A DNA stretch of 64,000 nt from assembly GCF_004210375.1 (NCBI RefSeq), contig NW_027467782.1, forward strand, positions 25,895,276 through 25,959,275, given 5' to 3'. This document shows positions 1 to 64,000 of this stretch, one piece after another (the stretch's first letter is position 1; each line of letters starts with the position of its first letter). Both the position numbers and the translations under genes were made by a program. The notes beneath the pieces were generated by a model, which saw only the letters and a list, made by a program, of their open reading frames with translations, had not been told where the DNA came from and searched no databases. This stretch comes from Tachypleus tridentatus. Its lineage: Eukaryota > Arthropoda > Merostomata > Xiphosura > Limulidae.

Positions 1-440
1 AGCATGTTCAGCTATAATGGGAATTTCTATCGTCAATACACTGATCATATATTACTGCAGCAGTAATTTGGTTTATCAACATATTAGATACCCAGAGCTC
101 TCAAGATTGTGAACAAATGTTCTTAATGTAAGGCTCAGGGAAAAGAGGAAAAATATCAAAGACAGGAATTTTGTTTCTTTTGTTGTTGTGGTTTTATTTC
201 TGAAAATATTTTGACTATTTGAAAGCTGCAGGAATATTCTTCTATGACATCATATGTTTATTCTGGTTTATCAAGTGCAGTATGTAATACTTAACTGATT
301 GAAATCCAAATTATTTATTAGATAAAATTCATCTTGACCAAAAAATATAGAATTTAAACTTTTATATTTGAAAAGAAAGATATAAACCCTTAACAGAATT
401 AGATTTATCTTCATTAATTTTCTACAAGGTACAACATACT

Positions 441-1294
441 AAGAAACCAAATAAACACAGCCATAAGACTATGCTCACCAGATAAAATTAACGATGAATT
501 AGACAAAATAAAACAATACTTCATCAACATCAATATGTTTCCTCCACAAACCGTAGAAAACATTATACGCAAACACCTAGACAGAAAGCAAAATCAACCA
601 ACTAAAGTAAATACAGCTCACGAATCAAAAACCACGAAACCATATACTGCTGTATACCATATATTCCTGACATCAGCAAACAAATAACCAACATTTGGCA
701 AAAATAGTAACAAAATATGACATTCCAGTTAATACCAAATTTATTCAAAACCAGGCACAAAACTGAGGTCTATACTATGTAAAACCTACACTGACAAACA
801 CCACACCAACATTATTTATAAAATACAATGTGATAACTGCCACGACTTCTATATTGGAAACAAGTAGAAAAATGGAAACCAGATTCAAAGAACATAAAAG
901 TCACCTTCACACGTTTTCGAACACTGCAAGTCAAATAAACACAACATAACCATAGAAAACACTCAAATACTAAATAAAGAAACAAACATAAACAAACGCA
1001 AAATTAAAGAAGCCTTACTTATACAACAACTTAAACCCAAAATAAACCAATATAAAGGAACGCCTTTATACCTATATTAATATAATAAAATAAATAAAAT
1101 TATATATTCAAACATCTAATACCGCCCTCTACATTTCGACACACAGTTACACAACCCCTTTCAAACATGTGGTCAGCTTCCGGTCAGTTACCTCTTTCTT
1201 TGTGAACCTGACGATGACCGAAGAAGGTCGAAACGTTGTTCGCTCTTCTATGTAAAATATTTTCTCAACCCAAACCAGCCGTTTTTGCATATAA
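441..1294 (+). mobile_element. Penelope-like element fragment A
   Basis: This is the 3' part of a Penelope-like retroelement. It matches 14527-15389 and encodes, in broken frames, the reverse transcriptase thumb and a GIY-YIG endonuclease (frames around CDNCHDFYIG, then an EH pair). Frameshifts disrupt it. The flanks share the 8-bp direct repeat AACATACT (433-440 and 1295-1302), which fits a target site duplication of a 5'-truncated insertion. The 3' region carries the same hammerhead-like motif as the other copies. Confidence 0.82.
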
Positions 1295-1360
1295 AACATA
1301 CTCTATTGTCACAGGTGGCAGCAGGCTTCCTATTAATAGTAGAACACAGTCTTCAAAATT

Positions 1361-4300
1361 GACAGAAAAGAAGCACCAGAAACAGGAAGTGTGAGGAGAG
1401 TAAAGTATCTATCGGAAATATGTTTTCAGTGTAAGGAAATATTAACATTGATACGATATCTTACCAAAAAACACATAATAACAGGAATCACATTGAGAAA
1501 CTCACATTGACTAGGTGGAGGAACCTAGACGAGCACCCCTCGGAAAGTGTCCTCAGGATGATGTTCGAGTGTGACTTCTCTTCTTGGAGGAACACACTAG
1601 TGAGATAACGCACAAACAAGGTATACTCTTCTCCCATGTTGAAAGTACGAGTCACTAAGTTGGGTGTAAAAATGACATTCTTAACTGTAGATATGGTGGT
1701 CGGTCCACCTTTTTTCCCATGTTGGGAGGAGGGGCATCTTAGCAAACACAATACATATAAAGTAGTCCACCTTCTTTCCCAGGATAGGGTGAGGAGCATG
1801 CTTACCAGCGCAATACCTCTAAACGGGTCCACCTCCTTTCCCCTGATAGGGTGGGGAGCATCCTAGCGAATACAGTACATCTCAATAGGTCCACCTATTT
1901 ATTATGATAGGGTGGGTAATATCCTAGTTAAAACATTACATCTAAAGTGGTCCACCTTCTTTCACATGATTGGGGGGGAAGCATCCTAGCCAACACAATA
2001 CATCTAAACTGGTCCACCTCTTTTCCATACAAGATCTTCAAAGAACCAACCTGCAGGAGATGGTATGAAAGGAGTTTCTCAGCCGACTGGTATATTCTTT
2101 GGCTGGTTCAGCTCCTTCTGAAACAGGACAAACCTTTTAACACAGATGAGGTATCTTCTCTGTTCGTTTGCCTTAGAGATTTGCTCTTTAGGCAACTGCC
2201 ATCTTAACTCAAGAGATTTTTTATAATACAGCATATGTCTTCCAATAATTTCAGATGACACCAACTTCCTATTTTCGAGATATCTCTATAGTTTTGCGCT
2301 CGTGAAACTTAAAAAACTTGTGTTTTGGAAATTTACTAGTTTTTAATGAGAGAGATTTGCTTTTGTTTTTCGATTTATATTTTTTACAAGTTCATATTAC
2401 TATTTCTCTCTCCTAAGTGAACATCTCTATCCATTGAGGACAGTATTCGACCATTCTCTCATTAAGCTGCATAATTTCTCATGTATGTTCCATTTGGGAT
2501 CTTTCTTAATACCTTTTGTATAAAAGTAATCCTGATGCATTTCTTGTTTTTCCTCTTTTATTTACATTTGCAAACATACTGATTTAGTTTTAGACCAACT
2601 ACGTTCTTAGAACAATATGTCTGGTCCTAGTAGTCCTACTAATTCCTTCATTAAAAACTGTAGTGATTCACAGACTATGGCATACATTTTGAATGTTTGG
2701 AAAGCTGATGCATTAAGTCCAGTTCAACTATCCAGCACACAATTACACCATAACTCCACTGTTCCTGATAGATATTCCCCTCGTGTTGTCTTGAACGAAA
2801 TTAGAAAACATACTATTTCTAATTCCTTTTTTTTTTTTTTTGCATATCAGGTTTTGTCAGTCTCTTTTGTAATAAACCCAAGAAATCACACCCCTTTAAG
2901 TTTGTGTTTGTCGTTATTTTTACTCCTCTCGTCCCACATATCAACGAACGGATGGATCACCATCATTCTAACACATGGGCTTTCACTTCAATTTTATTTT
3001 AACTTACTATCAGTTCTCAACCTGTTCAGTTTCATCATCTTTAGAATATATTCTATCCTCTTTAGGTGTGAAGAAAATTACCAACCCTTTTACAAGGATT
3101 TACTTGTGATCCCTAAGAACACCAGGGAAGCCGTTTGTTTATTAATGTGTCCAACGTTTTTTATTTGGAAAAGTTCTCTTCCATTTATTTGGCTGTTACT
3201 CCTGGCCAGTTACTCCAAAATCAGGTCCATATCTCTAATGTCTTTTTTTTTTATATTCCCATTGCAGTCCTCCAGATGCTTCCTTTTCTTCATCCATTGC
3301 TGTTATGTTTTCATGTTTCAAACACTACTTTGACTTCTATGAGTTCAGTCATATGGTCATAAACTTTGCTCTATATCTTTTTTGACTTGGTCTATGGTTT
3401 TATGACATGCAAAATGACCTTCTCTTTTCATACTCATGGAAAAAGTCCTCCAGCCATATCTTTATTTTTCTGATGGTGGTAACCCATCTTGGGTAAAATT
3501 GTTCAAATCCTTACTCATTCCCACTCAATACATTATCCCATTGACCCAACCATTTTTCTTGTCCCCTACTGTGCTCGAGAAACGTATATAGTGAGTAGAT
3601 CAATCCATTACCACTATTTTGGCTCCTCTACCTCAAATCATACCGAAATTACACCTCTTCAGAAATGTTTATTTTTACTGGCTGGTAAAAATTATTGAAC
3701 AACACTCTCACCTCAGACATATGTACCAACATAAGCAGTTCCTCCACATCAATGTGCCCGACCTCTGTTCTGTTCATTGGACTTTGTATTCCTTACCTCT
3801 ACTAGTGGATTATTTGAATATGATCCATTCCGACAATTTCATGCTGATTTTTACATCAATCATAGAGCAGGTATAAGATTTTTAACTGTTTCAAAACACT
3901 CGACCTTCTTTATTTCGCACCTATCCAATGGATTTGCAGTGTAGATACTCATGTATTGGAAGCGATGAATCATGTTCTGCCTATCAAATAGCCGCTTCAC
4001 CCACAAGTTTTCTGATGCGTGTGTGTCTTTTTAGGTAATTACGACTTATTTCCTCCTCAATAATGAAATTTCATGAGTATAGAGGGAGCTAGTAAACAGG
4101 GAGTTCATGTTTCTCTCCTATTGAGAGAGGGATTATCCATTAATAAGAATCACGTGACTTTAGGTTGGAGTTGCCTAAAACTAGTGTCATGCAGATACTC
4201 AAGGTAGATGTTCACAGAAGATATAATCTCTGTGTAAAATGGTAAGTACCTAATGGAAACACATTTTCATGTGGAAAATGTTAATTTTCCAAAACCAAAT

Positions 4301-5585
4301 GTTTTCTGAACTAACCAGCAGGAGATTGTAGAATGAGGGTTCCTATCTAACTCTCTACATTTGACAGAATAGTTTTATGATGTGTTAAAATTTTTCTTCC
4401 TGCTTCTACTTTAACGTTTATCATGCTGTTTATTACTTTTTATTTTGTACAGTTATTAAGTAACTGTAGTTTCAAAATTCACTCCAGTTGAACACGAATC
4501 TAAATTTATATTACTTTTCATACCCTCTTCACCTTTTCTCAACACATTTTGTAACCAGTCTGAGTTTTTGTTTTTAATGGAACCTTGTAGCCATTCCTTA
4601 GTTACTATCAGATCCTTTGTACCGTGTGTTCTTTCAATACCCAAGTATTCTGATAGTTATCCAATCAGTGAAATACTCAACATCTGTACACATGTTCCAC
4701 CCATCTCAGTATGAAAAGTAACACGTTTTTGGATTTCAGTACCTCATCGTTCTGCATAGATGGTAAATTCATTTTATTAAGATTGGACCAAGTTATTATA
4801 TATATGCATGTTTCCCATCACTCACTCCACACCAACATATGTCCTTTTGATAACACCTTTATGGCAAGCTAAAACTTAATTTCCAGTCCTTATCCTTGTT
4901 CAGAAAACATCCTCCTCAGTACTTCCCCTTTAAATATCACTATTTCATCAGACTCAGTGTCAAATTATCATCCCGTTATCGCCACTCTCTGTTTTGAAAC
5001 GTTGCTTCTGGACTAACTGCAGATATAGCTTATTTAATTTTCATTACCACATATCATTTCTCCTTTGTGGTATGCTAGAGGACGTTATAACTGGTGGGTA
5101 CAATCTCCTGCTAGTTATTTTGAGGAAGAAGTGGTTTTAAAAAGATACTGGACCAACCAAATAATATTAGTTGGTTAAGAAACCACCGTCATATCTTCTC
5201 CAACAGATTGATTCCGGGAGGTCTGATATGAAAAGGAGATAGACCAAAATATATGTACTGTGTTGGCTAGGATATCATGGGAAAGGTGGATAAACTATCA
5301 TATTTACAATTAAGGATGTCATCCTCTTTTTAACACTCAGTTTAGTGAAACATACTGTCAAGATGGGCGAAGACTGTACCTGGTTCATGATTATTTCGTC
5401 CTCCTTTTTTTTTTTCTCTAACTAGAGATGTCACACTCCACAGAGATGAATTTGGGTGCTCCTCTAGGTAAATTATACACAGTTTCCTCAACCAAGTCAA
5501 TGTGAGTTTAGGTAGGATATCATAATAATTTCTTACACTGATACCTCGACTCACACTTCCCACTTCTGGTACTTCTTTTCTTGGA
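1361..5585. mobile_element. Unclassified element with inverted termini
   Basis: The left end (about 1361-1600) is similar to the reverse complement of about 5360-5585; both share AGAAAAGAAG, GGAAGTGTGAG, CAGTGTAAG and AACTCACATTGACT in the same order. Just inside the left end lies a 62-bp tandem array (1703-2040), and one diverged inverted unit lies inside the right end (about 5246-5295). This arrangement of diverged terminal and subterminal repeats suggests a DNA transposon of about 4.2 kb. The longest interior open frame is 2617-3333 (+, 238 codons), but it is low-complexity and rich in F, L and S, and I recognise no transposase. No clear target duplication was found. Confidence 0.5.
1703..2040 (+). 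repeat. 62-bp tandem array
   Basis: The motif GTCCACC starts at 1703, 1765, 1827, 1889, 1950 and 2012, giving steps of 62, 62, 62, 61 and 62. Each unit also contains a GATAGGGTGGGG-type core, GCATCCTAGC and an ACAATACATCTAAA-type end. There are about 5.4 units, diverged from one another. The array lies just inside the left terminus of the 1361-5585 element. Confidence 0.92.
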
Positions 5586-5599
5586 AGCAGCTGCGACGG

Positions 5600-6250
5600 A
5601 AGTAGTAAGGGTGGGTGGGATTTTCAAGAGTAGTTGCGGGCACAAACTAAACGAAAAAATGATCATATGAGAAGAGGTATCTATCGGAAATATATTTACC
5701 GTGTATGAAAATACTAAGTTTTCATAAATTTACAATCAGCCTATAACAGCCTTTTGTTTAAAAAACATATAGATGCTACAGATGTAAGACAAAGCTGAAA
5801 ATCGACATTACGAAAAATGTATTCAAATTTTATGTGTATAATGTCATGTTTATATAAATAACTATACAGAAACCTTCATAACATGTTCATTCCTACCCGA
5901 TTCATTCAATACCAGAAACTGGGCAAGAAAACATTTCTACATTTACTGAAATATTGAAATTGTTCATGTGTGATGATTTAATACGATCACATTTTATATT
6001 TTTAGTTGTCTACACAGGATCAGAATGTTATATTAAAATTATTTTGAATAACCAAATCAACATCTCGAATGTAAAGTTCCACTGGTTCAACAGCAACAAA
6101 GCTATATTTCAACATTATTTGGTATTTAGTATATAGTTTGATGTCACTAAGACTGTTACATTTTGGAAACTGTGTGATGTTCAGGAAAATTAACCATGTC
6201 CGTGGATTATGAAGATGTGTTCAGCTAAAGGACTTTTCAAGAATCCCTTT
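5600..6250. other. Interval without recognised feature
   Basis: AT-rich sequence with no supported gene. Positions 5670-5720 resemble 1400-1440 in direct orientation, around TATCTATCGGAAATAT, so a trace of the terminal sequence of the neighbouring element is repeated here. Only short spurious frames occur. Confidence 0.5.
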
Positions 6251-6252
6251 CC

Positions 6253-6465
6253 CACCAAACTTGTTTATCCTTTAACTCACTGAAGCCTTATAAAGTTACG
6301 TTTAGTCCCACTGTTCATCACTAGGAGCGTAGCTTAAGAGTTGGTGGTGAGTTGTGATGTCAAGCAGCCTTTCCTCTAATCCTTCACTTACAAATTAGGG
6401 ACGGCTAGCGGAGATGACCCTCTTGTAACTTTGAGCGAAGTTCAAGCTACACCAAACCAATTAAC
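6253..6465 (+). mobile_element. SINE-1 fragment, diverged
   Basis: A 5'-truncated, diverged copy of the main tRNA-derived SINE family (SINE-1). It preserves the segments TCCCACTGTTCATC, AAGAGTTGGTGGTGA and AATTAGGGACGGCTAGCG in the family order. The tRNA-like head is missing. Confidence 0.75.
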
Positions 6466-6584
6466 ACAATATCACTGGTATGTCTTATTACGAAACGGAT
6501 ATATTTGACTTTTATTTCGAAATAGTTTCGTTGAAGTGGGTGTTTACTGAAAACTACTGTAATAATACCGTTTTTACGAAATTC

Positions 6585-6840
6585 ACACCAATAACAGCTT
6601 TGCCTCAGTCACATTATCATGTTGATGTCTCAGAAGTCACACTGACACCTGTAGAGGTGGCGTGACTGACAGCAGGGCTAGTTTTACTATTGGACATTTT
6701 GTTTGTAAACATGACAACTTTCTGTAACGTTTATTGTATTCAGGAAAACTCTGTGTTTACAGCTTTGACTGATGATTTAGATGAACCGTCGCTACAAGGT
6801 AAAATGTTAGTAATTTGGAATGTCTATGACGAACCCGAAT
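6585..6840 (+). repeat. Dispersed block with an exon-like core, copy 1
   Basis: The block matches 63763-64000 at the far end of the window. Inside it, 6744-6798 (55 nt) is preceded by TTGTATTCAG and followed by GTAAAATG, as an exon would be, and reads ENSVFTALTDDLDEPSLQ. The second copy is also 55 nt and open with 7 substitutions, but the flanks are about equally similar (roughly 84-87%), so coding constraint is not shown. It may be a duplicated exon with its intron flanks, or a low-copy repeat. Confidence 0.5.
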
Positions 6841-7399
6841 TCCAACCTTCCAATAATAACCAGAGACTTAGTTGGCGGTTCATTAATGTTGTTCACAGAG
6901 AAACAGTTACATAAAACTTGTATTCTAACGTTACGTTACATCTACATTTGTATTTCATTGACCATGTACCAGTAAAGTTTTTAATGTATGATTCTATCCA
7001 AATATTCACATTTCTCATGAACCAAACACAATCTACAGGCTGCTAAGTATACTTACAGTTTCTGATCTAATGTGTTAATTATATATATGTAATTAATTTA
7101 TTAAAATGACCTAACACTCACAATTTATAACAAATGTTATATTTTCATATGAGTGAACTACCGATTCTGTTTGACAATAAAATGATAAAAACATTAGGAC
7201 CAACACAATTATTAAATTACCAGTAGTTCACACATCAACAAAAGTTATATAAAAATGCTATATTTCATATAATAGCTTGTATATATAATCATAACTGTAG
7301 GCTGAGATGGAGTATTGTGTTAGATGGGGTTGGTTGGGCATGTAGCAAAACATGTTTCCTGTTCTTGAAGCTTTGGGTTCTATTATTAATATTCATAAT

Positions 7400-7478
7400 G
7401 TTCTCCGGTGAGACAGTGAAATGTCTTCAGATCTACTTTGAGCATTTAGAGGTTCGATTCCCCTCGGTAAACACATAA
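7400..7478 (+). mobile_element. SINE-2 fragment
   Basis: It contains CTCCGGTGAGACAG followed by the B-box-like GGTTCGATTCCCCTCGGT, which also occurs at 21390 and 42682. A tRNA-derived SINE head; the family 3' part is absent here. Confidence 0.55.
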
Positions 7479-7881
7479 GATAGTTCAATATTCACGATAA
7501 TTTTATCCTTCGAAAGAAAACGCTTTTGATACATTACGAATATGTTAGTTCCTACGTCAATCACAGCGACTATCCGACAACCCTTTGTATGGGTTGTAGT
7601 TCAACTAGTGGGGAGCACTTGACTGTACAATGTACGTGTATAACATAAATTATTTAATGTTTCTCACGTGCAAGAGCCACATTATTCTACATGGAGACAC
7701 CAGCAAAGGTGACCAAAGTTCAACCCTGTATTTTATTCAGCCAACTGGTGTTATTACATGATTTAGTTCTAAACTTTTAACTGAAAATAGAGTCATCGTT
7801 ATTTCACTAATTTGTTCAATATGGCAGAATAGATAAAGGCGGCCAGCTACATGACGTCACGTGCATAACTTCTATTACGGT

Positions 7882-8068
7882 TTTGTTTAGTTTGTTGTGA
7901 ATTTCGCGCAAAGCTACACGAGAGTTATCTGCGCTAGTCATCCTTAATTTAATTTAACTGTGTAAGGCTAGAGTGAAAGCAGCTAGTCATCAACACTCCT
8001 GGGTCAACTCTTGAGCTTCTCTTTTATCAACGAATAGTAGGATTTACTGTCACATTATAACGTCATTA
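7882..8068 (-). mobile_element. SINE-1 copy, 5'-truncated
   Basis: Minus-strand copy that starts, on the plus strand, with the family tail AATTTCGCGCAAAGCTAC and runs through GAAAGCAGCTAGTCATCA and CAACGAATAGTAGGAT to CACATTATAACGTC. The tRNA-like head is missing. Confidence 0.82.
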
Positions 8069-8177
8069 TCTCATCATCATCTGCCACTCGATTCCTTCAA
8101 GGAACATAGGGCCGCAATCACTCCGGTTTCTGTAACAAGTTGATTTAAGTGAGTAGGGAGTTAGCCCACTGCACCGA

Positions 8178-8398
8178 GCCGTCCCTAATTTAGTAGTGTA
8201 AGATTAGAGGGAAGGCAGCTAGTCATCACCACCCACCGCCAACTCTTGGGCTACTCTTTTACCAACGAATAGTGGGATTGATCGTCACATTATAACGCCC
8301 CCACGGCTTGGAGGGCGAGCATGTTTGGCGCGACGCAGGCACGAACCCGCGACCCTCGGATTACGAGACGCCCGCCTTACGCGCTTGGCCATGCTGGG
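8178..8398 (-). mobile_element. SINE-1 copy with tRNA-like head
   Basis: Minus strand. The body matches the family, and the head reads as a tRNA-like unit ending with ACCCGCGACCCTCGGATTAC on the plus strand, whose complement carries a GGGTTCG B box. The 3' tail is cut at 8178. Short frames here on both strands are shadows of the SINE. Confidence 0.88.
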
Positions 8399-8449
8399 TC
8401 TTCTGTGTAATGGTCTCGTACACGTTACTGTTTCACCTATATACAGACT

Positions 8450-8645
8450 CAAGCCAGTCACACTGAAGAATATAACAACGTTAGTCACAATGCTATCCCT
8501 AATACCAGTCACACTGACACCTATAATAGTTTCTCAACCGTCATTCTGACACCCAAGTTGTCTCATAACAGTTATACTGACGTAATATAATCACCCGATT
8601 TACACTGACGCTAAAAATAGTCTCACAACAATCACATTGTCTCTA
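8450..8645 (+). repeat. Degenerate minisatellite, about 30 bp
   Basis: Seven diverged units with a CAGTCACACTGACACC-type core start near 8453, 8483, 8507, 8540, 8570, 8598 and 8630. The same core occurs once or twice in the dispersed blocks at 6600-6660 and 63780-63840. Confidence 0.65.
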
Positions 8646-8934
8646 ATTTAAACACTAAACCATAGATGGGGTTACTGTTATAGTTTTATTAATTTTGAAG
8701 TGGTTACGTTAAAAATAATATTAAACACATACTTATTGATTCCGAAATCATCTTTTACCAATGAATAATTTTTAATCATTTGTTGTTGTTTTTTGCTGTA
8801 AGTTTACCATATAAAACAAAGTATAACTAGAAACTTTCAAATTTTCTACCGTGAATACGTCATGGGTTATTAACAGGTTGTTTGCTTACTGTGTTTCTTA
8901 CAAAGATGTCTTCTTTTATCATCTCTAATTTTTG

Positions 8935-9126
8935 AAGTAATACACTAAAGGGAAAGCAACCAGTCAACATTCACCAGCCGCCAACTCTTGAATTGCTCTT
9001 ATCCCACGGAATTAGTCGTCACATTATATAGAGCTTTCACAGTAGAAATGGTAAACATGTTTAACGATGGGTTTCGATCCAGTGATCTGCAGATTACGAG
9101 ATAAACATCTTAATCATTCTGTTATG
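8935..9126 (-). mobile_element. SINE-1, old copy
   Basis: Highly diverged minus-strand copy: GGGAAAGCAACCAGTCAACA, CGCCAACTCTTGAATTGCTC, ACATGTTTAACGATGGG and GATTACGAG are recognisable in order. Confidence 0.65.
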
Positions 9127-9630
9127 TCAGGCGTCACTAACAAATAAAAATTTCCAGTAAAAACTTGAAGTTTCGATTACAAGAAAAACGTTTAGCTGAG
9201 CATTTTATCTCTTAAAATTTGTGTGATAAATAAAGGGAAGCAAACAAAAACAGAGACTCGGATAAACAAATAAAACACAATGTATTATAATCAAACAATA
9301 CAATTAAACAAACTAGTCCTAACAACGAAAACGAAAAATGATGTTAAATTTTATTATTTTTTGTGTTTTACTTGGTGTAGAATCTGTGTTTCTAACTATA
9401 GTAAAATGTGTCTCTACAACACAAATTGTTCAGTGGTAAATGTAAGCCTTCTAATGTTAAAAAATCTGATTTGAATATTCATGATATGCAGACCACATTC
9501 CACCCTTTCTATAAGTTTATGCTTAAAAATAAACAATCACAGGTGAGACGGATACGTAAGAAAAGTAAATCTTCTTCCTATAACATAAAAATTAGTTTCT
9601 TTTTTTCAAGTTTTTGAGAGTTATGTCAGA

Positions 9631-9735
9631 TCCCCAGTAGCACAGAGGTATGTCTGTGAACTAACAACGCCAGAAACCGGCTTTCAACACTTTCAGCACA
9701 GATAGTCCGTTGTGTATACTTAACTACAAATAAAA
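9631..9735 (+). mobile_element. SINE-3 copy
   Basis: Contains CCCCAGTAGCACAGAGGTAT, ACAACGCCAGAAACCGGC and CAGCACAGATAGTCCGTTGT. The same layout occurs at 35723-35835 (+) and 61637-61770 (-). A tRNA-derived SINE distinct from SINE-1. Confidence 0.68.
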
Positions 9736-11390
9736 GTTATATTAATTTTAAAACTTTAGGAATTAAATTATAAGATACAAGCTTCGAACTGAAAGTATGA
9801 AAGAATGGATGGATATAAACCTTGTTTATAAAATACGAAACACAGTAATGGTAGATATCATACAGCTATTGTGGGGTTCACGTATACGTTCTTCTATACT
9901 TCTATAGATAACCTATTATTGTTGTTGACATCTTTGTATTAAACGGTAAAGACAATTAGTGAGACTGTGTACTACTAAAACGTGTTAGGTTTAAACTAAT
10001 TGTTCTCTCTAATTAGTAACACAGACTGTAAATTAAATATTCTGTTTGTTATATCAGTGTATTAAGAAAAAATAAATAAGGCTTATCCTTCATTAGAGAA
10101 ACAAGTACAATGCAAGGTATTGCCACTAACTTATCACTCAGTTCAAATGTTTAAAAACTTACTATTTATTAGCCATATCTAGAACTTCTGTAATCTAATG
10201 TGGTAAAAGAAACATCTCAACTGGTATATAATACATTTTAGTGTTATCTTCATATTCCTTGTGTACTTCAGTAATGGTGTAAAGTTAACACTGTAGTTAC
10301 TAATAGTACAGGGTGATATTCAACTTCTGTACATCATGAGATAAAACAGTTAAATCTGTCTGTTTATAACCAAATAAACAAGTTTACAGTTCTTCCTCTT
10401 TGTTATATTTTATTTTAAAATTGTCTAATTACTTTATCTTGTTAACAGTGATGGCCAACTCAGAGTGAACTGTACGTCTAGAAGTCTGGTGTCTTTTATA
10501 AGACTAAAAAATCTTATTAGGGAAGAGACTTAATGTTATTTTATGTTATCTATCATTCCTTAACATGTCTAAAACTTCTAAAAGGAGGTGTATTCATGTT
10601 AGTCCCATGTTGATTGTTTAATAATGTGAATGGTTTCATTCACTATATCAAACTATGTTTACTGACAACCTTACTTTTTCCATCAGTGTTGTGGCTCCAA
10701 GAAGAGAAATGACAAATACTAAACGTGTAAAAATCAAAGTTGTGGTTATTGAAGGTTATTCAATGTGACAGGCTGGTCCAACCTTTTATGCTCTAGTAAA
10801 GACTGTATGTTAATCACTTATGAGGTATGTGAAACCGACACTGTTTACAATAGAAGTAGTTGATATACAAAACGAATCTTAAGTTTCTTTGGCTATATAC
10901 GTTACATACAGTCAACAGTAGAATAGATATCGTGCTAAATACTTTATGTAGATAAAGGTTTAATTGTTCCCATAAAACAGTAAGATACACATTACTACGA
11001 AGTAACTAATCTCAGTGAACTCTGCAGAAACCACCATACCAAATGGCCGAAATAATTATTCGATCACAAGTATTGGGAAAAGAAAAGCTGTAGACATGTG
11101 ATTTTTTACAGCAAACATTGGATATTAAGTTTTCTTATTTTCACATGGTTTGGTAGGAAAAATTAAAGTATTCATATTTTTATTAAAAGACATTGGTATA
11201 GTATTTGTATTCGTTGAATGATTTCATGAAAACTTAATACTGAAAGAGTACATTAAAGCGTATTTCTTGTGATCAAACTGTGCTTGTAGGTTTGAAAAGA
11301 AACGTTTGAAGTTTTAGAAATAAATTAAAACAAATCCAAGATTTTTGAGATGGAGAAAAGTATTTTAACCTTATCTTTTTGTTTATTTGT
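9736..11390. other. Long interval without recognised feature
   Basis: AT-rich and single-copy in this window. Near 10660-10800 an acceptor-like CTTTTTCCATCAG precedes a 26-codon frame ending in TGA (VVAPRREMTNTKR...), too short to call. No transposon, RNA gene or tandem array was seen. Confidence 0.5.
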
Positions 11391-11631
11391 TTTAGAATTT
11401 CGCGCAAAGCTACTCGAGGACTATCTGCACTAATTTAGCAGTGTAAGACTAGAGGGAAGGCAGCTAGTCATCATCACCCACCGCCAACTCTTGGGCTACT
11501 CTTTTACCAACGAATAGTGGGATTGACCTACCATTATAATGCCCTCACGGCCTGAAGGGCGAGCATGTTTGGCGCGACGCGGGCGCGAACTCGCGACCCT
11601 CGGATTACGAGTCGCTAGGCCATGCCAGGCC
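11391..11631 (-). mobile_element. SINE-1 copy
   Basis: Minus strand, body and tRNA-like head present, with an internal deletion near the tail (GACTATCTGCACTAATTTAG). Its head half (from 11476) is the left edge of the stretch shared with unit 3, where the corresponding SINE is split by a 454-bp insertion. Confidence 0.88.
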
Positions 11632-12104
11632 ACATTATATCTTTACAAAATTTGTTAGACTTAGTAAACTTTGCAAGGCTTTTGGACTTAAAAGCTTGGT
11701 TTTTAATGAAGTATTTTTATTAATATTTCTTCGTGAAATTGTTCATTATTTCTAACAAGTACGTGAGCAAAATTATTTTCCTTTTGAAATTAAAAATACT
11801 TTTCTTTGTCTCGAGAACCTCATATTTCCCTTCTATAGCCTCTTAATCACGAAATTTCAAGCTATAAGAGGCCTATCTGTACTAACAGTTTATTCACAAT
11901 ATAATGCAGGCATACAACAAATCACCTAACTAAAATTAATTTATGTTGTAATGAAGTCATTTGAGACATTAAAGTTTTATTAAAAACATAAACTGATCAA
12001 CCAAACTAACAAATTAAATAATTAGTCATAATTTTTTCAGGAGTTAAAATGTATTAATACACATTTGAATTATCTGAATTGCTCACAAAACTACAGTTAA
12101 TGAG

Positions 12105-12692
12105 TTATGTTACCAGACTCCTAATCCACAAAACTTTACAGTTGGCACTATGCATTTAGGCAGGTAGCGTTCTTCTGACATCCGCCAAACCCAGATTCGT
12201 CCGTCAGACTGCCAGATAGTGAGGTGTGATTCATCACTCCAGAGAACTTGTTTCCATTGCTCCGGAGTCCAAAGGCGGTGTACTTTACACCATTTCAGTC
12301 GATGCTTGTATTATGCATGGTGGTATTAGGCTTGTGTGCGGCTACTCGTCCATGGAAACCCACTTCATGAAACTCCCGACGAACAGTTCTTGTGCTGACG
12401 TTGCTTCCAGAGGCAGTTGGGAACTCGGTAGTGAGTGTTGCAACTGTGGACAGACGAAGTTACGCGCTACGCACCTCAACACTCTGCGGTCCCATTCTGT
12501 GAGCTTGTGTGGCCTACCGCTTCGTGGCTGAGTTGTTGTTACTCCTAGACGTTTCCACTTCACAATAACAGCACTTTCAGTTGACCGGAGCAACTCTAGC
12601 AGAGCAGAAATTTGACGAACTGACTTGTTAGAAAGGTGGCATTCTATGACAGTGCCACGTTGATAGTCACTAAGCTCTTTAGTACAATCCAT
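12105..12692 (-). pseudogene. Tc1/mariner transposase remnant A
   Basis: The minus-strand frame from 12692 reads KELSDYQRGTVIECHLSNKS, a Tc1-type helix-turn-helix N-terminus, then a second helix region with SGRPHKLTEWDRRVL. After a frame break it continues through the first catalytic segment (LWSDESH), [11 protein letters not shown] and VPTVKF, and then stops. The rest of the DDE domain is missing, so no active transposase can be made. The open part at 12342-12692 is 116 codons. The same remnant occurs in unit 3 at 50505-51095. Confidence 0.85.
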
Positions 12693-12850
12693 TCTACTGC
12701 CAATGTTTATCTATGTAGACTGCATGGCTGTATGCTTTATTTTATGCACCTGTTAGCAATGAATGTGGCTGAAATAGCAGAACCCACTAAGTAGAAGGGG
12801 TGTCCACATACTATTGGCTCTGAAGAGTATATATATATATATATATATGT
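12693..12850 (-). mobile_element. Tc1-A 5' end and terminal repeat
   Basis: Sequence upstream of the remnant transposase ends in GGGGTGTCCACATACTATTGG, resembling a Tc1 terminal inverted repeat, followed by an (AT)n run at 12829-12848 of the kind expected around a TA target. The partner terminal repeat is absent because the element is truncated in the catalytic domain. Confidence 0.6.
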
Positions 12851-13130
12851 GAACGAAAAACAGCGAAATGTAGATAAACTTAGAGACCACCCTCCACCAC
12901 CATTCCAAAGGACGACAGTAAGGAATGGTGGTAGAACCATTTTTTGAATTTCAATTATATTGTGGTGTTTTTATTTACACTAAATATATTATGGTTTTAG
13001 AGTGCTGATTTTAATTGCATATGAATAATTAATGTATTGTATAGTATTGTATCTACATACACACAAACACACACACTTAACAAAATAGCACAGGCTATAT
13101 TTAACAAACCTATCAATCAGACACCATATA

Positions 13131-13706
13131 CACTCAGTGGCCATTTTATTACGTACACCCGCTCTTTACGCAAATAGCAATACAGTGAATCACGATGCTG
13201 CAACTCAATATATAAAGCATGCAGACATGGTCAAGAGGTTAAGTTATTGTTCAACCAAACATTAGAATAGAGAGGTTGCGTGATCTAAGTGACTTTGACC
13301 ATGGAATGATTGTTGGTGCTAGACGTGGTGGTTCCAATATCTTAGAAACTGCTGACCTCATGGGATTTTTACGCACTATAATCTCCAGAGTTAACAGAGA
13401 ATGGTGAGAAAAAATCCAGTGAGCGGCAGTTTTGTTGGTGAAAACACTTTGTGAATGGGAAAGGCCATACTCGTTCAAGCTGACAGGAAGACCACAAATA
13501 CACAAATAACCACTCCTTACATCAGTGATATGCAGAAGCATGTTGGACTACATTAACAGAAGACGACACTGGGTTTCACTCCTGTTAGCTAAAAACAGGA
13601 AGATATGGCTACAGCGGGCACGGGATCACCAAAACTGGATGATTGAAAATTGGATAAACGTCGCCTGGTCTGACAAATCTCCATTTCTGCTGCGACATGC
13701 ACACTG
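13131..13706 (+). pseudogene. Tc1/mariner transposase remnant B
   Basis: The left end CACTCAGTGGCCATTTTATT is Tc1-like terminal sequence. Downstream, in several broken plus-strand frames, are DLSDFDHGMIVGARRGG, then GFLRTIISRVNREW, and finally LAKNRKIWLQRARDHQNWM with NVAWSDKSPFLLRH, the region of the first catalytic aspartate. Stop codons and frameshifts disrupt it and everything after RH is missing. It is a different subfamily from remnant A and is oriented away from it. The pattern resembles Tc1 elements common in fish genomes. Unit 3 copy: 51530-52105. Confidence 0.8.
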
Positions 13707-13881
13707 AGAAGCACACATCAACAGACAACTAAAATACTCTGAGCTGATGACAAATTGTGTTAAATGGACGCAACAGTTACCGACTCTATTTATATATCAC
13801 TTTATTTAGCTTTGAAACTAATTCCTCAACATGTCTCCCACTTCTGCTGAACTATAGCTTGAGTGGACGAGACAGTATAAC

Positions 13882-13895
13882 ATGTCTGTATTTCA
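13882..13895 (+). repeat. Left 14-bp target duplication of Penelope B
   Basis: ATGTCTGTATTTCA, identical to 15422-15435. Unit 3 has this 14-mer once (52281-52294), joined directly to the sequence after 15435. Confidence 0.92.
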
Positions 13896-14266
13896 TTTAT
13901 ATGCAAAAACGGCTCGTTTGGGTTGAGAAAATATTTTACATAGAAGAGCGAACAACGTTTCGACCTTATTCGGTCATCGTCAGGTTCACAAAGAAAGAGG
14001 TAACTGACCGGAAGCTGACCACATGTTTGAAAGGGGTTGTGTAACTGTGTGTCGAAATGTAGAGGGCGGTATTAGATGTTTGAATATGTAATTTTATTTA
14101 TTTTATTATATTAATATAGGTATAAAGGCGTTCCTTTATATTGGTTTATTTTGGGTTTAAGTTGTTGTATAAGTAAGGCTTCTTTAATTTTGCGTTTGTT
14201 TATGTTTGTTTCTTTATTTAGTATTTGAGTGTTTTCTATGGTTATGTTGTGTTTATTTGACTTGAA

Positions 14267-14758
14267 GTGTTCGAAAACACGGTAGATGACACGGTTGCGG
14301 GATTCAAATCTACAGAATACATACTTAATTTTTTCAATCACATTAACTCTATACATCCCAACATTAACTTCACATGTGAACAGGAAGAAATCAATCAAAT
14401 ATCATTTCTTGACCTCAAAATTACAAGAACCGACACACAATTCAAAACAGAAATCCACCGAAAAATCACCCATACTGGACTATACATTCCTTGGGACTCA
14501 GCACATGAAACAAAACAAAAACTCAATATACTAAGAAACCAAATAAACACAGCCATAAAACTATGCTCACCAGATAAAATTAACGATGGATTAGACAAAA
14601 TAAAACAATACTTCATCAACATCAATAAGTTTCCTCCACAAACCGTAGAAAACATTATACGCACACACCTAGACAAAAAAGCAAAATCAACCACCAAATA
14701 CAGCTCACGATTCAAAAAACCACGAAACCATATACTGCTGTGTACCATATCTTCCTGA
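14267..14758 (+). pseudogene. Penelope reverse transcriptase, C-terminal part
   Basis: A frame of 163 codons. It opens a few codons before VDDTVAGFKS, which matches the catalytic aspartate pair of Penelope RT, and continues into thumb sequence with NQISFLDLKITR and HETKQKLNILRNQ. It is cut 5' at the inverted junction (14280), so the finger and palm motifs before the aspartates are absent. A frameshift near 14745 separates it from the endonuclease frame. It cannot encode a working polymerase. The ATG at 14267 lies in the inverted part and is not a natural start. Confidence 0.85.
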
Positions 14759-14963
14759 CATCAGCAAACAAATAACCAACATTTGGCAAAAATTAGTAAC
14801 AAAATATGACATTCCAGTTAATACCAAATTTATTCAAAAACCAGGCACAAAACTGAGGTCTATACTATGTAAAAACTACTCTGACAAACACCACACTAAC
14901 ATTATTTATAATATACAATGTGATAACTGCCACGACTTCTATATTGGAGAAACAAGTAGAAAA

Positions 14964-15173
14964 ATGGAAACCAGATTCAAAGAACATAAAAAGTCACCTT
15001 CACACGTTTTCGAACACTGCAAGTCAAATAAACACAACATAACCATAGAAAACACTCAAATACTAAATAAAGAAACAAACATAAACAAACGCAAAACTAA
15101 AGAAGCCTTACTTATACAACAACTTAAACCCAAAATAAACCAATATAAAGGAACGCCTTTATACCTATATTAA
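14964..15173 (+). pseudogene. Penelope GIY-YIG endonuclease, C-terminal frame
   Basis: The domain begins upstream of this open frame, at about 14904, with IYNIQCDNCHDFYIGETSRK: a CxxC pair and a YIG motif as in Penelope endonucleases. The open part (69 codons) reads METRFKEHKK and then the conserved end with QILNKETN, RKTKEALLIQQL and KPKINQY. The domain looks complete from YIG to the stop codon, but without its own start and without an intact RT it is a remnant. The same end is present, with frameshifts, at about 860-1080 and 37160-37390. Confidence 0.85.
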
Positions 15174-15297
15174 TATAATAAAATAAATAAAATTACATAT
15201 TCAAACATCTAATACCGCCCTCTACATTTCGACACACAGTTACACAACCCCTTTCAAACATGTGGTCAGCTTCCGGTCAGTTACCTCTTTCTTTGTG

Positions 15298-15345
15298 AAC
15301 CTGACGATGACCGAATAAGGTCGAAACGTTGTTCGCTCTTCTATG
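15298..15345 (+). ncRNA. Hammerhead-like core in Penelope 3' region
   Basis: CTGACGA (15301-15307), a short GACC/GGTC stem with a six-base loop, then GAAAC (15323-15327) and GTTGTTC. Penelope-like elements are known to carry small hammerhead ribozymes, and the order here matches the conserved core. Closing of helix I and the first pair of helix II look weak by eye. Copies at 1208, 37520 and, inverted, 13949-13983. Confidence 0.35.
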
Positions 15346-15435
15346 TAAAATATTTTCTCAACCCAAACGAGCCGTTTTTTGCATATAAATTTCTCAACAA
15401 GTGGGTTTCTCGACATCACTGATGTCTGTATTTCA

Positions 15436-16270
15436 CCAGTAGGTGGCTGAAAGCAGGTAAAAATTAAGATTGGCGCACTCGAAAATTTTGCAGAAGAAGG
15501 TGGTTCATCTTCTATTACTGATGAGTTTGTATCTCAAGCACTACCTATAATAACAACGTGGAAATGTCTAAAACTAATCTATTAGAAGTTATAACAAAGA
15601 TGTTCTTCACAAACAGGACAACACTTCTAAAGCTTCTCACTCAACACAGAATCTCTTTATGTAACACCTCTAAAGAGCTGCTCTTGCTACACTAATCGAT
15701 AAATGTGTAAATTTTACAAAACTGTCAATTTATCTTCTTGGTGACAATGGATAAACAACAGAGCCAACAAGTTACCTCCCATCACACATCTCTGACCACA
15801 GGAGATGAACTAATCAGTTTCTTGTAACTGTAAAAGAGTTATAATCAAAATAGTTCATGTTCCAAAAAGTAATTACCAAGTTACATTGTGTGTACAGAGT
15901 TTCTGGAGAAAGGTTCTAGAGTTTGAAGAAACCAACATATCTAAATCAGATGGAGATGATGAATAAAGTACAAAACTAAAGTTCATCCTAATCTGATAAA
16001 CATTTCTATCGACACAGTTCATTCTTTTGGTTTGTGAATAGTTTTACTAGGTTTGAGTCTCTGATTATTTTCCTGACCTGCTTATATTGTTTAAATATTT
16101 ATAATATTAATGCATAATATAAACTTATTTGTAAGTATTTAGCTTTAATATCAAAGGTATGACATAATGAAACCTCCATTTAAAATATTTTACAGAATCC
16201 CCATTAATTCATTTATTTTTATCACGATATAATACATTTTGTAACTTACATGTTTTGTAAGGAACTTCAG
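15436..16270. other. Interval shared by three units, no gene recognised
   Basis: AT-rich sequence present in all three units (37653-38487 and 52295-53129). No reading frame longer than about 40 codons and no repeat structure was seen. Confidence 0.5.
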
Positions 16271-16384
16271 GAAAGGAAAAATAGAGATAAGACGTCTACA
16301 CTTGTGGTTCAAGAGCTGTTTGAAAAGTTAAATGTAGAACAACAGTGTATTGAAATTGATGAAGAGGAAGACATAAAAATGTAG
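16271..16384 (+). other. Exon-like acidic C-terminus, copy 1
   Basis: After TTCAG (16266-16270) a frame of 37 codons plus stop reads ERKNRDKTSTLVVQELFEKL and then a segment with an acidic tail EIDEEED. The composition is protein-like and the frame is open in all three units (38488-38601 and 53130-53243). No polypyrimidine tract precedes the AG and the protein is not recognised. It may be a terminal exon, a retrocopy end, or chance. Confidence 0.3.
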
Positions 16385-17316
16385 AATATAAATTTAATAA
16401 AAAAATAGGTTTAATAGAAATAGTAAAGATGTTAAAACTAACTAGATATGACTACTGGTGGGAAATATTGAATAATAACTTAAGTTGATCATTTTAAATA
16501 AATATATGAATTGTGAAGAACGTTATGTAATTAAAACAGTAGGAAGACAAACAATGATTTATAAACATAAAGAAATGTTTTACTGATGATAGAAAATAGT
16601 GAACATAGGTCTTCTTGAAACATGTAATATGTTCCACCATGGATAAAACTATTGTTTTTGTGCTTATAATTAATTGTTCGCCTATCTATTATTTCAACAA
16701 AATTTTGTAGACTTAAGAAATTTATTGTTTCAACAAGATTTGTGAATACTGGAAGTGAATAATGTAACTCTGGAGAAAAGCCATCTATACAGTTAAGAAG
16801 GATTTTGTAAGTCAATAATAATGTATTTTCGTATAACAAAGCCACATCAGGCTATTTACTCTTATAAATACATAAACACGACGCTGTACCATCAGGGGAC
16901 AGAGTGAATAATAGACACATTCTTTTACATTTTGGTTTACAGATATTATAAATCAATCTAGTGATAAACTGACAATGTCATAAATAAATTTATTTGTTTT
17001 TATACAAATTAGCAGAGAAAGTTCAAAATATGATGATAATTACATATATATTATGATTAAAACATAATTGGACTGTTAAGAAAATATATCAGCACCTTAG
17101 ATTAAATTATAAACATGAAACTGGTTGTGTGATGATATAAAACTGTAAATATATGATCATGTAGTTTTCACGTTTATGTACAGAAATATATTTCTCATGT
17201 TTAATTTAAAGTATGAAACATTTTTATTCCTTTAGGGTTCAGAAAGAGCACATAGAAACTTATTGTGTTGATTTTTCAAATAATTAGAAAAACTATGAAG
17301 AACTTGCGAGAAAATT
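16385..17316. other. Interval shared by three units, no gene recognised
   Basis: Very AT-rich, present in all units. Unit 3 lacks part of the stretch equivalent to about 16692-16803: there TATCCTTCTTAACTGTATAG joins what is split here. Confidence 0.5.
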
Positions 17317-17590
17317 GAAAATATTTACAGACAGTGATGACTGTGTCTTTACTATACCAAATGTACCTACACAGTCAGTATTAACTTTTACCTTTTACAG
17401 TGGAGTTACTCAGGATTTAATAATGTCTCGATATATAAATATTTAAAAAATGAAAATATTTACAGATAGTGGTGACTGTGACTCTACTATACCAAATGTA
17501 CCTACATAGCTGGAACAATTACCAGTGTTAACATTTACCTCATACAGTGTAGTTAATCCATGATCTAATAATGTCTCCACATATAAATAA
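17317..17590 (+). repeat. 135-bp tandem dimer
   Basis: GAAAATATTTACAGA starts at 17317 and again at 17452, and the two following segments match through CTATACCAAATGTACCTACA and beyond. The same dimer is in units 2 (from about 39527) and 3, so it predates the large duplication. It lies just upstream of the hAT remnant and may be part of it. Confidence 0.75.
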
Positions 17591-17599
17591 TAGAAACTG

Positions 17600-18450
17600 C
17601 GTTGTGAGGTGACTGTTAACCAACAATGTCTTAAGTAGGTTTGTGGATCTGTTGGAGCCTGCTATTATTTTCTTGAAGAAAAGAAAAGATTCTATCCTCA
17701 AATGGGAAATGATGAATGGGTGCAAGATCTAATGTTCCTTACTTGTATAATGATTCATCTACAAACTCTCAACTTGGCACTCCAGGGGAAGGATAAGGTT
17801 GTTTCTGATCTTACTCAGACAATTTTCAGTTTTCAAATAAAATTAGACTTTTCAAAGAGACATATTGTCAAGACACTTTAGTTACTTTCCCAATCACAAA
17901 AGGAGAGTAAATACATTATCTGATATTGAAATAAAAGATCACAAATTGGAAAAATATAAAGATAAATTACAAGAACTCCTTCATAATTTGCTAGATACGT
18001 TTGAGAACTTGTAGAAACTGAAGCCATGCTTCGCCTTTCTTGTAAATCCGTTCATCATTGATGTGGTCAATGATGATTGTCCAATTGTCGAACCTCTTGT
18101 TACAGAATCATCTGCTGTGGAAATGGAACTAATAAAAATATAGGAGGACCTGGGTCTCAAGATGATCCATAAATCCCATTCTACAACAGCGTTCTGGAAG
18201 CAAGTTCCAGAAATAAAATATCCTGAACAGAAAAACAAAATGTGCAACTCATCTCATTTTCAGCACAACATACTGCTGTGAATCACTGTACTCTGTAATA
18301 AAGTTTGTGAAGTCGAAGCATCGTGCAGTCCTCACAAATCAACACCTGACGGAGCTAATTCGTACAGACTTGACAACATACCAGCAGGTATTTCAACGAT
18401 TCACAACCAAGATGGAAACTCACAAGACCTCTACTAGTAGTAAATAGCCT
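17600..18450 (+). pseudogene. hAT-type transposase remnant, copy 1
   Basis: Broken frames read GNDEWVQDLMFLTC, TLNLALQGKDKVVSDLTQTI and DIEIKDHKLEKYKDKLQELL, and farther on VLTNQHLTELIRTDLTTYQ near 18330-18380. This is the C-terminal layout of hAT transposases related to vertebrate GTF2IRD2-type proteins. A shortened oligo-T and a changed codon at about 17836-17855 break the frame that is open in unit 3. No terminal repeats were identified. Confidence 0.7.
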
Positions 18451-19276
18451 GATAATTGTATCAATATCTGTTTGTGTTAGAAAAATATTATGATAAGAAT
18501 ATAATTTTGTAAGGTGGTATCTGATTAAAATATCTCTAATTTTATTGTTTTGCATATTATTCTCCATGTTTTGACCAGATATTTACTAAAACAAATTAAT
18601 ATCATTAAAATATCTGTTTTTACCCATTTTATTTTTATTTTTGTCAGTTTCATTTAATGTTAATGAAATGCAAATTTGCATGTTTTTCATAGATGTTTCC
18701 GTAGTTCATTACCGTATTAAAAACGCTAAATATAGTTAAATCAATAATCAGCCAGGATTTTGAAAATATTTGTTACATATATATATGTACTTTATGATTA
18801 TTGAAACTAATACAAACTAACAGTTTAAAATCTACATACATGAATAAATATTATTACGTACATTTATTTTTAATATTTATATAAAATTTATGTAACAAAA
18901 TGTACATGTAACAATAAAAACGTGTATGTAATATTTGTTCATGTCTTGCGGCTCTCAAACATCTGAAGTTTATCATATGTGGTTCTTAACGTTAAACAAG
19001 TTTGGGCACTTCTGGCATAAAACATAATCGGTTGCAGAGATTTGTCTATATTGAAACATACCGATGCCATAGTTAGCTTAAATTGTGTGATACTAACACG
19101 ACTCTTTGTAAGAAAATGAATAAAATAGTCATTCTTGTATATACATAACTTGGAAGGAAAAATTACTTACATTTGTGTTGAATAAAGTAAGTAATTATTA
19201 AAGAACTTGTAACAGACAGAAACTTTTTTACGGAATATAAGTCTAATAATTGTGGAACCTTTTGAAAATGATCAAT
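18451..19276. other. AT-rich interval, no gene recognised
   Basis: Present in all units (40660-41487 and 55215-56041). Contains ACATATATATATGT and many short AT runs. Nothing supported. Confidence 0.5.
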
Positions 19277-19349
19277 TGGAGACGCCGGGTATCGATCCCG
19301 GTACCTCTCACATGCTAAGCGAGCGCTCTACCACTTGAGCTACGTCCCC
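19277..19349 (-). tRNA. tRNA-Ala (AGC), unit 1
   Basis: The minus strand folds as a complete 73-nt tRNA. The acceptor stem GGGGACG pairs with CGTCTCC, the discriminator is A, the D arm is GCTC/GAGC, the anticodon stem is CTCGC/GTGAG with loop TTAGCAT (anticodon AGC), and the T arm is CCGGG/CCCGG with loop ATCGATA. Internal promoter boxes are therefore intact and there is no intron. It sits at the outer left end of a large inverted repeat. Confidence 0.93.
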
Positions 19350-19601
19350 TATTTCCTGAGTGTTAATAGTACAATACTTAATTACGATAAATATCGAGAT
19401 TTATTTTTGTTTTGTTTTTTAACGTTAAAAATGTATTAGAACTTGTTTAGCTAGAGGCACAAATGTATGTCAGTAAGTGCCGTCAGATTATGCAACACCT
19501 AGACAAGCCCTATTTTACATATAAGGTTTCTTCTGTATCGTTTCTTGGTTCACTTAGTACTATAGAAACTTTATAAAATATCTGAAATAATAAAATACGT
19601 A

Positions 19602-19886
19602 TCTGTTTGTTTGTTTGTTTGTTTTTGAATTTCGCACAAAGCTACTCAAGGGCTATCTTTGCTAGCCGTCTCCAATTAGGCAGTGTAAGACTAGAGGGAA
19701 GGCAGCTAGTCATCACTACCCACCGCCAACTCTTGGGCTACTCTTTTACCAACGAATAGTGGGATTGAACGTACATTATAACGCCCCACGGCTGAAAGGG
19801 CGAGCATGTTTGGCGCGAAGGGAATGCGAACCCGTGACCCTCAGATTACGAGTTGCACATCTTAACACGCTTGGCCATGCCGGGCC
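19602..19886 (-). mobile_element. SINE-1 inserted in foldback left arm
   Basis: Full-length minus-strand SINE-1 with a (TTTG)n tail at the 19602 end and the tRNA-like head at the 19886 end. Flanked by AATAAAATACGTA (19589-19601) and GATAAAATATGTA (19887-19899), a diverged target duplication. The right arm of the foldback has the corresponding sequence uninterrupted, confirming an insertion. Also in unit 3 (56356-56641). Confidence 0.9.
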
Positions 19887-20462
19887 GATAAAATATGTAA
19901 CGTCCCTTTCTTCCCTCAAAATATGATCAGTTTATCTTAAAACAAAGTCATGAGTCTAATGATAAAAGTGAGTTAATATAAAATAAAAGAATATTTCTGT
20001 CACATAAAACTAACATTTCAAAGTTTGTAAGTAAATGTTATGTTTCTAATGCAGCATATCTTCATCTTTATTAACATGTCTTTATTTGTGTAAAACTTTA
20101 TCAAACATATGTTATGTTACAGAAATATTCTTTTATTTTATATTAACTCACTTTTATCATTAGACTCATGACTTTGTTTTAAGATAAACTGGTCATATTT
20201 TGAGGGAAGAAAGGGACGTTACGTATTTTATAACTTCAGATATTTTATAAAGTTTTATAGTATTAAGTGAACCATGAAATGGTTCAGTAGAAATATTATA
20301 CGTGAAATAGACCTTGTCTGGGTATTACCTAACCTGGCGTTCACCATGTAACGTGTGTTCTTATCGCTTGTTAAACCAGTTCTAATATACCTACAGGGCT
20401 TAAAAGTATCAGATTTTTATTATCATTGACTATTATACAAGAAAAAGTTTCAAAAGGTTTAT

Positions 20463-20505
20463 GTATCTCAAATGGTAGAGCGCTCGCTTAGGAGCAAGAT
20501 ATACC
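20463..20505 (+). pseudogene. Degraded tRNA-Ala 5' half
   Basis: GTATCTCAAATGGTAGAGCG followed by CTCGCTTAG matches the D arm and anticodon 5' stem of the tRNA-Ala at 19277-19349. The anticodon and T arm are lost or altered, so this is not a functional tRNA. Its position mirrors the intact gene at the other end of the foldback. Confidence 0.75.
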
Positions 20506-20534
20506 TTTCCTCGAGTGGTGGGTTCTTACGTTAA

Positions 20535-20781
20535 GGCCATGAGAGTCGCGGGTTCGAGTCCCCGTCGTACCAAGCATGCTTGCCCTTTCAGCAGTGAGGG
20601 CGTTATAATGTGACGGTCAATTCCACTATTCGTTGGTAAAAGTGTAGCCCAAGAGTGGGTGGTGGATTGTGATGACTAGTTGCCTTCCCTCTAGTCTTAC
20701 ACTGCTAAATTAAGGATGGCTAGCGCAGATAGCCCTCATGTAACTTTGCGCGAAATTCAAAAATGAAAAACAAACAAAATA
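20535..20781 (+). mobile_element. SINE-1 with 9-bp target duplication
   Basis: Plus-strand SINE-1: tRNA-like head with GGGTTCGAGTCCCCG (B box), body with ATTCGTTGGTAAAAG, and tail with TTTGCGCGAAATTCAA. Flanked by TTACGTTAA at 20526-20534 and 20782-20790. Unit 3 copy: 57281-57527. In unit 2 only the part after 41818 survives. Confidence 0.9.
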
Positions 20782-20845
20782 TTACGTTAAAAGTAATAAC
20801 CTGAAGGACATTTCTTTTAAAAGAAGTGCTTCAACTTTAATACCT

Positions 20846-21308
20846 TTGAATGGTATTTCAGTTGAACAGTTCATCATGGCAATAAGTGCGCTGTCAGATG
20901 CAAATATGAATATGGAGTTAAATGTATTAGATCTAGAACATAAAACGGTGTTACTTTGTACAGAAGGAATGACTTTTGAACAAATGGTAGACACAGTAGA
21001 ATTGTTATACAAAGTTGGTAGTATACAATCGATAGTTTAGAGACCTGAGAGGTATGAGATTTAGTTTAAGTATTCGTATGGAACATTTACACCTCAAATG
21101 TTTCGCGCGATACCTTCCTATTTTTCAAGAATTACAATTCAAACTACCTTAGAACAAAATGATAGTTCTGACGGGAGATTTCAATAGCATTTTGGAATTA
21201 TGTTGGCTCATACAATCAATCAGACTAATACGGGATCTATTGTATTAGTCTGATTGATTGTATGAGCTAACATAATTTAGTGGATGTGTGGATAAAATTC
21301 CATCCCAC
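20846..21308 (+). mobile_element. Tx1/L1-like LINE fragment, copy 1
   Basis: An open frame of 64 codons (20846-21040; NGISVEQFIMAISALSDANM...) probably belongs to the LINE's ORF1. It is followed by the endonuclease motif MIVLTGDFN (about 21160) and LVDVWIKFHPT (about 21280), separated by a 36-bp inverted duplication. In unit 3 the same sequence continues into a longer endonuclease and RT region; here the match ends at 21308. The endonuclease N-terminus is missing in all copies. Confidence 0.6.
21196..21277. repeat. 36-bp inverted repeat in LINE fragment
   Basis: Arms 21196-21231 and 21242-21277 are complementary with one mismatch around a 10-base loop (GGGATCTATT). Also at 42468-42549 and about 57946-58027; the unit 3 arms carry extra mismatches. 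The second arm encodes part of the endonuclease, so the first arm is an inverted duplication of it. Confidence 0.9.
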
Positions 21309-21364
21309 TGACTGAACATTCAGAAAAGACTTTGAGAAAAATTTATCGTAATCTAGAATATTTG

Positions 21365-21475
21365 TCAAAATGAGTAAAGTTAACAACGCTAAAATCAGGA
21401 GTTCGATTCCCCTCGGTGGACTCAGCAGATAGCCCCATGTGGCTTTGCTATAAGAAAACACACACAATACACACA
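21365..21475 (+). mobile_element. SINE-2 copy
   Basis: AACGCTAAAATCAGGAGTTC followed by GATTCCCCTCGGTGGACTC, AGCAGATAGCCCCATGTGG and TTTGCTATAAGAAAACACAC. A 5'-truncated tRNA-derived SINE with a CA-rich tail. Unit 2 copy: 42652-42762. Confidence 0.75.
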
Positions 21476-21989
21476 AGTAAAGATAAATTACCTCTGATGA
21501 GCAAACAGTCTGCTTTAGTGGAAAGTTTACTGTGAGATCTCATGTGGTGTCCTTTAAACGTCAAATTACCAAGCTTCTTATGTATATTATTCACAACAGA
21601 TGAGACCTATATATTTCAATTTATTTAATATTTCCTATTTTTGTCTGTTACACCAGAAATGTAGGATAAAACTCTGGTGTTAAATGCTTAGAAGATTAAA
21701 GCAACAATTAGTGGGTGTAATTTCAACACTTATATATATATTACTTCTTGTGTCTTGTGTGCTTTGGACCGTATAATCAGTGAAGTGATGATTCAGAAAA
21801 ATGTTGTTGGATATATTACTTTAAAAAGCCAATATGGACTTCACCGGTACACCTATGGATTATAAGAAGAAAACATTGGTATTCAGAATCACTTAAAATA
21901 TCAATGAAATAAAAAGTTCATATTATTTTCATGAAATGTGTATAGATAACAGTAGCAAGTAGAAATTTACGGAAATGGTTTACTTTCCT

Positions 21990-22045
21990 TGAGAAGAATA
22001 CTTTGAACGACGTTTGGTTCCATTTCTATGTATTTTCATCAGGTT
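21990..22045 (-). other. Second Penelope-type terminal motif
   Basis: The minus strand reads CCTGATGAAAATAC and then AAACGTCGTTC, matching in order the hammerhead-like segment CTGACGA...AAACGTTGTTC of the Penelope copies, but from a different subfamily. No coding part is attached. Copy in unit 2 at about 43290-43345. Confidence 0.4.
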
Positions 22046-22239
22046 GAGATCTATTGTTATTTGCCGTTGACATCCTTGATTAGTAGTTTAATGTGGCTTT
22101 TAAGGATGCAACCGCAGCATTAGATTATTGTTCTTAATCAGAATATTTAAAAAAATTAAAAAAAGAAAAACGAAAACGTTCACAGCAGATTTTAGTGGGG
22201 GTGTGGACTGAGCGACAGGTGTGGGTAAAATGTTTTGGG

Positions 22240-22435
22240 CAAACTTGGCATAGGCCGAAAATGGTCGAAGGGTCGTTCAGCTCATCAGTCGGGTTATTTC
22301 AGGGGTTTAGGCCACAACAGGTTTGTTCGGGAACCGAGTTTATGTTCGACAACTGAGACATTATTTTTCTCAAACAATATGTTCGAAAACCGAATACTTC
22401 AGGAATGGAGTCATTCAAGAACCGAGATACCACTG
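22240..22435 (-). mobile_element. Mariner-like terminal sequence (MITE or solo end)
   Basis: The minus strand starts CAGTGGTATCTCGGTTCTTG right after a TA (22436-22437) and continues with repeated TTCG/GAAC-type half-sites (TTCGGTTTTCGAAC, TCGGTTCCCGAAC). This resembles the long terminal repeat of a Tigger/pogo-like DNA transposon. The opposite terminus was not found. The 108-codon plus frame over it is a shadow. Unit 2 copy ends at 43755. Confidence 0.5.
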
Positions 22436-22439
22436 TATT

Positions 22440-23464
22440 TGACTTCATTTTATATGTCATTATTCCATATTTTAAGTAAGTTATGGATTCCACGTGAACA
22501 AAATTCCTTTAATTTGGATTCAAAAAACAATCTTAAGTCAGTTTTGAGTTCCTCGTTTTAACAAACATTTTTCATTTTAGTAATGCCGTGAGGATCTTCA
22601 AATATGATAATCAGATGGAGCAATATCTAGTGAATAGGATCGATGAGGCACAACTTCCCATTTTGAGGCCTGAAGTTTTTCTTGGGTCATTTATGAAGTG
22701 TGTAGGATTCAAAACACAATCTTAAGTCGTGCAAAACATTAGTCTTCTATATTGATTAATGCAGTTCTTTTCCTTATCAGTTCTTGGTGTTAGCACTTCA
22801 ACTGATGACAATATCTTTCAGCTGTGATTTGGATCCAAAATTTTGTGATAAACTGCACTTCCCAGATCCCACCAAACACAAGGCAAAACTTTTTTTTTTA
22901 ATATAAGTCATTCTTCGGTGTTGGTACAGGTGTGTAACAGAGATTCAACAATTGTCTCTTACGTTGAGTATGCTCATAAAAAAAAAAAAAACACTTCTCG
23001 TTGCCACTAACAATTCTTTCCAGAATTGGTTCATGAGCATTTCTTGTTTTCAAAGATTAACAAATAGTGACTCTCTCAACGTGTTAATTATCCGAAAACT
23101 AGTGTCCAAGTTTTGAAACTTTTCCAATTTCGTAGATGTAGTAGGTAATGATTGTTACATGGAGCTGTTGAGCCATTTCTCACAGTCAACTTTGGATTGC
23201 TTCAAATATTAAAATATTGACATTGAGAAAAGGCATAAATTTACAAGTTCTTTTCTTCAAACCGAATTACAACTTTTTGCATAAAAACGTTATTTACTTT
23301 CCTACCTAATATTCTCTGTGATAATTCTTTGTATCATTAAAGTTTTGTGCTCTGGTAGTCATCACTATGGCCACATTTTTTGTGTGCGCAGTATCACTAA
23401 TGTGTTTCTTTAAGTATTTGTTATACACACATACACGTGCCATCACTGAACAATTCCCTCTTAC
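22440..23464. other. AT-rich interval, no gene recognised
   Basis: Shared with unit 2 (43760-44785). Contains poly-T/poly-A runs at 22889-22899 and 22979-22992 that vary between units. Nothing supported. Confidence 0.5.
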
Positions 23465-23538
23465 TGTTGCAAACAGGCTCAATGTCGATGACTTTCATAT
23501 CAGTCATCAAACATGAGGTATACTGAGTGGGAGCTAGA
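23465..23538 (-). other. Exon-like segment (minus strand), weak
   Basis: The minus strand has TTTTTATAACAG before, and a donor-like GTAAGAG after, a 74-nt stretch open in one frame (LAPTQYTSCLMTDMKVIDIE...). Unit 2 carries the same with a Cys-to-Arg change. The protein is not recognised. Confidence 0.25.
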
Positions 23539-25036
23539 CTGTTATAAAAACAAAGTAATTTTTCATATTTTACTTAGGTGCTTCACACACTTCTTTGTTT
23601 GTATACCCCCTCACTATAGAGTATGTAGGACAATTTTTTGGTCTGCATTTTAAGTTTATCCTACTGCTGGTTATGAAGATTACTACTGCCAACTATACAG
23701 TTAAAATATTTAATGAAGATCACAACACTTTTTTACATTCTATATAAAATATAAAGGTCAGATCACATTTGTGAAATTGCCTACTTTTAAGTAGAGGAAA
23801 TTGATAAAGACAATGAATTTCATGGTATCATTAGTTTTACAAAGTATATAATTGTTTACAAGTAACTTCTCTTAGGAATTAAAACCAACAATCCTATCAC
23901 ACACGTAAATGGAAGAACTCAATGAAAGTATTTATATTTAAAAGAGTATCTTAAATGTATGTTCTATTTATCCTGTATATTTCCATACATGTCCATTACA
24001 AATGTTTGGTACCTTCATTATTTTGTACCATTTACATTTTTTGACAAGCAAGTACATCTGCATACTTTCTCTTTTATTACAGAAAACATATTTCAAGGGA
24101 CGTAATACTTTAGGTATAAACATTTCAAATGTAAAATATTTTTCGAAAACAAATCAGTATCATGAGAAAAAGTAAGAAAAAGAAAAAAACATTTGTCTTA
24201 GAAATCTTATATACAACATCATGCACACTATATTTCATCAGGAACACTATTTAACATAAGTATAGAAGGTATGAAATTTCTGCTTTTTAGAAACTTAAAT
24301 TAGGTTTAACAGATGTTCCACAACCAATAGCAATTCAAATTGGCTTGAAATAAATGTTTCCACTTTTATACTTGTATACTTATAGTGAATATAATTATCT
24401 TGATACTGTAAGTCCTAAAACCAAATCAAATTCCTAAAACAAGAATTGTTGAACCCTTTACAAGTGAAATATATTTATCTGTAACTTGGTAATCACATTC
24501 AAAATTTATTTTCCTTAAACTTTTGTCCAGAATAAAACTTAGTTTGCGCAAACTACAATGACAAGAAATGTTATAATATTTTTAACTCATTCTGGGATAG
24601 TTCAATAGTCAAGAGACAGGGTTAAAATCTCCCTTAGGTAAAAATATTTTTCATATAGCTACTTACCTCTGCACCACTGAGAGCTATTCACTTACATACA
24701 ACTATCACATGCCATCAACCTTGAACAAGCTCCCACGTGCATTATAACAGCTTATGACAATCACACTGCTGTAGCCCTCAACCAATGGGAAGGTCACACA
24801 ATCTCTATATAAGCACAAGTTTTCTCTTGACAAGGCAAAGAAAATTAACTGGATGTCAGAAAGATCAGGAAAGAATTGTCTGTTCTATTTGTTTTGTTTT
24901 TATAAGAGTTCAGAATTGGCTATGTCAATTATATTCCCAGAAAACTTTCATTTCAACACTGGCCTCTTAGAAGGAGGAGATTGGTTTAATATTTTCCATT
25001 CTCCTATGCTCAATACAGATTTTTGTTAAGTAATAC
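23539..25036. other. Interval without recognised gene
   Basis: AT-rich, shared with unit 2. Positions 24590-24800 contain GGGTTAAAATCTCCC and a CACTGAGAGCTATTCAC segment that may be an old tRNA-derived SINE. Unit 2 has about 33 bp near 45624-45656 that unit 1 lacks at 24305. Confidence 0.45.
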
Positions 25037-25129
25037 CTGTGAGGTAAAGACAGCAACTTGGTGGTTTCCCATGGCACCAGGAATGAGAAGTGTAAGATGT
25101 TTTTCTTCATGTAACATTGTATCAGATGA
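25037..25129 (-). other. Exon-like segment (minus strand)
   Basis: A 93-nt stretch between AG (upstream, plus 25130-25131) and GTATTACTT is open as 31 codons and reads TMLHEEKHLTLLIPGAMGNH and on to VAVFTSQ. The composition is globular-protein-like. In unit 2 the equivalent (46379-46468) has a 3-nt deletion that keeps the frame. Against it: the acceptor lacks a pyrimidine tract. The family is not recognised. Confidence 0.35.
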
Positions 25130-25848
25130 CTATCACCTTCTTCCATCAATTTTATTTTTTTTTTATCAATGAGGAATTTTCAATTTGTTGAAATGTGTAC
25201 ATTAATCAAGGTACCATAATACGTATATATATAAACCACATGAAAATGACTGGAAAATAAAACAAACGAAAGTCATCACACTAGATCTTCTGGGTATACA
25301 GGAGAATAAAAATTGGTAGGAGGCAAAATCCAGAGAAAAGGAAACTGCATAATTATATAAGTTATGGAAGCCAAATGTGTTACTTTTAGTTCACATACCA
25401 GTCTGTGAGATCGCCAAAGACAAACAACGAAAAGAGGCTGTGCTATGTTGAAACTGGCAGGAGATGCGAAAATGTCTATGGTCTGACTCACCCAAAGAAG
25501 AATATGCAAGATGGATCAGTTAGTGATCCTAAACAGTTAAAGCAGAAAAGGATAAATCAAGAGACCTCTCTAATGAAAAGAGTGATTCAGATATGATAAA
25601 GAAATGACAGGATAAGAATTAATTGATTGATTTAGTGTTTTATGGCACAAACATCCAGTAAAAAAGGTAAAAAAAATTATATGTAGTAAAATACATAAAA
25701 GGAAATGATGGTGAAACAAAACATCATTGAAAAACAGAAAAAACATAAAACCAATGTTGACACCTAGTCAACAATGTTGAGAGAGAGAGCAGAGTAAAAG
25801 AAGTTGTAAAGGACTTTCTTTAGCAAAATGGTAATGATCATAACCCGC

Positions 25849-26082
25849 CAGGAAGACTCACAGGTAAGTTCAAGAATCACTGTCAGTCATCTGAAGTTGG
25901 CCTTTTCAGTCCTGGTTCTGAGTTATGTGTCATTAAGGCCAGTACTAAAAGGTAAAGTAATAAAAGTGTTAAATGACATGTAGCAAAAATGTAATAACAA
26001 CTCCCCAGGACGACTAACGGGTAGTTCAAACAGCAGCGTTAGTCATCTGAAGTTGGCCTTTCCAGTCCTGGTGTCGAGTTAT
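25849..26082 (-). repeat. Direct repeats in Jockey 3' region
   Basis: Two copies, about 80 bp long and about 155 bp apart (25849-25928 and 26004-26082), share GTCATCTGAAGTTGGCCTTT, CAGTCCTGGT and GAGTTAT. Also in unit 2. Confidence 0.75.
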
Positions 26083-26238
26083 ATAATGCTCTGGCCATTT
26101 TACAATGTCAAATGGAACTAGAGAGGAGGAAACTGTAAAAGGGAACCACAATTAAAAAGGTGAAATGAAGAAATATTCAACACTTAAATGAGATTAAAAA
26201 GATTAATGGCCATTAAAAAACTAAAACTTTATCAACGT

Positions 26239-26270
26239 GGACAGTGTCACCATCACCAATAACACTGTCC
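26239..26270. repeat. Stem-loop in Jockey 3' region
   Basis: GGACAGTGT (26239-26247) and ACACTGTCC (26262-26270) form a perfect 9-bp stem with a 14-base loop. Also present in unit 2 at about 47577-47608. Possibly part of the LINE RNA 3' structure. Confidence 0.7.
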
Positions 26271-26303
26271 AATGTTACAGATAAACCCTATGAAAAAAAA
26301 TGT

Positions 26304-27146
26304 TTAAAATGGTGCCGTCGTTGAGAATCGTAACAGCAGCTGCTGTATAATACAGCCAGTTACCGCTGCCACATAGTCTTCTATTGATGGCTGATTCACG
26401 ATGGCAGGATCAAGTTCTGCGAGAGCAGTGAAAGTGGACCAGTCTGCCTGATCCAGCTTCCACCGGGGCACACGGGTAGAGTGGCATCCACCACGGCCAG
26501 TCTCTCTCAAAAGGATCGGAAAATGATCACTGCCTAGTGGATTACTGTCAACCCTCCATGAAAAATGGGAGAATAATGAAGGGGAGCAAACTGAGAGATC
26601 AATAGCAGTAAAGGACTGACTAGGTGCATGAACATAAGTGGAAGAACCAGTATTGAAAAGAGAAAGATTGTGATCAGAGAGCATACTCTCTATAGAACGA
26701 CCCCTCTTATCAATAACAGCACTTCCCCAGAGGGGATGATGTTCATTAAAGTCCCCCAGGATTAGAAATGGAGACGGTAACTGTTCAACGAGAGCATCAA
26801 GGTATGATTGATCATATGTCTCTCCAGGGGACAGGTAGAGAGAACAAACAGTGATGGTATGACCCAAGGAAACACGGATGGCTACGGCCTCCAAGGGTGT
26901 GTTGAATGACAAAGACAGGGTGGGCAGATGCTGATCAACCAACAGTGCCACCCCTCCATGTACTCGTCCATCACTCAGCCTAAAATTTCTGTACAGAGAA
27001 AACTGCCGAATGGTGAATGTATCAGCAGGTTTGAGAAATGTTTCTTGTAAGGAAAGACAAACAGGATGGTAGGAAGCAATAAGTGTTTTGATAACATCCA
27101 GATTAGAAGATAAACCTCGACAGTTCCATTGTATCAAGGTGGCCAT
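26304..27146 (-). CDS. Jockey ORF2 truncated to its endonuclease
   Basis: 280 codons from ATG at 27146. The AP-endonuclease-like fold is complete by motif: IQWNCRGLSSN at the N-terminus, LQETFL (metal-binding Glu), GGVALLVDQ, ILGDFNEHHPLWGS (catalytic Asp/Asn) and GSDHFPILL (catalytic Asp-His). After ELDPAIVNQPSIEDYV the protein ends at RFSTTAPF, and none of the RT motifs follow. It could encode a nicking endonuclease without polymerase; expression is unknown. In unit 2 (47640-48474) several one-base changes break the frame. It follows ORF1 as in Jockey elements. Confidence 0.8.
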   Translation of the reverse strand: MATLIQWNCRGLSSNLDVIKTLIASYHPVCLSLQETFLKPADTFTIRQFSLYRNFRLSDGRVHGGVALLVDQHLPTLSLSFNTPLEAVAIRVSLGHTITVCSLYLSPGETYDQSYLDALVEQLPSPFLILGDFNEHHPLWGSAVIDKRGRSIESMLSDHNLSLFNTGSSTYVHAPSQSFTAIDLSVCSPSLFSHFSWRVDSNPLGSDHFPILLRETGRGGCHSTRVPRWKLDQADWSTFTALAELDPAIVNQPSIEDYVAAVTGCIIQQLLLRFSTTAPF

Positions 27147-27188
27147 TTTTAATGACGTGTAGGTGAAATGGCTGGAGAACCCTTCTGT

Positions 27189-28395
27189 TTATGACCACGT
27201 CTTTTTTTCCTTACTGTCCTTAGTCAGAGGAGGTCTATCAACCTCTGTGGATCCTGCCCTGGGCCAAGTGGGCATGTCTTTGTTATTGGAAGGGGATTCC
27301 AGTGACTGAGGACGTGAACGAATGATTGTTTTGCCTCTTGGGGTGGAAGAAAAAGATGTATCAGAAGAAATGCCTGTATTTGAAACTGAAGGATGTGGAT
27401 CTTGAGCTTTGTTGGAATGTATGGGTGGAACAGAGACAGAGATGGGTGTTGAAGTCGATTCATCAACCTGTTTAACCATGGAGGTCAAAAGGATTTTCAT
27501 TGGCTTTGAAAACGATTCTTTTGGAGGCACAGAGAGATCTGTCTGCACTCCCACTGTAGTTGTGGAATGAAATGCAGCAGCATATGTCCGAGATAAAGTT
27601 GTGGGCAGCACTTTCGGAGCCTCGGGATAACTAATGTTGTGTGTTGTTTTCAAACCCTGCACCCATTTTTCCTCCAACCATTTTGAGCAAGAACGAAAGT
27701 AGGAAGGGTGAGAACCATTGCAGTTGACACAATGTGGGTCCATGTCACAGTCATAGGCATCGTGGTCCTTGCCACCACAACGACCACATGTCAGGGAACC
27801 ACGACATGATGTCTTTGAGTGGCCGAATCTCTGACATTGGAAACATTGGAGAGGGTTTGGAATGTATGGCCGTACCCTGCATATGAGATAACCTGCCTTG
27901 ATGGTGGCAGGTGCACGTGATGATGTAAATGTCAAAACGAGGGTATTTGTTGGCAGTGTATCTTCATCTTTGCGAGTGGAGATGCGCCTCACTGCAGAAA
28001 CTCCTTGAGTGGAGAGACCAGCGAGAATCTCTGATTCGGGGATGTTCTTCAAATTTCTCTCAACAATAATTCCTCGTGATGAATTCAAGGTAGCATGAGG
28101 GGTAACCTCAATCGGTACATCTCCAATTGCCTTTGAATTCAAGAGGAGTTCACTGTGTTGGGATATGGATGTTTCAACCAATATGTCTCCAGATCGAAGC
28201 TTCTTTATTGACTTTGGAGAGCCAGCAATTCCCTCTAGTCCCTTCTGAATAAAAAAGGGGACAATTGCCTAAAAGGTATTTCCGAAAGAGAATGTAATAT
28301 AAGAAACTGAGGTACGTGTGTTACAGATGTTGAAGATTGCTGTTCAGAGTCTTCAAGACGTGGTCGCTTACCTATTGACTGCTTTTCACTATTTT
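27189..28395 (-). pseudogene. Jockey ORF1 (Gag-like, three CCHC knuckles)
   Basis: RNA-binding protein of a Jockey-type LINE. The main frame (27189-28181, 330 codons) has IKAGYLICRVRPYIPNPLQC leading into three knuckles: CFQCQRFGHSKTSC, CGRCGGKDHDAYDC and CVNCNGSHPSYFRSC. The N-terminal part is in another frame (KRPRLEDSEQQSS... around 28370-28270); a one-base shift at the T6 run (28251-28256) joins it to FIQKGLEGI. An in-frame stop lies further upstream. A seventh T near 27205 shifts the C-terminus, so this copy ends KEKKTWS, while unit 2 reads on to a stop two bases before the ORF2 ATG, which is probably the ancestral arrangement. Confidence 0.85.
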
Positions 28396-28869
28396 ATTTA
28401 AGTTTTTAAAGGAGGATCCATAGGAAAAAGACAAATTTCGGAACCCACTGACCCCACCCACCATGGAGCCCTACGAGGGAATGCACTACAAAGTCATGCA
28501 AGGACAATGCAGCAACGCCAGGATTTTGTGAGGACTATACCCAAACACCAGCATCAGGCACAATGCCCACAACACCTGTTGAGAACTTCCAACACTGGTA
28601 TTTGGTTGACTCTAGCCCAAGTGGACCAGCCGATTGACCCAAGGGGTCACCCAAAGGCCGCCCATCTATAGGAATTCAAGGTCAAAGTGGTGTATTAGGG
28701 TTGGACCCCTCAACCACCAAGATCCACTCTTCCCCTTCACGGGTTGCCACGCACGGCAAACATGTGGGTGGATGTTTACATCCCAGAGAAGGTAACCAGA
28801 CAGAACAGAACCTTACCTGGGAGGTCCCTCACCACGCACAGGAATCCACACTGAGGGAACAGTATAAAA

Positions 28870-30520
28870 AACCAACTTTATGGAAACAACAAAAGACTAG
28901 AATAAAATCCATAGTAGAGACAGATTCTATAATTCCTTCTGTTAATAATAAAGATACAGAAGATCAGTGAGAAGTGGATAGAAAATAGAACAATAAGAAA
29001 GGTAAAGTATGAAAAAGAAGATTGAAATTATGAGATAGGACATACAAAGCCCCAGGTTGTTAGAGAAAAAGTAAACTGGGAGATGAAGTAAGAGAGGAAG
29101 GCACTGACAGGACCAAGACTGGGACTGGTTCCAAAGAAGAATAACCTCTGAAGTCTAAACCCTGGATTCCAAAGGATTAGGAGCAATCTCAAAAGACAGA
29201 ACTATAAAAACAATAGACAAGACAAAGCACCTAGATATAAGATGAAGGGATATGAACACCAAACTTAGGAAATACCATAAACAAATAAATCAGAACAAAG
29301 AGAGAAGGGGAAAAGTAAAACTAAAGTAACAAACCGATTTTAAACCATCTGTATACTAGGGAATAGAAGTATGGTTCAAAATATGTTTGGCAATGAAAAT
29401 AGTACAACCAATTGAAGTATCAACCTTCCTCAGATGATTCAGAGAAAGGTAACAGGCAGAGGTGGTAATAAAACATCGTGTGGTGGGCTGATCAGTGGAG
29501 ACAGCAACGTCAATCTATGACATACTGAACTCAGTCAGCTACACCTAAATATGAAGACTAAAAACAAGAATGGCAGACTGTATATTCCCAAAAAGTAGAG
29601 CCAGTGGAACCCAGTGTACAGACTCTGAACTGGAGAAGTGTGGAAAGACCCTGTTCAGGGCTGAAGTATCAGATGGTGAATAGCATACAGCATGTTCAAG
29701 GCCAAGGTCCTGAGAGAAACTTAGATAAAGAGACAAACAGTCCAGTTTTGAACAAAAAATCAATCTGCCTCATAACAGCTCCAAAATGTTCAGTGCCCTT
29801 GTTCACTTCGTATTTCAGTCGGTTGGATAAGTTTTACTACTGTGTATATTTCACAGTTATATCATTAGATAGGGTCAGAAAGACATTGTAAAGTAAAAGC
29901 AGCCAAATTGGAAATGTTTAGAAAACTGAGGCTGTGCAAAAATAAAAATTGTTATTGCATTTTCACAATCTGCAATTATTATGTACTTCCAACACTTGTT
30001 TCACTACTTTCATTACAGTTGGTGTTAGGGTATAGAAGATAAGAGAGCAAGTTTAAAGTTCTATGAAAAATAAAAAAAAATGATATTCATTTTGAAGGCA
30101 TAATGAGTAATGTAAATTAAACATAAAACCATTAGATGAACACAAGTAATTTTATTCTTAGCATAACAAATCACACTTTACACAGAATTACTTGACAGAG
30201 AATTCATAAATTAATGGATAAATGTTTTATGAAAGCAATTTACTCGAAATATAATTTCAGTTTGCAAAAGGAATGTAACGTTTAGATAAACATTTGCAAA
30301 AACTCATGATGATACACTTTGTATATTTAGAATATTTCAGTGGTTAATGTAATTTCATGTTTACATGGAGATTACAAAACTGGTCAGAATGACCAAGCAC
30401 ACATACAGGTTTAATAGAGTATAATCTAATTGACAATGGAATATGCATGTGGATCAGAATCAGTTGCCTAAATGTTTTAGTTTGAAGTACATTTTTTTAA
30501 AATTCTTTAGATACACTTAC
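28870..30520. other. Purine-rich interval, no gene called
   Basis: The plus strand is A- and G-rich. One plus frame gives K/E/S/Q-rich protein-like text between many stops (KTGTGSKEE, PLKSKPWIPK, VEPSVQTLNWRSVERP). The stop density is close to chance for this base composition, so it is not called. 30030-30480 is plain AT-rich DNA. Confidence 0.4.
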
Positions 30521-30613
30521 CATTTTGGAAACTTCTAGTAAGCCTAATTTTCTTTTCACTTTTGATAAAACACCACCAGTGACTTCATCAGGAAAACTGC
30601 TCTTGATTGGATG
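30521..30613 (-). other. Exon-like segment with good splice sites (minus strand)
   Basis: The minus strand shows TAATTTTTACAG, then 93 nt, then GTAAGTGTATC, a canonical donor. The 93 nt are open as 31 codons (HPIKSSFPDEVTGG, then LSKVKRKLGLLEVSKM). This is the best internal-exon candidate in the window. It lies in unique sequence between units 1 and 2. I do not recognise the protein; the segment has a basic K-rich half. Nearby exons of the same gene could not be joined to it. Confidence 0.5.
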
Positions 30614-31787
30614 CTGTAAAAATTACTTTTCATAAATGTACTTGCTACAGTTAATTTTAAACATGAGTGAGGAATAAAATCAGGGAGAATGTTTATAATA
30701 CATAATATGTAGTTTGTTTTTCAATGTTCCAAAACCAATCTTTTTGTTAAAATACAGTTTACTACTAATTATTTGGTATTGGATACTTTTGTATCAAGGT
30801 GGTTAATTACCTCAGACTCATTTCAGTTACATTCTTAACCATAATGTTGGCAAGTCTTTCTGCAATTTTACATCAAATCTTATTTCTTTATTGAAATTAT
30901 ATTGAAATAAATAAATTTTATAATCTTAAAATCCCTTTCTATGGGAAAAGATTGAGTATAGAAAATCTTAGTGATTTACATAAAAACATAATTAAAGAAA
31001 AAGTTATTAATTCAAATTCTGTTAAACATTTATGAAACAAAAAGTAACTTCTGAATTACAAGGTGACAAGTGCCTGAAGGATCAAACTACTTCATAAGAA
31101 AGATAATCAGTATATCTTGCTCTGATCCACCAAATACTTATGAAGTGGTGTACAACTTTGGTCTTCATAGACAAGAAGGAATGGTGATGTATAAAGGACT
31201 GTTCAGAGTGATGCAACTTAAACTGATTATCAAGTAAAAACGAGGAAGTTATCTTTATATTAAAGTCACTAGTTGGTCCTCGATTGTCTTCACTTGAAAT
31301 ATTGTGTGAGCTTTGTCTGAGTAATGACACTGATTTGTTGTAAATTGTTCACATTACAGCTACTAAAATTATTCCAGGGATGGAAAGGTTATATTAAGAT
31401 CTCTTTAGAAAAGATCAACAGACAAGGTTTTCAGTATGTTTAAGTGGGTGATACTAATGGATCAAGGAGATAATCCTGTCAGTGTACTATGTAGTGCTGG
31501 ATTGTGACTCTGCACCATATTTTATGCACAATATCTTAAGGAAGATCCAGAGGCATGCTCTCCAGAAATATTTAAAATAAGAAACACCATTCTCTCCATT
31601 TTCTGGTCTTTTTTAAAATAAGGGTATAAAAAATGATTAAATTTCCAATGAACATGTGATTTAGTAAGGTGTAAAACATCTTTTCATGAATGTAATAACT
31701 TTTTTCCTTCAGTAACATGAAGATGACTTTGAAGTAGGTAAAACTTTTTGTTAAATATAATTTTTTTGGGGAGTGAGTGGCGAAGAG
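30614..31787. other. AT-rich interval, no gene recognised
   Basis: An 82-codon minus frame (31082-31330; HNISSEDNRGPTSDFNIKI...) is the only longer one and has no support. No repeats seen. Confidence 0.45.
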
Positions 31788-31800
31788 ACTGATCACAATA

Positions 31801-32059
31801 GTCCAGGTGGTTAAGGCACTTGACTCGTAGGCGGAGGGTAGCAGGCTTGAATCTCGATCACACCCAATATGCTCGCTATTTCAGCCATAGGAACTTCATA
31901 ATGTAGCGCTTAATTGCACTATTAGTTGGTAAAAGAGTCGTCCAATAGTTGACGGTGAGTGATGTTGACTAGCTACCTTCCCATTTGCCTTACACTACTA
32001 AATTAGGGACGGCTAACGCAGATAGCCCTTGTGTAGCTTTGCATGAAATTCAAAATAAC
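31801..32059 (+). mobile_element. SINE-1 with 13-bp target duplication
   Basis: Plus-strand full-length copy: tRNA-like head GGTGGTTAAGGCACTTGACT (A box), GGCTTGAATCTCG (B box), then body and tail. Flanked by ACTGATCACAATA (31788-31800) and ACTGAACACAATA (32060-32072), one mismatch. Confidence 0.9.
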
Positions 32060-32212
32060 ACTGAACACAATATTCCAAATGTTTGCTCTTAAGTTATATA
32101 ATATACCTGCCAGGCGAGTTGTTTAAAGAATTTTCATAACAATAATTGTGATTATCTAACAAGTATTATTGTCAAACAATAATATTTTGCAATAAAATGG
32201 CATAATCTTTAG

Positions 32213-32279
32213 CCCTTGGTGAGCTCAGCAGATAGCCCAATGTGACTTTGCTATAAGAAAACACACACACAAACACATA
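32213..32279 (+). mobile_element. SINE-2 3' fragment
   Basis: GGTGAGCTCAGCAGATAGCC followed by CTTTGCTATAAGAAAACACAC and a CA-rich end, matching 21410-21470. Confidence 0.7.
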
Positions 32280-32783
32280 ATCTTAATATTTTTTCCATCT
32301 CATTTTAAATTTGTATATTTTGAATTAAAATCAAAGCTGTTTCCAAATTGAATTGTGGTTCTGTGGCATTACCACAAATTTTTCACCTTCTAGTTTCTGT
32401 ACTTTGTCAGCTTTAGGCATTTAATCGGAAACTTCTATAATACATTATTTGTCTGACATCTTTGTTGCTTCTAAGCATTGTAAAATCACGTGCTTACATT
32501 AAAAATATCAACAATGAATTAGTTTCTTAGCAACACAGAAATTAGGAAACTTTTATAACCTTAGTTACATAAAACATTTAAATTTTAGTGCAAATAGATA
32601 TAAAGTTATAGTGGAGATGAAATTATATTTACAAACATTTATTTTATCACACTCGGTGCTTTAATAACCGCATTGCCCGCACAAACAAGAGATAAACGTG
32701 AAGGTATTGAACTCAACGCCTTGAACAGCTTATTGTATTAAGTAGCTAATATCTATTACCGAGTATATCTTTCACTTTCGGAC

Positions 32784-32845
32784 GACTAATTTAGAGATGG
32801 CTCGCGCAGCCACCTCATGTAGCTTTGTGCGAAATTCAAAGAAAC
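32784..32845 (+). mobile_element. SINE-1 tail fragment
   Basis: CTAATTTAGAGATGGCTCGCG followed by CATGTAGCTTTGTGCGAAAT; only the last about 60 bp of the family. Confidence 0.65.
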
Positions 32846-33182
32846 AAATCTTTAATTTTGATCTAGGAAGATATCTTTATCTGTAGGATCAACGTGTCAA
32901 TGAGAAAGCAAAATTTGAGAATGAATAGAGCACTTTGTATTGTTCTCTCTCTTGGGTTTTGGGTATCATATGTACTCTGAAGGGTCAGGTGCTCTTTGAC
33001 CTCTTCCGCTGTTCTTTATTTATATGATCATGCAGTGTTGGTTGGTGTTAGTTCCTGCTTTAGAGTCAGAGTGGGCTGAATTTACTCCGACCCTTTTAAG
33101 ATCAATGTCCATGTACTGGTATACATATACAGATATTATTTTGCCTTGTCAGTAAGAAGTCTAGTTTGATGGTGGCCCTTTT

Positions 33183-34764
33183 TTAAATATATATTATTAT
33201 TTTATCTTTTTTTTCATTCATTTTTTTGTGTTTAAAATATGTGTTGATCGGGTAGAAGTGTTTAGGACTACCTTCATCATGTACGAGGTACCTCTCTAGT
33301 TCCATTAATAATTCATTTTTCATCCAATCTTTATCAAAATACTTTTTTGTACGATGTAAGAGTCTATTTGGTATGGTTGGTATGTTTAAATATTTGTGTA
33401 TGAATTTGAATGCTGCTTCTCTGGGAACTCTATATGCTGTTGTGAGGAGTGTGTTTTGAATTGTTTGCAACTTCATTTTAATTGTTTTGTCACTTACTAT
33501 GCTGGAGCTGCATAGTCACTTACTGGTCTGATGCATGTTTTGTATATTTTTCGTATATTGTCTGTTGATGCTACCACTATTCTTGCAAATAAGACTCCAA
33601 GCATAGCTGGTTCTTCGCCAGACTTTAATTTCGTTTACATGGTTAGTTTTGTGTCATAGGCTAGACTTAGAAATTTTGCCAATGTGGTAGGCAGAAATAA
33701 TGTTCCATTCACATATACTTCAGGCTGAAGTATTTTTTTGTATCTTGTCAACTATGTAAAGACGACAAGTTGCGTTTTTGCTGTATTTATTTTTATTTTG
33801 TATTTTCGACAATAATCGTTTTTATTCTGTTTAGTTTTTGTTGTATGTTTATGGCTGCTGTGGCACTTTTCCATACTGCCACATCATCAGCAAACTATGA
33901 GGAGAATCCATGCTTAGGATCCTTCAATGGCAAATTGTTTACATACATGATGAAGAGTATAGGGCTGACCACCCCTCCCTGAGGTACACCAGCTTCTGAA
34001 GTAAAGTACTCAGAAAAGGTTCCCTCTACATTTACTCCACATTTTCTATTTTTCAAAAAGGTAGATAACCAGCGAATAATTCCACGCGGTAGTCACATTT
34101 CCTTCACATGTAACTGTAGACCATTGTGCCATGCAGTATCAAATGCTTTCTCAATGTCAAGAAAGCAGGAGACAGTGCATTGGTTTTGTTAAAGCTGTCG
34201 ACTATCTCTTCAGTGAGTCTGACTAAGTGGTCAGTTGTTGTCTAAATTTTCTGAATACGTTTTGTTCTTCTGGTAACTTTCATGTTATCTCCAAGAATGT
34301 GGAGAGTCTGTTACTGACTATTCTCTCAAGAATTTTGCCTACACAGCTGATCAGGCTGATTGGTCGGTAGCCATTAGGTTTATCTGCTGGCCTTCATACC
34401 TTATGGAACATTAGTATATTAACATGCATCCAAGAAATTGGTATGTGTTCTGAGGACAGTGATAAGTTAAAAAGTGCTTTTTGGTGATCAAACAATTTCG
34501 GAGTGCCCTTTTTTGGGAGGATGGCTTGTATCTCATCTTCACCCGGAGATTTGTTTCTGTGTTTTTTATTGCTTCAAGAAGTTCATGTATGAATATTTCT
34601 TTCATTAGGATCGTGTCTTCATAGTTTATGATGTGTCTTGTATTTGCCTCAGATACACTTGTTAAGAAAAATTGGTTCAAATTGTTCTTTGTTGTTTAGT
34701 ATATAATTTGTGACTTTGTTGTAAAAATATGCATTTATATCCAGATCTGTATGCATTTTAAATG
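33183..34764 (-). pseudogene. Jockey-type reverse transcriptase, degenerate
   Basis: Minus strand, in shifting frames. From about 34764: linker with DLDINAYFYNKVTNYI; RT motifs KPNGYRPISLISCVGKILER (about 34380-34320), DIEKAFDTAWHNGLQ (about 34150-34110), SEAGVPQGGVVSPILFIMYV (about 34000) and FADDVAVW (about 33890, the catalytic pair). The C-terminal frame 33183-33476 reads LQTIQNTLLTTAYRVPR, LNIPTIPNRL and HRTKKYF, as in Jockey-group ends. Frameshifts and stops show it is dead. It is a different copy from the RT-less LINE at 25618-28850. Confidence 0.85.
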
Positions 34765-34787
34765 TATTCTGTGGTTGGTTCACTTAA

Positions 34788-35058
34788 TTTTGTTTGTTTT
34801 AAATTTCGCACAAAGCAACACGTGGACCTGCTGCACCAGCCGTCTTTAATTTAACAGTGTAAGACCAGAGGAATGGCAGTTAGTCATCACCATCCACCAC
34901 CAACTCTTGGGGTACGCTTTTACCAACGAATGTGGATTGACCGTCAAATTATAACAAACCCGCGACTAAAAGGTCGAGCGTGTTTGGTGTGATGAGGAAT
35001 CAAACTCGTGATCCTCAGATTACGAGTCGAGTGCCTTAAACACCTGGCTATGCTGGGC
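34788..35058 (-). mobile_element. SINE-1 copy
   Basis: Minus strand, complete but diverged: AAATTTCGCACAAAGCAAC tail, GGCAGTTAGTCATCACC body, CTCAGATTACGAGTCGAG head. Confidence 0.85.
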
Positions 35059-36311
35059 TATTTACAAAAAAAAGAATACTGAACAAAATTTGTGTAGATA
35101 TTATAATGTACATCAATTAATTGATAAGGAAGTGACTGAAAACAGAAAGGAAAAGAAAACCTCTAGAAAATTGTTAAACCTTCTCAAGTGTGAAAACATT
35201 TAAAACTTTGCTAAACTAGTTTAAACACCTGGCCATGCCGGGATCTGTTTACTCTCTCTTCTGTAAAAGATGATAAACTCAAGATTTTGTAAATAATTTT
35301 AAATTTTTTTATTCGGAATATCTTCTTTCAAACATTTCCAGTCACTTTATGTTTTCTCTTATTGTGAAAATGTGTTGTTCTTATAGCAAAGCAACAACAG
35401 GAAATCTCTCTGTCTACCAATGGGAAATCAAACGCTCGATTTTAGGATTGTAAATCCTAACTTATCATTAATTATGAATGTATTTTGAGTTGAAACCTAT
35501 TGTGATTTACAATACCACATATATATTTTAGGCTCATAACAAATTATTAACTACTTTTCTTCAGGAAAGCTTATAAATCAAAAATTCTGTTAGATATAAA
35601 CAAAGTTTAACAAATGTAGTTGATAGTTTATCTTTGCTCTGTACCTATTTAATAAAAGTATTTTATCGACTTCTAGAAGTTTGGTATAATAATATTAATG
35701 CCATATCAGTTCAAAACAACCCACCCTCGTTGCACAGCGATATGTCGGTAGACTTCAAGTGTTAGAAATCGAGTCTCGATATCCGTTATCCATGGTGGAC
35801 AGAGCACAAATAGCTCATTGTTTAGTTTTATGTTCATTTTGTAGGGTTGTATCGCTTCTCTGTCTTCATGAGTCATTAACTTTTGAAGTGGAGTCGTGCT
35901 TATCCTATTTACTAGTACAAATACCCAGCATACATATGATGTAAAATTTGAGGACTTAATTTATTATTTATAATTTATCAACATGTACTGGTCCCCTAGT
36001 AGAACTGGTATCAACAGAAACAAAAGTATGAGAAGAGCAATTCTCTCCCAAAGCAAACAACTTGGAAGCATGAAAAGTAGTGGAAAACTAAAACTCCTGA
36101 AATGGTGTGGAGTATGACAGACTAAAATAAAAAGTGTTGAAAAAAAAGAAAAACAGAGAGTCCAAATGTCTTCTCATTGATTACATTCTCACTTAGAAAC
36201 ATTGTTTTACTGAAAAGAAGAAGAAATCACTGGCAAAACCCATGAACCTAATTTCCTGAAAATTAAAGTCTGCATATAACGTTGAACTAAATTCTGGGAA
36301 TTCTTACCAGA
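35059..36311. other. Interval with SINE scraps, no gene
   Basis: 35220-35242 repeats a SINE-1 head end (ACACCTGGCCATGCCGGG). 35723-35835 is a SINE-3 copy. The rest is AT-rich with nothing recognised. Confidence 0.5.
35723..35835 (+). mobile_element. SINE-3 copy
   Basis: CCTCGTTGCACAGCGATATG, GTTAGAAATCGAGTCTCGAT and GGTGGACAGAGCACAAATAG follow the family order seen at 9631-9735. Confidence 0.68.
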
Positions 36312-36754
36312 AGCATGTTCAGCTATAATGGGAATTTCTATCGTCAATACACTGATCATATATTACTGCAGCAGTAATTTGGTTTATCAACATATTAGAT
36401 ACCCAGAGCTCTCATGATTGTGAACAAATGTTCTTAATGTAAGGCTCAGGGAAAAGAGGAAAAATATCAAAGACAGGAATTTTGTTTCTTTTGTTGTTGT
36501 GGTTTTATTTCTGAAAATATTTTTGACTATTTGAAAGCTGCAGGAATATTCTTCTATGACATCATATGTTTATTCTGGTTTATCAAGTGCAGTATGTAAT
36601 ACTTAACTGATTGAAATCCAAATTATTTATTAGATAAAAATTCATCTTGACCAAAAAATATAGAATTTAAACTTTTTATATTTGAAAAGAAAGATATAAA
36701 CCCTTAACAGAATTAGATTTATCTTCATTAATTTTCTACAAGGTACAACATACT

Positions 36755-37638
36755 AAGAAACCAAATAAACACAGCCATAAAACTATGCTCACCAGATAAA
36801 ATTAACGATGAATTAGACAAAATAAAACAATACTTCATCAACATAAGTTTCCTCCACAAACCGTAGAAAACATTATACGCAAACACCTAGACAGAAAGCA
36901 AAATCAACCAACTAAAGTAAATACAGCTCACGAATCTAAAAACCACGAAACCATATACTGCTGTATACCATATATTCCTGACATCAGCAAACAAATAACC
37001 AACATTTGACAAAAATTAGTAACAAAATATGACATTCCAGTTAATACCAAATTTATTCAAAACCAGGCACAAAACTGAGGTCTATACTATGTAAAACTAC
37101 ACTGACAAACACCACACCAACATTATTTATAAAATACAATGTGATAACTGCCACGACTTCTATATTGAGAAACAAGTAGAAAAATGGAAACCAGATTCAA
37201 AGAACATAAAAGTCACCTTCACACGTTTTCGAACACTGCAAGTCAAATAAACACAACATAACCATAGAAAACACTCAAATACTAAATAAAGAAACAAACA
37301 TAAACAAACGCAAAATTAAAGAAGCCTTACTTATACAACAACTTAAACCCAAAATAAACCAATATAAAGGAACGCCTTTATACCTATATTAATATAATAA
37401 AATAAATAAAATTATATATTCAAACATCTAATACCGCCCTCTACATTTCGACACACAGTTACACAACCCCTTTCAAACATGTGGTCAGCTTCCGGTCAGT
37501 TACCTCTTTCTTTGTGAACCTGACGATGACCGAAGAAGGTCGAAACGTTGTTCGCTCTTCTATGTAAAATATTTTCTCAACCCAAACGAGCCGTTTTGCA
37601 TATAAATTTCTCAACAAGTGGGTTTCTCGACATCACTG
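36755..37638 (+). mobile_element. Recombinant Penelope-like element (unit 2)
   Basis: Left flank and left junction equal fragment A (AACATACT then AAGAAACC); right flank and right end equal element B (32-bp tail, then ATGTCTGTATTTCA at 37639-37652). Diagnostic bases are A-type through 37535 (GAAGAAGG) and B-type from 37588 (CAAACGAG). The flanking duplications therefore do not match each other. The coding part is frameshifted like fragment A. Confidence 0.93.
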
Positions 37639-38487
37639 ATGTCTGTATTTCACCAGTAGGTGGCTGAAAGCAGGTAAAAAATTAAGATTGGCGCACTCGA
37701 AAATTTTGCAGAAGAAGGTGGTTCATCTTCTATTACTGATGAGTTTGTATCTCAAGCACTACCTATAATAACAACGTGGAAATGTCTAAAACTAATCTAT
37801 TAGAAGTTATAACAAATATGTTCTTCACAAACAGGACAACACTTCTAAAGCTTCTCACTCAACACAGAATCTCTTTATGTAACACCTCTAAAGAGCTGCT
37901 CTTGCTACACTAATCGATAAATGTGTAAATTTTACAAAACTGTCAATTTATCTTCTTGGTGACAATGGATAAACAACAGAGCCAACAAGTTACCTCCCAT
38001 CACACATCTCTGACCACAGGAGATGAACTAATCAGTTTCTTGTAACTGTAAAAGAGTTATAATCAAAATAGTTCATGTTCCAAAAAGTAATTACCAAGTT
38101 ACATTGTGTGTACAGAGTTTCTGGAGAAAGGTTTTAGAGTTTGAAGAAACCAACATATCTAAATCAGATGGAGATGATGAATAAAGTACAAAACTAAAGT
38201 TCATCCTAATCTGATAAACATTTCTATCGACACAGTTCATTCTTTTGGTTTGTGAATAGTTTTACTAGGTTTGAGTCTCTGATTATTTTCCTGACCTGCT
38301 TATATTGTTTAAATATTTATAATATTAATGCATAATATAAACTTATTTGTAAGTATTTAGCTTTAATATCAAAGGTATGACATAATGAAACCTCCATTTA
38401 AAATATTTTACAGAATCCCCATTAATTCATTTATTTTATCACGATATAATACATTTTGTAACTTACATGTTTTGTAAGGAACCTCAG

Positions 38488-38601
38488 GAAAGGAAAAATA
38501 GAGATAAGACGTCTACACTTGTGGTTCAAGAGCTGTTTGAAAAGTTAAATGTAGAACAACAGTGTATTGAAATTGATGAAGAGGAAGACATAAAAATGTA
38601 G
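38488..38601 (+). other. Exon-like acidic C-terminus, copy 2
   Basis: Open in the same frame as 16271-16384, same length (37 codons plus stop). The preceding TTCAG is CTCAG here. Confidence 0.28.
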
Positions 38602-39809
38602 AATATAAATTTAATAAAAATTAGGTTTAATAGAAATAGTAAAGATGTTAAAACTAACTAGATATAACTACTGGTGTGGGAAATATTGAATAATAACTTA
38701 AGTTGATCATTTTAAATAAATATATGAATTGTGAAGAACATTATGCAATTATAACAGTAGGAAGACAAACAATGATTTATAAACATAAAGAAATGTTTTA
38801 CTGATGATAGAAAATAGTGAACATAGGTCTTCTTGAAACATGTAATATGTTCCACCATGGATAAAACTATTGTTTTTGTGCTTATAATTAATTGTTCGCC
38901 TATCTATTATTTCAACAAATTTTGTAGAATTAAGAAATTTATTGTTTCAACAAGATTTGTGAATACTGGAAGTGAATAATGTAACTCTGGAAAAGCCATC
39001 TATACAGTTAAGAAGGATTTTGTAAGTCAATAATAATGTATTTTCGTATAACAAAGCCACATCAGGCTATTTACTCTTATAAATACGTAAACACGACGCT
39101 GTACCATCAGGGACAGAGTGAATAATAGACACATTCTTTACATTTTGGTTTACAGATATTATAAATCAATCTAGTGATAAACTGACAATGTCATAAATAA
39201 ATTTATTTGTTTTATACAAATTAGCAGAGAAAGTTCAAAATATGATGATAATTACATATATATTATGATTAAAACATAATTGGACTCTTAAGAAAATATA
39301 TCAGCACCTTAGATTAAATTATAAACATGAAACTGGTTGTGTGATGATATAAAACTGTAAATATATGATCATGTAGTTTTCACGTTTATGTACAGAAATA
39401 TATTTCTCATGTTTAATTTAAAGTATGAAACATTTTATTCCTTTAGGGTTCAGAAAGAGCACATAGAAACTTATTGTGTTGATTTTTCAAATAATTAGAA
39501 AAACTATGAAGAACTTGCGAGAAAATTGAAAATATTTACAGACAGTGATGACTGTGTCTTTACTATACCAAATGTACCTACACAGTCAGTATTAACTTTT
39601 ACCTTTACAGTGGAGTTACTCTGGATTTAATAATGTCTCGATATATAAATATTTAAAAAATGAAAATATTTACAGATAGTGGTGACTGTGACTCTACTAT
39701 ACCAAATGTACCTACATAGCTGGAACAATTACCAGTGTTAACATTTACCTCATACAGTGTAGTTAATCCATGATCTAATAATGTCTCCACATATAAATAA
39801 TAGAAACTG

Positions 39810-40660
39810 CGTTGTGAGGTGACTGTTAACCAACAATGTCTTAAGTAGGTTTGTGGATCTGTTGGAGCCTGCTATTATTTTCTTGAAGAAAAGAAAAGAT
39901 TCTATCCTCAAATGGGAAATGATGAATGGATGCAAGATCTAATGTTCCTTACTTGTATATTGATTCATCTACAAACTCTCAACTTGGCACTCTAGGGGAA
40001 GGATAAGATTGTTCCTGATCTTACTCAGACAATTTTCAGCTTTCAAATAAAATTAGACTTTTTCAAAGAGACATATTGTCAAGAAACTTTAGTTACTTTC
40101 CCAATCACAAAAGGAGAATAAATACATTATCTGATATTGAAATAAAAGATCACAAATTGGAAAAATATAAAGATAAATTACAAGAACTCCTTCATAATTT
40201 GCTAGATACGTTTGAGAACTTGTAGAAACTGAAGCCATGCTTCGCCTTTCTTGTAAATCCGTTCATCATTGATGTGGTCAATGATGATTGTCCAATTGTC
40301 GAACCTCTTGTTACAGAATCATCTGCTGTGGAAATGGAACTAATAAAAAATATAGGAGGACCTGGGTCTCAAGATGATCCATAAATCCCATTCTGCAACA
40401 GCGTTCTGGAAGCAAGTTCCAGAAATAAAATATCCTGAACAGAAAAACAAAATGTGCAACTCATCTCATTTTCAGCACAACATACTGCTGTGAATCACTG
40501 TACTCTGTAATAAAGTTTGTGAAGTCGAAGCATCGTGCAGTCCTCACAAATCAACACCTGACGGAGCTAATTCGTACAGACTTGACAACATACCAGCAGG
40601 TATTTCAACGATTCACAACCAAGATGGAAACTCACAAGACCTCTACTAGTAGTAAATAGC
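39810..40660 (+). pseudogene. hAT-type transposase remnant, copy 2
   Basis: Same remnant as at 17600-18450, with its own frame breaks (for example ACTCTAGGGGAAGG at about 39990). The preceding 135-bp dimer is also present. Confidence 0.7.
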
Positions 40661-41487
40661 CTGATAATTGTATCAATATCTGTTTGTGTTAGAAAAATAT
40701 TATGATAAGAATATAATTTTGTAAGGTGGTATCTGATTAAAATATCTCTAATTTTATTGTTTTGCATATTATTCTCCATGTTTTGACCAGATATTTACTA
40801 AAACAAATTAATATCATTAAAATATCTGTTTTACCCATTTTATTTTTTATTTTTGTCAGTTTCATTTAATGTTAATGAAATGCAAATTTGCATGTTTTTC
40901 ATAGATGTTTCCGTAGTTCATTACCGTATTAAAAACGCTCAATATAGTTAAATCAATAATCAGCCAGGATTTTGAAAATATTTGTTACATATATATATGT
41001 ACTTTATGATTATTGAAACTAATACAAACTAACAGTTTAAAATCTACATACATGAATAAATATTATTACGTACATTTATTTTTAATATTTATATAAAATT
41101 TATGTAACAAAATGTACATGTCACAATAAAACGTGTATGTAATATTTGTTCATGTCTTGCGGCTCTCAAACATCTGAAGTTTATCATATGTGGTTCTTAA
41201 CGTTAAACAAGTTTGGGCACTTCTGCACAAAAAACATAATCGGTTGCAGAGATTTGTCTATATTGAAACATACCGATGCCATAGTTAGCTTAAATTGTGT
41301 GATACTAACACGACTCTTTGTAAGAAAATGAATAAAATAGTCATTCTTGTATATACATAAATTGGAAGGAAAATTATTTACATTTGTGTTGAATAAAGTA
41401 AGTAATTATTAAAGAACTTGTAACAGACAGAAACTTTTTTACGGAATATAAGTCTAGTAATTGTGGAACCTTTTGAAAATGATCAAT

Positions 41488-41559
41488 TGGAGACGCCGGT
41501 ATCGATCCCGGTACCTCTCACATGCTAAGCGAGCGCTCTACCACTTGAGCTACGTACCC
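41488..41559 (-). pseudogene. tRNA-Ala pseudogene (unit 2)
   Basis: Equivalent of 19277-19349 but one base shorter: the T stem lost one C (CCGGG pairs with only CCGG). The 5' end reads GGGTACG, giving a mismatch in the acceptor stem. The anticodon loop is unchanged. Probably non-functional. Confidence 0.8.
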
Positions 41560-41818
41560 TATATCTAATATTTTAATAGTACAATACTTAATTACGATAA
41601 ATATCGAGATTTATTTTTGTTTTGTTTTAACGTTAAAATGTATTAGAATTTGATTAGCTAGAGGCACAAATGTATGTCAGCTAGTGCCGTCAGATTAGGC
41701 AACGCCTAGACAAGCCCTATTTTACATATAAGGTTTCTTCTGTATCGTTTCTTGGTTCACTTAGTACTATAAAAACTTTATAAAATATCTGGAATAATAA
41801 AATACGTATCTGTTTGTT

Positions 41819-42050
41819 GCGGGTTCGAGTCCCCGTCGTACCAAGCATGCTTGCCCTTTCAGCAGTGAGGGCGTTATAATGTGACGGTCAATTCCACTAT
41901 TCGTTGGTAAAAGTGTAGCCCAAGAGTGGGTGGTGGATTGTGATGACTAGTTGCCTTCCCTCTAGTCTTACACTGCTAAATTAAGGATGGCTAGCGCAGA
42001 TAGCCCTCATGTAACTTTGCGCGAAATTCAAAAATGAAAAACAAACAAAA
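41819..42050 (+). mobile_element. SINE-1, 5' part lost by deletion
   Basis: Begins at GCGGGTTCGAG, directly after the (TTTG) tail remnant of the opposite SINE, because the equivalent of 19610-20547 is deleted. The rest matches 20548-20781. Confidence 0.88.
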
Positions 42051-42116
42051 TATTACGTTAAAAGTAATAACCTGAAGGACATTTCTTTTAAAAGAAGTGC
42101 TTCAACTTTAATACCT

Positions 42117-42579
42117 TTGAATGGTATTTCAGTTGAACAGTTCATCATGGCAATAAGTGCGCTGTCAGATGCAAATATGAATATGGAGTTAAATGTATTA
42201 GATCTAGAACATAAAACGGTGTTACTTTGTACAGAAGGAATGACTTTTGAACAAATGGTAGACACAGTAGAATTGTTATACAAAGTTGGTAGTATACAAT
42301 CGATAGTTTAGAGACCTGAGAGGTATGAGATTTAGTGTAAGTATTCGTATGGAACATTTACACCTCAAATGTTTCCTATGCGCGATACCTTTTTATTTTT
42401 TCAAGAATTACAATTCAAACTACCTTAGAACGAAATGATAGTTCTGACGGGAGATTTCAATAGCATTTTGGAATTATGTTGGCTCATACAATCAATCAGA
42501 CTAATACGGGATCTATTGTATTAGTCTGATTGATTGTATGAGCTGACATAATTTAGTGGATGTGTGGATAAAATTCCAT
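42117..42579 (+). mobile_element. Tx1/L1-like LINE fragment, copy 2
   Basis: Same content as 20846-21308, including the 36-bp inverted repeat at 42468-42549 and the endonuclease pieces LTGDFN and LVDVWIKFHP. Confidence 0.6.
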
Positions 42580-45500
42580 CCCACTGACTGAACATTCAGA
42601 AAAGACTTTGAGAAAAATTTATCGTAATCTAGAATATTTGTCAAAATGAGTAAAGTTAACAACGCTAAAATCAGGAGTTCGATTCCCCTCGGTGGACTCA
42701 GCAGATAGCCCCATGTGGCTTTGCTATAAGAAAACACACACAATACACACAAGTAAAGATAAATTACCTCTGATGAGCAAACAGTCTGCTTTAGTGGAAA
42801 GTTTACTGTGAGATCTCATGTGGTGTCCTTTAAACGTCAAATTACCAAGCTTCTTATGCATATTATTCACAACAGATGAGACCTATATATTTCAATTTAT
42901 TTAATATTTCCTATTTTTGTCTGTTACACCAGAAATGTAGGATAAAATGACTCATTCTCTGGTGTTAAATGCTTAGAAAATTAAAGCAACAATTAGTGGG
43001 TGTAATTTCAACACTTATATATATATTACTTCTTGTGTCTTGTGTGCTTTGGACCGTATAATCAGTGAAGTGATGATTCAAAAAATGTTGTTGGATATAT
43101 TACTTTAAAAAGCCAATATGGACTTCACCGGTACACCTATGGATTATAAGAAGAAAACATTGGTATTCAGAATCACTTAAAATATCAATGAAATAAAAAG
43201 TTCATATTATTTTCATGAAATGTGTAGAGATAACAGTAGCAAGTAGAAATTTACGGAAATGGTTTACTTTCCTTGAGAAGAATACTTTGAACGACGTTTG
43301 GTTCCATTTCTATGTATTTTCATCAGGTTGAGATCTATTGTTATTTGCCGTTGACATCCTTGATTAGTAGTTTAATGTGGCTTTAAGGATGCAACCGCAG
43401 CATTAGATTTTAATGTGGCTTTTAAGGATGCAACCGCAGCATTAGATTATTGTTCTTAATCAGAATATTTAAAAAAATTAAAAAAGAAAAACGAAAACGT
43501 TCACAGCAGATTTTAGTGGGGTGTGGACTGAGCGACAGGTGTGGGTAAAATGTTTTGGGCAAACTTGGCATAGGCCGAAAATGGTCGAAGGGTCGTTCAG
43601 CTCATCAGTCGGGTTATTTCAGGGGTTTAGGCCACAACAGGTTTGTTCGGGAACCGAGTTTATGTTCGACAACTGAGACATTATTTTTCTCAAACAATAT
43701 GTTCGAAAACCGAATACTTCAGGAATGGAGTCATTCAAGAACCGAGATACCACTGTATTTGACTTCATTTTATATGTCATTATTCCATATTTTAAGTAAG
43801 TTATGGATTCCACGTGAACAAAATTCCTTTAATTTGGATTCAAAAAACAATCTTAAGTCAGTTTTGAGTTCCTCGTTTTAACAAACATTTTTTTCATTTT
43901 AGTAATGCCGTGAGGATCTTCAAATATGATAATCAGATGGAGCAATATCTAGTGAATAGGATCGATGAGGCACAACTTCCCATTTTAAGGCCTGAAGTTT
44001 TTCTTGGGTCATTTATGAAGTGTGTAGGATTCAAAACACAATCTTAAGTCGTGCAAAACATTAGTCTTCTATAATGATTAATGCAGTTCTTTTCCTTATC
44101 AGTTCTTGGTGTTAGCACTTCAACTGATGACAATATTTTTCAGCTGTGATTTGGATCCAAAATTTTGTGATAAACTGCACTTCCCAGATCTCACCAAACA
44201 CAAGGCAAAACTTTTTTTTTTTTAATATAAGTCATTCTTCGGTGTTGGTACAGGTGTGTAACAGAGATTCAACAATTGTCTCTTACATTGAGTATGCTCA
44301 TAAAAAAAAAACACTTCTCGTTGCCACTAACAATTCTTTCAAGAATTGGTTCATGAGCATTTCTTGTTTTCAAACATTAACAAATAGTGACTCCCTCAAC
44401 GTGTTAATTATCCGAAAACTAGTGTCCAAGTTTTGAAACTTTTCCAATTTCGTAGATGTAGGTAATGATTGTTACATGGAGCTGTTGAGCCATTTCTCAC
44501 AGTCAACTTTGGATTGCTTCAAATATTAAAATATTGACATTGAGAAAAGGCATAAATTTACGAGTTCTTTTCTTCAAACCGAATTACAACTTTTTGCATA
44601 AAAACGTTATTTACTTTCCTACCTAATATTCTCTGTGATAATTCTTTGTATCATTAAAGTTTTGTGCTCTGGTAGTCATCACTATGGACACATTTTTTGT
44701 GTGCGCAGTATCTCTAATGTGTTTCTTTAAGTATTTGTTATACACACATACACGTGCCATCACTGAACAATTCCCTCTTACTGTTGCAAACAGGCTCAAT
44801 GTCGATGACTTTCATATCAGTCATCAAACGTGAGGTATACTGAGTGGGAGCTAGACTGTTATAAAAACAAAGTAATTTTTCATATTTTACTTAGGTGCTT
44901 CACACACTTCTTTGTTTGTATACCCCCTCACTATAGAGTATGTAGGACAATTTTTTGGTCTGCATTTTAAGTTTATCCTACTGCTGGTTATGAAGATTAC
45001 TACTGCCAACTATACAGTTAAAATATTTAATGAAGATCACAACACTTTTTTACATTCTATATAAAATATAAAGGTCAGATCACATTTGTGAAATTGCCTA
45101 CTTTTAAGTAGAGGAAATTGATAAAGACAATGAATTTCATGGTATCATTAGTTTTTACAAAGTATATAATTGTTTACAAGTAACTTCTCTTAGGAATTAA
45201 AACCAACAATCCTATCACACACGTAAATGGAAGAACTCAATGAAAGTATTTATATTTAAAAGAGTATCTTAAATGTATGTTCTATTTATCCTGTATATTT
45301 CCATACATGTCCATTACAAATGTTTGGTACCTTCATTATTTTGTACCATTTACATTTTTGACAAGCAAGTACATCTGCATACTTTCTCTTTTATTACAGA
45401 AAAACATATTTCAAGGGACGTAATACTTTAGGTATAAACATTTCAAATGTAAAATATTTTTCGAAAACAAATCAGTATCATGAGAAAAAGTAAGAAAAAG

Positions 45501-46378
45501 AAAAAAACATTTGTCTTAGAAATCTTATATACAACATCATGCACACTATATTTCATCAGGAACACTATTTAACATAAGTATAGAAGGTATGAAATTTCTG
45601 CTTTTTAGAAACTTAAATTAGGTTCATGCTGAAGGATCTTCAAACAAACCTTCCAATTAACAGATGTTCCACAACCAATAGCAATTCAAATTGGCTTGAA
45701 ATAAATGTTTCCACTTTTATACTTGTATACTTATAGTGGATATAATTATCTTGATACTGTATGTCCTAAAACCAAATCAAATTCCTAAAACAAGAATTGT
45801 TGAACCCTTTACAAGTGAAATATATTTATCTGTAACTTGGTAATCACATTCAAAATTAATTTTCCTTAAACTTTTGTCCAGAATAAAACTTAGTTTGCGC
45901 AAACTACAATGACAAGAAATGTTATAATATTTTAACTCATTCTGGGATAGTTCAATAGTCAAGAGACAGGGTTAAAATCTCCCTTAGGTAAAATATTTTT
46001 CATATAGCTACTTACCTCTGCACCACTGAGAGCTATTCACTTACATACAACTATCACATGCCATCAACCTTGAACAAGCTCCCACGTGCATTGTAACAGC
46101 TTATGACAATCACACTGCTGTAGCCCTCAACCAATGGGAAGGTCACACAATCTCTATATAAGCACAAGTTTTCTCTTGACAAGGCAAAGAAAATTAACTG
46201 GATGTCAGAAAGATCAGGAAAGAATTGTCTGTTCTATTTGTTTTGTTTTATAAGAGTTCAGAATTGGCTATGTCAATTATATTCCCAGAAAACTTTCATT
46301 TCAACACTGGCCTCTTAGAAGGAGGAGATTGGTTTAATATTTTCCATTCTCCTATGCTCAATACAGATTTTTGTTAAG

Positions 46379-46468
46379 TAATACCTGTGAGGTAAAGACA
46401 ACTTGGTGGTTTCCCATGGCACCAGGAATGAGAAGTGTAAGATGTTTTTCTTCATGTAACATTGTATC
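46379..46468 (-). other. Exon-like segment, unit 2 copy
   Basis: Counterpart of 25037-25129 with a 3-nt deletion (AAAGACAACTTGG instead of AAAGACAGCAACTTGG) that keeps the frame open. The family is unknown. Confidence 0.3.
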
Positions 46469-46959
46469 AGATGACTATCACCTTCTTCCATCCATTTTAT
46501 TTTTTCTTATCAATGAGGAATTTTCAATTTGTTGAAATGTGTACATTAATCAAGGTACCATAATACGTATATATATAAACCACATGAAAATGACTGGAAA
46601 ATAAAACAAACGAAAGTCATCACACTTGATCTTCTGGGTATACAGGAGAATAAAAATTGGTAGGAGGCAAAATCCAGAGAAAAAGGAAACTGCATAATTA
46701 TATAAGTTATGGAAGACAAATGTGTTACTTTTAGTTCACATACCAGTCTGTGAGATCGCCAAAGACAAACAACGAAAAGAGGCTGTGCTATGTTGAAACT
46801 GGCAGGAGATGCGAAAATGTCTATGGTCTGACTCACCCAAAGAAGAATATGCAAGATGGATCAGTTAGTGATCCTAAACAGTTAAAGCAGAAAAGGATAA
46901 ATCAAGAGACCTCTCTAATGAAAAGAGTGATTCAGATATGATAAAGAAATGACAGGATA

Positions 46960-49078
46960 AGAATTAATTGATTGATTTAGTGTTTTATGGCACAAACATC
47001 CAGTAAAAAAAGGTAAAAAAAATTATATGTAGTAAAATACATAAAAGGAAATGATGGTGAAACAAAACATCATTGAAAACAGAAAAACATAAAACCAATG
47101 TTGACACCTAGTCAACAATGTTGAGAGAGAGCAGAGTAAAAGAAGTTGTAAAGGACTTTCTTTAGCAAAATGGTAATGATCATAACCCGCCAGGAAGACT
47201 CACAGGTAAGTTCAAGAATCACTGTCAGTCATCTGAAGTTGGCCTTTTCAGTCCTGGTTCTGAGTTATGTGTCATTAAGGCCAGTACTAAAGGTAAAGTA
47301 ATAAAAGTGTTAAATGACATGTAGCAAAAATGTAATAACTACTCCCCAGGACGAATAACGGGTAGTTCAAACAGCAGCGTTAGTCATCTGAAGTTGGCCT
47401 TTCCAGTCCTGGTGTCGAGTTATATATGCTCTGGCCATTTTACAATGTCAAATGGAACTAGAGAGGAGGAAACTGTAAAAGGGAACCACAATTAAAAGGT
47501 GAAATGAAGAAATATTCAACACTTAAATGAGATTAAAAGATTAATGGCCATTAAAAACTAAAACTTTATCAACGTGGACAGTGTCACCATCACCAATAAC
47601 ACTGTCCAATGTTACAGATAAACCCTATGAAAAAAATGTTTAAAATGGTGCCGTCGTTGAGAATCGTAACAGCAGCTGCTGTATAATACAGCCAGTTACC
47701 GCTGCCACATAGTCTTCTATTGATGGCTGATTCACGATGGCAGGATCAAGTTCTGCGAGAGCAGTGAAAGTGGACCAGTCTGCCTGATCCAGCTTCCACC
47801 GGGGCACACGGGTAGAGTGGCATCCACCACGGCCAGTCTCTCTCAAAGGATCGGAAAATGATCACTGCCTAGTGGATTACTGTCAACCCTCCATGAAAAA
47901 ATGGGAGAATAATGAAGGGGAGCAAACTGAGAGATCAATAGCAGTAAAGGACTAGGTGCATGAACATAAGTGGAAGAACCAGTATTGAAAAGAGAAAGAT
48001 TGTGATCAGAGAGCATACTCTATAGAACAACCCCTCTTATCAATAACAGCACTTCCCAGAGGGGATGATGTTCATTAAAGTCCCCAGGATTAGAAATGGA
48101 GACGGTAACTGTTCAACGAGAGCATCAAGGTATGATTGATCATATGTCTCTCAGGGGACAGGTAGAGAACAAACAGTGATGGTATGACCCAAGGAAACAC
48201 GGATGGCTACGGCCTCCAAGGGTGTGTTGAATGACAAAGACAGGGTGGGCAGATGCTGATCAACCAACAGTGCCACCCCTCCATGTACTCGTCCATCACT
48301 CAGCCTAAAATTTCTGTACAGAGAAAACTGCCGAATGGTGAATGTATCAGCAGGTTTGAGAAATGTTTTTGTAAGGAAAGACAAACAGGATGGTAGGAAG
48401 CAATAAGTGTTTTGATAACATCCAGATTAGAAGATAAACCTCGACAGTTCCATTGTATCAAGGTGGCCATTTTTAATGACGTGTAGGTGAAATGGCTGGA
48501 GAACCCTTCTGTTTATGACCACGTCTTTTTTCCTTACTGTCCTTAGTCAGAGGAGGTCTATCAACCTCTGTGGATTTTGCCCTGGGCCAAGTGGGCATGT
48601 CTTTGTTATTGGAAGGGGATTCCAGTGACTGAGGACGTGAACGAATGATTGTTTTGCCTCTTGGGGTGGAAGAAAAAGATGTATCAGAAGAAATGCCTGT
48701 ATTTGAAACTGAAGGATGTGGATCTTGAGCTTTGTTGGAATGTATGGGTGGAACAGAGACAGAGATGGGTGTTGAAGTCGATTCATCAACCTGTTTAACC
48801 ATGGAGGTCAAAAGGATTTTCATTGGCTTTGAAAACGATTCTCTTGGAGGCACAGAGAGATCTGTCTGCACTCCCACTGTAGTTGTGGAATGAAATGCAG
48901 CAGCATATGTCCGAGATAAAGTTGTGGGCAGCACTTTCGGAGCCTCGGGATAACTAATGTTGTGTGTTGTTTTCAAACCCTGCACCCATTTTTCCTCCAA
49001 CCATTTTGAGCAAGAACGAAAGTAGGAAGGGTGAGAACCATTGCAGTTGACACAATGTGGGTCCATGTCACAGTCATA
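46960..49078 (-). mobile_element. Jockey-type LINE, unit 2 copy, cut in ORF1
   Basis: Same insertion as in unit 1, not an independent one, because its flanks match as well. The endonuclease frame is broken by several one-base changes (for example CTCTCAAAGG versus CTCTCAAAAGG at about 47845). ORF1 (48473-49078) keeps the last knuckle (CVNCNGSHPSYFRSC) and the longer C-terminus that stops two bases before the ORF2 ATG. The sequence ends abruptly at the second knuckle, where the duplication ends. Confidence 0.85.
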
Positions 49079-49311
49079 ATCATGGTTTGTAAAAATACAC
49101 AAAATTTTGAGAAGACAAATATTGTACTAAAGGTTATAATATTAAAACTATATACAAGTAAAAAAATGGTCCTTCTGTTGGTCTCTTTAACTGACACAGT
49201 ATAGAGAGTTAACTTTATTGACATTGCCTGCCCATCTGACCTAACTCGTAACCATTTGTAATTGTTATAGTTTACATACTAGTAACTTATAATATATTCA
49301 TTGTATCTTCT
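49079..49311. other. Unique spacer between units 2 and 3
   Basis: About 230 bp of AT-rich sequence with no match elsewhere in the window and no feature. Confidence 0.6.
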
Positions 49312-49425
49312 GTTTGTTTGTTTTTGGAATTTCGCACAAAGTTACTCGAGGGCTATCTGTGCTAGCCGTCCCTAATTTAGCAGTGTAAGACTAGAGGGAA
49401 GGCAGCTAGTCATCACCACCCACCG
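49312..49425 (-). mobile_element. SINE-1, tail half, left of insertion
   Basis: Starts with (TTTG)n and the family tail TTTCGCACAAAGTTACTCG and stops at CCACCCACCG (49416-49425), where a 454-bp insertion begins. The head half resumes at 49880. Confidence 0.88.
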
Positions 49426-49879
49426 CTAAACTAAAACTAAACTAACGTGGCAGGGGTTCAGTTTAGAGAGAGAGAACTCTTCTGATTTCTCTCTCCAACT
49501 GGGTGTTCAGGAACTTTGTGGTTCCTCTTCGTCCCCTTTCGTGGATTGTTATTAAGATTAAGTGGTGTTTTTTTTAATAAATTAATTATTGTTATTATAC
49601 TTAACTTTTTGGGTGGAGGATGTCTCTCTAAATGTTGTCTTCGGTGGAGGCAAAGGCAGCAGCACAAAGAAAGGCCGGGACCTGTTCCGAAAGGAAGAAG
49701 TTGAGCAGATGTGAACATGAATATAATTCAAATCCAGATCAAATCAAACGGCACGATTCAGGGTCTGGCAAAAGAGTTGCCTGGGCTGGGATCTAGAAAT
49801 CCAATGCCTAAAGATTTTGATGTGGTGGGAAACGGGAGCGCCCCGAGAAAAACCCACTTTCACACGACAGGCGCCGAAA
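49426..49879 (-). mobile_element. 454-bp retroposon-like insertion in a SINE
   Basis: Flanked by a perfect 10-bp duplication (CCACCCACCG at 49416-49425 and 49880-49889), so it is an insertion. Read on the minus strand it begins TTTCGGCGCCTGTCGTGTG, is relatively GC-rich at first, and ends in TTTAG-type repeats (GTTAGTTTAGTTTTAGTTTAG), as 3' ends of some non-LTR elements do. Near that end is a GAGAGAGA/TCTCTCTC hairpin. An 86-codon minus frame (49458-49718) has no recognisable domain. It may be a SINE, or a LINE with both ends and most of the middle missing. Confidence 0.7.
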
Positions 49880-50037
49880 CCACCCACCGCCAACTCTTGG
49901 GCTACTCTTTTACCAACGAATAGTGGGATTGACCTACCATTATAATGCCCTCACGGCCTGAAGGGCGAGCATGTTTGGCGCGACGCGGGCGCGAACTCGC
50001 GACCCTCGGATTACGAGTCGCTGAGGCTGCTGCCAGA
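49880..50037 (-). mobile_element. SINE-1, head half, right of insertion
   Basis: Continues the SINE interrupted at 49425 and equals 11476-11631 of unit 1, including CATTATAATGCCCTCACGG. A small rearrangement replaces the end of the head (CTGAGGCTGCTGCCAGAGCC). Confidence 0.88.
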
Positions 50038-50504
50038 GCCACATTATATCTTTACAAAATTTGTTAGACTTAGTAAACTTTGCAAGGCTTTTGGACTTAA
50101 AAGCTTGGTTTTTAATGAAGTATTTTTATTAATATTTCTTCGTGAAATTGTTCATTATTTCTAACAAGTACGTGAGCAAAATTATTTTCCTTTTAAATTA
50201 AAATACTTTTCTTTGTCTCGAGAACCTCATATTTCCTTCTATAGCCTCTTAATCACGAAATTTCAAGCTATAAGAGGCCTATCTGTACTAACAGTTTATT
50301 CACAATATAATGCAGGCATACAACAAATCACCTAACTAAAATTAATTTATGTTGTAATGAAGTCATTTGAGACATTAAAGTTTTATTAAAACATAAACTG
50401 ATCAACCAAACTAACAAATTAAATAATTAGTCATAATTTTTTCAGGAGTTAAAATGTATTAATACATTTGAATTATCTGAATTGCTCACAAAACTACAGT
50501 TAAT

Positions 50505-51225
50505 GAGTTATGTTACCAGACTCTAATCCACAAAACTTTACAGTTGGCACTATGCATTCAGGCAGGTAGCGTTCTTCTGACATCCGCCAAACCCAGATTT
50601 GTCCGTCAGACTGCCAGATAGTGAGGTGTGATTCATCACTCCAGAGAACTTGTTTCCATTGCTCCGGAGTCCAAAGGCGGTGTACTTTACACCATTTCAG
50701 TCGATGCTTGTATTATGCATGGTGGTATTAGGCTTGTGTGCGGCTACTCGTCCATGGAAACCCACTTCATGAAACTCCCGACGAACAGTTCTTGTGCTGA
50801 CGTTGCTTCCAGAGGCAGTTGGGAACTCGGTAGTGAGTGTTGCAACTGTAGACAGACGAATTTACGCGCTACGCACCTCAACACTCTGCGGTCCCATTCT
50901 GTGAGCTTGTGTGGCCTACCGCTTCGTGGCTGAGTTGTTGTTACTCCTAGACGTTTCCACTTCACAATAACAGCACTTTCAGTTGACCGGAGCAACTCTA
51001 GCAGAGCAGAAATTTAACGAACTAAATTGTTAGAAAGGTGGCATTCTATGACAGTGCCACGTTGATAGTCACTAAGCTCTTTAGTACAATCCATTCTAGT
51101 ACCAATGTTTATCTATGTAGACTGCATGGCTGTATGCTTTATTTTATGCACCTGTTAGCAATGAATGTGGCTGAAATAGCAGAACCCACTAAGTAGAAGG
51201 GGTGTCCACATACTATTGGCTCTGT
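50505..51225 (-). pseudogene. Tc1 transposase remnant A, unit 3 copy
   Basis: Counterpart of 12105-12850. The helix-turn-helix part is further broken; the open piece 50744-50995 starts at the equivalent of LRSTESAVIVKWK. Catalytic segment WSDESH is visible on the minus strand near 50645. Ends with the same GGGGTGTCCACATACTATTGG terminus and an (AT)n run. Confidence 0.82.
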
Positions 51226-51529
51226 ATAGTATATATATATATATATGTGAACGAAAAACAGCAAAATGTAGATAAACTTAGAGACCACCCTCCACCACCA
51301 TTCCAAAGGACGACAGTAAGGAATGGTGGTAGAACCATGTTTTTGAATTTCAATTATATTGTGGTGTTTTTATTTACACTAAATATATTATGGTTTTAGA
51401 GTGCTGATTTTAGTTGCATATGAATAATTAATGTATTGTATAGTATTGTATCTACATACACACAAACACACACACTTAACAAAATAGCACAGGCTATATT
51501 TAACAAACCTATCAATCAGACACCATATA

Positions 51530-52105
51530 CACTCAGTGGCCATTTTATTACGTACACCCGCTCTTTACGCAAATAGCTATACAGTGAATCACGATGCTGC
51601 AACTCAATATATAAAGCATGCAGACATGGTCAAGAGGTTAAGTTATTGTTCAACCAAACATTAGAATAGAGAGGTTGCGTGATCTAAGTGACTTTGACCA
51701 TGGAATGATTGTTGGTGCTAGACGTGGTGGTTCCAATATCTTAGAAACTGCTGACCTCATGGGATTTTTACGCACTATAATCTCCAGAGTTAACAGAGAA
51801 TGGTGAGAAAAAATCCAGTGAGCGGCAGTTTTGTTGGTGAAAACACTTTGTGAATGGGAAAGGCCATACTCGTTCAAGCTGACAGGAAGACCACAAATAC
51901 ACAAATAACCACTCCTTACATCAGTGATATGCAGAAGCATGTTGGACTACATTAACAGAAGACGACACTGGGTTTCACTCCTGTTAGCTAAAAACAGGAA
52001 GATATGGCTACAGCGGGCACGAGATCACCAAAACTGGATGATTGAAAATTGGATAAACGTCGCCTGGTCTGACAAATCTCCATTTCTGCTGCGACATGCA
52101 CACTG
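51530..52105 (+). pseudogene. Tc1 transposase remnant B, unit 3 copy
   Basis: Counterpart of 13131-13706 with very few changes: left terminus CACTCAGTGGCCATTTTATT, then broken frames ending in NVAWSDKSPFLLRH. Confidence 0.8.
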
Positions 52106-52280
52106 AGAAGCACACATCAACAGACAACTAAAATACTCTGAGCTGATGACAAATTGTGTTAAATGGACGCAAAAGTTACCGACTCTATTTATATATCACT
52201 TTATTTAGCTTTGAAACTAGTTCCTCAACATGTCTCCCACTTCTGCTGAACTATAGCTTGAGTGGACGAGACATTATAAC

Positions 52281-52294
52281 ATGTCTGTATTTCA
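52281..52294 (+). repeat. Empty Penelope target site
   Basis: ATGTCTGTATTTCA occurs once, with the left flank of 13881 on one side and the right flank of 15436 on the other. It shows the locus before the Penelope B insertion, or a precise loss, which is unlikely for a retroelement. Confidence 0.92.
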
Positions 52295-53129
52295 CCAGTA
52301 GGTGGCTGAAAGCAGGTAAAAATTAAGATTGGCGCACTCGAAAATTTTGCAGAAGAAGGTGGTTCATCTTCCATTACTGATGAGTTTGTATCTCAAGCCC
52401 TACCTATAATAATAACGTGGAAATGTCTAAAACTAATCTATTAGAAGTTATAACAAAGATGTTCTTCACAAACAGGACAACACTTCTAAAGCTTCTCACT
52501 CAACACAGAATCTTTTATGTAACACCTCTAAAGAGCTGCTCTTGCTACACTAATCGATAAATGTGTAAATTTTACAAAACTGTCAATTTATCTTCTTGGT
52601 GACAATGGATAAACAACAGAGCCAACAAGTTACCTCCCATCACACATCTCTGACCACAGGAGATGAACTAATCAGTTTCTTGTAACTGTAAAAGAGTTAT
52701 ACTCAAAATAGTTCATGTTCCAAAAATTAATTACCAAGCTACATTATGTGTACAGAGTTTCTGGAGAAAGGTTCTAGAGTTTGAAGAAACCAACATATCT
52801 AAATCAGATGGAGATGATGAATAAAGTACAAAACTAAAGTTCATCCTAATCTGATAAACATTTCTATCGACACAGTTCATTCTTTTTGGTTTGTGAATAG
52901 TTTTACTAGGTTTGAGTCTCTGATTATTTTCCTGACCTGCTTATATTGTTTAAATATTTATAATAATAATGCATAATATAAACTTATTTGTAAGTATTTA
53001 GCTTTAATATCAAAGGTATGAGATAATGAAACCTCCATTTAAAATATTTTACAGAATCCCCATTAATTCATTTATTTTTATCACGATATAATACATTTTG
53101 TAACTTACATGTTTTGTAAGGAACTTCAG

Positions 53130-53243
53130 GAAAGGAAAAATAGAGATAAGACGTCTACACTTGTGGTTCAAGAGCTGTTTGAAAAGTTAAATGTAGAACA
53201 ACAGTGTATTGAAATTGATGAAGAGGAAGACATAAAAATGTAG
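53130..53243 (+). other. Exon-like acidic C-terminus, copy 3
   Basis: Same open frame as 16271-16384, 37 codons plus stop, identical as far as compared by eye. Confidence 0.3.
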
Positions 53244-54359
53244 AATATAAATTTAATAAAAATTAGGTTTAATAGAAATAGTAAAGATGTTAAAACTAAC
53301 TAGATATGACTACTGGTGGGAAATATTGAATAATAATTTAAGTTGATCATTTTAGATAAATATATGAATTGTGAAGAACGTTATGTAATTATAACAGTAG
53401 GAAGACAAACAATGATTTATAAACATAAAGAAATGTTTTACTGATGATAGAAAATAGTGAACATTGGTCTTCTTGAAACATGTAATATGTTCCACCATGG
53501 ATAAAACTATTGTTTTTGTGCTTATAATTAATTGTTCGCCTATCCTTCTTAACTGTATAGATGGCTTTTGTAAGTCAATAATAATGTATTTTCGTATAAC
53601 AAAGCCACATCAGGCTATTTACTCTTATAAATACATAAACACGACGCTGTACCATCAGGGGACAGAGTGAATAATAGACACATTCTTTTACATTTTGGTT
53701 TGCAGATATTATAAATCAATCTAGTGATAAACTGACAATGTCATAAATAAATTTATTTGTTTTATACAAATTAGCAGAGAAAGTTCAAAATATGATGATA
53801 ATTACATATATATTATGATTAAAACATAATTAGACTGTTAAGAAAATATATCAGCACCTTAGATTAAATTATAAACATGAAACTGGTTGTGTGATGATAT
53901 AAAACTGTAAATATATGATCATGTAGTTTTCACGTTTATGTACAGAAATATATTTCTCATGTTTAATTTAAAGTATGAAACATTTTATTCCTTTAGGGTT
54001 CAGAAAGAGCACATAGAAACTTATTGTGTTGATTTTTCAAATAATTAGAAAAACTATGAAGAACTTGCGAGAAAATTGAAAATATTTACAGACAGTGATG
54101 ACTGTGTCTTTACTATACCAAATGTACCTACACAGTCAGTATTAACTTTTACCTTTACAGTGGAGTTACTCAGATTTAATAATGTCTCGATATATAAATA
54201 TTTAAAAAATGAAAATATTTACAGATAGTGGTGACTGTGACTCTACTATACCAAATGTACCTACATAGCTGGAACAATTACCAGTGTTAAAATTTACCTC
54301 ATACAGTGTAGTTAATCCATGATCTAACAATGTCTCCACATATAAATAATAGAAACTGC

Positions 54360-55215
54360 GTTGTGAGGTGACTGTTAACCAACAATGTCTTAAGTAGGTT
54401 TGTGGATCTGTTGGAGCCTGCTATTATTTTTTCTTGAAGAAAAGAAAAGATTCTATCCTCAAATGGGAAATGATGAATGGATGCAAGATCTAATGTTCCT
54501 TACTTGTATAATGATTCATCTACAAACTCTCAACTTGGCACTCCACACGAAGGATAAGGTTGTTCCTGATCTTACTCAGACAATTTTCAGTTTTCAAAAT
54601 GAAATTAGACTTTTTCAAAGAGACATATTGTCAAGACAATTTAGTTACTTTCCCAATCTCAAAAGGAGAGTAAATACATTATCTGATATTGAAATAAAAG
54701 ATCACAAATTGGAAAAATATAAAGATAAATTACAAGAACTCCTTCATAATTTGCTAGATACGTTTGAGAACTTGTAGAAACTGAAGCCATGCTTCGCCTT
54801 TCTTGTAAATCCGTTCATCATTGATGTGGTCAATGATGATTGTCCAATTGTCGAACCTCTTGTTACAGAATCATCTGCTGTGGAAATGGAACTAATAAAA
54901 AATATAGGAGGATCTGGGTCTCAAGATGATCCATAAATCCCATTCTACAACAGCGTTCTGGAAGCAAGTTCCAGAAATAAAATATCCTGAACAGAAAAAC
55001 AAAATGTGCAACTCATCTCATTTTCAGCACAACATACTGCTGTGAATCACTGTACTCTGTAATAAAGTTTGTGAAGTCGAAGCATCGTGCAGTCCTCACA
55101 AATCAACACCTGACGGAGCTAATTGTACAGACTTGACAACAAACCAGCAGGTATTTCAACGATTCACAACCAAGATGGAAACTCACAAGACCTCTACTAG
55201 TAGTAAATAGCCTGA
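54360..55215 (+). pseudogene. hAT-type transposase remnant, copy 3 (best frame)
   Basis: An open frame of 125 codons (54400-54777) reads FLEEKKRFYPQMGNDEWMQD, then FQNEIRLFQRDI, FSYFPNLKRRVNTLSDIEIK and DKLQELLHNLL, then a stop. This is the middle to C-terminal portion of hAT transposases of the type that gave rise to GTF2IRD2. The dimerisation end (LTNQHLTEL) follows near 55100 in another frame. The catalytic N-terminal part is absent. Units 1 and 2 carry the same remnant with shifts, so this copy is closest to the ancestor. Confidence 0.75.
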
Positions 55216-56041
55216 TAATTGTATCAATATCTGTTTGTGTTAGAAAAATATTATGATAAGAATATAATTTTGTAAGGTGGTATCTGATTAAAATATCTCT
55301 AATTTTATTGTTTTGCATATTATTCTCCATGTTTTGACCAGATATTTACTAAAACAAATTAATATCATTAAAATATCTGTTTTTACCCATTTTATTTTTA
55401 TTTTTGTCAGTTTCATTTAATGTTAATGAAATGCAAATTTGCATGTTTTTTCATAGATGTTTCCGTAGTTCATTACCGTATTAAAAACGCTAAATATAGT
55501 TAAATCAATAATCAGCCAGGATTTTGAAAATATTTGTTACATATATATATGTACTTTATGATTATTGAAACTAATACAAACTAACAGTTTAAAATCTACA
55601 TACATGAATAAATATTATTACGTACATTTATTTTTAATATTTATATAAAATTTATGTAACAAAATGTACATGTAACAATAAAAACGTGTATGTAATATTT
55701 GTTCATGTCTTGCGGCTCTCAAACATCTGAAGTTTATCATATGTGGTTCTTAACGTTAAACAAGTTTGGGCACTTCTGGCATAAAACATAATCGGTTGCA
55801 GAGATTTGTCTATATTGAAACATACCGATACCAGAGTTAGCTTAAATTGTGTGATACTAACACGACTCTTTGTAAGAAAATGAATAAAATAGTCATTCTT
55901 GTATATACATAAATTGGAAGGAAAAAATTACTTACATTTGTTTTGAATAAAGTAAGTAATTATTAAACAACTTATAACAGACAGAAACTTTTTTACGGAA
56001 TATAAGTCTAGTAATTGTGGAACCTTTTGAAAATGATCAAT

Positions 56042-56114
56042 TGGAGACGCCGGGTATCGATCCCGGTACCTCTCACATGCTAAGCGAGCGCTCTACCACT
56101 TGAGCTACGTCCCC
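56042..56114 (-). tRNA. tRNA-Ala (AGC), unit 3
   Basis: Identical in sequence to 19277-19349: 73 nt, intact acceptor, D, anticodon (TTAGCAT) and T arms. Left outer end of the unit 3 foldback. Confidence 0.93.
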
Positions 56115-56355
56115 TATTTCCCAAATTTTAATTTTAATTATAATAAATCGAGATTTATTTTTGTTTTGTTTTTTAATGTTAAAAATGTATTAGAACTTGT
56201 TTAGCTAGAGGCACAAATGTATGTCAGTAAGTGCCGTCAGATTAGTCAACACCTAGACAAGCCCTATTTTACATATAAGGTTTCTTCTGTATCGTTTCTT
56301 GGTTCACTTAGTACTAGAAAAACTTTATAAAATATCTGAAATAATAAAATACGTA

Positions 56356-56641
56356 TCTGTTTGTTTGTTTGTTTGTTTTTGAATTTCGCACAAAGCTACT
56401 CAAGGGCTATCTTTGCTAGCCGTCTCCAATTAGGCAGTGTAAGACTAGAGGGAAGGCAGCTAGTCATCACTTCCCACCACCAACTCTTGGGCTACTCTTT
56501 TACCAACGAATAGTGGGATTGAACGTACATTATAACGCCCCCACGGCTGAAAGGGCGAGCATGTTTGGCGCGAAGGGAATGCGAACCCGTGACCCTCAGA
56601 TTACGAGTTGCACATCTTAACACGCTTGGCCATGCCGGGCC
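56356..56641 (-). mobile_element. SINE-1 in foldback left arm, unit 3
   Basis: Same insertion as 19602-19886, with the same flanking AATAAAATACGTA/GATAAAATATGTA duplication. Confidence 0.9.
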
Positions 56642-57280
56642 GATAAAATATGTAACGTCCCTTTCTTCCCTCAAAATATGATCAGTTTATCTTAAAACAA
56701 AGTCATGAGTCTAATGATAAAAATGATAAAATAAAAGAATATTTCTGTCACATAAAACTAACATTTCAAAGTTTGTAAGTAAATGTTATGTTTCTAATGC
56801 AGCATATCTTCATCTTTATTAACATGTCTTTATTTGTGTAAAACTTTATCAAACATATGTTATGTTACAGAAATATTCTTTTATTTTATATTAACTCCTT
56901 TTATCATTAGACTCATGACTTTGTTTTAAGATAAACTGGTCATATTTTGAGGGAAGAAAGGACGTTACGTATTTTATAACTTCAGATATTTTATAAAGTT
57001 TTATAGTATTAAGTGAACCATGAAATGGTTCAGTAGAAATATTATACGTGAAATAGACCTTGTCTGGGTATTACCTAACCTGGCGTTCACCATGTAACGT
57101 GTGTTCTTATCGCTTGTTAAACCAGTTCTAATATACCTACAGGGCTTAAAAGTATCAGATTTTTATTATCATTGACTATTATACAAGAAAAAGTTTCAAA
57201 AGGTTTATGTATCTCAAATGGTAGAGCGCTCGCTTAGGAGCAAGATATACCTTTCCTCGAGTGGTGGGTTCTTACGTTAA

Positions 57281-57527
57281 GGCCATGAGAGTCGCGGGTT
57301 CTAATCCCTGTCGTACCAAGCATGCTTGCCCTTTCAGCAGTGAGGGTGTTATAATGTGATGGTCAATTCCACTATTCGTTGGTAAAAGTGTACCCCAAGA
57401 GTTGGTAGTGGATTGTGATGACTAGTTGCCTTCCCTCTAGTCTTACACTGCTAAATTAAGGATGGCTAGCGCAAATAACCCTCATGTAACTTTGCGCGAA
57501 ATTCAAAAATTAAAAACAAACAAAATA
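57281..57527 (+). mobile_element. SINE-1 with TTACGTTAA duplication, unit 3
   Basis: Same insertion as 20535-20781; here the B box is mutated to GGGTTCTAATCCC. Target duplications at 57272-57280 and 57528-57536. Confidence 0.88.
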
Positions 57528-57591
57528 TTACGTTAAAAGTAATAACCTGAAGGACATTTCTTTTAAAAGAAGTGCTTCAACTTTAATACCT

Positions 57592-60160
57592 TTGAATGGT
57601 ATTTCAGTTGAACAGTTCATCATGGCAATAAGTGCGCTGTCAGATGCAAATATGAATATGGAGTTAAATGTATTAGATCTAGAACATAAAACGGTGTTAC
57701 TTTGTACAGAAGGAATTACTTTTGAACGAATGGTAGACACAGTAGAATTGTTATACAAAGTTGATAGTATACAATCGATAGTTTAGAGACCTGAGAGGTA
57801 TGAGATTTAGTTTAAGTATTCGTATGGAACATTTACACCTCAAATGTTTCCTATGCGCGATACCTTCCTATTTATTCAAGAATTACAATTCAAACTACCT
57901 TAGAACAAAATGATAGTTCTGACGGGAGATTTCAATTGCATTTTGGAATTATGTTGGCTCATACAATCAATCAGACTAAAACGGGATCTATTGTATTAGT
58001 CTGATTGGTTGTATGAGCTAACATAATTTAGTGGATGTGTGGATAAAATTCCATCCCACGGAGACGCAATATACATGGAAAAGAATCTATCAAGATAAAA
58101 TTATTCAATCGCGGATAGATAAACTTTTACTTTCCAATAACAACATAAATCATGTACAATCATGTTATATCACTTTCTGCACATTTACAGACCACGACCC
58201 AGTTACATGTAACTTTGATTTTAATCGGTTACCTCGAGGACTTGACATTTGGATCCTCAATAATTCGATTTTAAGAGGAGAGGAATATCAAAAAATGATA
58301 AATCGAATTATTGATATTGAAATAAAGCTTATTAATAAATATATTTTGATGATGAGATGGTACGAACAACTAAAACACAAATTTATTGTATATTCCAAAA
58401 TATTTTCTATACGTAGAAAATCTTCCACTATGCAGGTTAGAAAAGCTTATATTCGTGTCTAGTGAAGGCCAAACAAACCAGAAACATTAAAAGAATTAAG
58501 GACAAAGAAGAACAAATAAAAATAATTTAATATAAGAAAACAGCCGGTGTCTGCTTGAGAGCAAAGATCAAATGGGTGGAAGAAGGTAAAAGGAGTTCCA
58601 AATGTTTTTCATAGTTGAACAGCAAAGACAAGGGAAAAATATGTAGATGGTTTAGTAGATGAGGAGGGTCATGTTTACAATGACCAATAAAATCTACGGG
58701 ACTATATTATACAAAATTATGTAAATTTATATAAGTCGGACCAATTGTCAGAACAGGGCATGGATAATCTTCTGTCTGTGTCATCCACTAGGTTAAATGA
58801 TTTAGACAGGTTAGTGTTGGAATGTACTATTAGTATTCTATATATACAGGAGGTCCTAACTTCCCTTAAGACAGGCACGTCTCCTGGGAGTGATAGGCTA
58901 ACAGTAATATTCTACCAAATGTTTTTGACAACATTTATTGAAGAATTTCATCGTCTTATATCTAAAATCCACAGAACTGATACTTTACCAGAGAGTATGA
59001 AACAAGAGCTAATAGTTTTGTGTCTTAAAGATGTTAGTAAAATACTGGCTAAAATTTTATAAAAAAATCATGGATCACTTAGTTTCACTACATAAATCTG
59101 GTGTAGTAAAGAACAGAGAAATCAGATACAGCTATGGTTATAAGAGATGTCATTCGTTATTTCGAGGATCAGAAATAAAGAGGAATTCTGTTGATTGACC
59201 AATCCAAAACATGTGATCGAGTTAATCATAAATATCTATTTGGTGAATATTTTATTCAATGGGTTAGAATATGTGATTTTGAAATATTTAGTCGTTTTAA
59301 ATTTAATGGTTTTCATTCATCACCAACACCAATAGGTAGAGAAATACAATACGTCAGGGATGTGTCTTGTCAGCCATGCTGTAAGTTATATCAACGGAAC
59401 CGCTTCATTTCAATTTATTGAATCATAAACGTATACAAGGAATATTTATCCAAAACAAAGATATTTACCTTCACTATTAGCATGTGGATGACACCACAAT
59501 TACTGTAAATGACGTTAGTTCTTTATTGTACGTACGAAAATAGTTGAACGTTTTGAAAAGCCTTAGGATCAAAGGTTAACTGGATAAAATCAAAGGTTTA
59601 TGGTTAGGCACCTTTAAGAACAGAGTTCCAACCGAGTTTCTCAATTTCAAAGAACCCTTTAACGATAAGAACGACATGACTGAACTTAATTACAATAAAT
59701 GTTTAAATAAAGTATGAAATGTTATCAATAACAGGTTGAGTAGGAAATTATCTTTTAAAGGTAAAGTATTAATAATTATGTAATTAATATTGTCAGTAAT
59801 ATGGTAGTCCGTCCTGACCATTATATCTATGTCTGACAAATGCATGCAGAGACTTAAAACATCAATATTACGTTTATTTTGATACGATGGTATTCATATA
59901 ATTCCTTAAGTGTAATAATATCCAGTGTAGCTAATGGTGACTTAACTTTACATGATATTAAATTGAAGAGACAAACATTGCGAATTAAATGTATCAATAA
60001 TTATTTAAACACTAACAAATCATTATTATATAAACCTTTAATGCAGTATTACCTAAATTTATAGGGAAATCTTAAGTTAGATGGGATAGTTTTAAATGTC
60101 ATATTCAACCTTAATAGACGAAAGATATACCACAGTTTTACAAAGAATTATTGTTCGATT
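57592..60160 (+). pseudogene. Tx1/L1-like LINE, degenerate
   Basis: Starts with the ORF1-like 64-codon frame (57592-57786), then endonuclease pieces LTGDFN (about 57915), LVDVWIKFHPTETQYTW (about 58030), SRIDKLLLS and DHDPVTCNF (about 58190). The linker RGLDIWILNNSIL is typical of Tx1/L1-type elements. RT pieces: LKTGTSPGSDRLTVIFYQMF (about 58865), LIDQSKTCDRVNHKYL (about 59190), a HVDDTTITVND catalytic box (59481) and a C-terminal LTLHDIKLKRQTLRIK (about 59950). Two long open parts are 58031-58462 (143 codons) and 58745-59062 (105 codons). Stops and shifts make it dead. Only 57592-58059 is shared with units 1 and 2. Confidence 0.85.
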
Positions 60161-60180
60161 GGTCTGATATAGGTAAACCT

Positions 60181-60300
60181 GCACCAAACATGCTCGCCCT
60201 TTCAGCTGGGGCGTTATAATGTTACGATCAATCCCACTGTTCGTTGGTAAAGAGTAGCCCAAGAGTTGGCAGTGAGTGATGATGACTAGTTGCCTTCTCC
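60181..60300 (+). mobile_element. SINE-1 fragment
   Basis: ACCAAACATGCTCGCCCTTT through CAAGAGTTGGCAGTGAG to TAGTTGCCTTC; head and tail missing. Confidence 0.8.
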
Positions 60301-60303
60301 TTC

Positions 60304-60475
60304 AAGTGTGTTGTTTCCCACGTGTTTTTACTTCGTGGACTTACTATATATGAAGTCTCCAAGTGCACTGTTTTCCACATGCTCTTTGGTTCATGGACTT
60401 ACTGTAAATGAAGTCTCTCAGTGTATTGTTTTTCCCCGTGTTCTTTAGTTTTTGGACTTACTACATATGATAAAT
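60304..60475 (+). repeat. 58-bp tandem array, three units
   Basis: Units start near 60304, 60361 and 60419. Each contains a TGTTTTCC-type segment, TGGACTTACT and ATGAAGTCTC. Diverged. Confidence 0.8.
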
Positions 60476-60791
60476 TCTGATAGTCAGGTCCACAGAGTCT
60501 CTATATTTGAACTGGTAACTCAATCAAAACCTTTATTACATGTATATGATCTTTTTTTTTTATAGATAAGAATTAAATAAATATTTCTTTACTTCATATA
60601 AATAACTTATTTTAATGTCAATAAAACATTTATTGTATCAACAACCTGTCTTTACTCCATTATTTTGAAAACCGGATGTTTTAGATAATACTCGGTCTTC
60701 CATATTTGGATTCGTCTGTTTTTGTACATAAAATGTATAAAACGTACACATCAAGAACACAAAAACGATGGGTCTTCGTTCATATATACAG

Positions 60792-60842
60792 GTGAGAAGA
60801 TTAAGACCCTACGTCTCAAACTTGTTACTGATATTGTATCAG
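60792..60842 (+). other. Exon-like segment, weak
   Basis: ATATATACAG precedes and GTAAGGG follows 51 nt that are open in two frames (EKIKTLRLKLVTDIVS or VRRLRPYVSNLLL). Splice sites are acceptable but the segment is short and its frame ambiguous. Confidence 0.25.
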
Positions 60843-60849
60843 GTAAGGG

Positions 60850-61636
60850 TGGACACGGATTTTACTGTGTTTGTTTATGTATTATAGTTCATCGACAGGC
60901 ATTCATTAACGCTTTAGGAAGCAATTTATGGACCATAATCTCTTATGCTAAGTCTTTATTTTATGAAGAAATAGTGCAGGCGTATTAAAACTTTATTCTT
61001 TAATATCGGAGTCATGACAGGTCAGAGACCAAAGCCAATTTTTTTTATGATAAACTTACGATATTTATAATAACATTTCATCGTGTTCTTACCCTGAACT
61101 AACATATTGGCTACAATGATAATTGAAATTATATTAGAATTTTAAACATAATAATAAGCCGTAGATATCATGTGGAAGTTATAACACGGAATTCTACCAT
61201 TAGAATATTAAATATAACGATGACTGTGTCCCTGGTGTCTTAACGCGGAACTCTACAAGCATATGTTTTTAAGTGTTAACAAGTACGTAGACAAAGGACA
61301 TATTGAAGTAAATTATAGATTTGATGTACACGTGCTATTGAACGTAATATCGACGTTAATTGTAATAAGGTACTGTGTGAATTATTGTTGTAACATCATT
61401 ATTTGTGAAACAATGAAAACGCTTTGGTTCACAAGGACTAAAATCTTTTAAAAATTCAAGTGTTAACATTCTCAGATTTTGAATCCCTCAAAGTTTTTTA
61501 TTCGTTTAATTGTCAAATGTCATGTCGTAAGATATCCACGCGAAAATGAGATGAAGTGATCCAGCCTCAGAAGTTATTTGGATCAAATTAACATTTCATA
61601 ACATAATTGGTATTAATGTGTGTACAGTACTGTTCA
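60850..61636. other. Interval without recognised feature
   Basis: AT-rich, single copy. Two short plus frames (60722-60988 and 61263-61451) have no support. Confidence 0.5.
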
Positions 61637-61770
61637 GTTTGAAGTTGGGCTCAAAGCTATACAAGGGGTTATCTGTGCTATGCCCACCACAAGTATCGAA
61701 ACCCGATTACTATCGTTATTAAATCCGCAGACATACCTCTGTGTCACTGTAGGTCAATGATATTTAAATC
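61637..61770 (-). mobile_element. SINE-3 copy, inverted
   Basis: On the plus strand GGGCTCAAAGCTATACAAGG, TATCTGTGCTATGCCCACC and ATCCGCAGACATACCTCTGT are the reverse complement of the SINE-3 order. Confidence 0.68.
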
Positions 61771-61943
61771 TATACATTGTTCTGATTGAGTTATTATCAA
61801 TTTTTAGTTGATTTTATTTGTATAGTTTTATTTGTGGTTTATATTAATAAGCAAGAGGGAATCCTCAATAGCCTTGCCACTTCAAAGCATTTAGAGAAGA
61901 TTACATTAAATTAACATATGACACATTTTGTTATTTTAAATAG

Positions 61944-62045
61944 CGGTGAGTGTTGATGACTAGCTCCATTCCATCTTATCTTAAGGATGGCTAGCACAGA
62001 TATTCCTCATGTATATTTGCACGAAATTCAAAATAAACAAACAAA
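61944..62045 (+). mobile_element. SINE-1 3' fragment
   Basis: GGTGAGTGTTGATGACTAGC, AAGGATGGCTAGCACAGATA and TTTGCACGAAATTCAAAATA. Confidence 0.78.
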
Positions 62046-62400
62046 AACCGTGAGAAAACGTGACGTTTATTCTGTGCATTGTTATTTCTCATTCACCTGT
62101 ATATGTATACTTACTGTATGAGCCCAGTTTTTTGTTTTTTTATAGGGATTCCTTTAGGTTAGGCAATAAGATGGTAATTCTGTTACATGAAGATTTCAAT
62201 ACAGGTAATACATAAGTGGTCAAAGTGTTAAAAAGTCTAATAAATTTATAAACAGTTTGTGGTTCAAAAGGGAATGAATACATTTGTTGTATTTCGTGTT
62301 GTTGACACGTGAAAGGTCAGAGTCAACGTAATATATTATCTTTTTAGATGTTTGATACAAGCTCAATATCATAAAGTAACCAAAGCAATAAATCTGTTAC

Positions 62401-62572
62401 TATGTTTACAAAACTACATAACTCTTATCAATTTTTACAAAAATTACATAACTCTTATCAAGTTTATAAAACTACATAACTCTTATCAAGTTTATAAAGC
62501 TGCATAACTCTTATCAAGTTTATAAAGCTGCATAACTCTTATCAAGTTTATACAGCTACATAAACCTTATGG
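62401..62572 (+). repeat. 28-bp tandem array
   Basis: CATAACTCTTATCAA starts at 62417, 62447, 62475, 62503 and 62531 (steps 30, 28, 28, 28). Unit CATAACTCTTATCAAGTTTA plus TAAAGCTG, about 5.5 copies with few differences. Confidence 0.92.
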
Positions 62573-63270
62573 TCTTATTATAATGTAGCTCAAATTTCAG
62601 AAATTAGCACACCAGTTATCACTAGTCATAAGTGGATGATATGTTTATAAATAGATAGTATATTTACAGCTGAGCAATAAACAAAACAGTTGAATTTTAC
62701 ACAACAGTGATATGTTTCCAATTTAATCAAGAAAACAAACTTAAAAAATGTATGAATTTCTTTAATGAAAATCTCACGGGTGTCACAACAGAGAAACGAG
62801 GCACTTTCATTGATAACTGTGTCTGTAAAGAAATACTTCAAATAAAATATACACTGTGGTGATAGCTCATTCTTAAACTAAAATCTAAATAAAATCATTT
62901 TTCTCATGGATGGTGAACATTGTTGAATGTCAAGTAGAAATAAATTATCAGACAATTCCAGAAAAAGCCACAGACCAGATAGCCAGGAACTATCAGTTAT
63001 GCCTATCTGGAGAGATGATATTTCTGTAGTGTATATAAACCTACATGATTTTTGCCTTTTCCATGAATTATTGTTACTTGAAACAAATATGTTATTTGTC
63101 AAGATAAAACTGTTTGCTTATTTTAGAAAGAAATACACTAAATATTTTTTTATTTATCAGCCATAACTTTTGTAGATGTAGAACATTTCAACAATGAGAA
63201 GGAAATATATTAGTAAGTAATTATCAAAATATGAGCAAATAAAAGTTGTATTGTATTGTGGGGAAAAAGA
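62573..63270. other. Interval without recognised gene
   Basis: AT-rich. Frames at 62626-62841 (-), 62878-63102 (-) and 62927-63166 (+) are open over 70 codons but show no motif. The plus one (SSRNKLSDNSRKSHRPDSQE...) is hydrophilic. Confidence 0.45.
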
Positions 63271-63273
63271 ATT

Positions 63274-63357
63274 AATCCGACGTGGTGAACTCGAACCACT
63301 GACCTATGGATAAAAGATCTCACTTATAGTACACTGCTCTTCCACCCGAGATATCAT
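63274..63357 (-). pseudogene. tRNA-like sequence, degraded
   Basis: The minus strand carries a D-arm-like ATCTCGGGTGGAAGAGCAG and a T-arm-like CAGTGGTTCGAGTTCACCAC (B box GGTTCGAGTTC). Between them is an expanded anticodon region with both ACTATAAG and CTTTTAT, so the anticodon is not clear. The ends do not form an acceptor stem. Either an old tRNA pseudogene or a SINE head. Confidence 0.4.
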
Positions 63358-63486
63358 GGGATATATATACCTTCTTTCTCATTTTAAAATTGTATTTATT
63401 AAAATGTTTTTTGCTAATTATTTTATAAATTATTTTTCTGTTATTTCTTTTAGTTTAGCATTTCATATATAATAAATCTTAAAACA

Positions 63487-63750
63487 TTCTCTGTCTTTAT
63501 ATCTCTGTATCATTAAGTTACTGTAGTGTAAGTCTTACACGTATAAATAAACTACCATTCTCTGTATCATTAAGATACTGTAGTGCAAGTCTTACACGCA
63601 TAAATATACTACCATTCTCTGTCTCTATATCTCTGTATCATTAAGTTACTGTAGTGTAAGTCTTACACGTATAAATATACTACCATTCTCTGTCTCTATA
63701 TCATTAAGTTATTGTAGTGTAAGCCTTACACACATAAATATACTACCATT
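63487..63750 (+). repeat. Tandem array with internal palindrome
   Basis: TTCTCTGT-type unit starts at 63487, 63558, 63615, 63686 and a last edge at 63749 (steps 71, 57, 71, 63). Steps differ by presence of CTCTATAT blocks. Units 1 and 3 contain the palindrome GTGTAAGTCTTACAC; the other two have one-base variants. Confidence 0.9.
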
Positions 63751-63762
63751 CACAACATTCAC

Positions 63763-64000
63763 ACCAACAACAGCTTTGCCTCAGTAACAGTGACACCCAT
63801 ACTGATGTCTCAGAAGTCATACCAACACTTGTAGAGGTGACGTGACTGAAAGTGGAGATAGTTTTACTATCTGGCATTTTGTTTGTAAACATAATGACTT
63901 TCTGTAACATTTATTGTATATAGGAAAGATCTGTGTTTACAGCTTTGACTGATAACTTAGACGAACCATTGCTACAAGGTAAAATGTTAATAATTTGGAA
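63763..64000 (+). repeat. Dispersed block with an exon-like core, copy 2
   Basis: Matches 6585-6840 and runs off the window. The 55-nt core 63924-63978 lies between TATATAG and GTAAAATG and reads ERSVFTALTDNLDEPLLQ. Compared with copy 1, two of seven changes are synonymous and none is a stop. Confidence 0.5.

Follow-up and report, generated by a model that had tools for sequence, protein, structure and literature searches.

The window, the whole stretch of 64,000 nucleotides that was analysed (G000:C19:25895276-25959275), belongs to a genome of 2.17 Gb in 205 contigs. When it is compared with itself, three related units are found to make it up. Positions are given in window coordinates, in which zero, negative values and values above 64000 denote neighbouring sequence of the same contig; local positions on a second contig, C6, are contig positions minus 55,935,000. 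Copies in the window are named A_19 and B_19, those on C6 are A_6, U2_6 and U3_6, and Inv denotes an inverted copy that lies beyond the right end of the window. Unit 1 consists of a left flank (L), Penelope-like element A, a middle segment (M), element B and a right flank (R). Unit 2 has the order L, a single element, R, and in unit 3 the right part of M is joined directly to R. The features needed below are as follows.

433–1294, + strand: element A (A_19), a 5′-truncated, tail-less Penelope-like fragment, with the same junctions in A_6 on C6
1295–1302, + strand: AACATACT straight after the end of A, a probable right target-site copy that also equals the left end of the element
1303–13881, + strand: segment M, which separates A from B in unit 1 and is missing in unit 2
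13882–13895, + strand: left target-site copy of B, ATGTCTGTATTTCA
13896–15421, + strand: element B (B_19), a truncated Penelope-like element with an inverted terminal repeat copy at 13896–14278
14874–15173: GIY-YIG endonuclease of B
15390–15421: tail of B, 32 bp
15422–15435, + strand: right target-site copy of B
36312–36746, + strand: left flank common to element A and the hybrid, collinear leftward to 29332, which matches −7022
36747–37638, + strand: hybrid Penelope element of unit 2, with an A-type left part and a B-type tail
37607–37638, + strand: B-type tail of 32 bp, missing in A
37639–37652, + strand: right flank of B, starting with ATGTCTGTATTTCA
52281–52294, + strand: empty B site in unit 3, with one copy of the 14-mer and M joined to R

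In the window and its neighbouring sequence, homology between units 1 and 2 starts at −7022 and 29332, respectively, which gives a period of 36354 bp. Window positions 1–1295 match 36312–37606 at 98.7%, and 14524–19611 match 36746–41818 at 98.0%. Between these two matching blocks, unit 2 lacks approximately 14.1 kb of unit 1 at the Penelope element, and the two direct Penelope copies of unit 1 lie 14093 bp apart in register. Within segment M, 784 of the 12579 bases have any match in unit 2, all of them at places occupied by dispersed SINE-like repeats. The loss of this segment from unit 2, which the initial annotation had attributed to recombination between Penelope copies, is indeed accounted for by such an event.

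The single element of unit 2 is a hybrid. Compared with A, it shows 1 substitution in 431 bases of left flank and 3 in 777 bases of the element up to 37535. Compared with B, it shows 15 in 780 bases of the element up to 37535, none in the 50 bases of the tail piece and 8 in 1263 bases of right flank. The 32-bp tail follows GCATATAAA in both B and the hybrid and is lacking in A and in the inverted terminal copy of B. Within the window, ATGTCTGTATTTCA is found at 13882, 15422, 37639 and 52281 only. No target duplication borders the hybrid itself, and kilobases of collinear flank surround it on both sides. Judged from these alignments, chance is excluded for the flanks, whose shared kilobases carry the case for a recombinant. 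An earlier claim, namely that in the hybrid the left flank comes from A and the tail and right flank come from B, is thus borne out by the collinear flanks, the substitution counts and the position of ATGTCTGTATTTCA at 37639. With one flank from each parent and the intervening segment lost, the locus has the structure of an NAHR deletion. The stretch shared by A and B is 96% identical, and the in-register joining of an A-type left part to a B-type right part within it is the expected product of homologous recombination between direct repeats. We consider the hybrid to be best explained by homologous (ectopic) recombination between two Penelope copies in direct orientation, with a probability of about 0.86.

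The direction of this change is indicated by the sites that lack B. In addition to the empty site in unit 3, a counterpart on C6 (local 86832–86845) joins M to R with a single 14-bp overlap. The 14-bp target duplication and these two empty sites show that B is a clean insertion into the M–R junction. Because the empty sites join M to R, the order L–element–R must be derived, and these two sites rule out unit 2 as the ancestral state. The corresponding history, in which one insertion between L and R gave the hybrid arrangement and a 14-kb segment was inserted later to produce unit 1, would explain why A and the hybrid have an identical left junction and why the hybrid lacks a target duplication of its own. 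It is nevertheless extremely improbable, given that M runs precisely into R at both empty B sites, that B is bordered by the 14-bp duplication and that A stops at the same tail-less end as the inverted terminal copy of B and is then followed by AACATACT.

The target sequences on the two sides of the hybrid differ in what they can tell. The left edge of element A is ambiguous, at about 432–441, because its 5′ junction shares AACATACT with the element. This 8-mer occurs at 433, 1295 and 36747, at six further places on the + strand of the window and at one on the − strand. At the left-end position of the element, which was read in plus-strand family copies only (n = 14), AACATACT is present in 12 copies and AGCATACT in the other 2; B is the odd one, reading AATATACT. 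The initial annotation had taken the left target sequence of fragment A to be present in the hybrid. The 8-mer is there, but it is no pure target sequence, as those 12 family copies carry it as well. The left AACATACT therefore belongs equally to the element and to the target, and it is weak evidence of recombination, because Penelope sequence of this family carries it at that position. The right AACATACT, which follows the tail-less end of A, suggests that A has a target duplication and that this falls on a microhomology at the 5′ junction. Neither the window nor the C6 stretch nor the neighbouring C19 sequence contains the strings expected of an empty A site. The mismatch between target sequences is therefore weak evidence on the left side of the hybrid and good evidence on the right.

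A second copy of the hybrid is found on C6. There, a locus (L002) that is collinear with window positions 35249–39151 at 99.2% holds the hybrid and both of its flanks, and the collinear block around it spans 27498 to 45624 in window coordinates. The two hybrids, U2_19 and U2_6, have in common a 4-bp deletion at 36842 and a T at 36937. In the right flank, 21 sites unite them (3 in block R1 and 18 in R2), and in the left flank 8 sites support the pairing and 1 contradicts it; block R3 (20545–24306) hardly resolves the hybrids, with 3 versus 2 sites. The two hybrids are sisters in L and in two of the three R blocks. They diverge from each other by 0.16–0.95%, and their private substitutions in L number 20 in U2_6 and 6 in U2_19. 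Because the shared substitutions lie in both flanks, these comparisons make a single ancestral recombination, before the two places separated, the most likely history. The A and B copies of the window are therefore stand-ins and not necessarily the parents. Ectopic recombination between two Penelope copies about 14 kb apart, as initially proposed, stands as a process, but the visible copies at 441 and 13896 need not be the actual partners.

The second hybrid also bears on the quality of the assembly. Penelope is a high-copy element (3167 first-look candidates, of which 40 were scored), and such elements are a usual cause of misjoins, so an assembler might have wrongly joined two Penelope copies to create the hybrid. 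We regard such a chimera as very improbable, as the same junction with both flanks occurs on two contigs that carry distinct private substitutions, and the window contains no N, with units 1, 2 and 3 lying in one gap-free stretch. A possibility to be taken more seriously, although we think it somewhat less likely than not, is that the recombination is real and that unit 2, together with the C6 block and the inverted copy right of the window, consists in part of alternative haplotypes that were falsely duplicated, which would make the hybrid an allelic deletion and not a tandem paralog. The C6 block begins immediately past a 500-N gap, as does the inverted C19 block past another, and a gap that separates the members of a duplicated pair within one scaffold is described as a mark of false duplication (PMC9516828). 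Moreover, the C6 block is collinear with window positions 27498–61424 except for a 20.4-kb extra stretch, and the divergence between the hybrids is plausible for alleles. Against this, units 1–3 lie together in the gap-free stretch, and the three states observed (A–M–B–R, the hybrid and the empty B site) exceed the two alleles of a single unit. Haplotype duplication would turn the hybrid into an allele and would leave the recombination itself unaffected.

The position of the switch from A-type to B-type sequence was examined in a three-way table of A, B and the hybrid, with A_6, U2_6, Inv, 28 family copies and 8 B-like copies as the comparison set besides the window copies. Both samples are biased: the 28 family copies come from the top matches to the hybrid (40 of 3167 candidates were scored), and the 8 B-like copies were taken from 42 matches (40 of 3056 candidates were scored). 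Three features of the hybrid are central to this comparison.

36882, + strand: derived base A (from C) in both A copies and both hybrids; C in B, 28/28 family copies and 8/8 B-like copies
36894–36918, + strand: subfamily block, in which the hybrids and A copies have G and AACTAAAGT, and B and 4/8 B-like copies have A and lack those 9 bases
37536–37606, + strand: preferred crossover interval of 71 bp, from the last difference of the hybrid from both B terminal repeats (37535) to the end of A/B homology

Up to 37535, the table contains 19 A-like events, of which the one at 36754 arises from the alignment edge, and 4 that are B-like; in 2 more the hybrid alone differs, and in another 2 all three sequences differ. 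The B-like events lie at 36781, 36846, 37016 and 37168. Past 37535 the only substitution is B-like (37588); two homopolymer indels, one A-like and one private, lie at 37593, and the event at 37604 is an edge artefact. A single switch fits these events best, and shifting it to the end of the homology costs at most one mismatch more. When A_6 and the 28 family copies are considered, the variants at 36781, 36846, 37168 and 37588 prove to be private to A_19. The description of the hybrid as A-type up to 37535 accordingly holds for most events and fails as a uniform rule. Three of the four B-like events reflect private bases of A_19; at the fourth, 37016, both A copies differ from both hybrids.

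The switch had originally been placed within 53 bp (37535–37588), with 37588 as the B-type marker on its right. At 37588, G is found in A_6, both hybrids, both B terminal repeats, Inv, 8/8 B-like copies and 27/28 family copies (the remaining one has T), so that 35/36 other copies and A_6 carry the base of the hybrid, and C is found only in A_19. The 53-bp interval was therefore dropped, its right-hand base being a mutation confined to A_19; tabulation of the diagnostic sites removes 37588 as a marker, and where the best-fitting single switch lies depends on the polarity of the private bases of B. The right limit of the crossover then becomes the end of A/B homology, at 37606. Crossover intervals derived from three copies can mislead in just this way, when a base taken as diagnostic on the right turns out to have mutated in one of the parent copies alone.

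The left limit depends on the history of B. Differences that B does not hold alone, at 36882 and in the block 36894–36918, group the left part of the hybrid with A. The one-base markers at 37166 and 37207, which B and 8/8 B-like copies carry and which both hybrids and 28/28 family copies lack, prolong the non-B sequence to 37207; A_6 has the B-like letter at both. Farther right, the B_19 bases at 37415 and 37535 do not differ between the two terminal repeats of B and are seen in 0/36 other copies. The B_19 base at 37316 is likewise seen in 0/36 other copies and is not found in the inverted terminal copy of B; both 37238 and 37316 differ between the two terminal repeats. Altogether B_19 has 11 private substitutions in approximately 890 bp, compared with 1.6 expected from the unit 1 flanks (24 in 13026 aligned bases), and none of these bases occurs in the 8 B-like or 28 family copies. 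This excess over the flank rate suggests that the bases probably arrived with the element at its insertion, which would place the crossover within 37536–37606. We prefer this 71-bp interval on the condition that the private bases of B_19, on which it rests, were present when B was inserted; otherwise the comparison would limit the crossover only to 37208–37606, approximately 400 bp.

That second outcome corresponds to a history with the same recombination, in which the inserted B had family bases and B_19 acquired its private bases later, together with exchange between its inverted terminal repeats, so that the crossover could lie anywhere in 37208–37606. We consider this tentative and the less probable course. 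Consistent with it, the 11 private bases are found in 0/8 B-like and 0/28 family copies, and Inv, which has the R flank, the tail and, on its left, a part of M, carries family bases at 37316, 37415 and 37535. The excess of private substitutions argues in the opposite direction, since most of them seem to be element-borne, as does the identity of 37415 and 37535 in both B terminal repeats while 37238 and 37316 differ. If later mutation is accepted, the crossover could lie even further left when the one-base indel markers at 37166 and 37207 are set aside.

The flanks show that the units have a more complex past than one insertion and one deletion. The right flank of B in unit 1 (15422–16686) differs from the empty C6 copy (local 86832–88096) at 1 of 1265 positions and from the hybrids at 8 of 1263 and 6 of 1262, though the hybrids share the B insertion and the empty C6 copy does not. 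Mixed splits are found along R. Exchange among the units after the B insertion is the likeliest source of the discordant R flanks, and the near-identity of the right flank of B to the C6 copy is likely to reflect recent exchange among units. Taken together, the discordance of the R flank, site 37016, the B-like letters of A_6 at 37166 and 37207 and the near-silent block R3 speak against a simple history. Inv retains R, the tail and some 400 bp from the end of the element, bordered on the left by a piece of M, and may descend from B by a deletion or from the hybrid. An inverted, internally deleted copy of −13947 to 30637 lies at 65777–94000 on C19, to the right of the window, and is mostly 98–99% identical; this block may form a large palindrome with the window or else be a haplotype contig placed wrongly.

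These observations suggest the following course for the preferred recombination between direct repeats. The ancestral unit would have carried element A on the left and element B on the right, as direct repeats approximately 14.1 kb apart. Homologous recombination between them, whether by unequal crossing over, intrachromatid crossover or single-strand annealing, would have retained, on the A side, the left flank with the left part of the element and, on the B side, the tail with the right flank, and deleted everything between. The switch would have occurred within 37536–37606 by preference, or within 37208–37606 if the limits are drawn conservatively. The hybrid unit would later have been copied or inherited into the two assembled places, unit 2 on C19 and a contig placed on C6.

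A more active part for the element can be imagined in this course, although we think it unlikely. The resident tail might be a preferred break site, at which a Penelope endonuclease cuts an old copy, so that annealing repair with a neighbour gives hybrids whose crossovers crowd beside the tail. This idea depends on the preferred interval, which would place the switch at the very 3′ end of the homology, beside the tail of B. In Drosophila virilis, the tail is needed for recognition and cleavage by the Penelope endonuclease, the exact cut being undefined in that account (PMC11167929). If the idea is correct, Penelope would delete DNA by re-cutting its own old copies, beyond just supplying homology; a crowding of crossovers beside the tail in many such hybrids would implicate the endonuclease.

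Deletions by recombination between transposable elements are well known and routine, and the hybrid is an ordinary repeat-driven deletion of this kind. Chimeric transposons at Drosophila inversion breakpoints carry exchanged target duplications. The Galileo chimeras found there (DAIBAM) resemble the present hybrid in that copies of one element recombined ectopically; they differ in that inverted Galileo repeats give an inversion, whereas the direct repeats here gave a deletion. As in NAHR deletions between Alu or L1 elements, two direct copies recombine, one hybrid is left and the interval is lost, but here the element is Penelope-like, the deletion is ~14.1 kb and the hybrid lies within a multi-copy segmental duplication. 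In one Korean genome, 131 NAHR Alu recombination-mediated deletions are reported, with a mean homologous stretch of 43 bp and a largest deletion of 13,698 bp (PMC8102501), and ectopic recombination between transposable elements has been termed prevalent in the virilis phylad (PMC6278893). Among the titles and abstract openings listed by a literature search, no published Penelope–Penelope hybrid was found, which is no proof of absence. The locus offers a well-documented Penelope-mediated deletion, with empty sites, two hybrid descendants and polarity from the family copies.

Several features identify the elements as Penelope-like. A reverse transcriptase with a YVDD-type motif is present in the family, as RVT_1 (PF00078) matches open reading frames of the copies L008 and L003 at 2.4e-11 and 2.2e-12, respectively. 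The internal part of B begins at the VDD motif of the reverse transcriptase (TVDD in B itself), and its open reading frame gave no reverse transcriptase match in the domain search. At 14874–15173, GIY-YIG (PF01541) is matched at 3.6e-5 and 24.4 bits, compared with a cut-off of 22.6; the longer open reading frame 14673–15173 gave no domain match, and PDB searches found none. A terminal repeat (pLTR) is represented by the inverted 383-bp terminal copy in B, whose subfamily is common to the genomic copies L048, L049, L053 and L054. The tail is present in B and the hybrids, absent from either A copy and covered in 23/28 family and 6/8 B-like copies. Penelope-like elements have an optional tail of 30–40 bp that corresponds to the stretch between two RT start sites (PMC11167929). 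The elements thus share with Poseidon of Anolis and Penelope of D. virilis the reverse transcriptase and GIY-YIG domains, the pLTRs and the optional 30–40-bp tail (PMC11167929); they differ in that A, B and the hybrid are truncated and known from sequence alone, and in that their hammerhead-like motif has no Rfam match. The core of this motif, CTGACGA..GAAA, occurs in all four terminal repeats of the window (37519–37549, 1207, 13954 and 15300). Fold z values are −2.8 and −2.9 for two short stretches and −0.6 for a 77-nt stretch, and a hammerhead was matched in Rfam neither in 37200–37700 at E ≤ 1, a lax threshold, nor in a search of the whole window. A protein scan and pattern search of viral contigs, a pattern search of genome contigs and a blastn search of plasmids led nowhere.

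The units differ in further respects away from the Penelope elements. Unit 2 also lacks ~0.93 kb at 19612–20544 (unit 2 position 41816–41818), a part of a foldback-like structure that is present in units 1 and 3 and has inverted SINE-like arms (19606–19843 and 20540–20778) and an inner palindrome (19888–20231). Members of a dispersed SINE-like family, which we take to resemble chelicerate (horseshoe crab) SINEs, lie at 7881–8062, 8177–8398, 11363–11615, 19606–19885, 34788–35058 and 49304–49433, and the homology breakpoints 11475, 19611 and 20545 fall inside such copies. The homology between units 2 and 1 ends (27763 versus 49086) within an open reading frame at 27189–28268 that adjoins a LINE-like endonuclease open reading frame (PF14529), presumably of Jockey. 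On C6, this place is followed by 20.4 kb (L, A and M) that are missing from the window. In unit 3, ~109 bp of the other units (16687–16795) are replaced by a short stretch (53544–53564) that reads as the reverse complement of the adjoining CCATCTATACAGTTAAGAAGG, like a template-switch microinversion.
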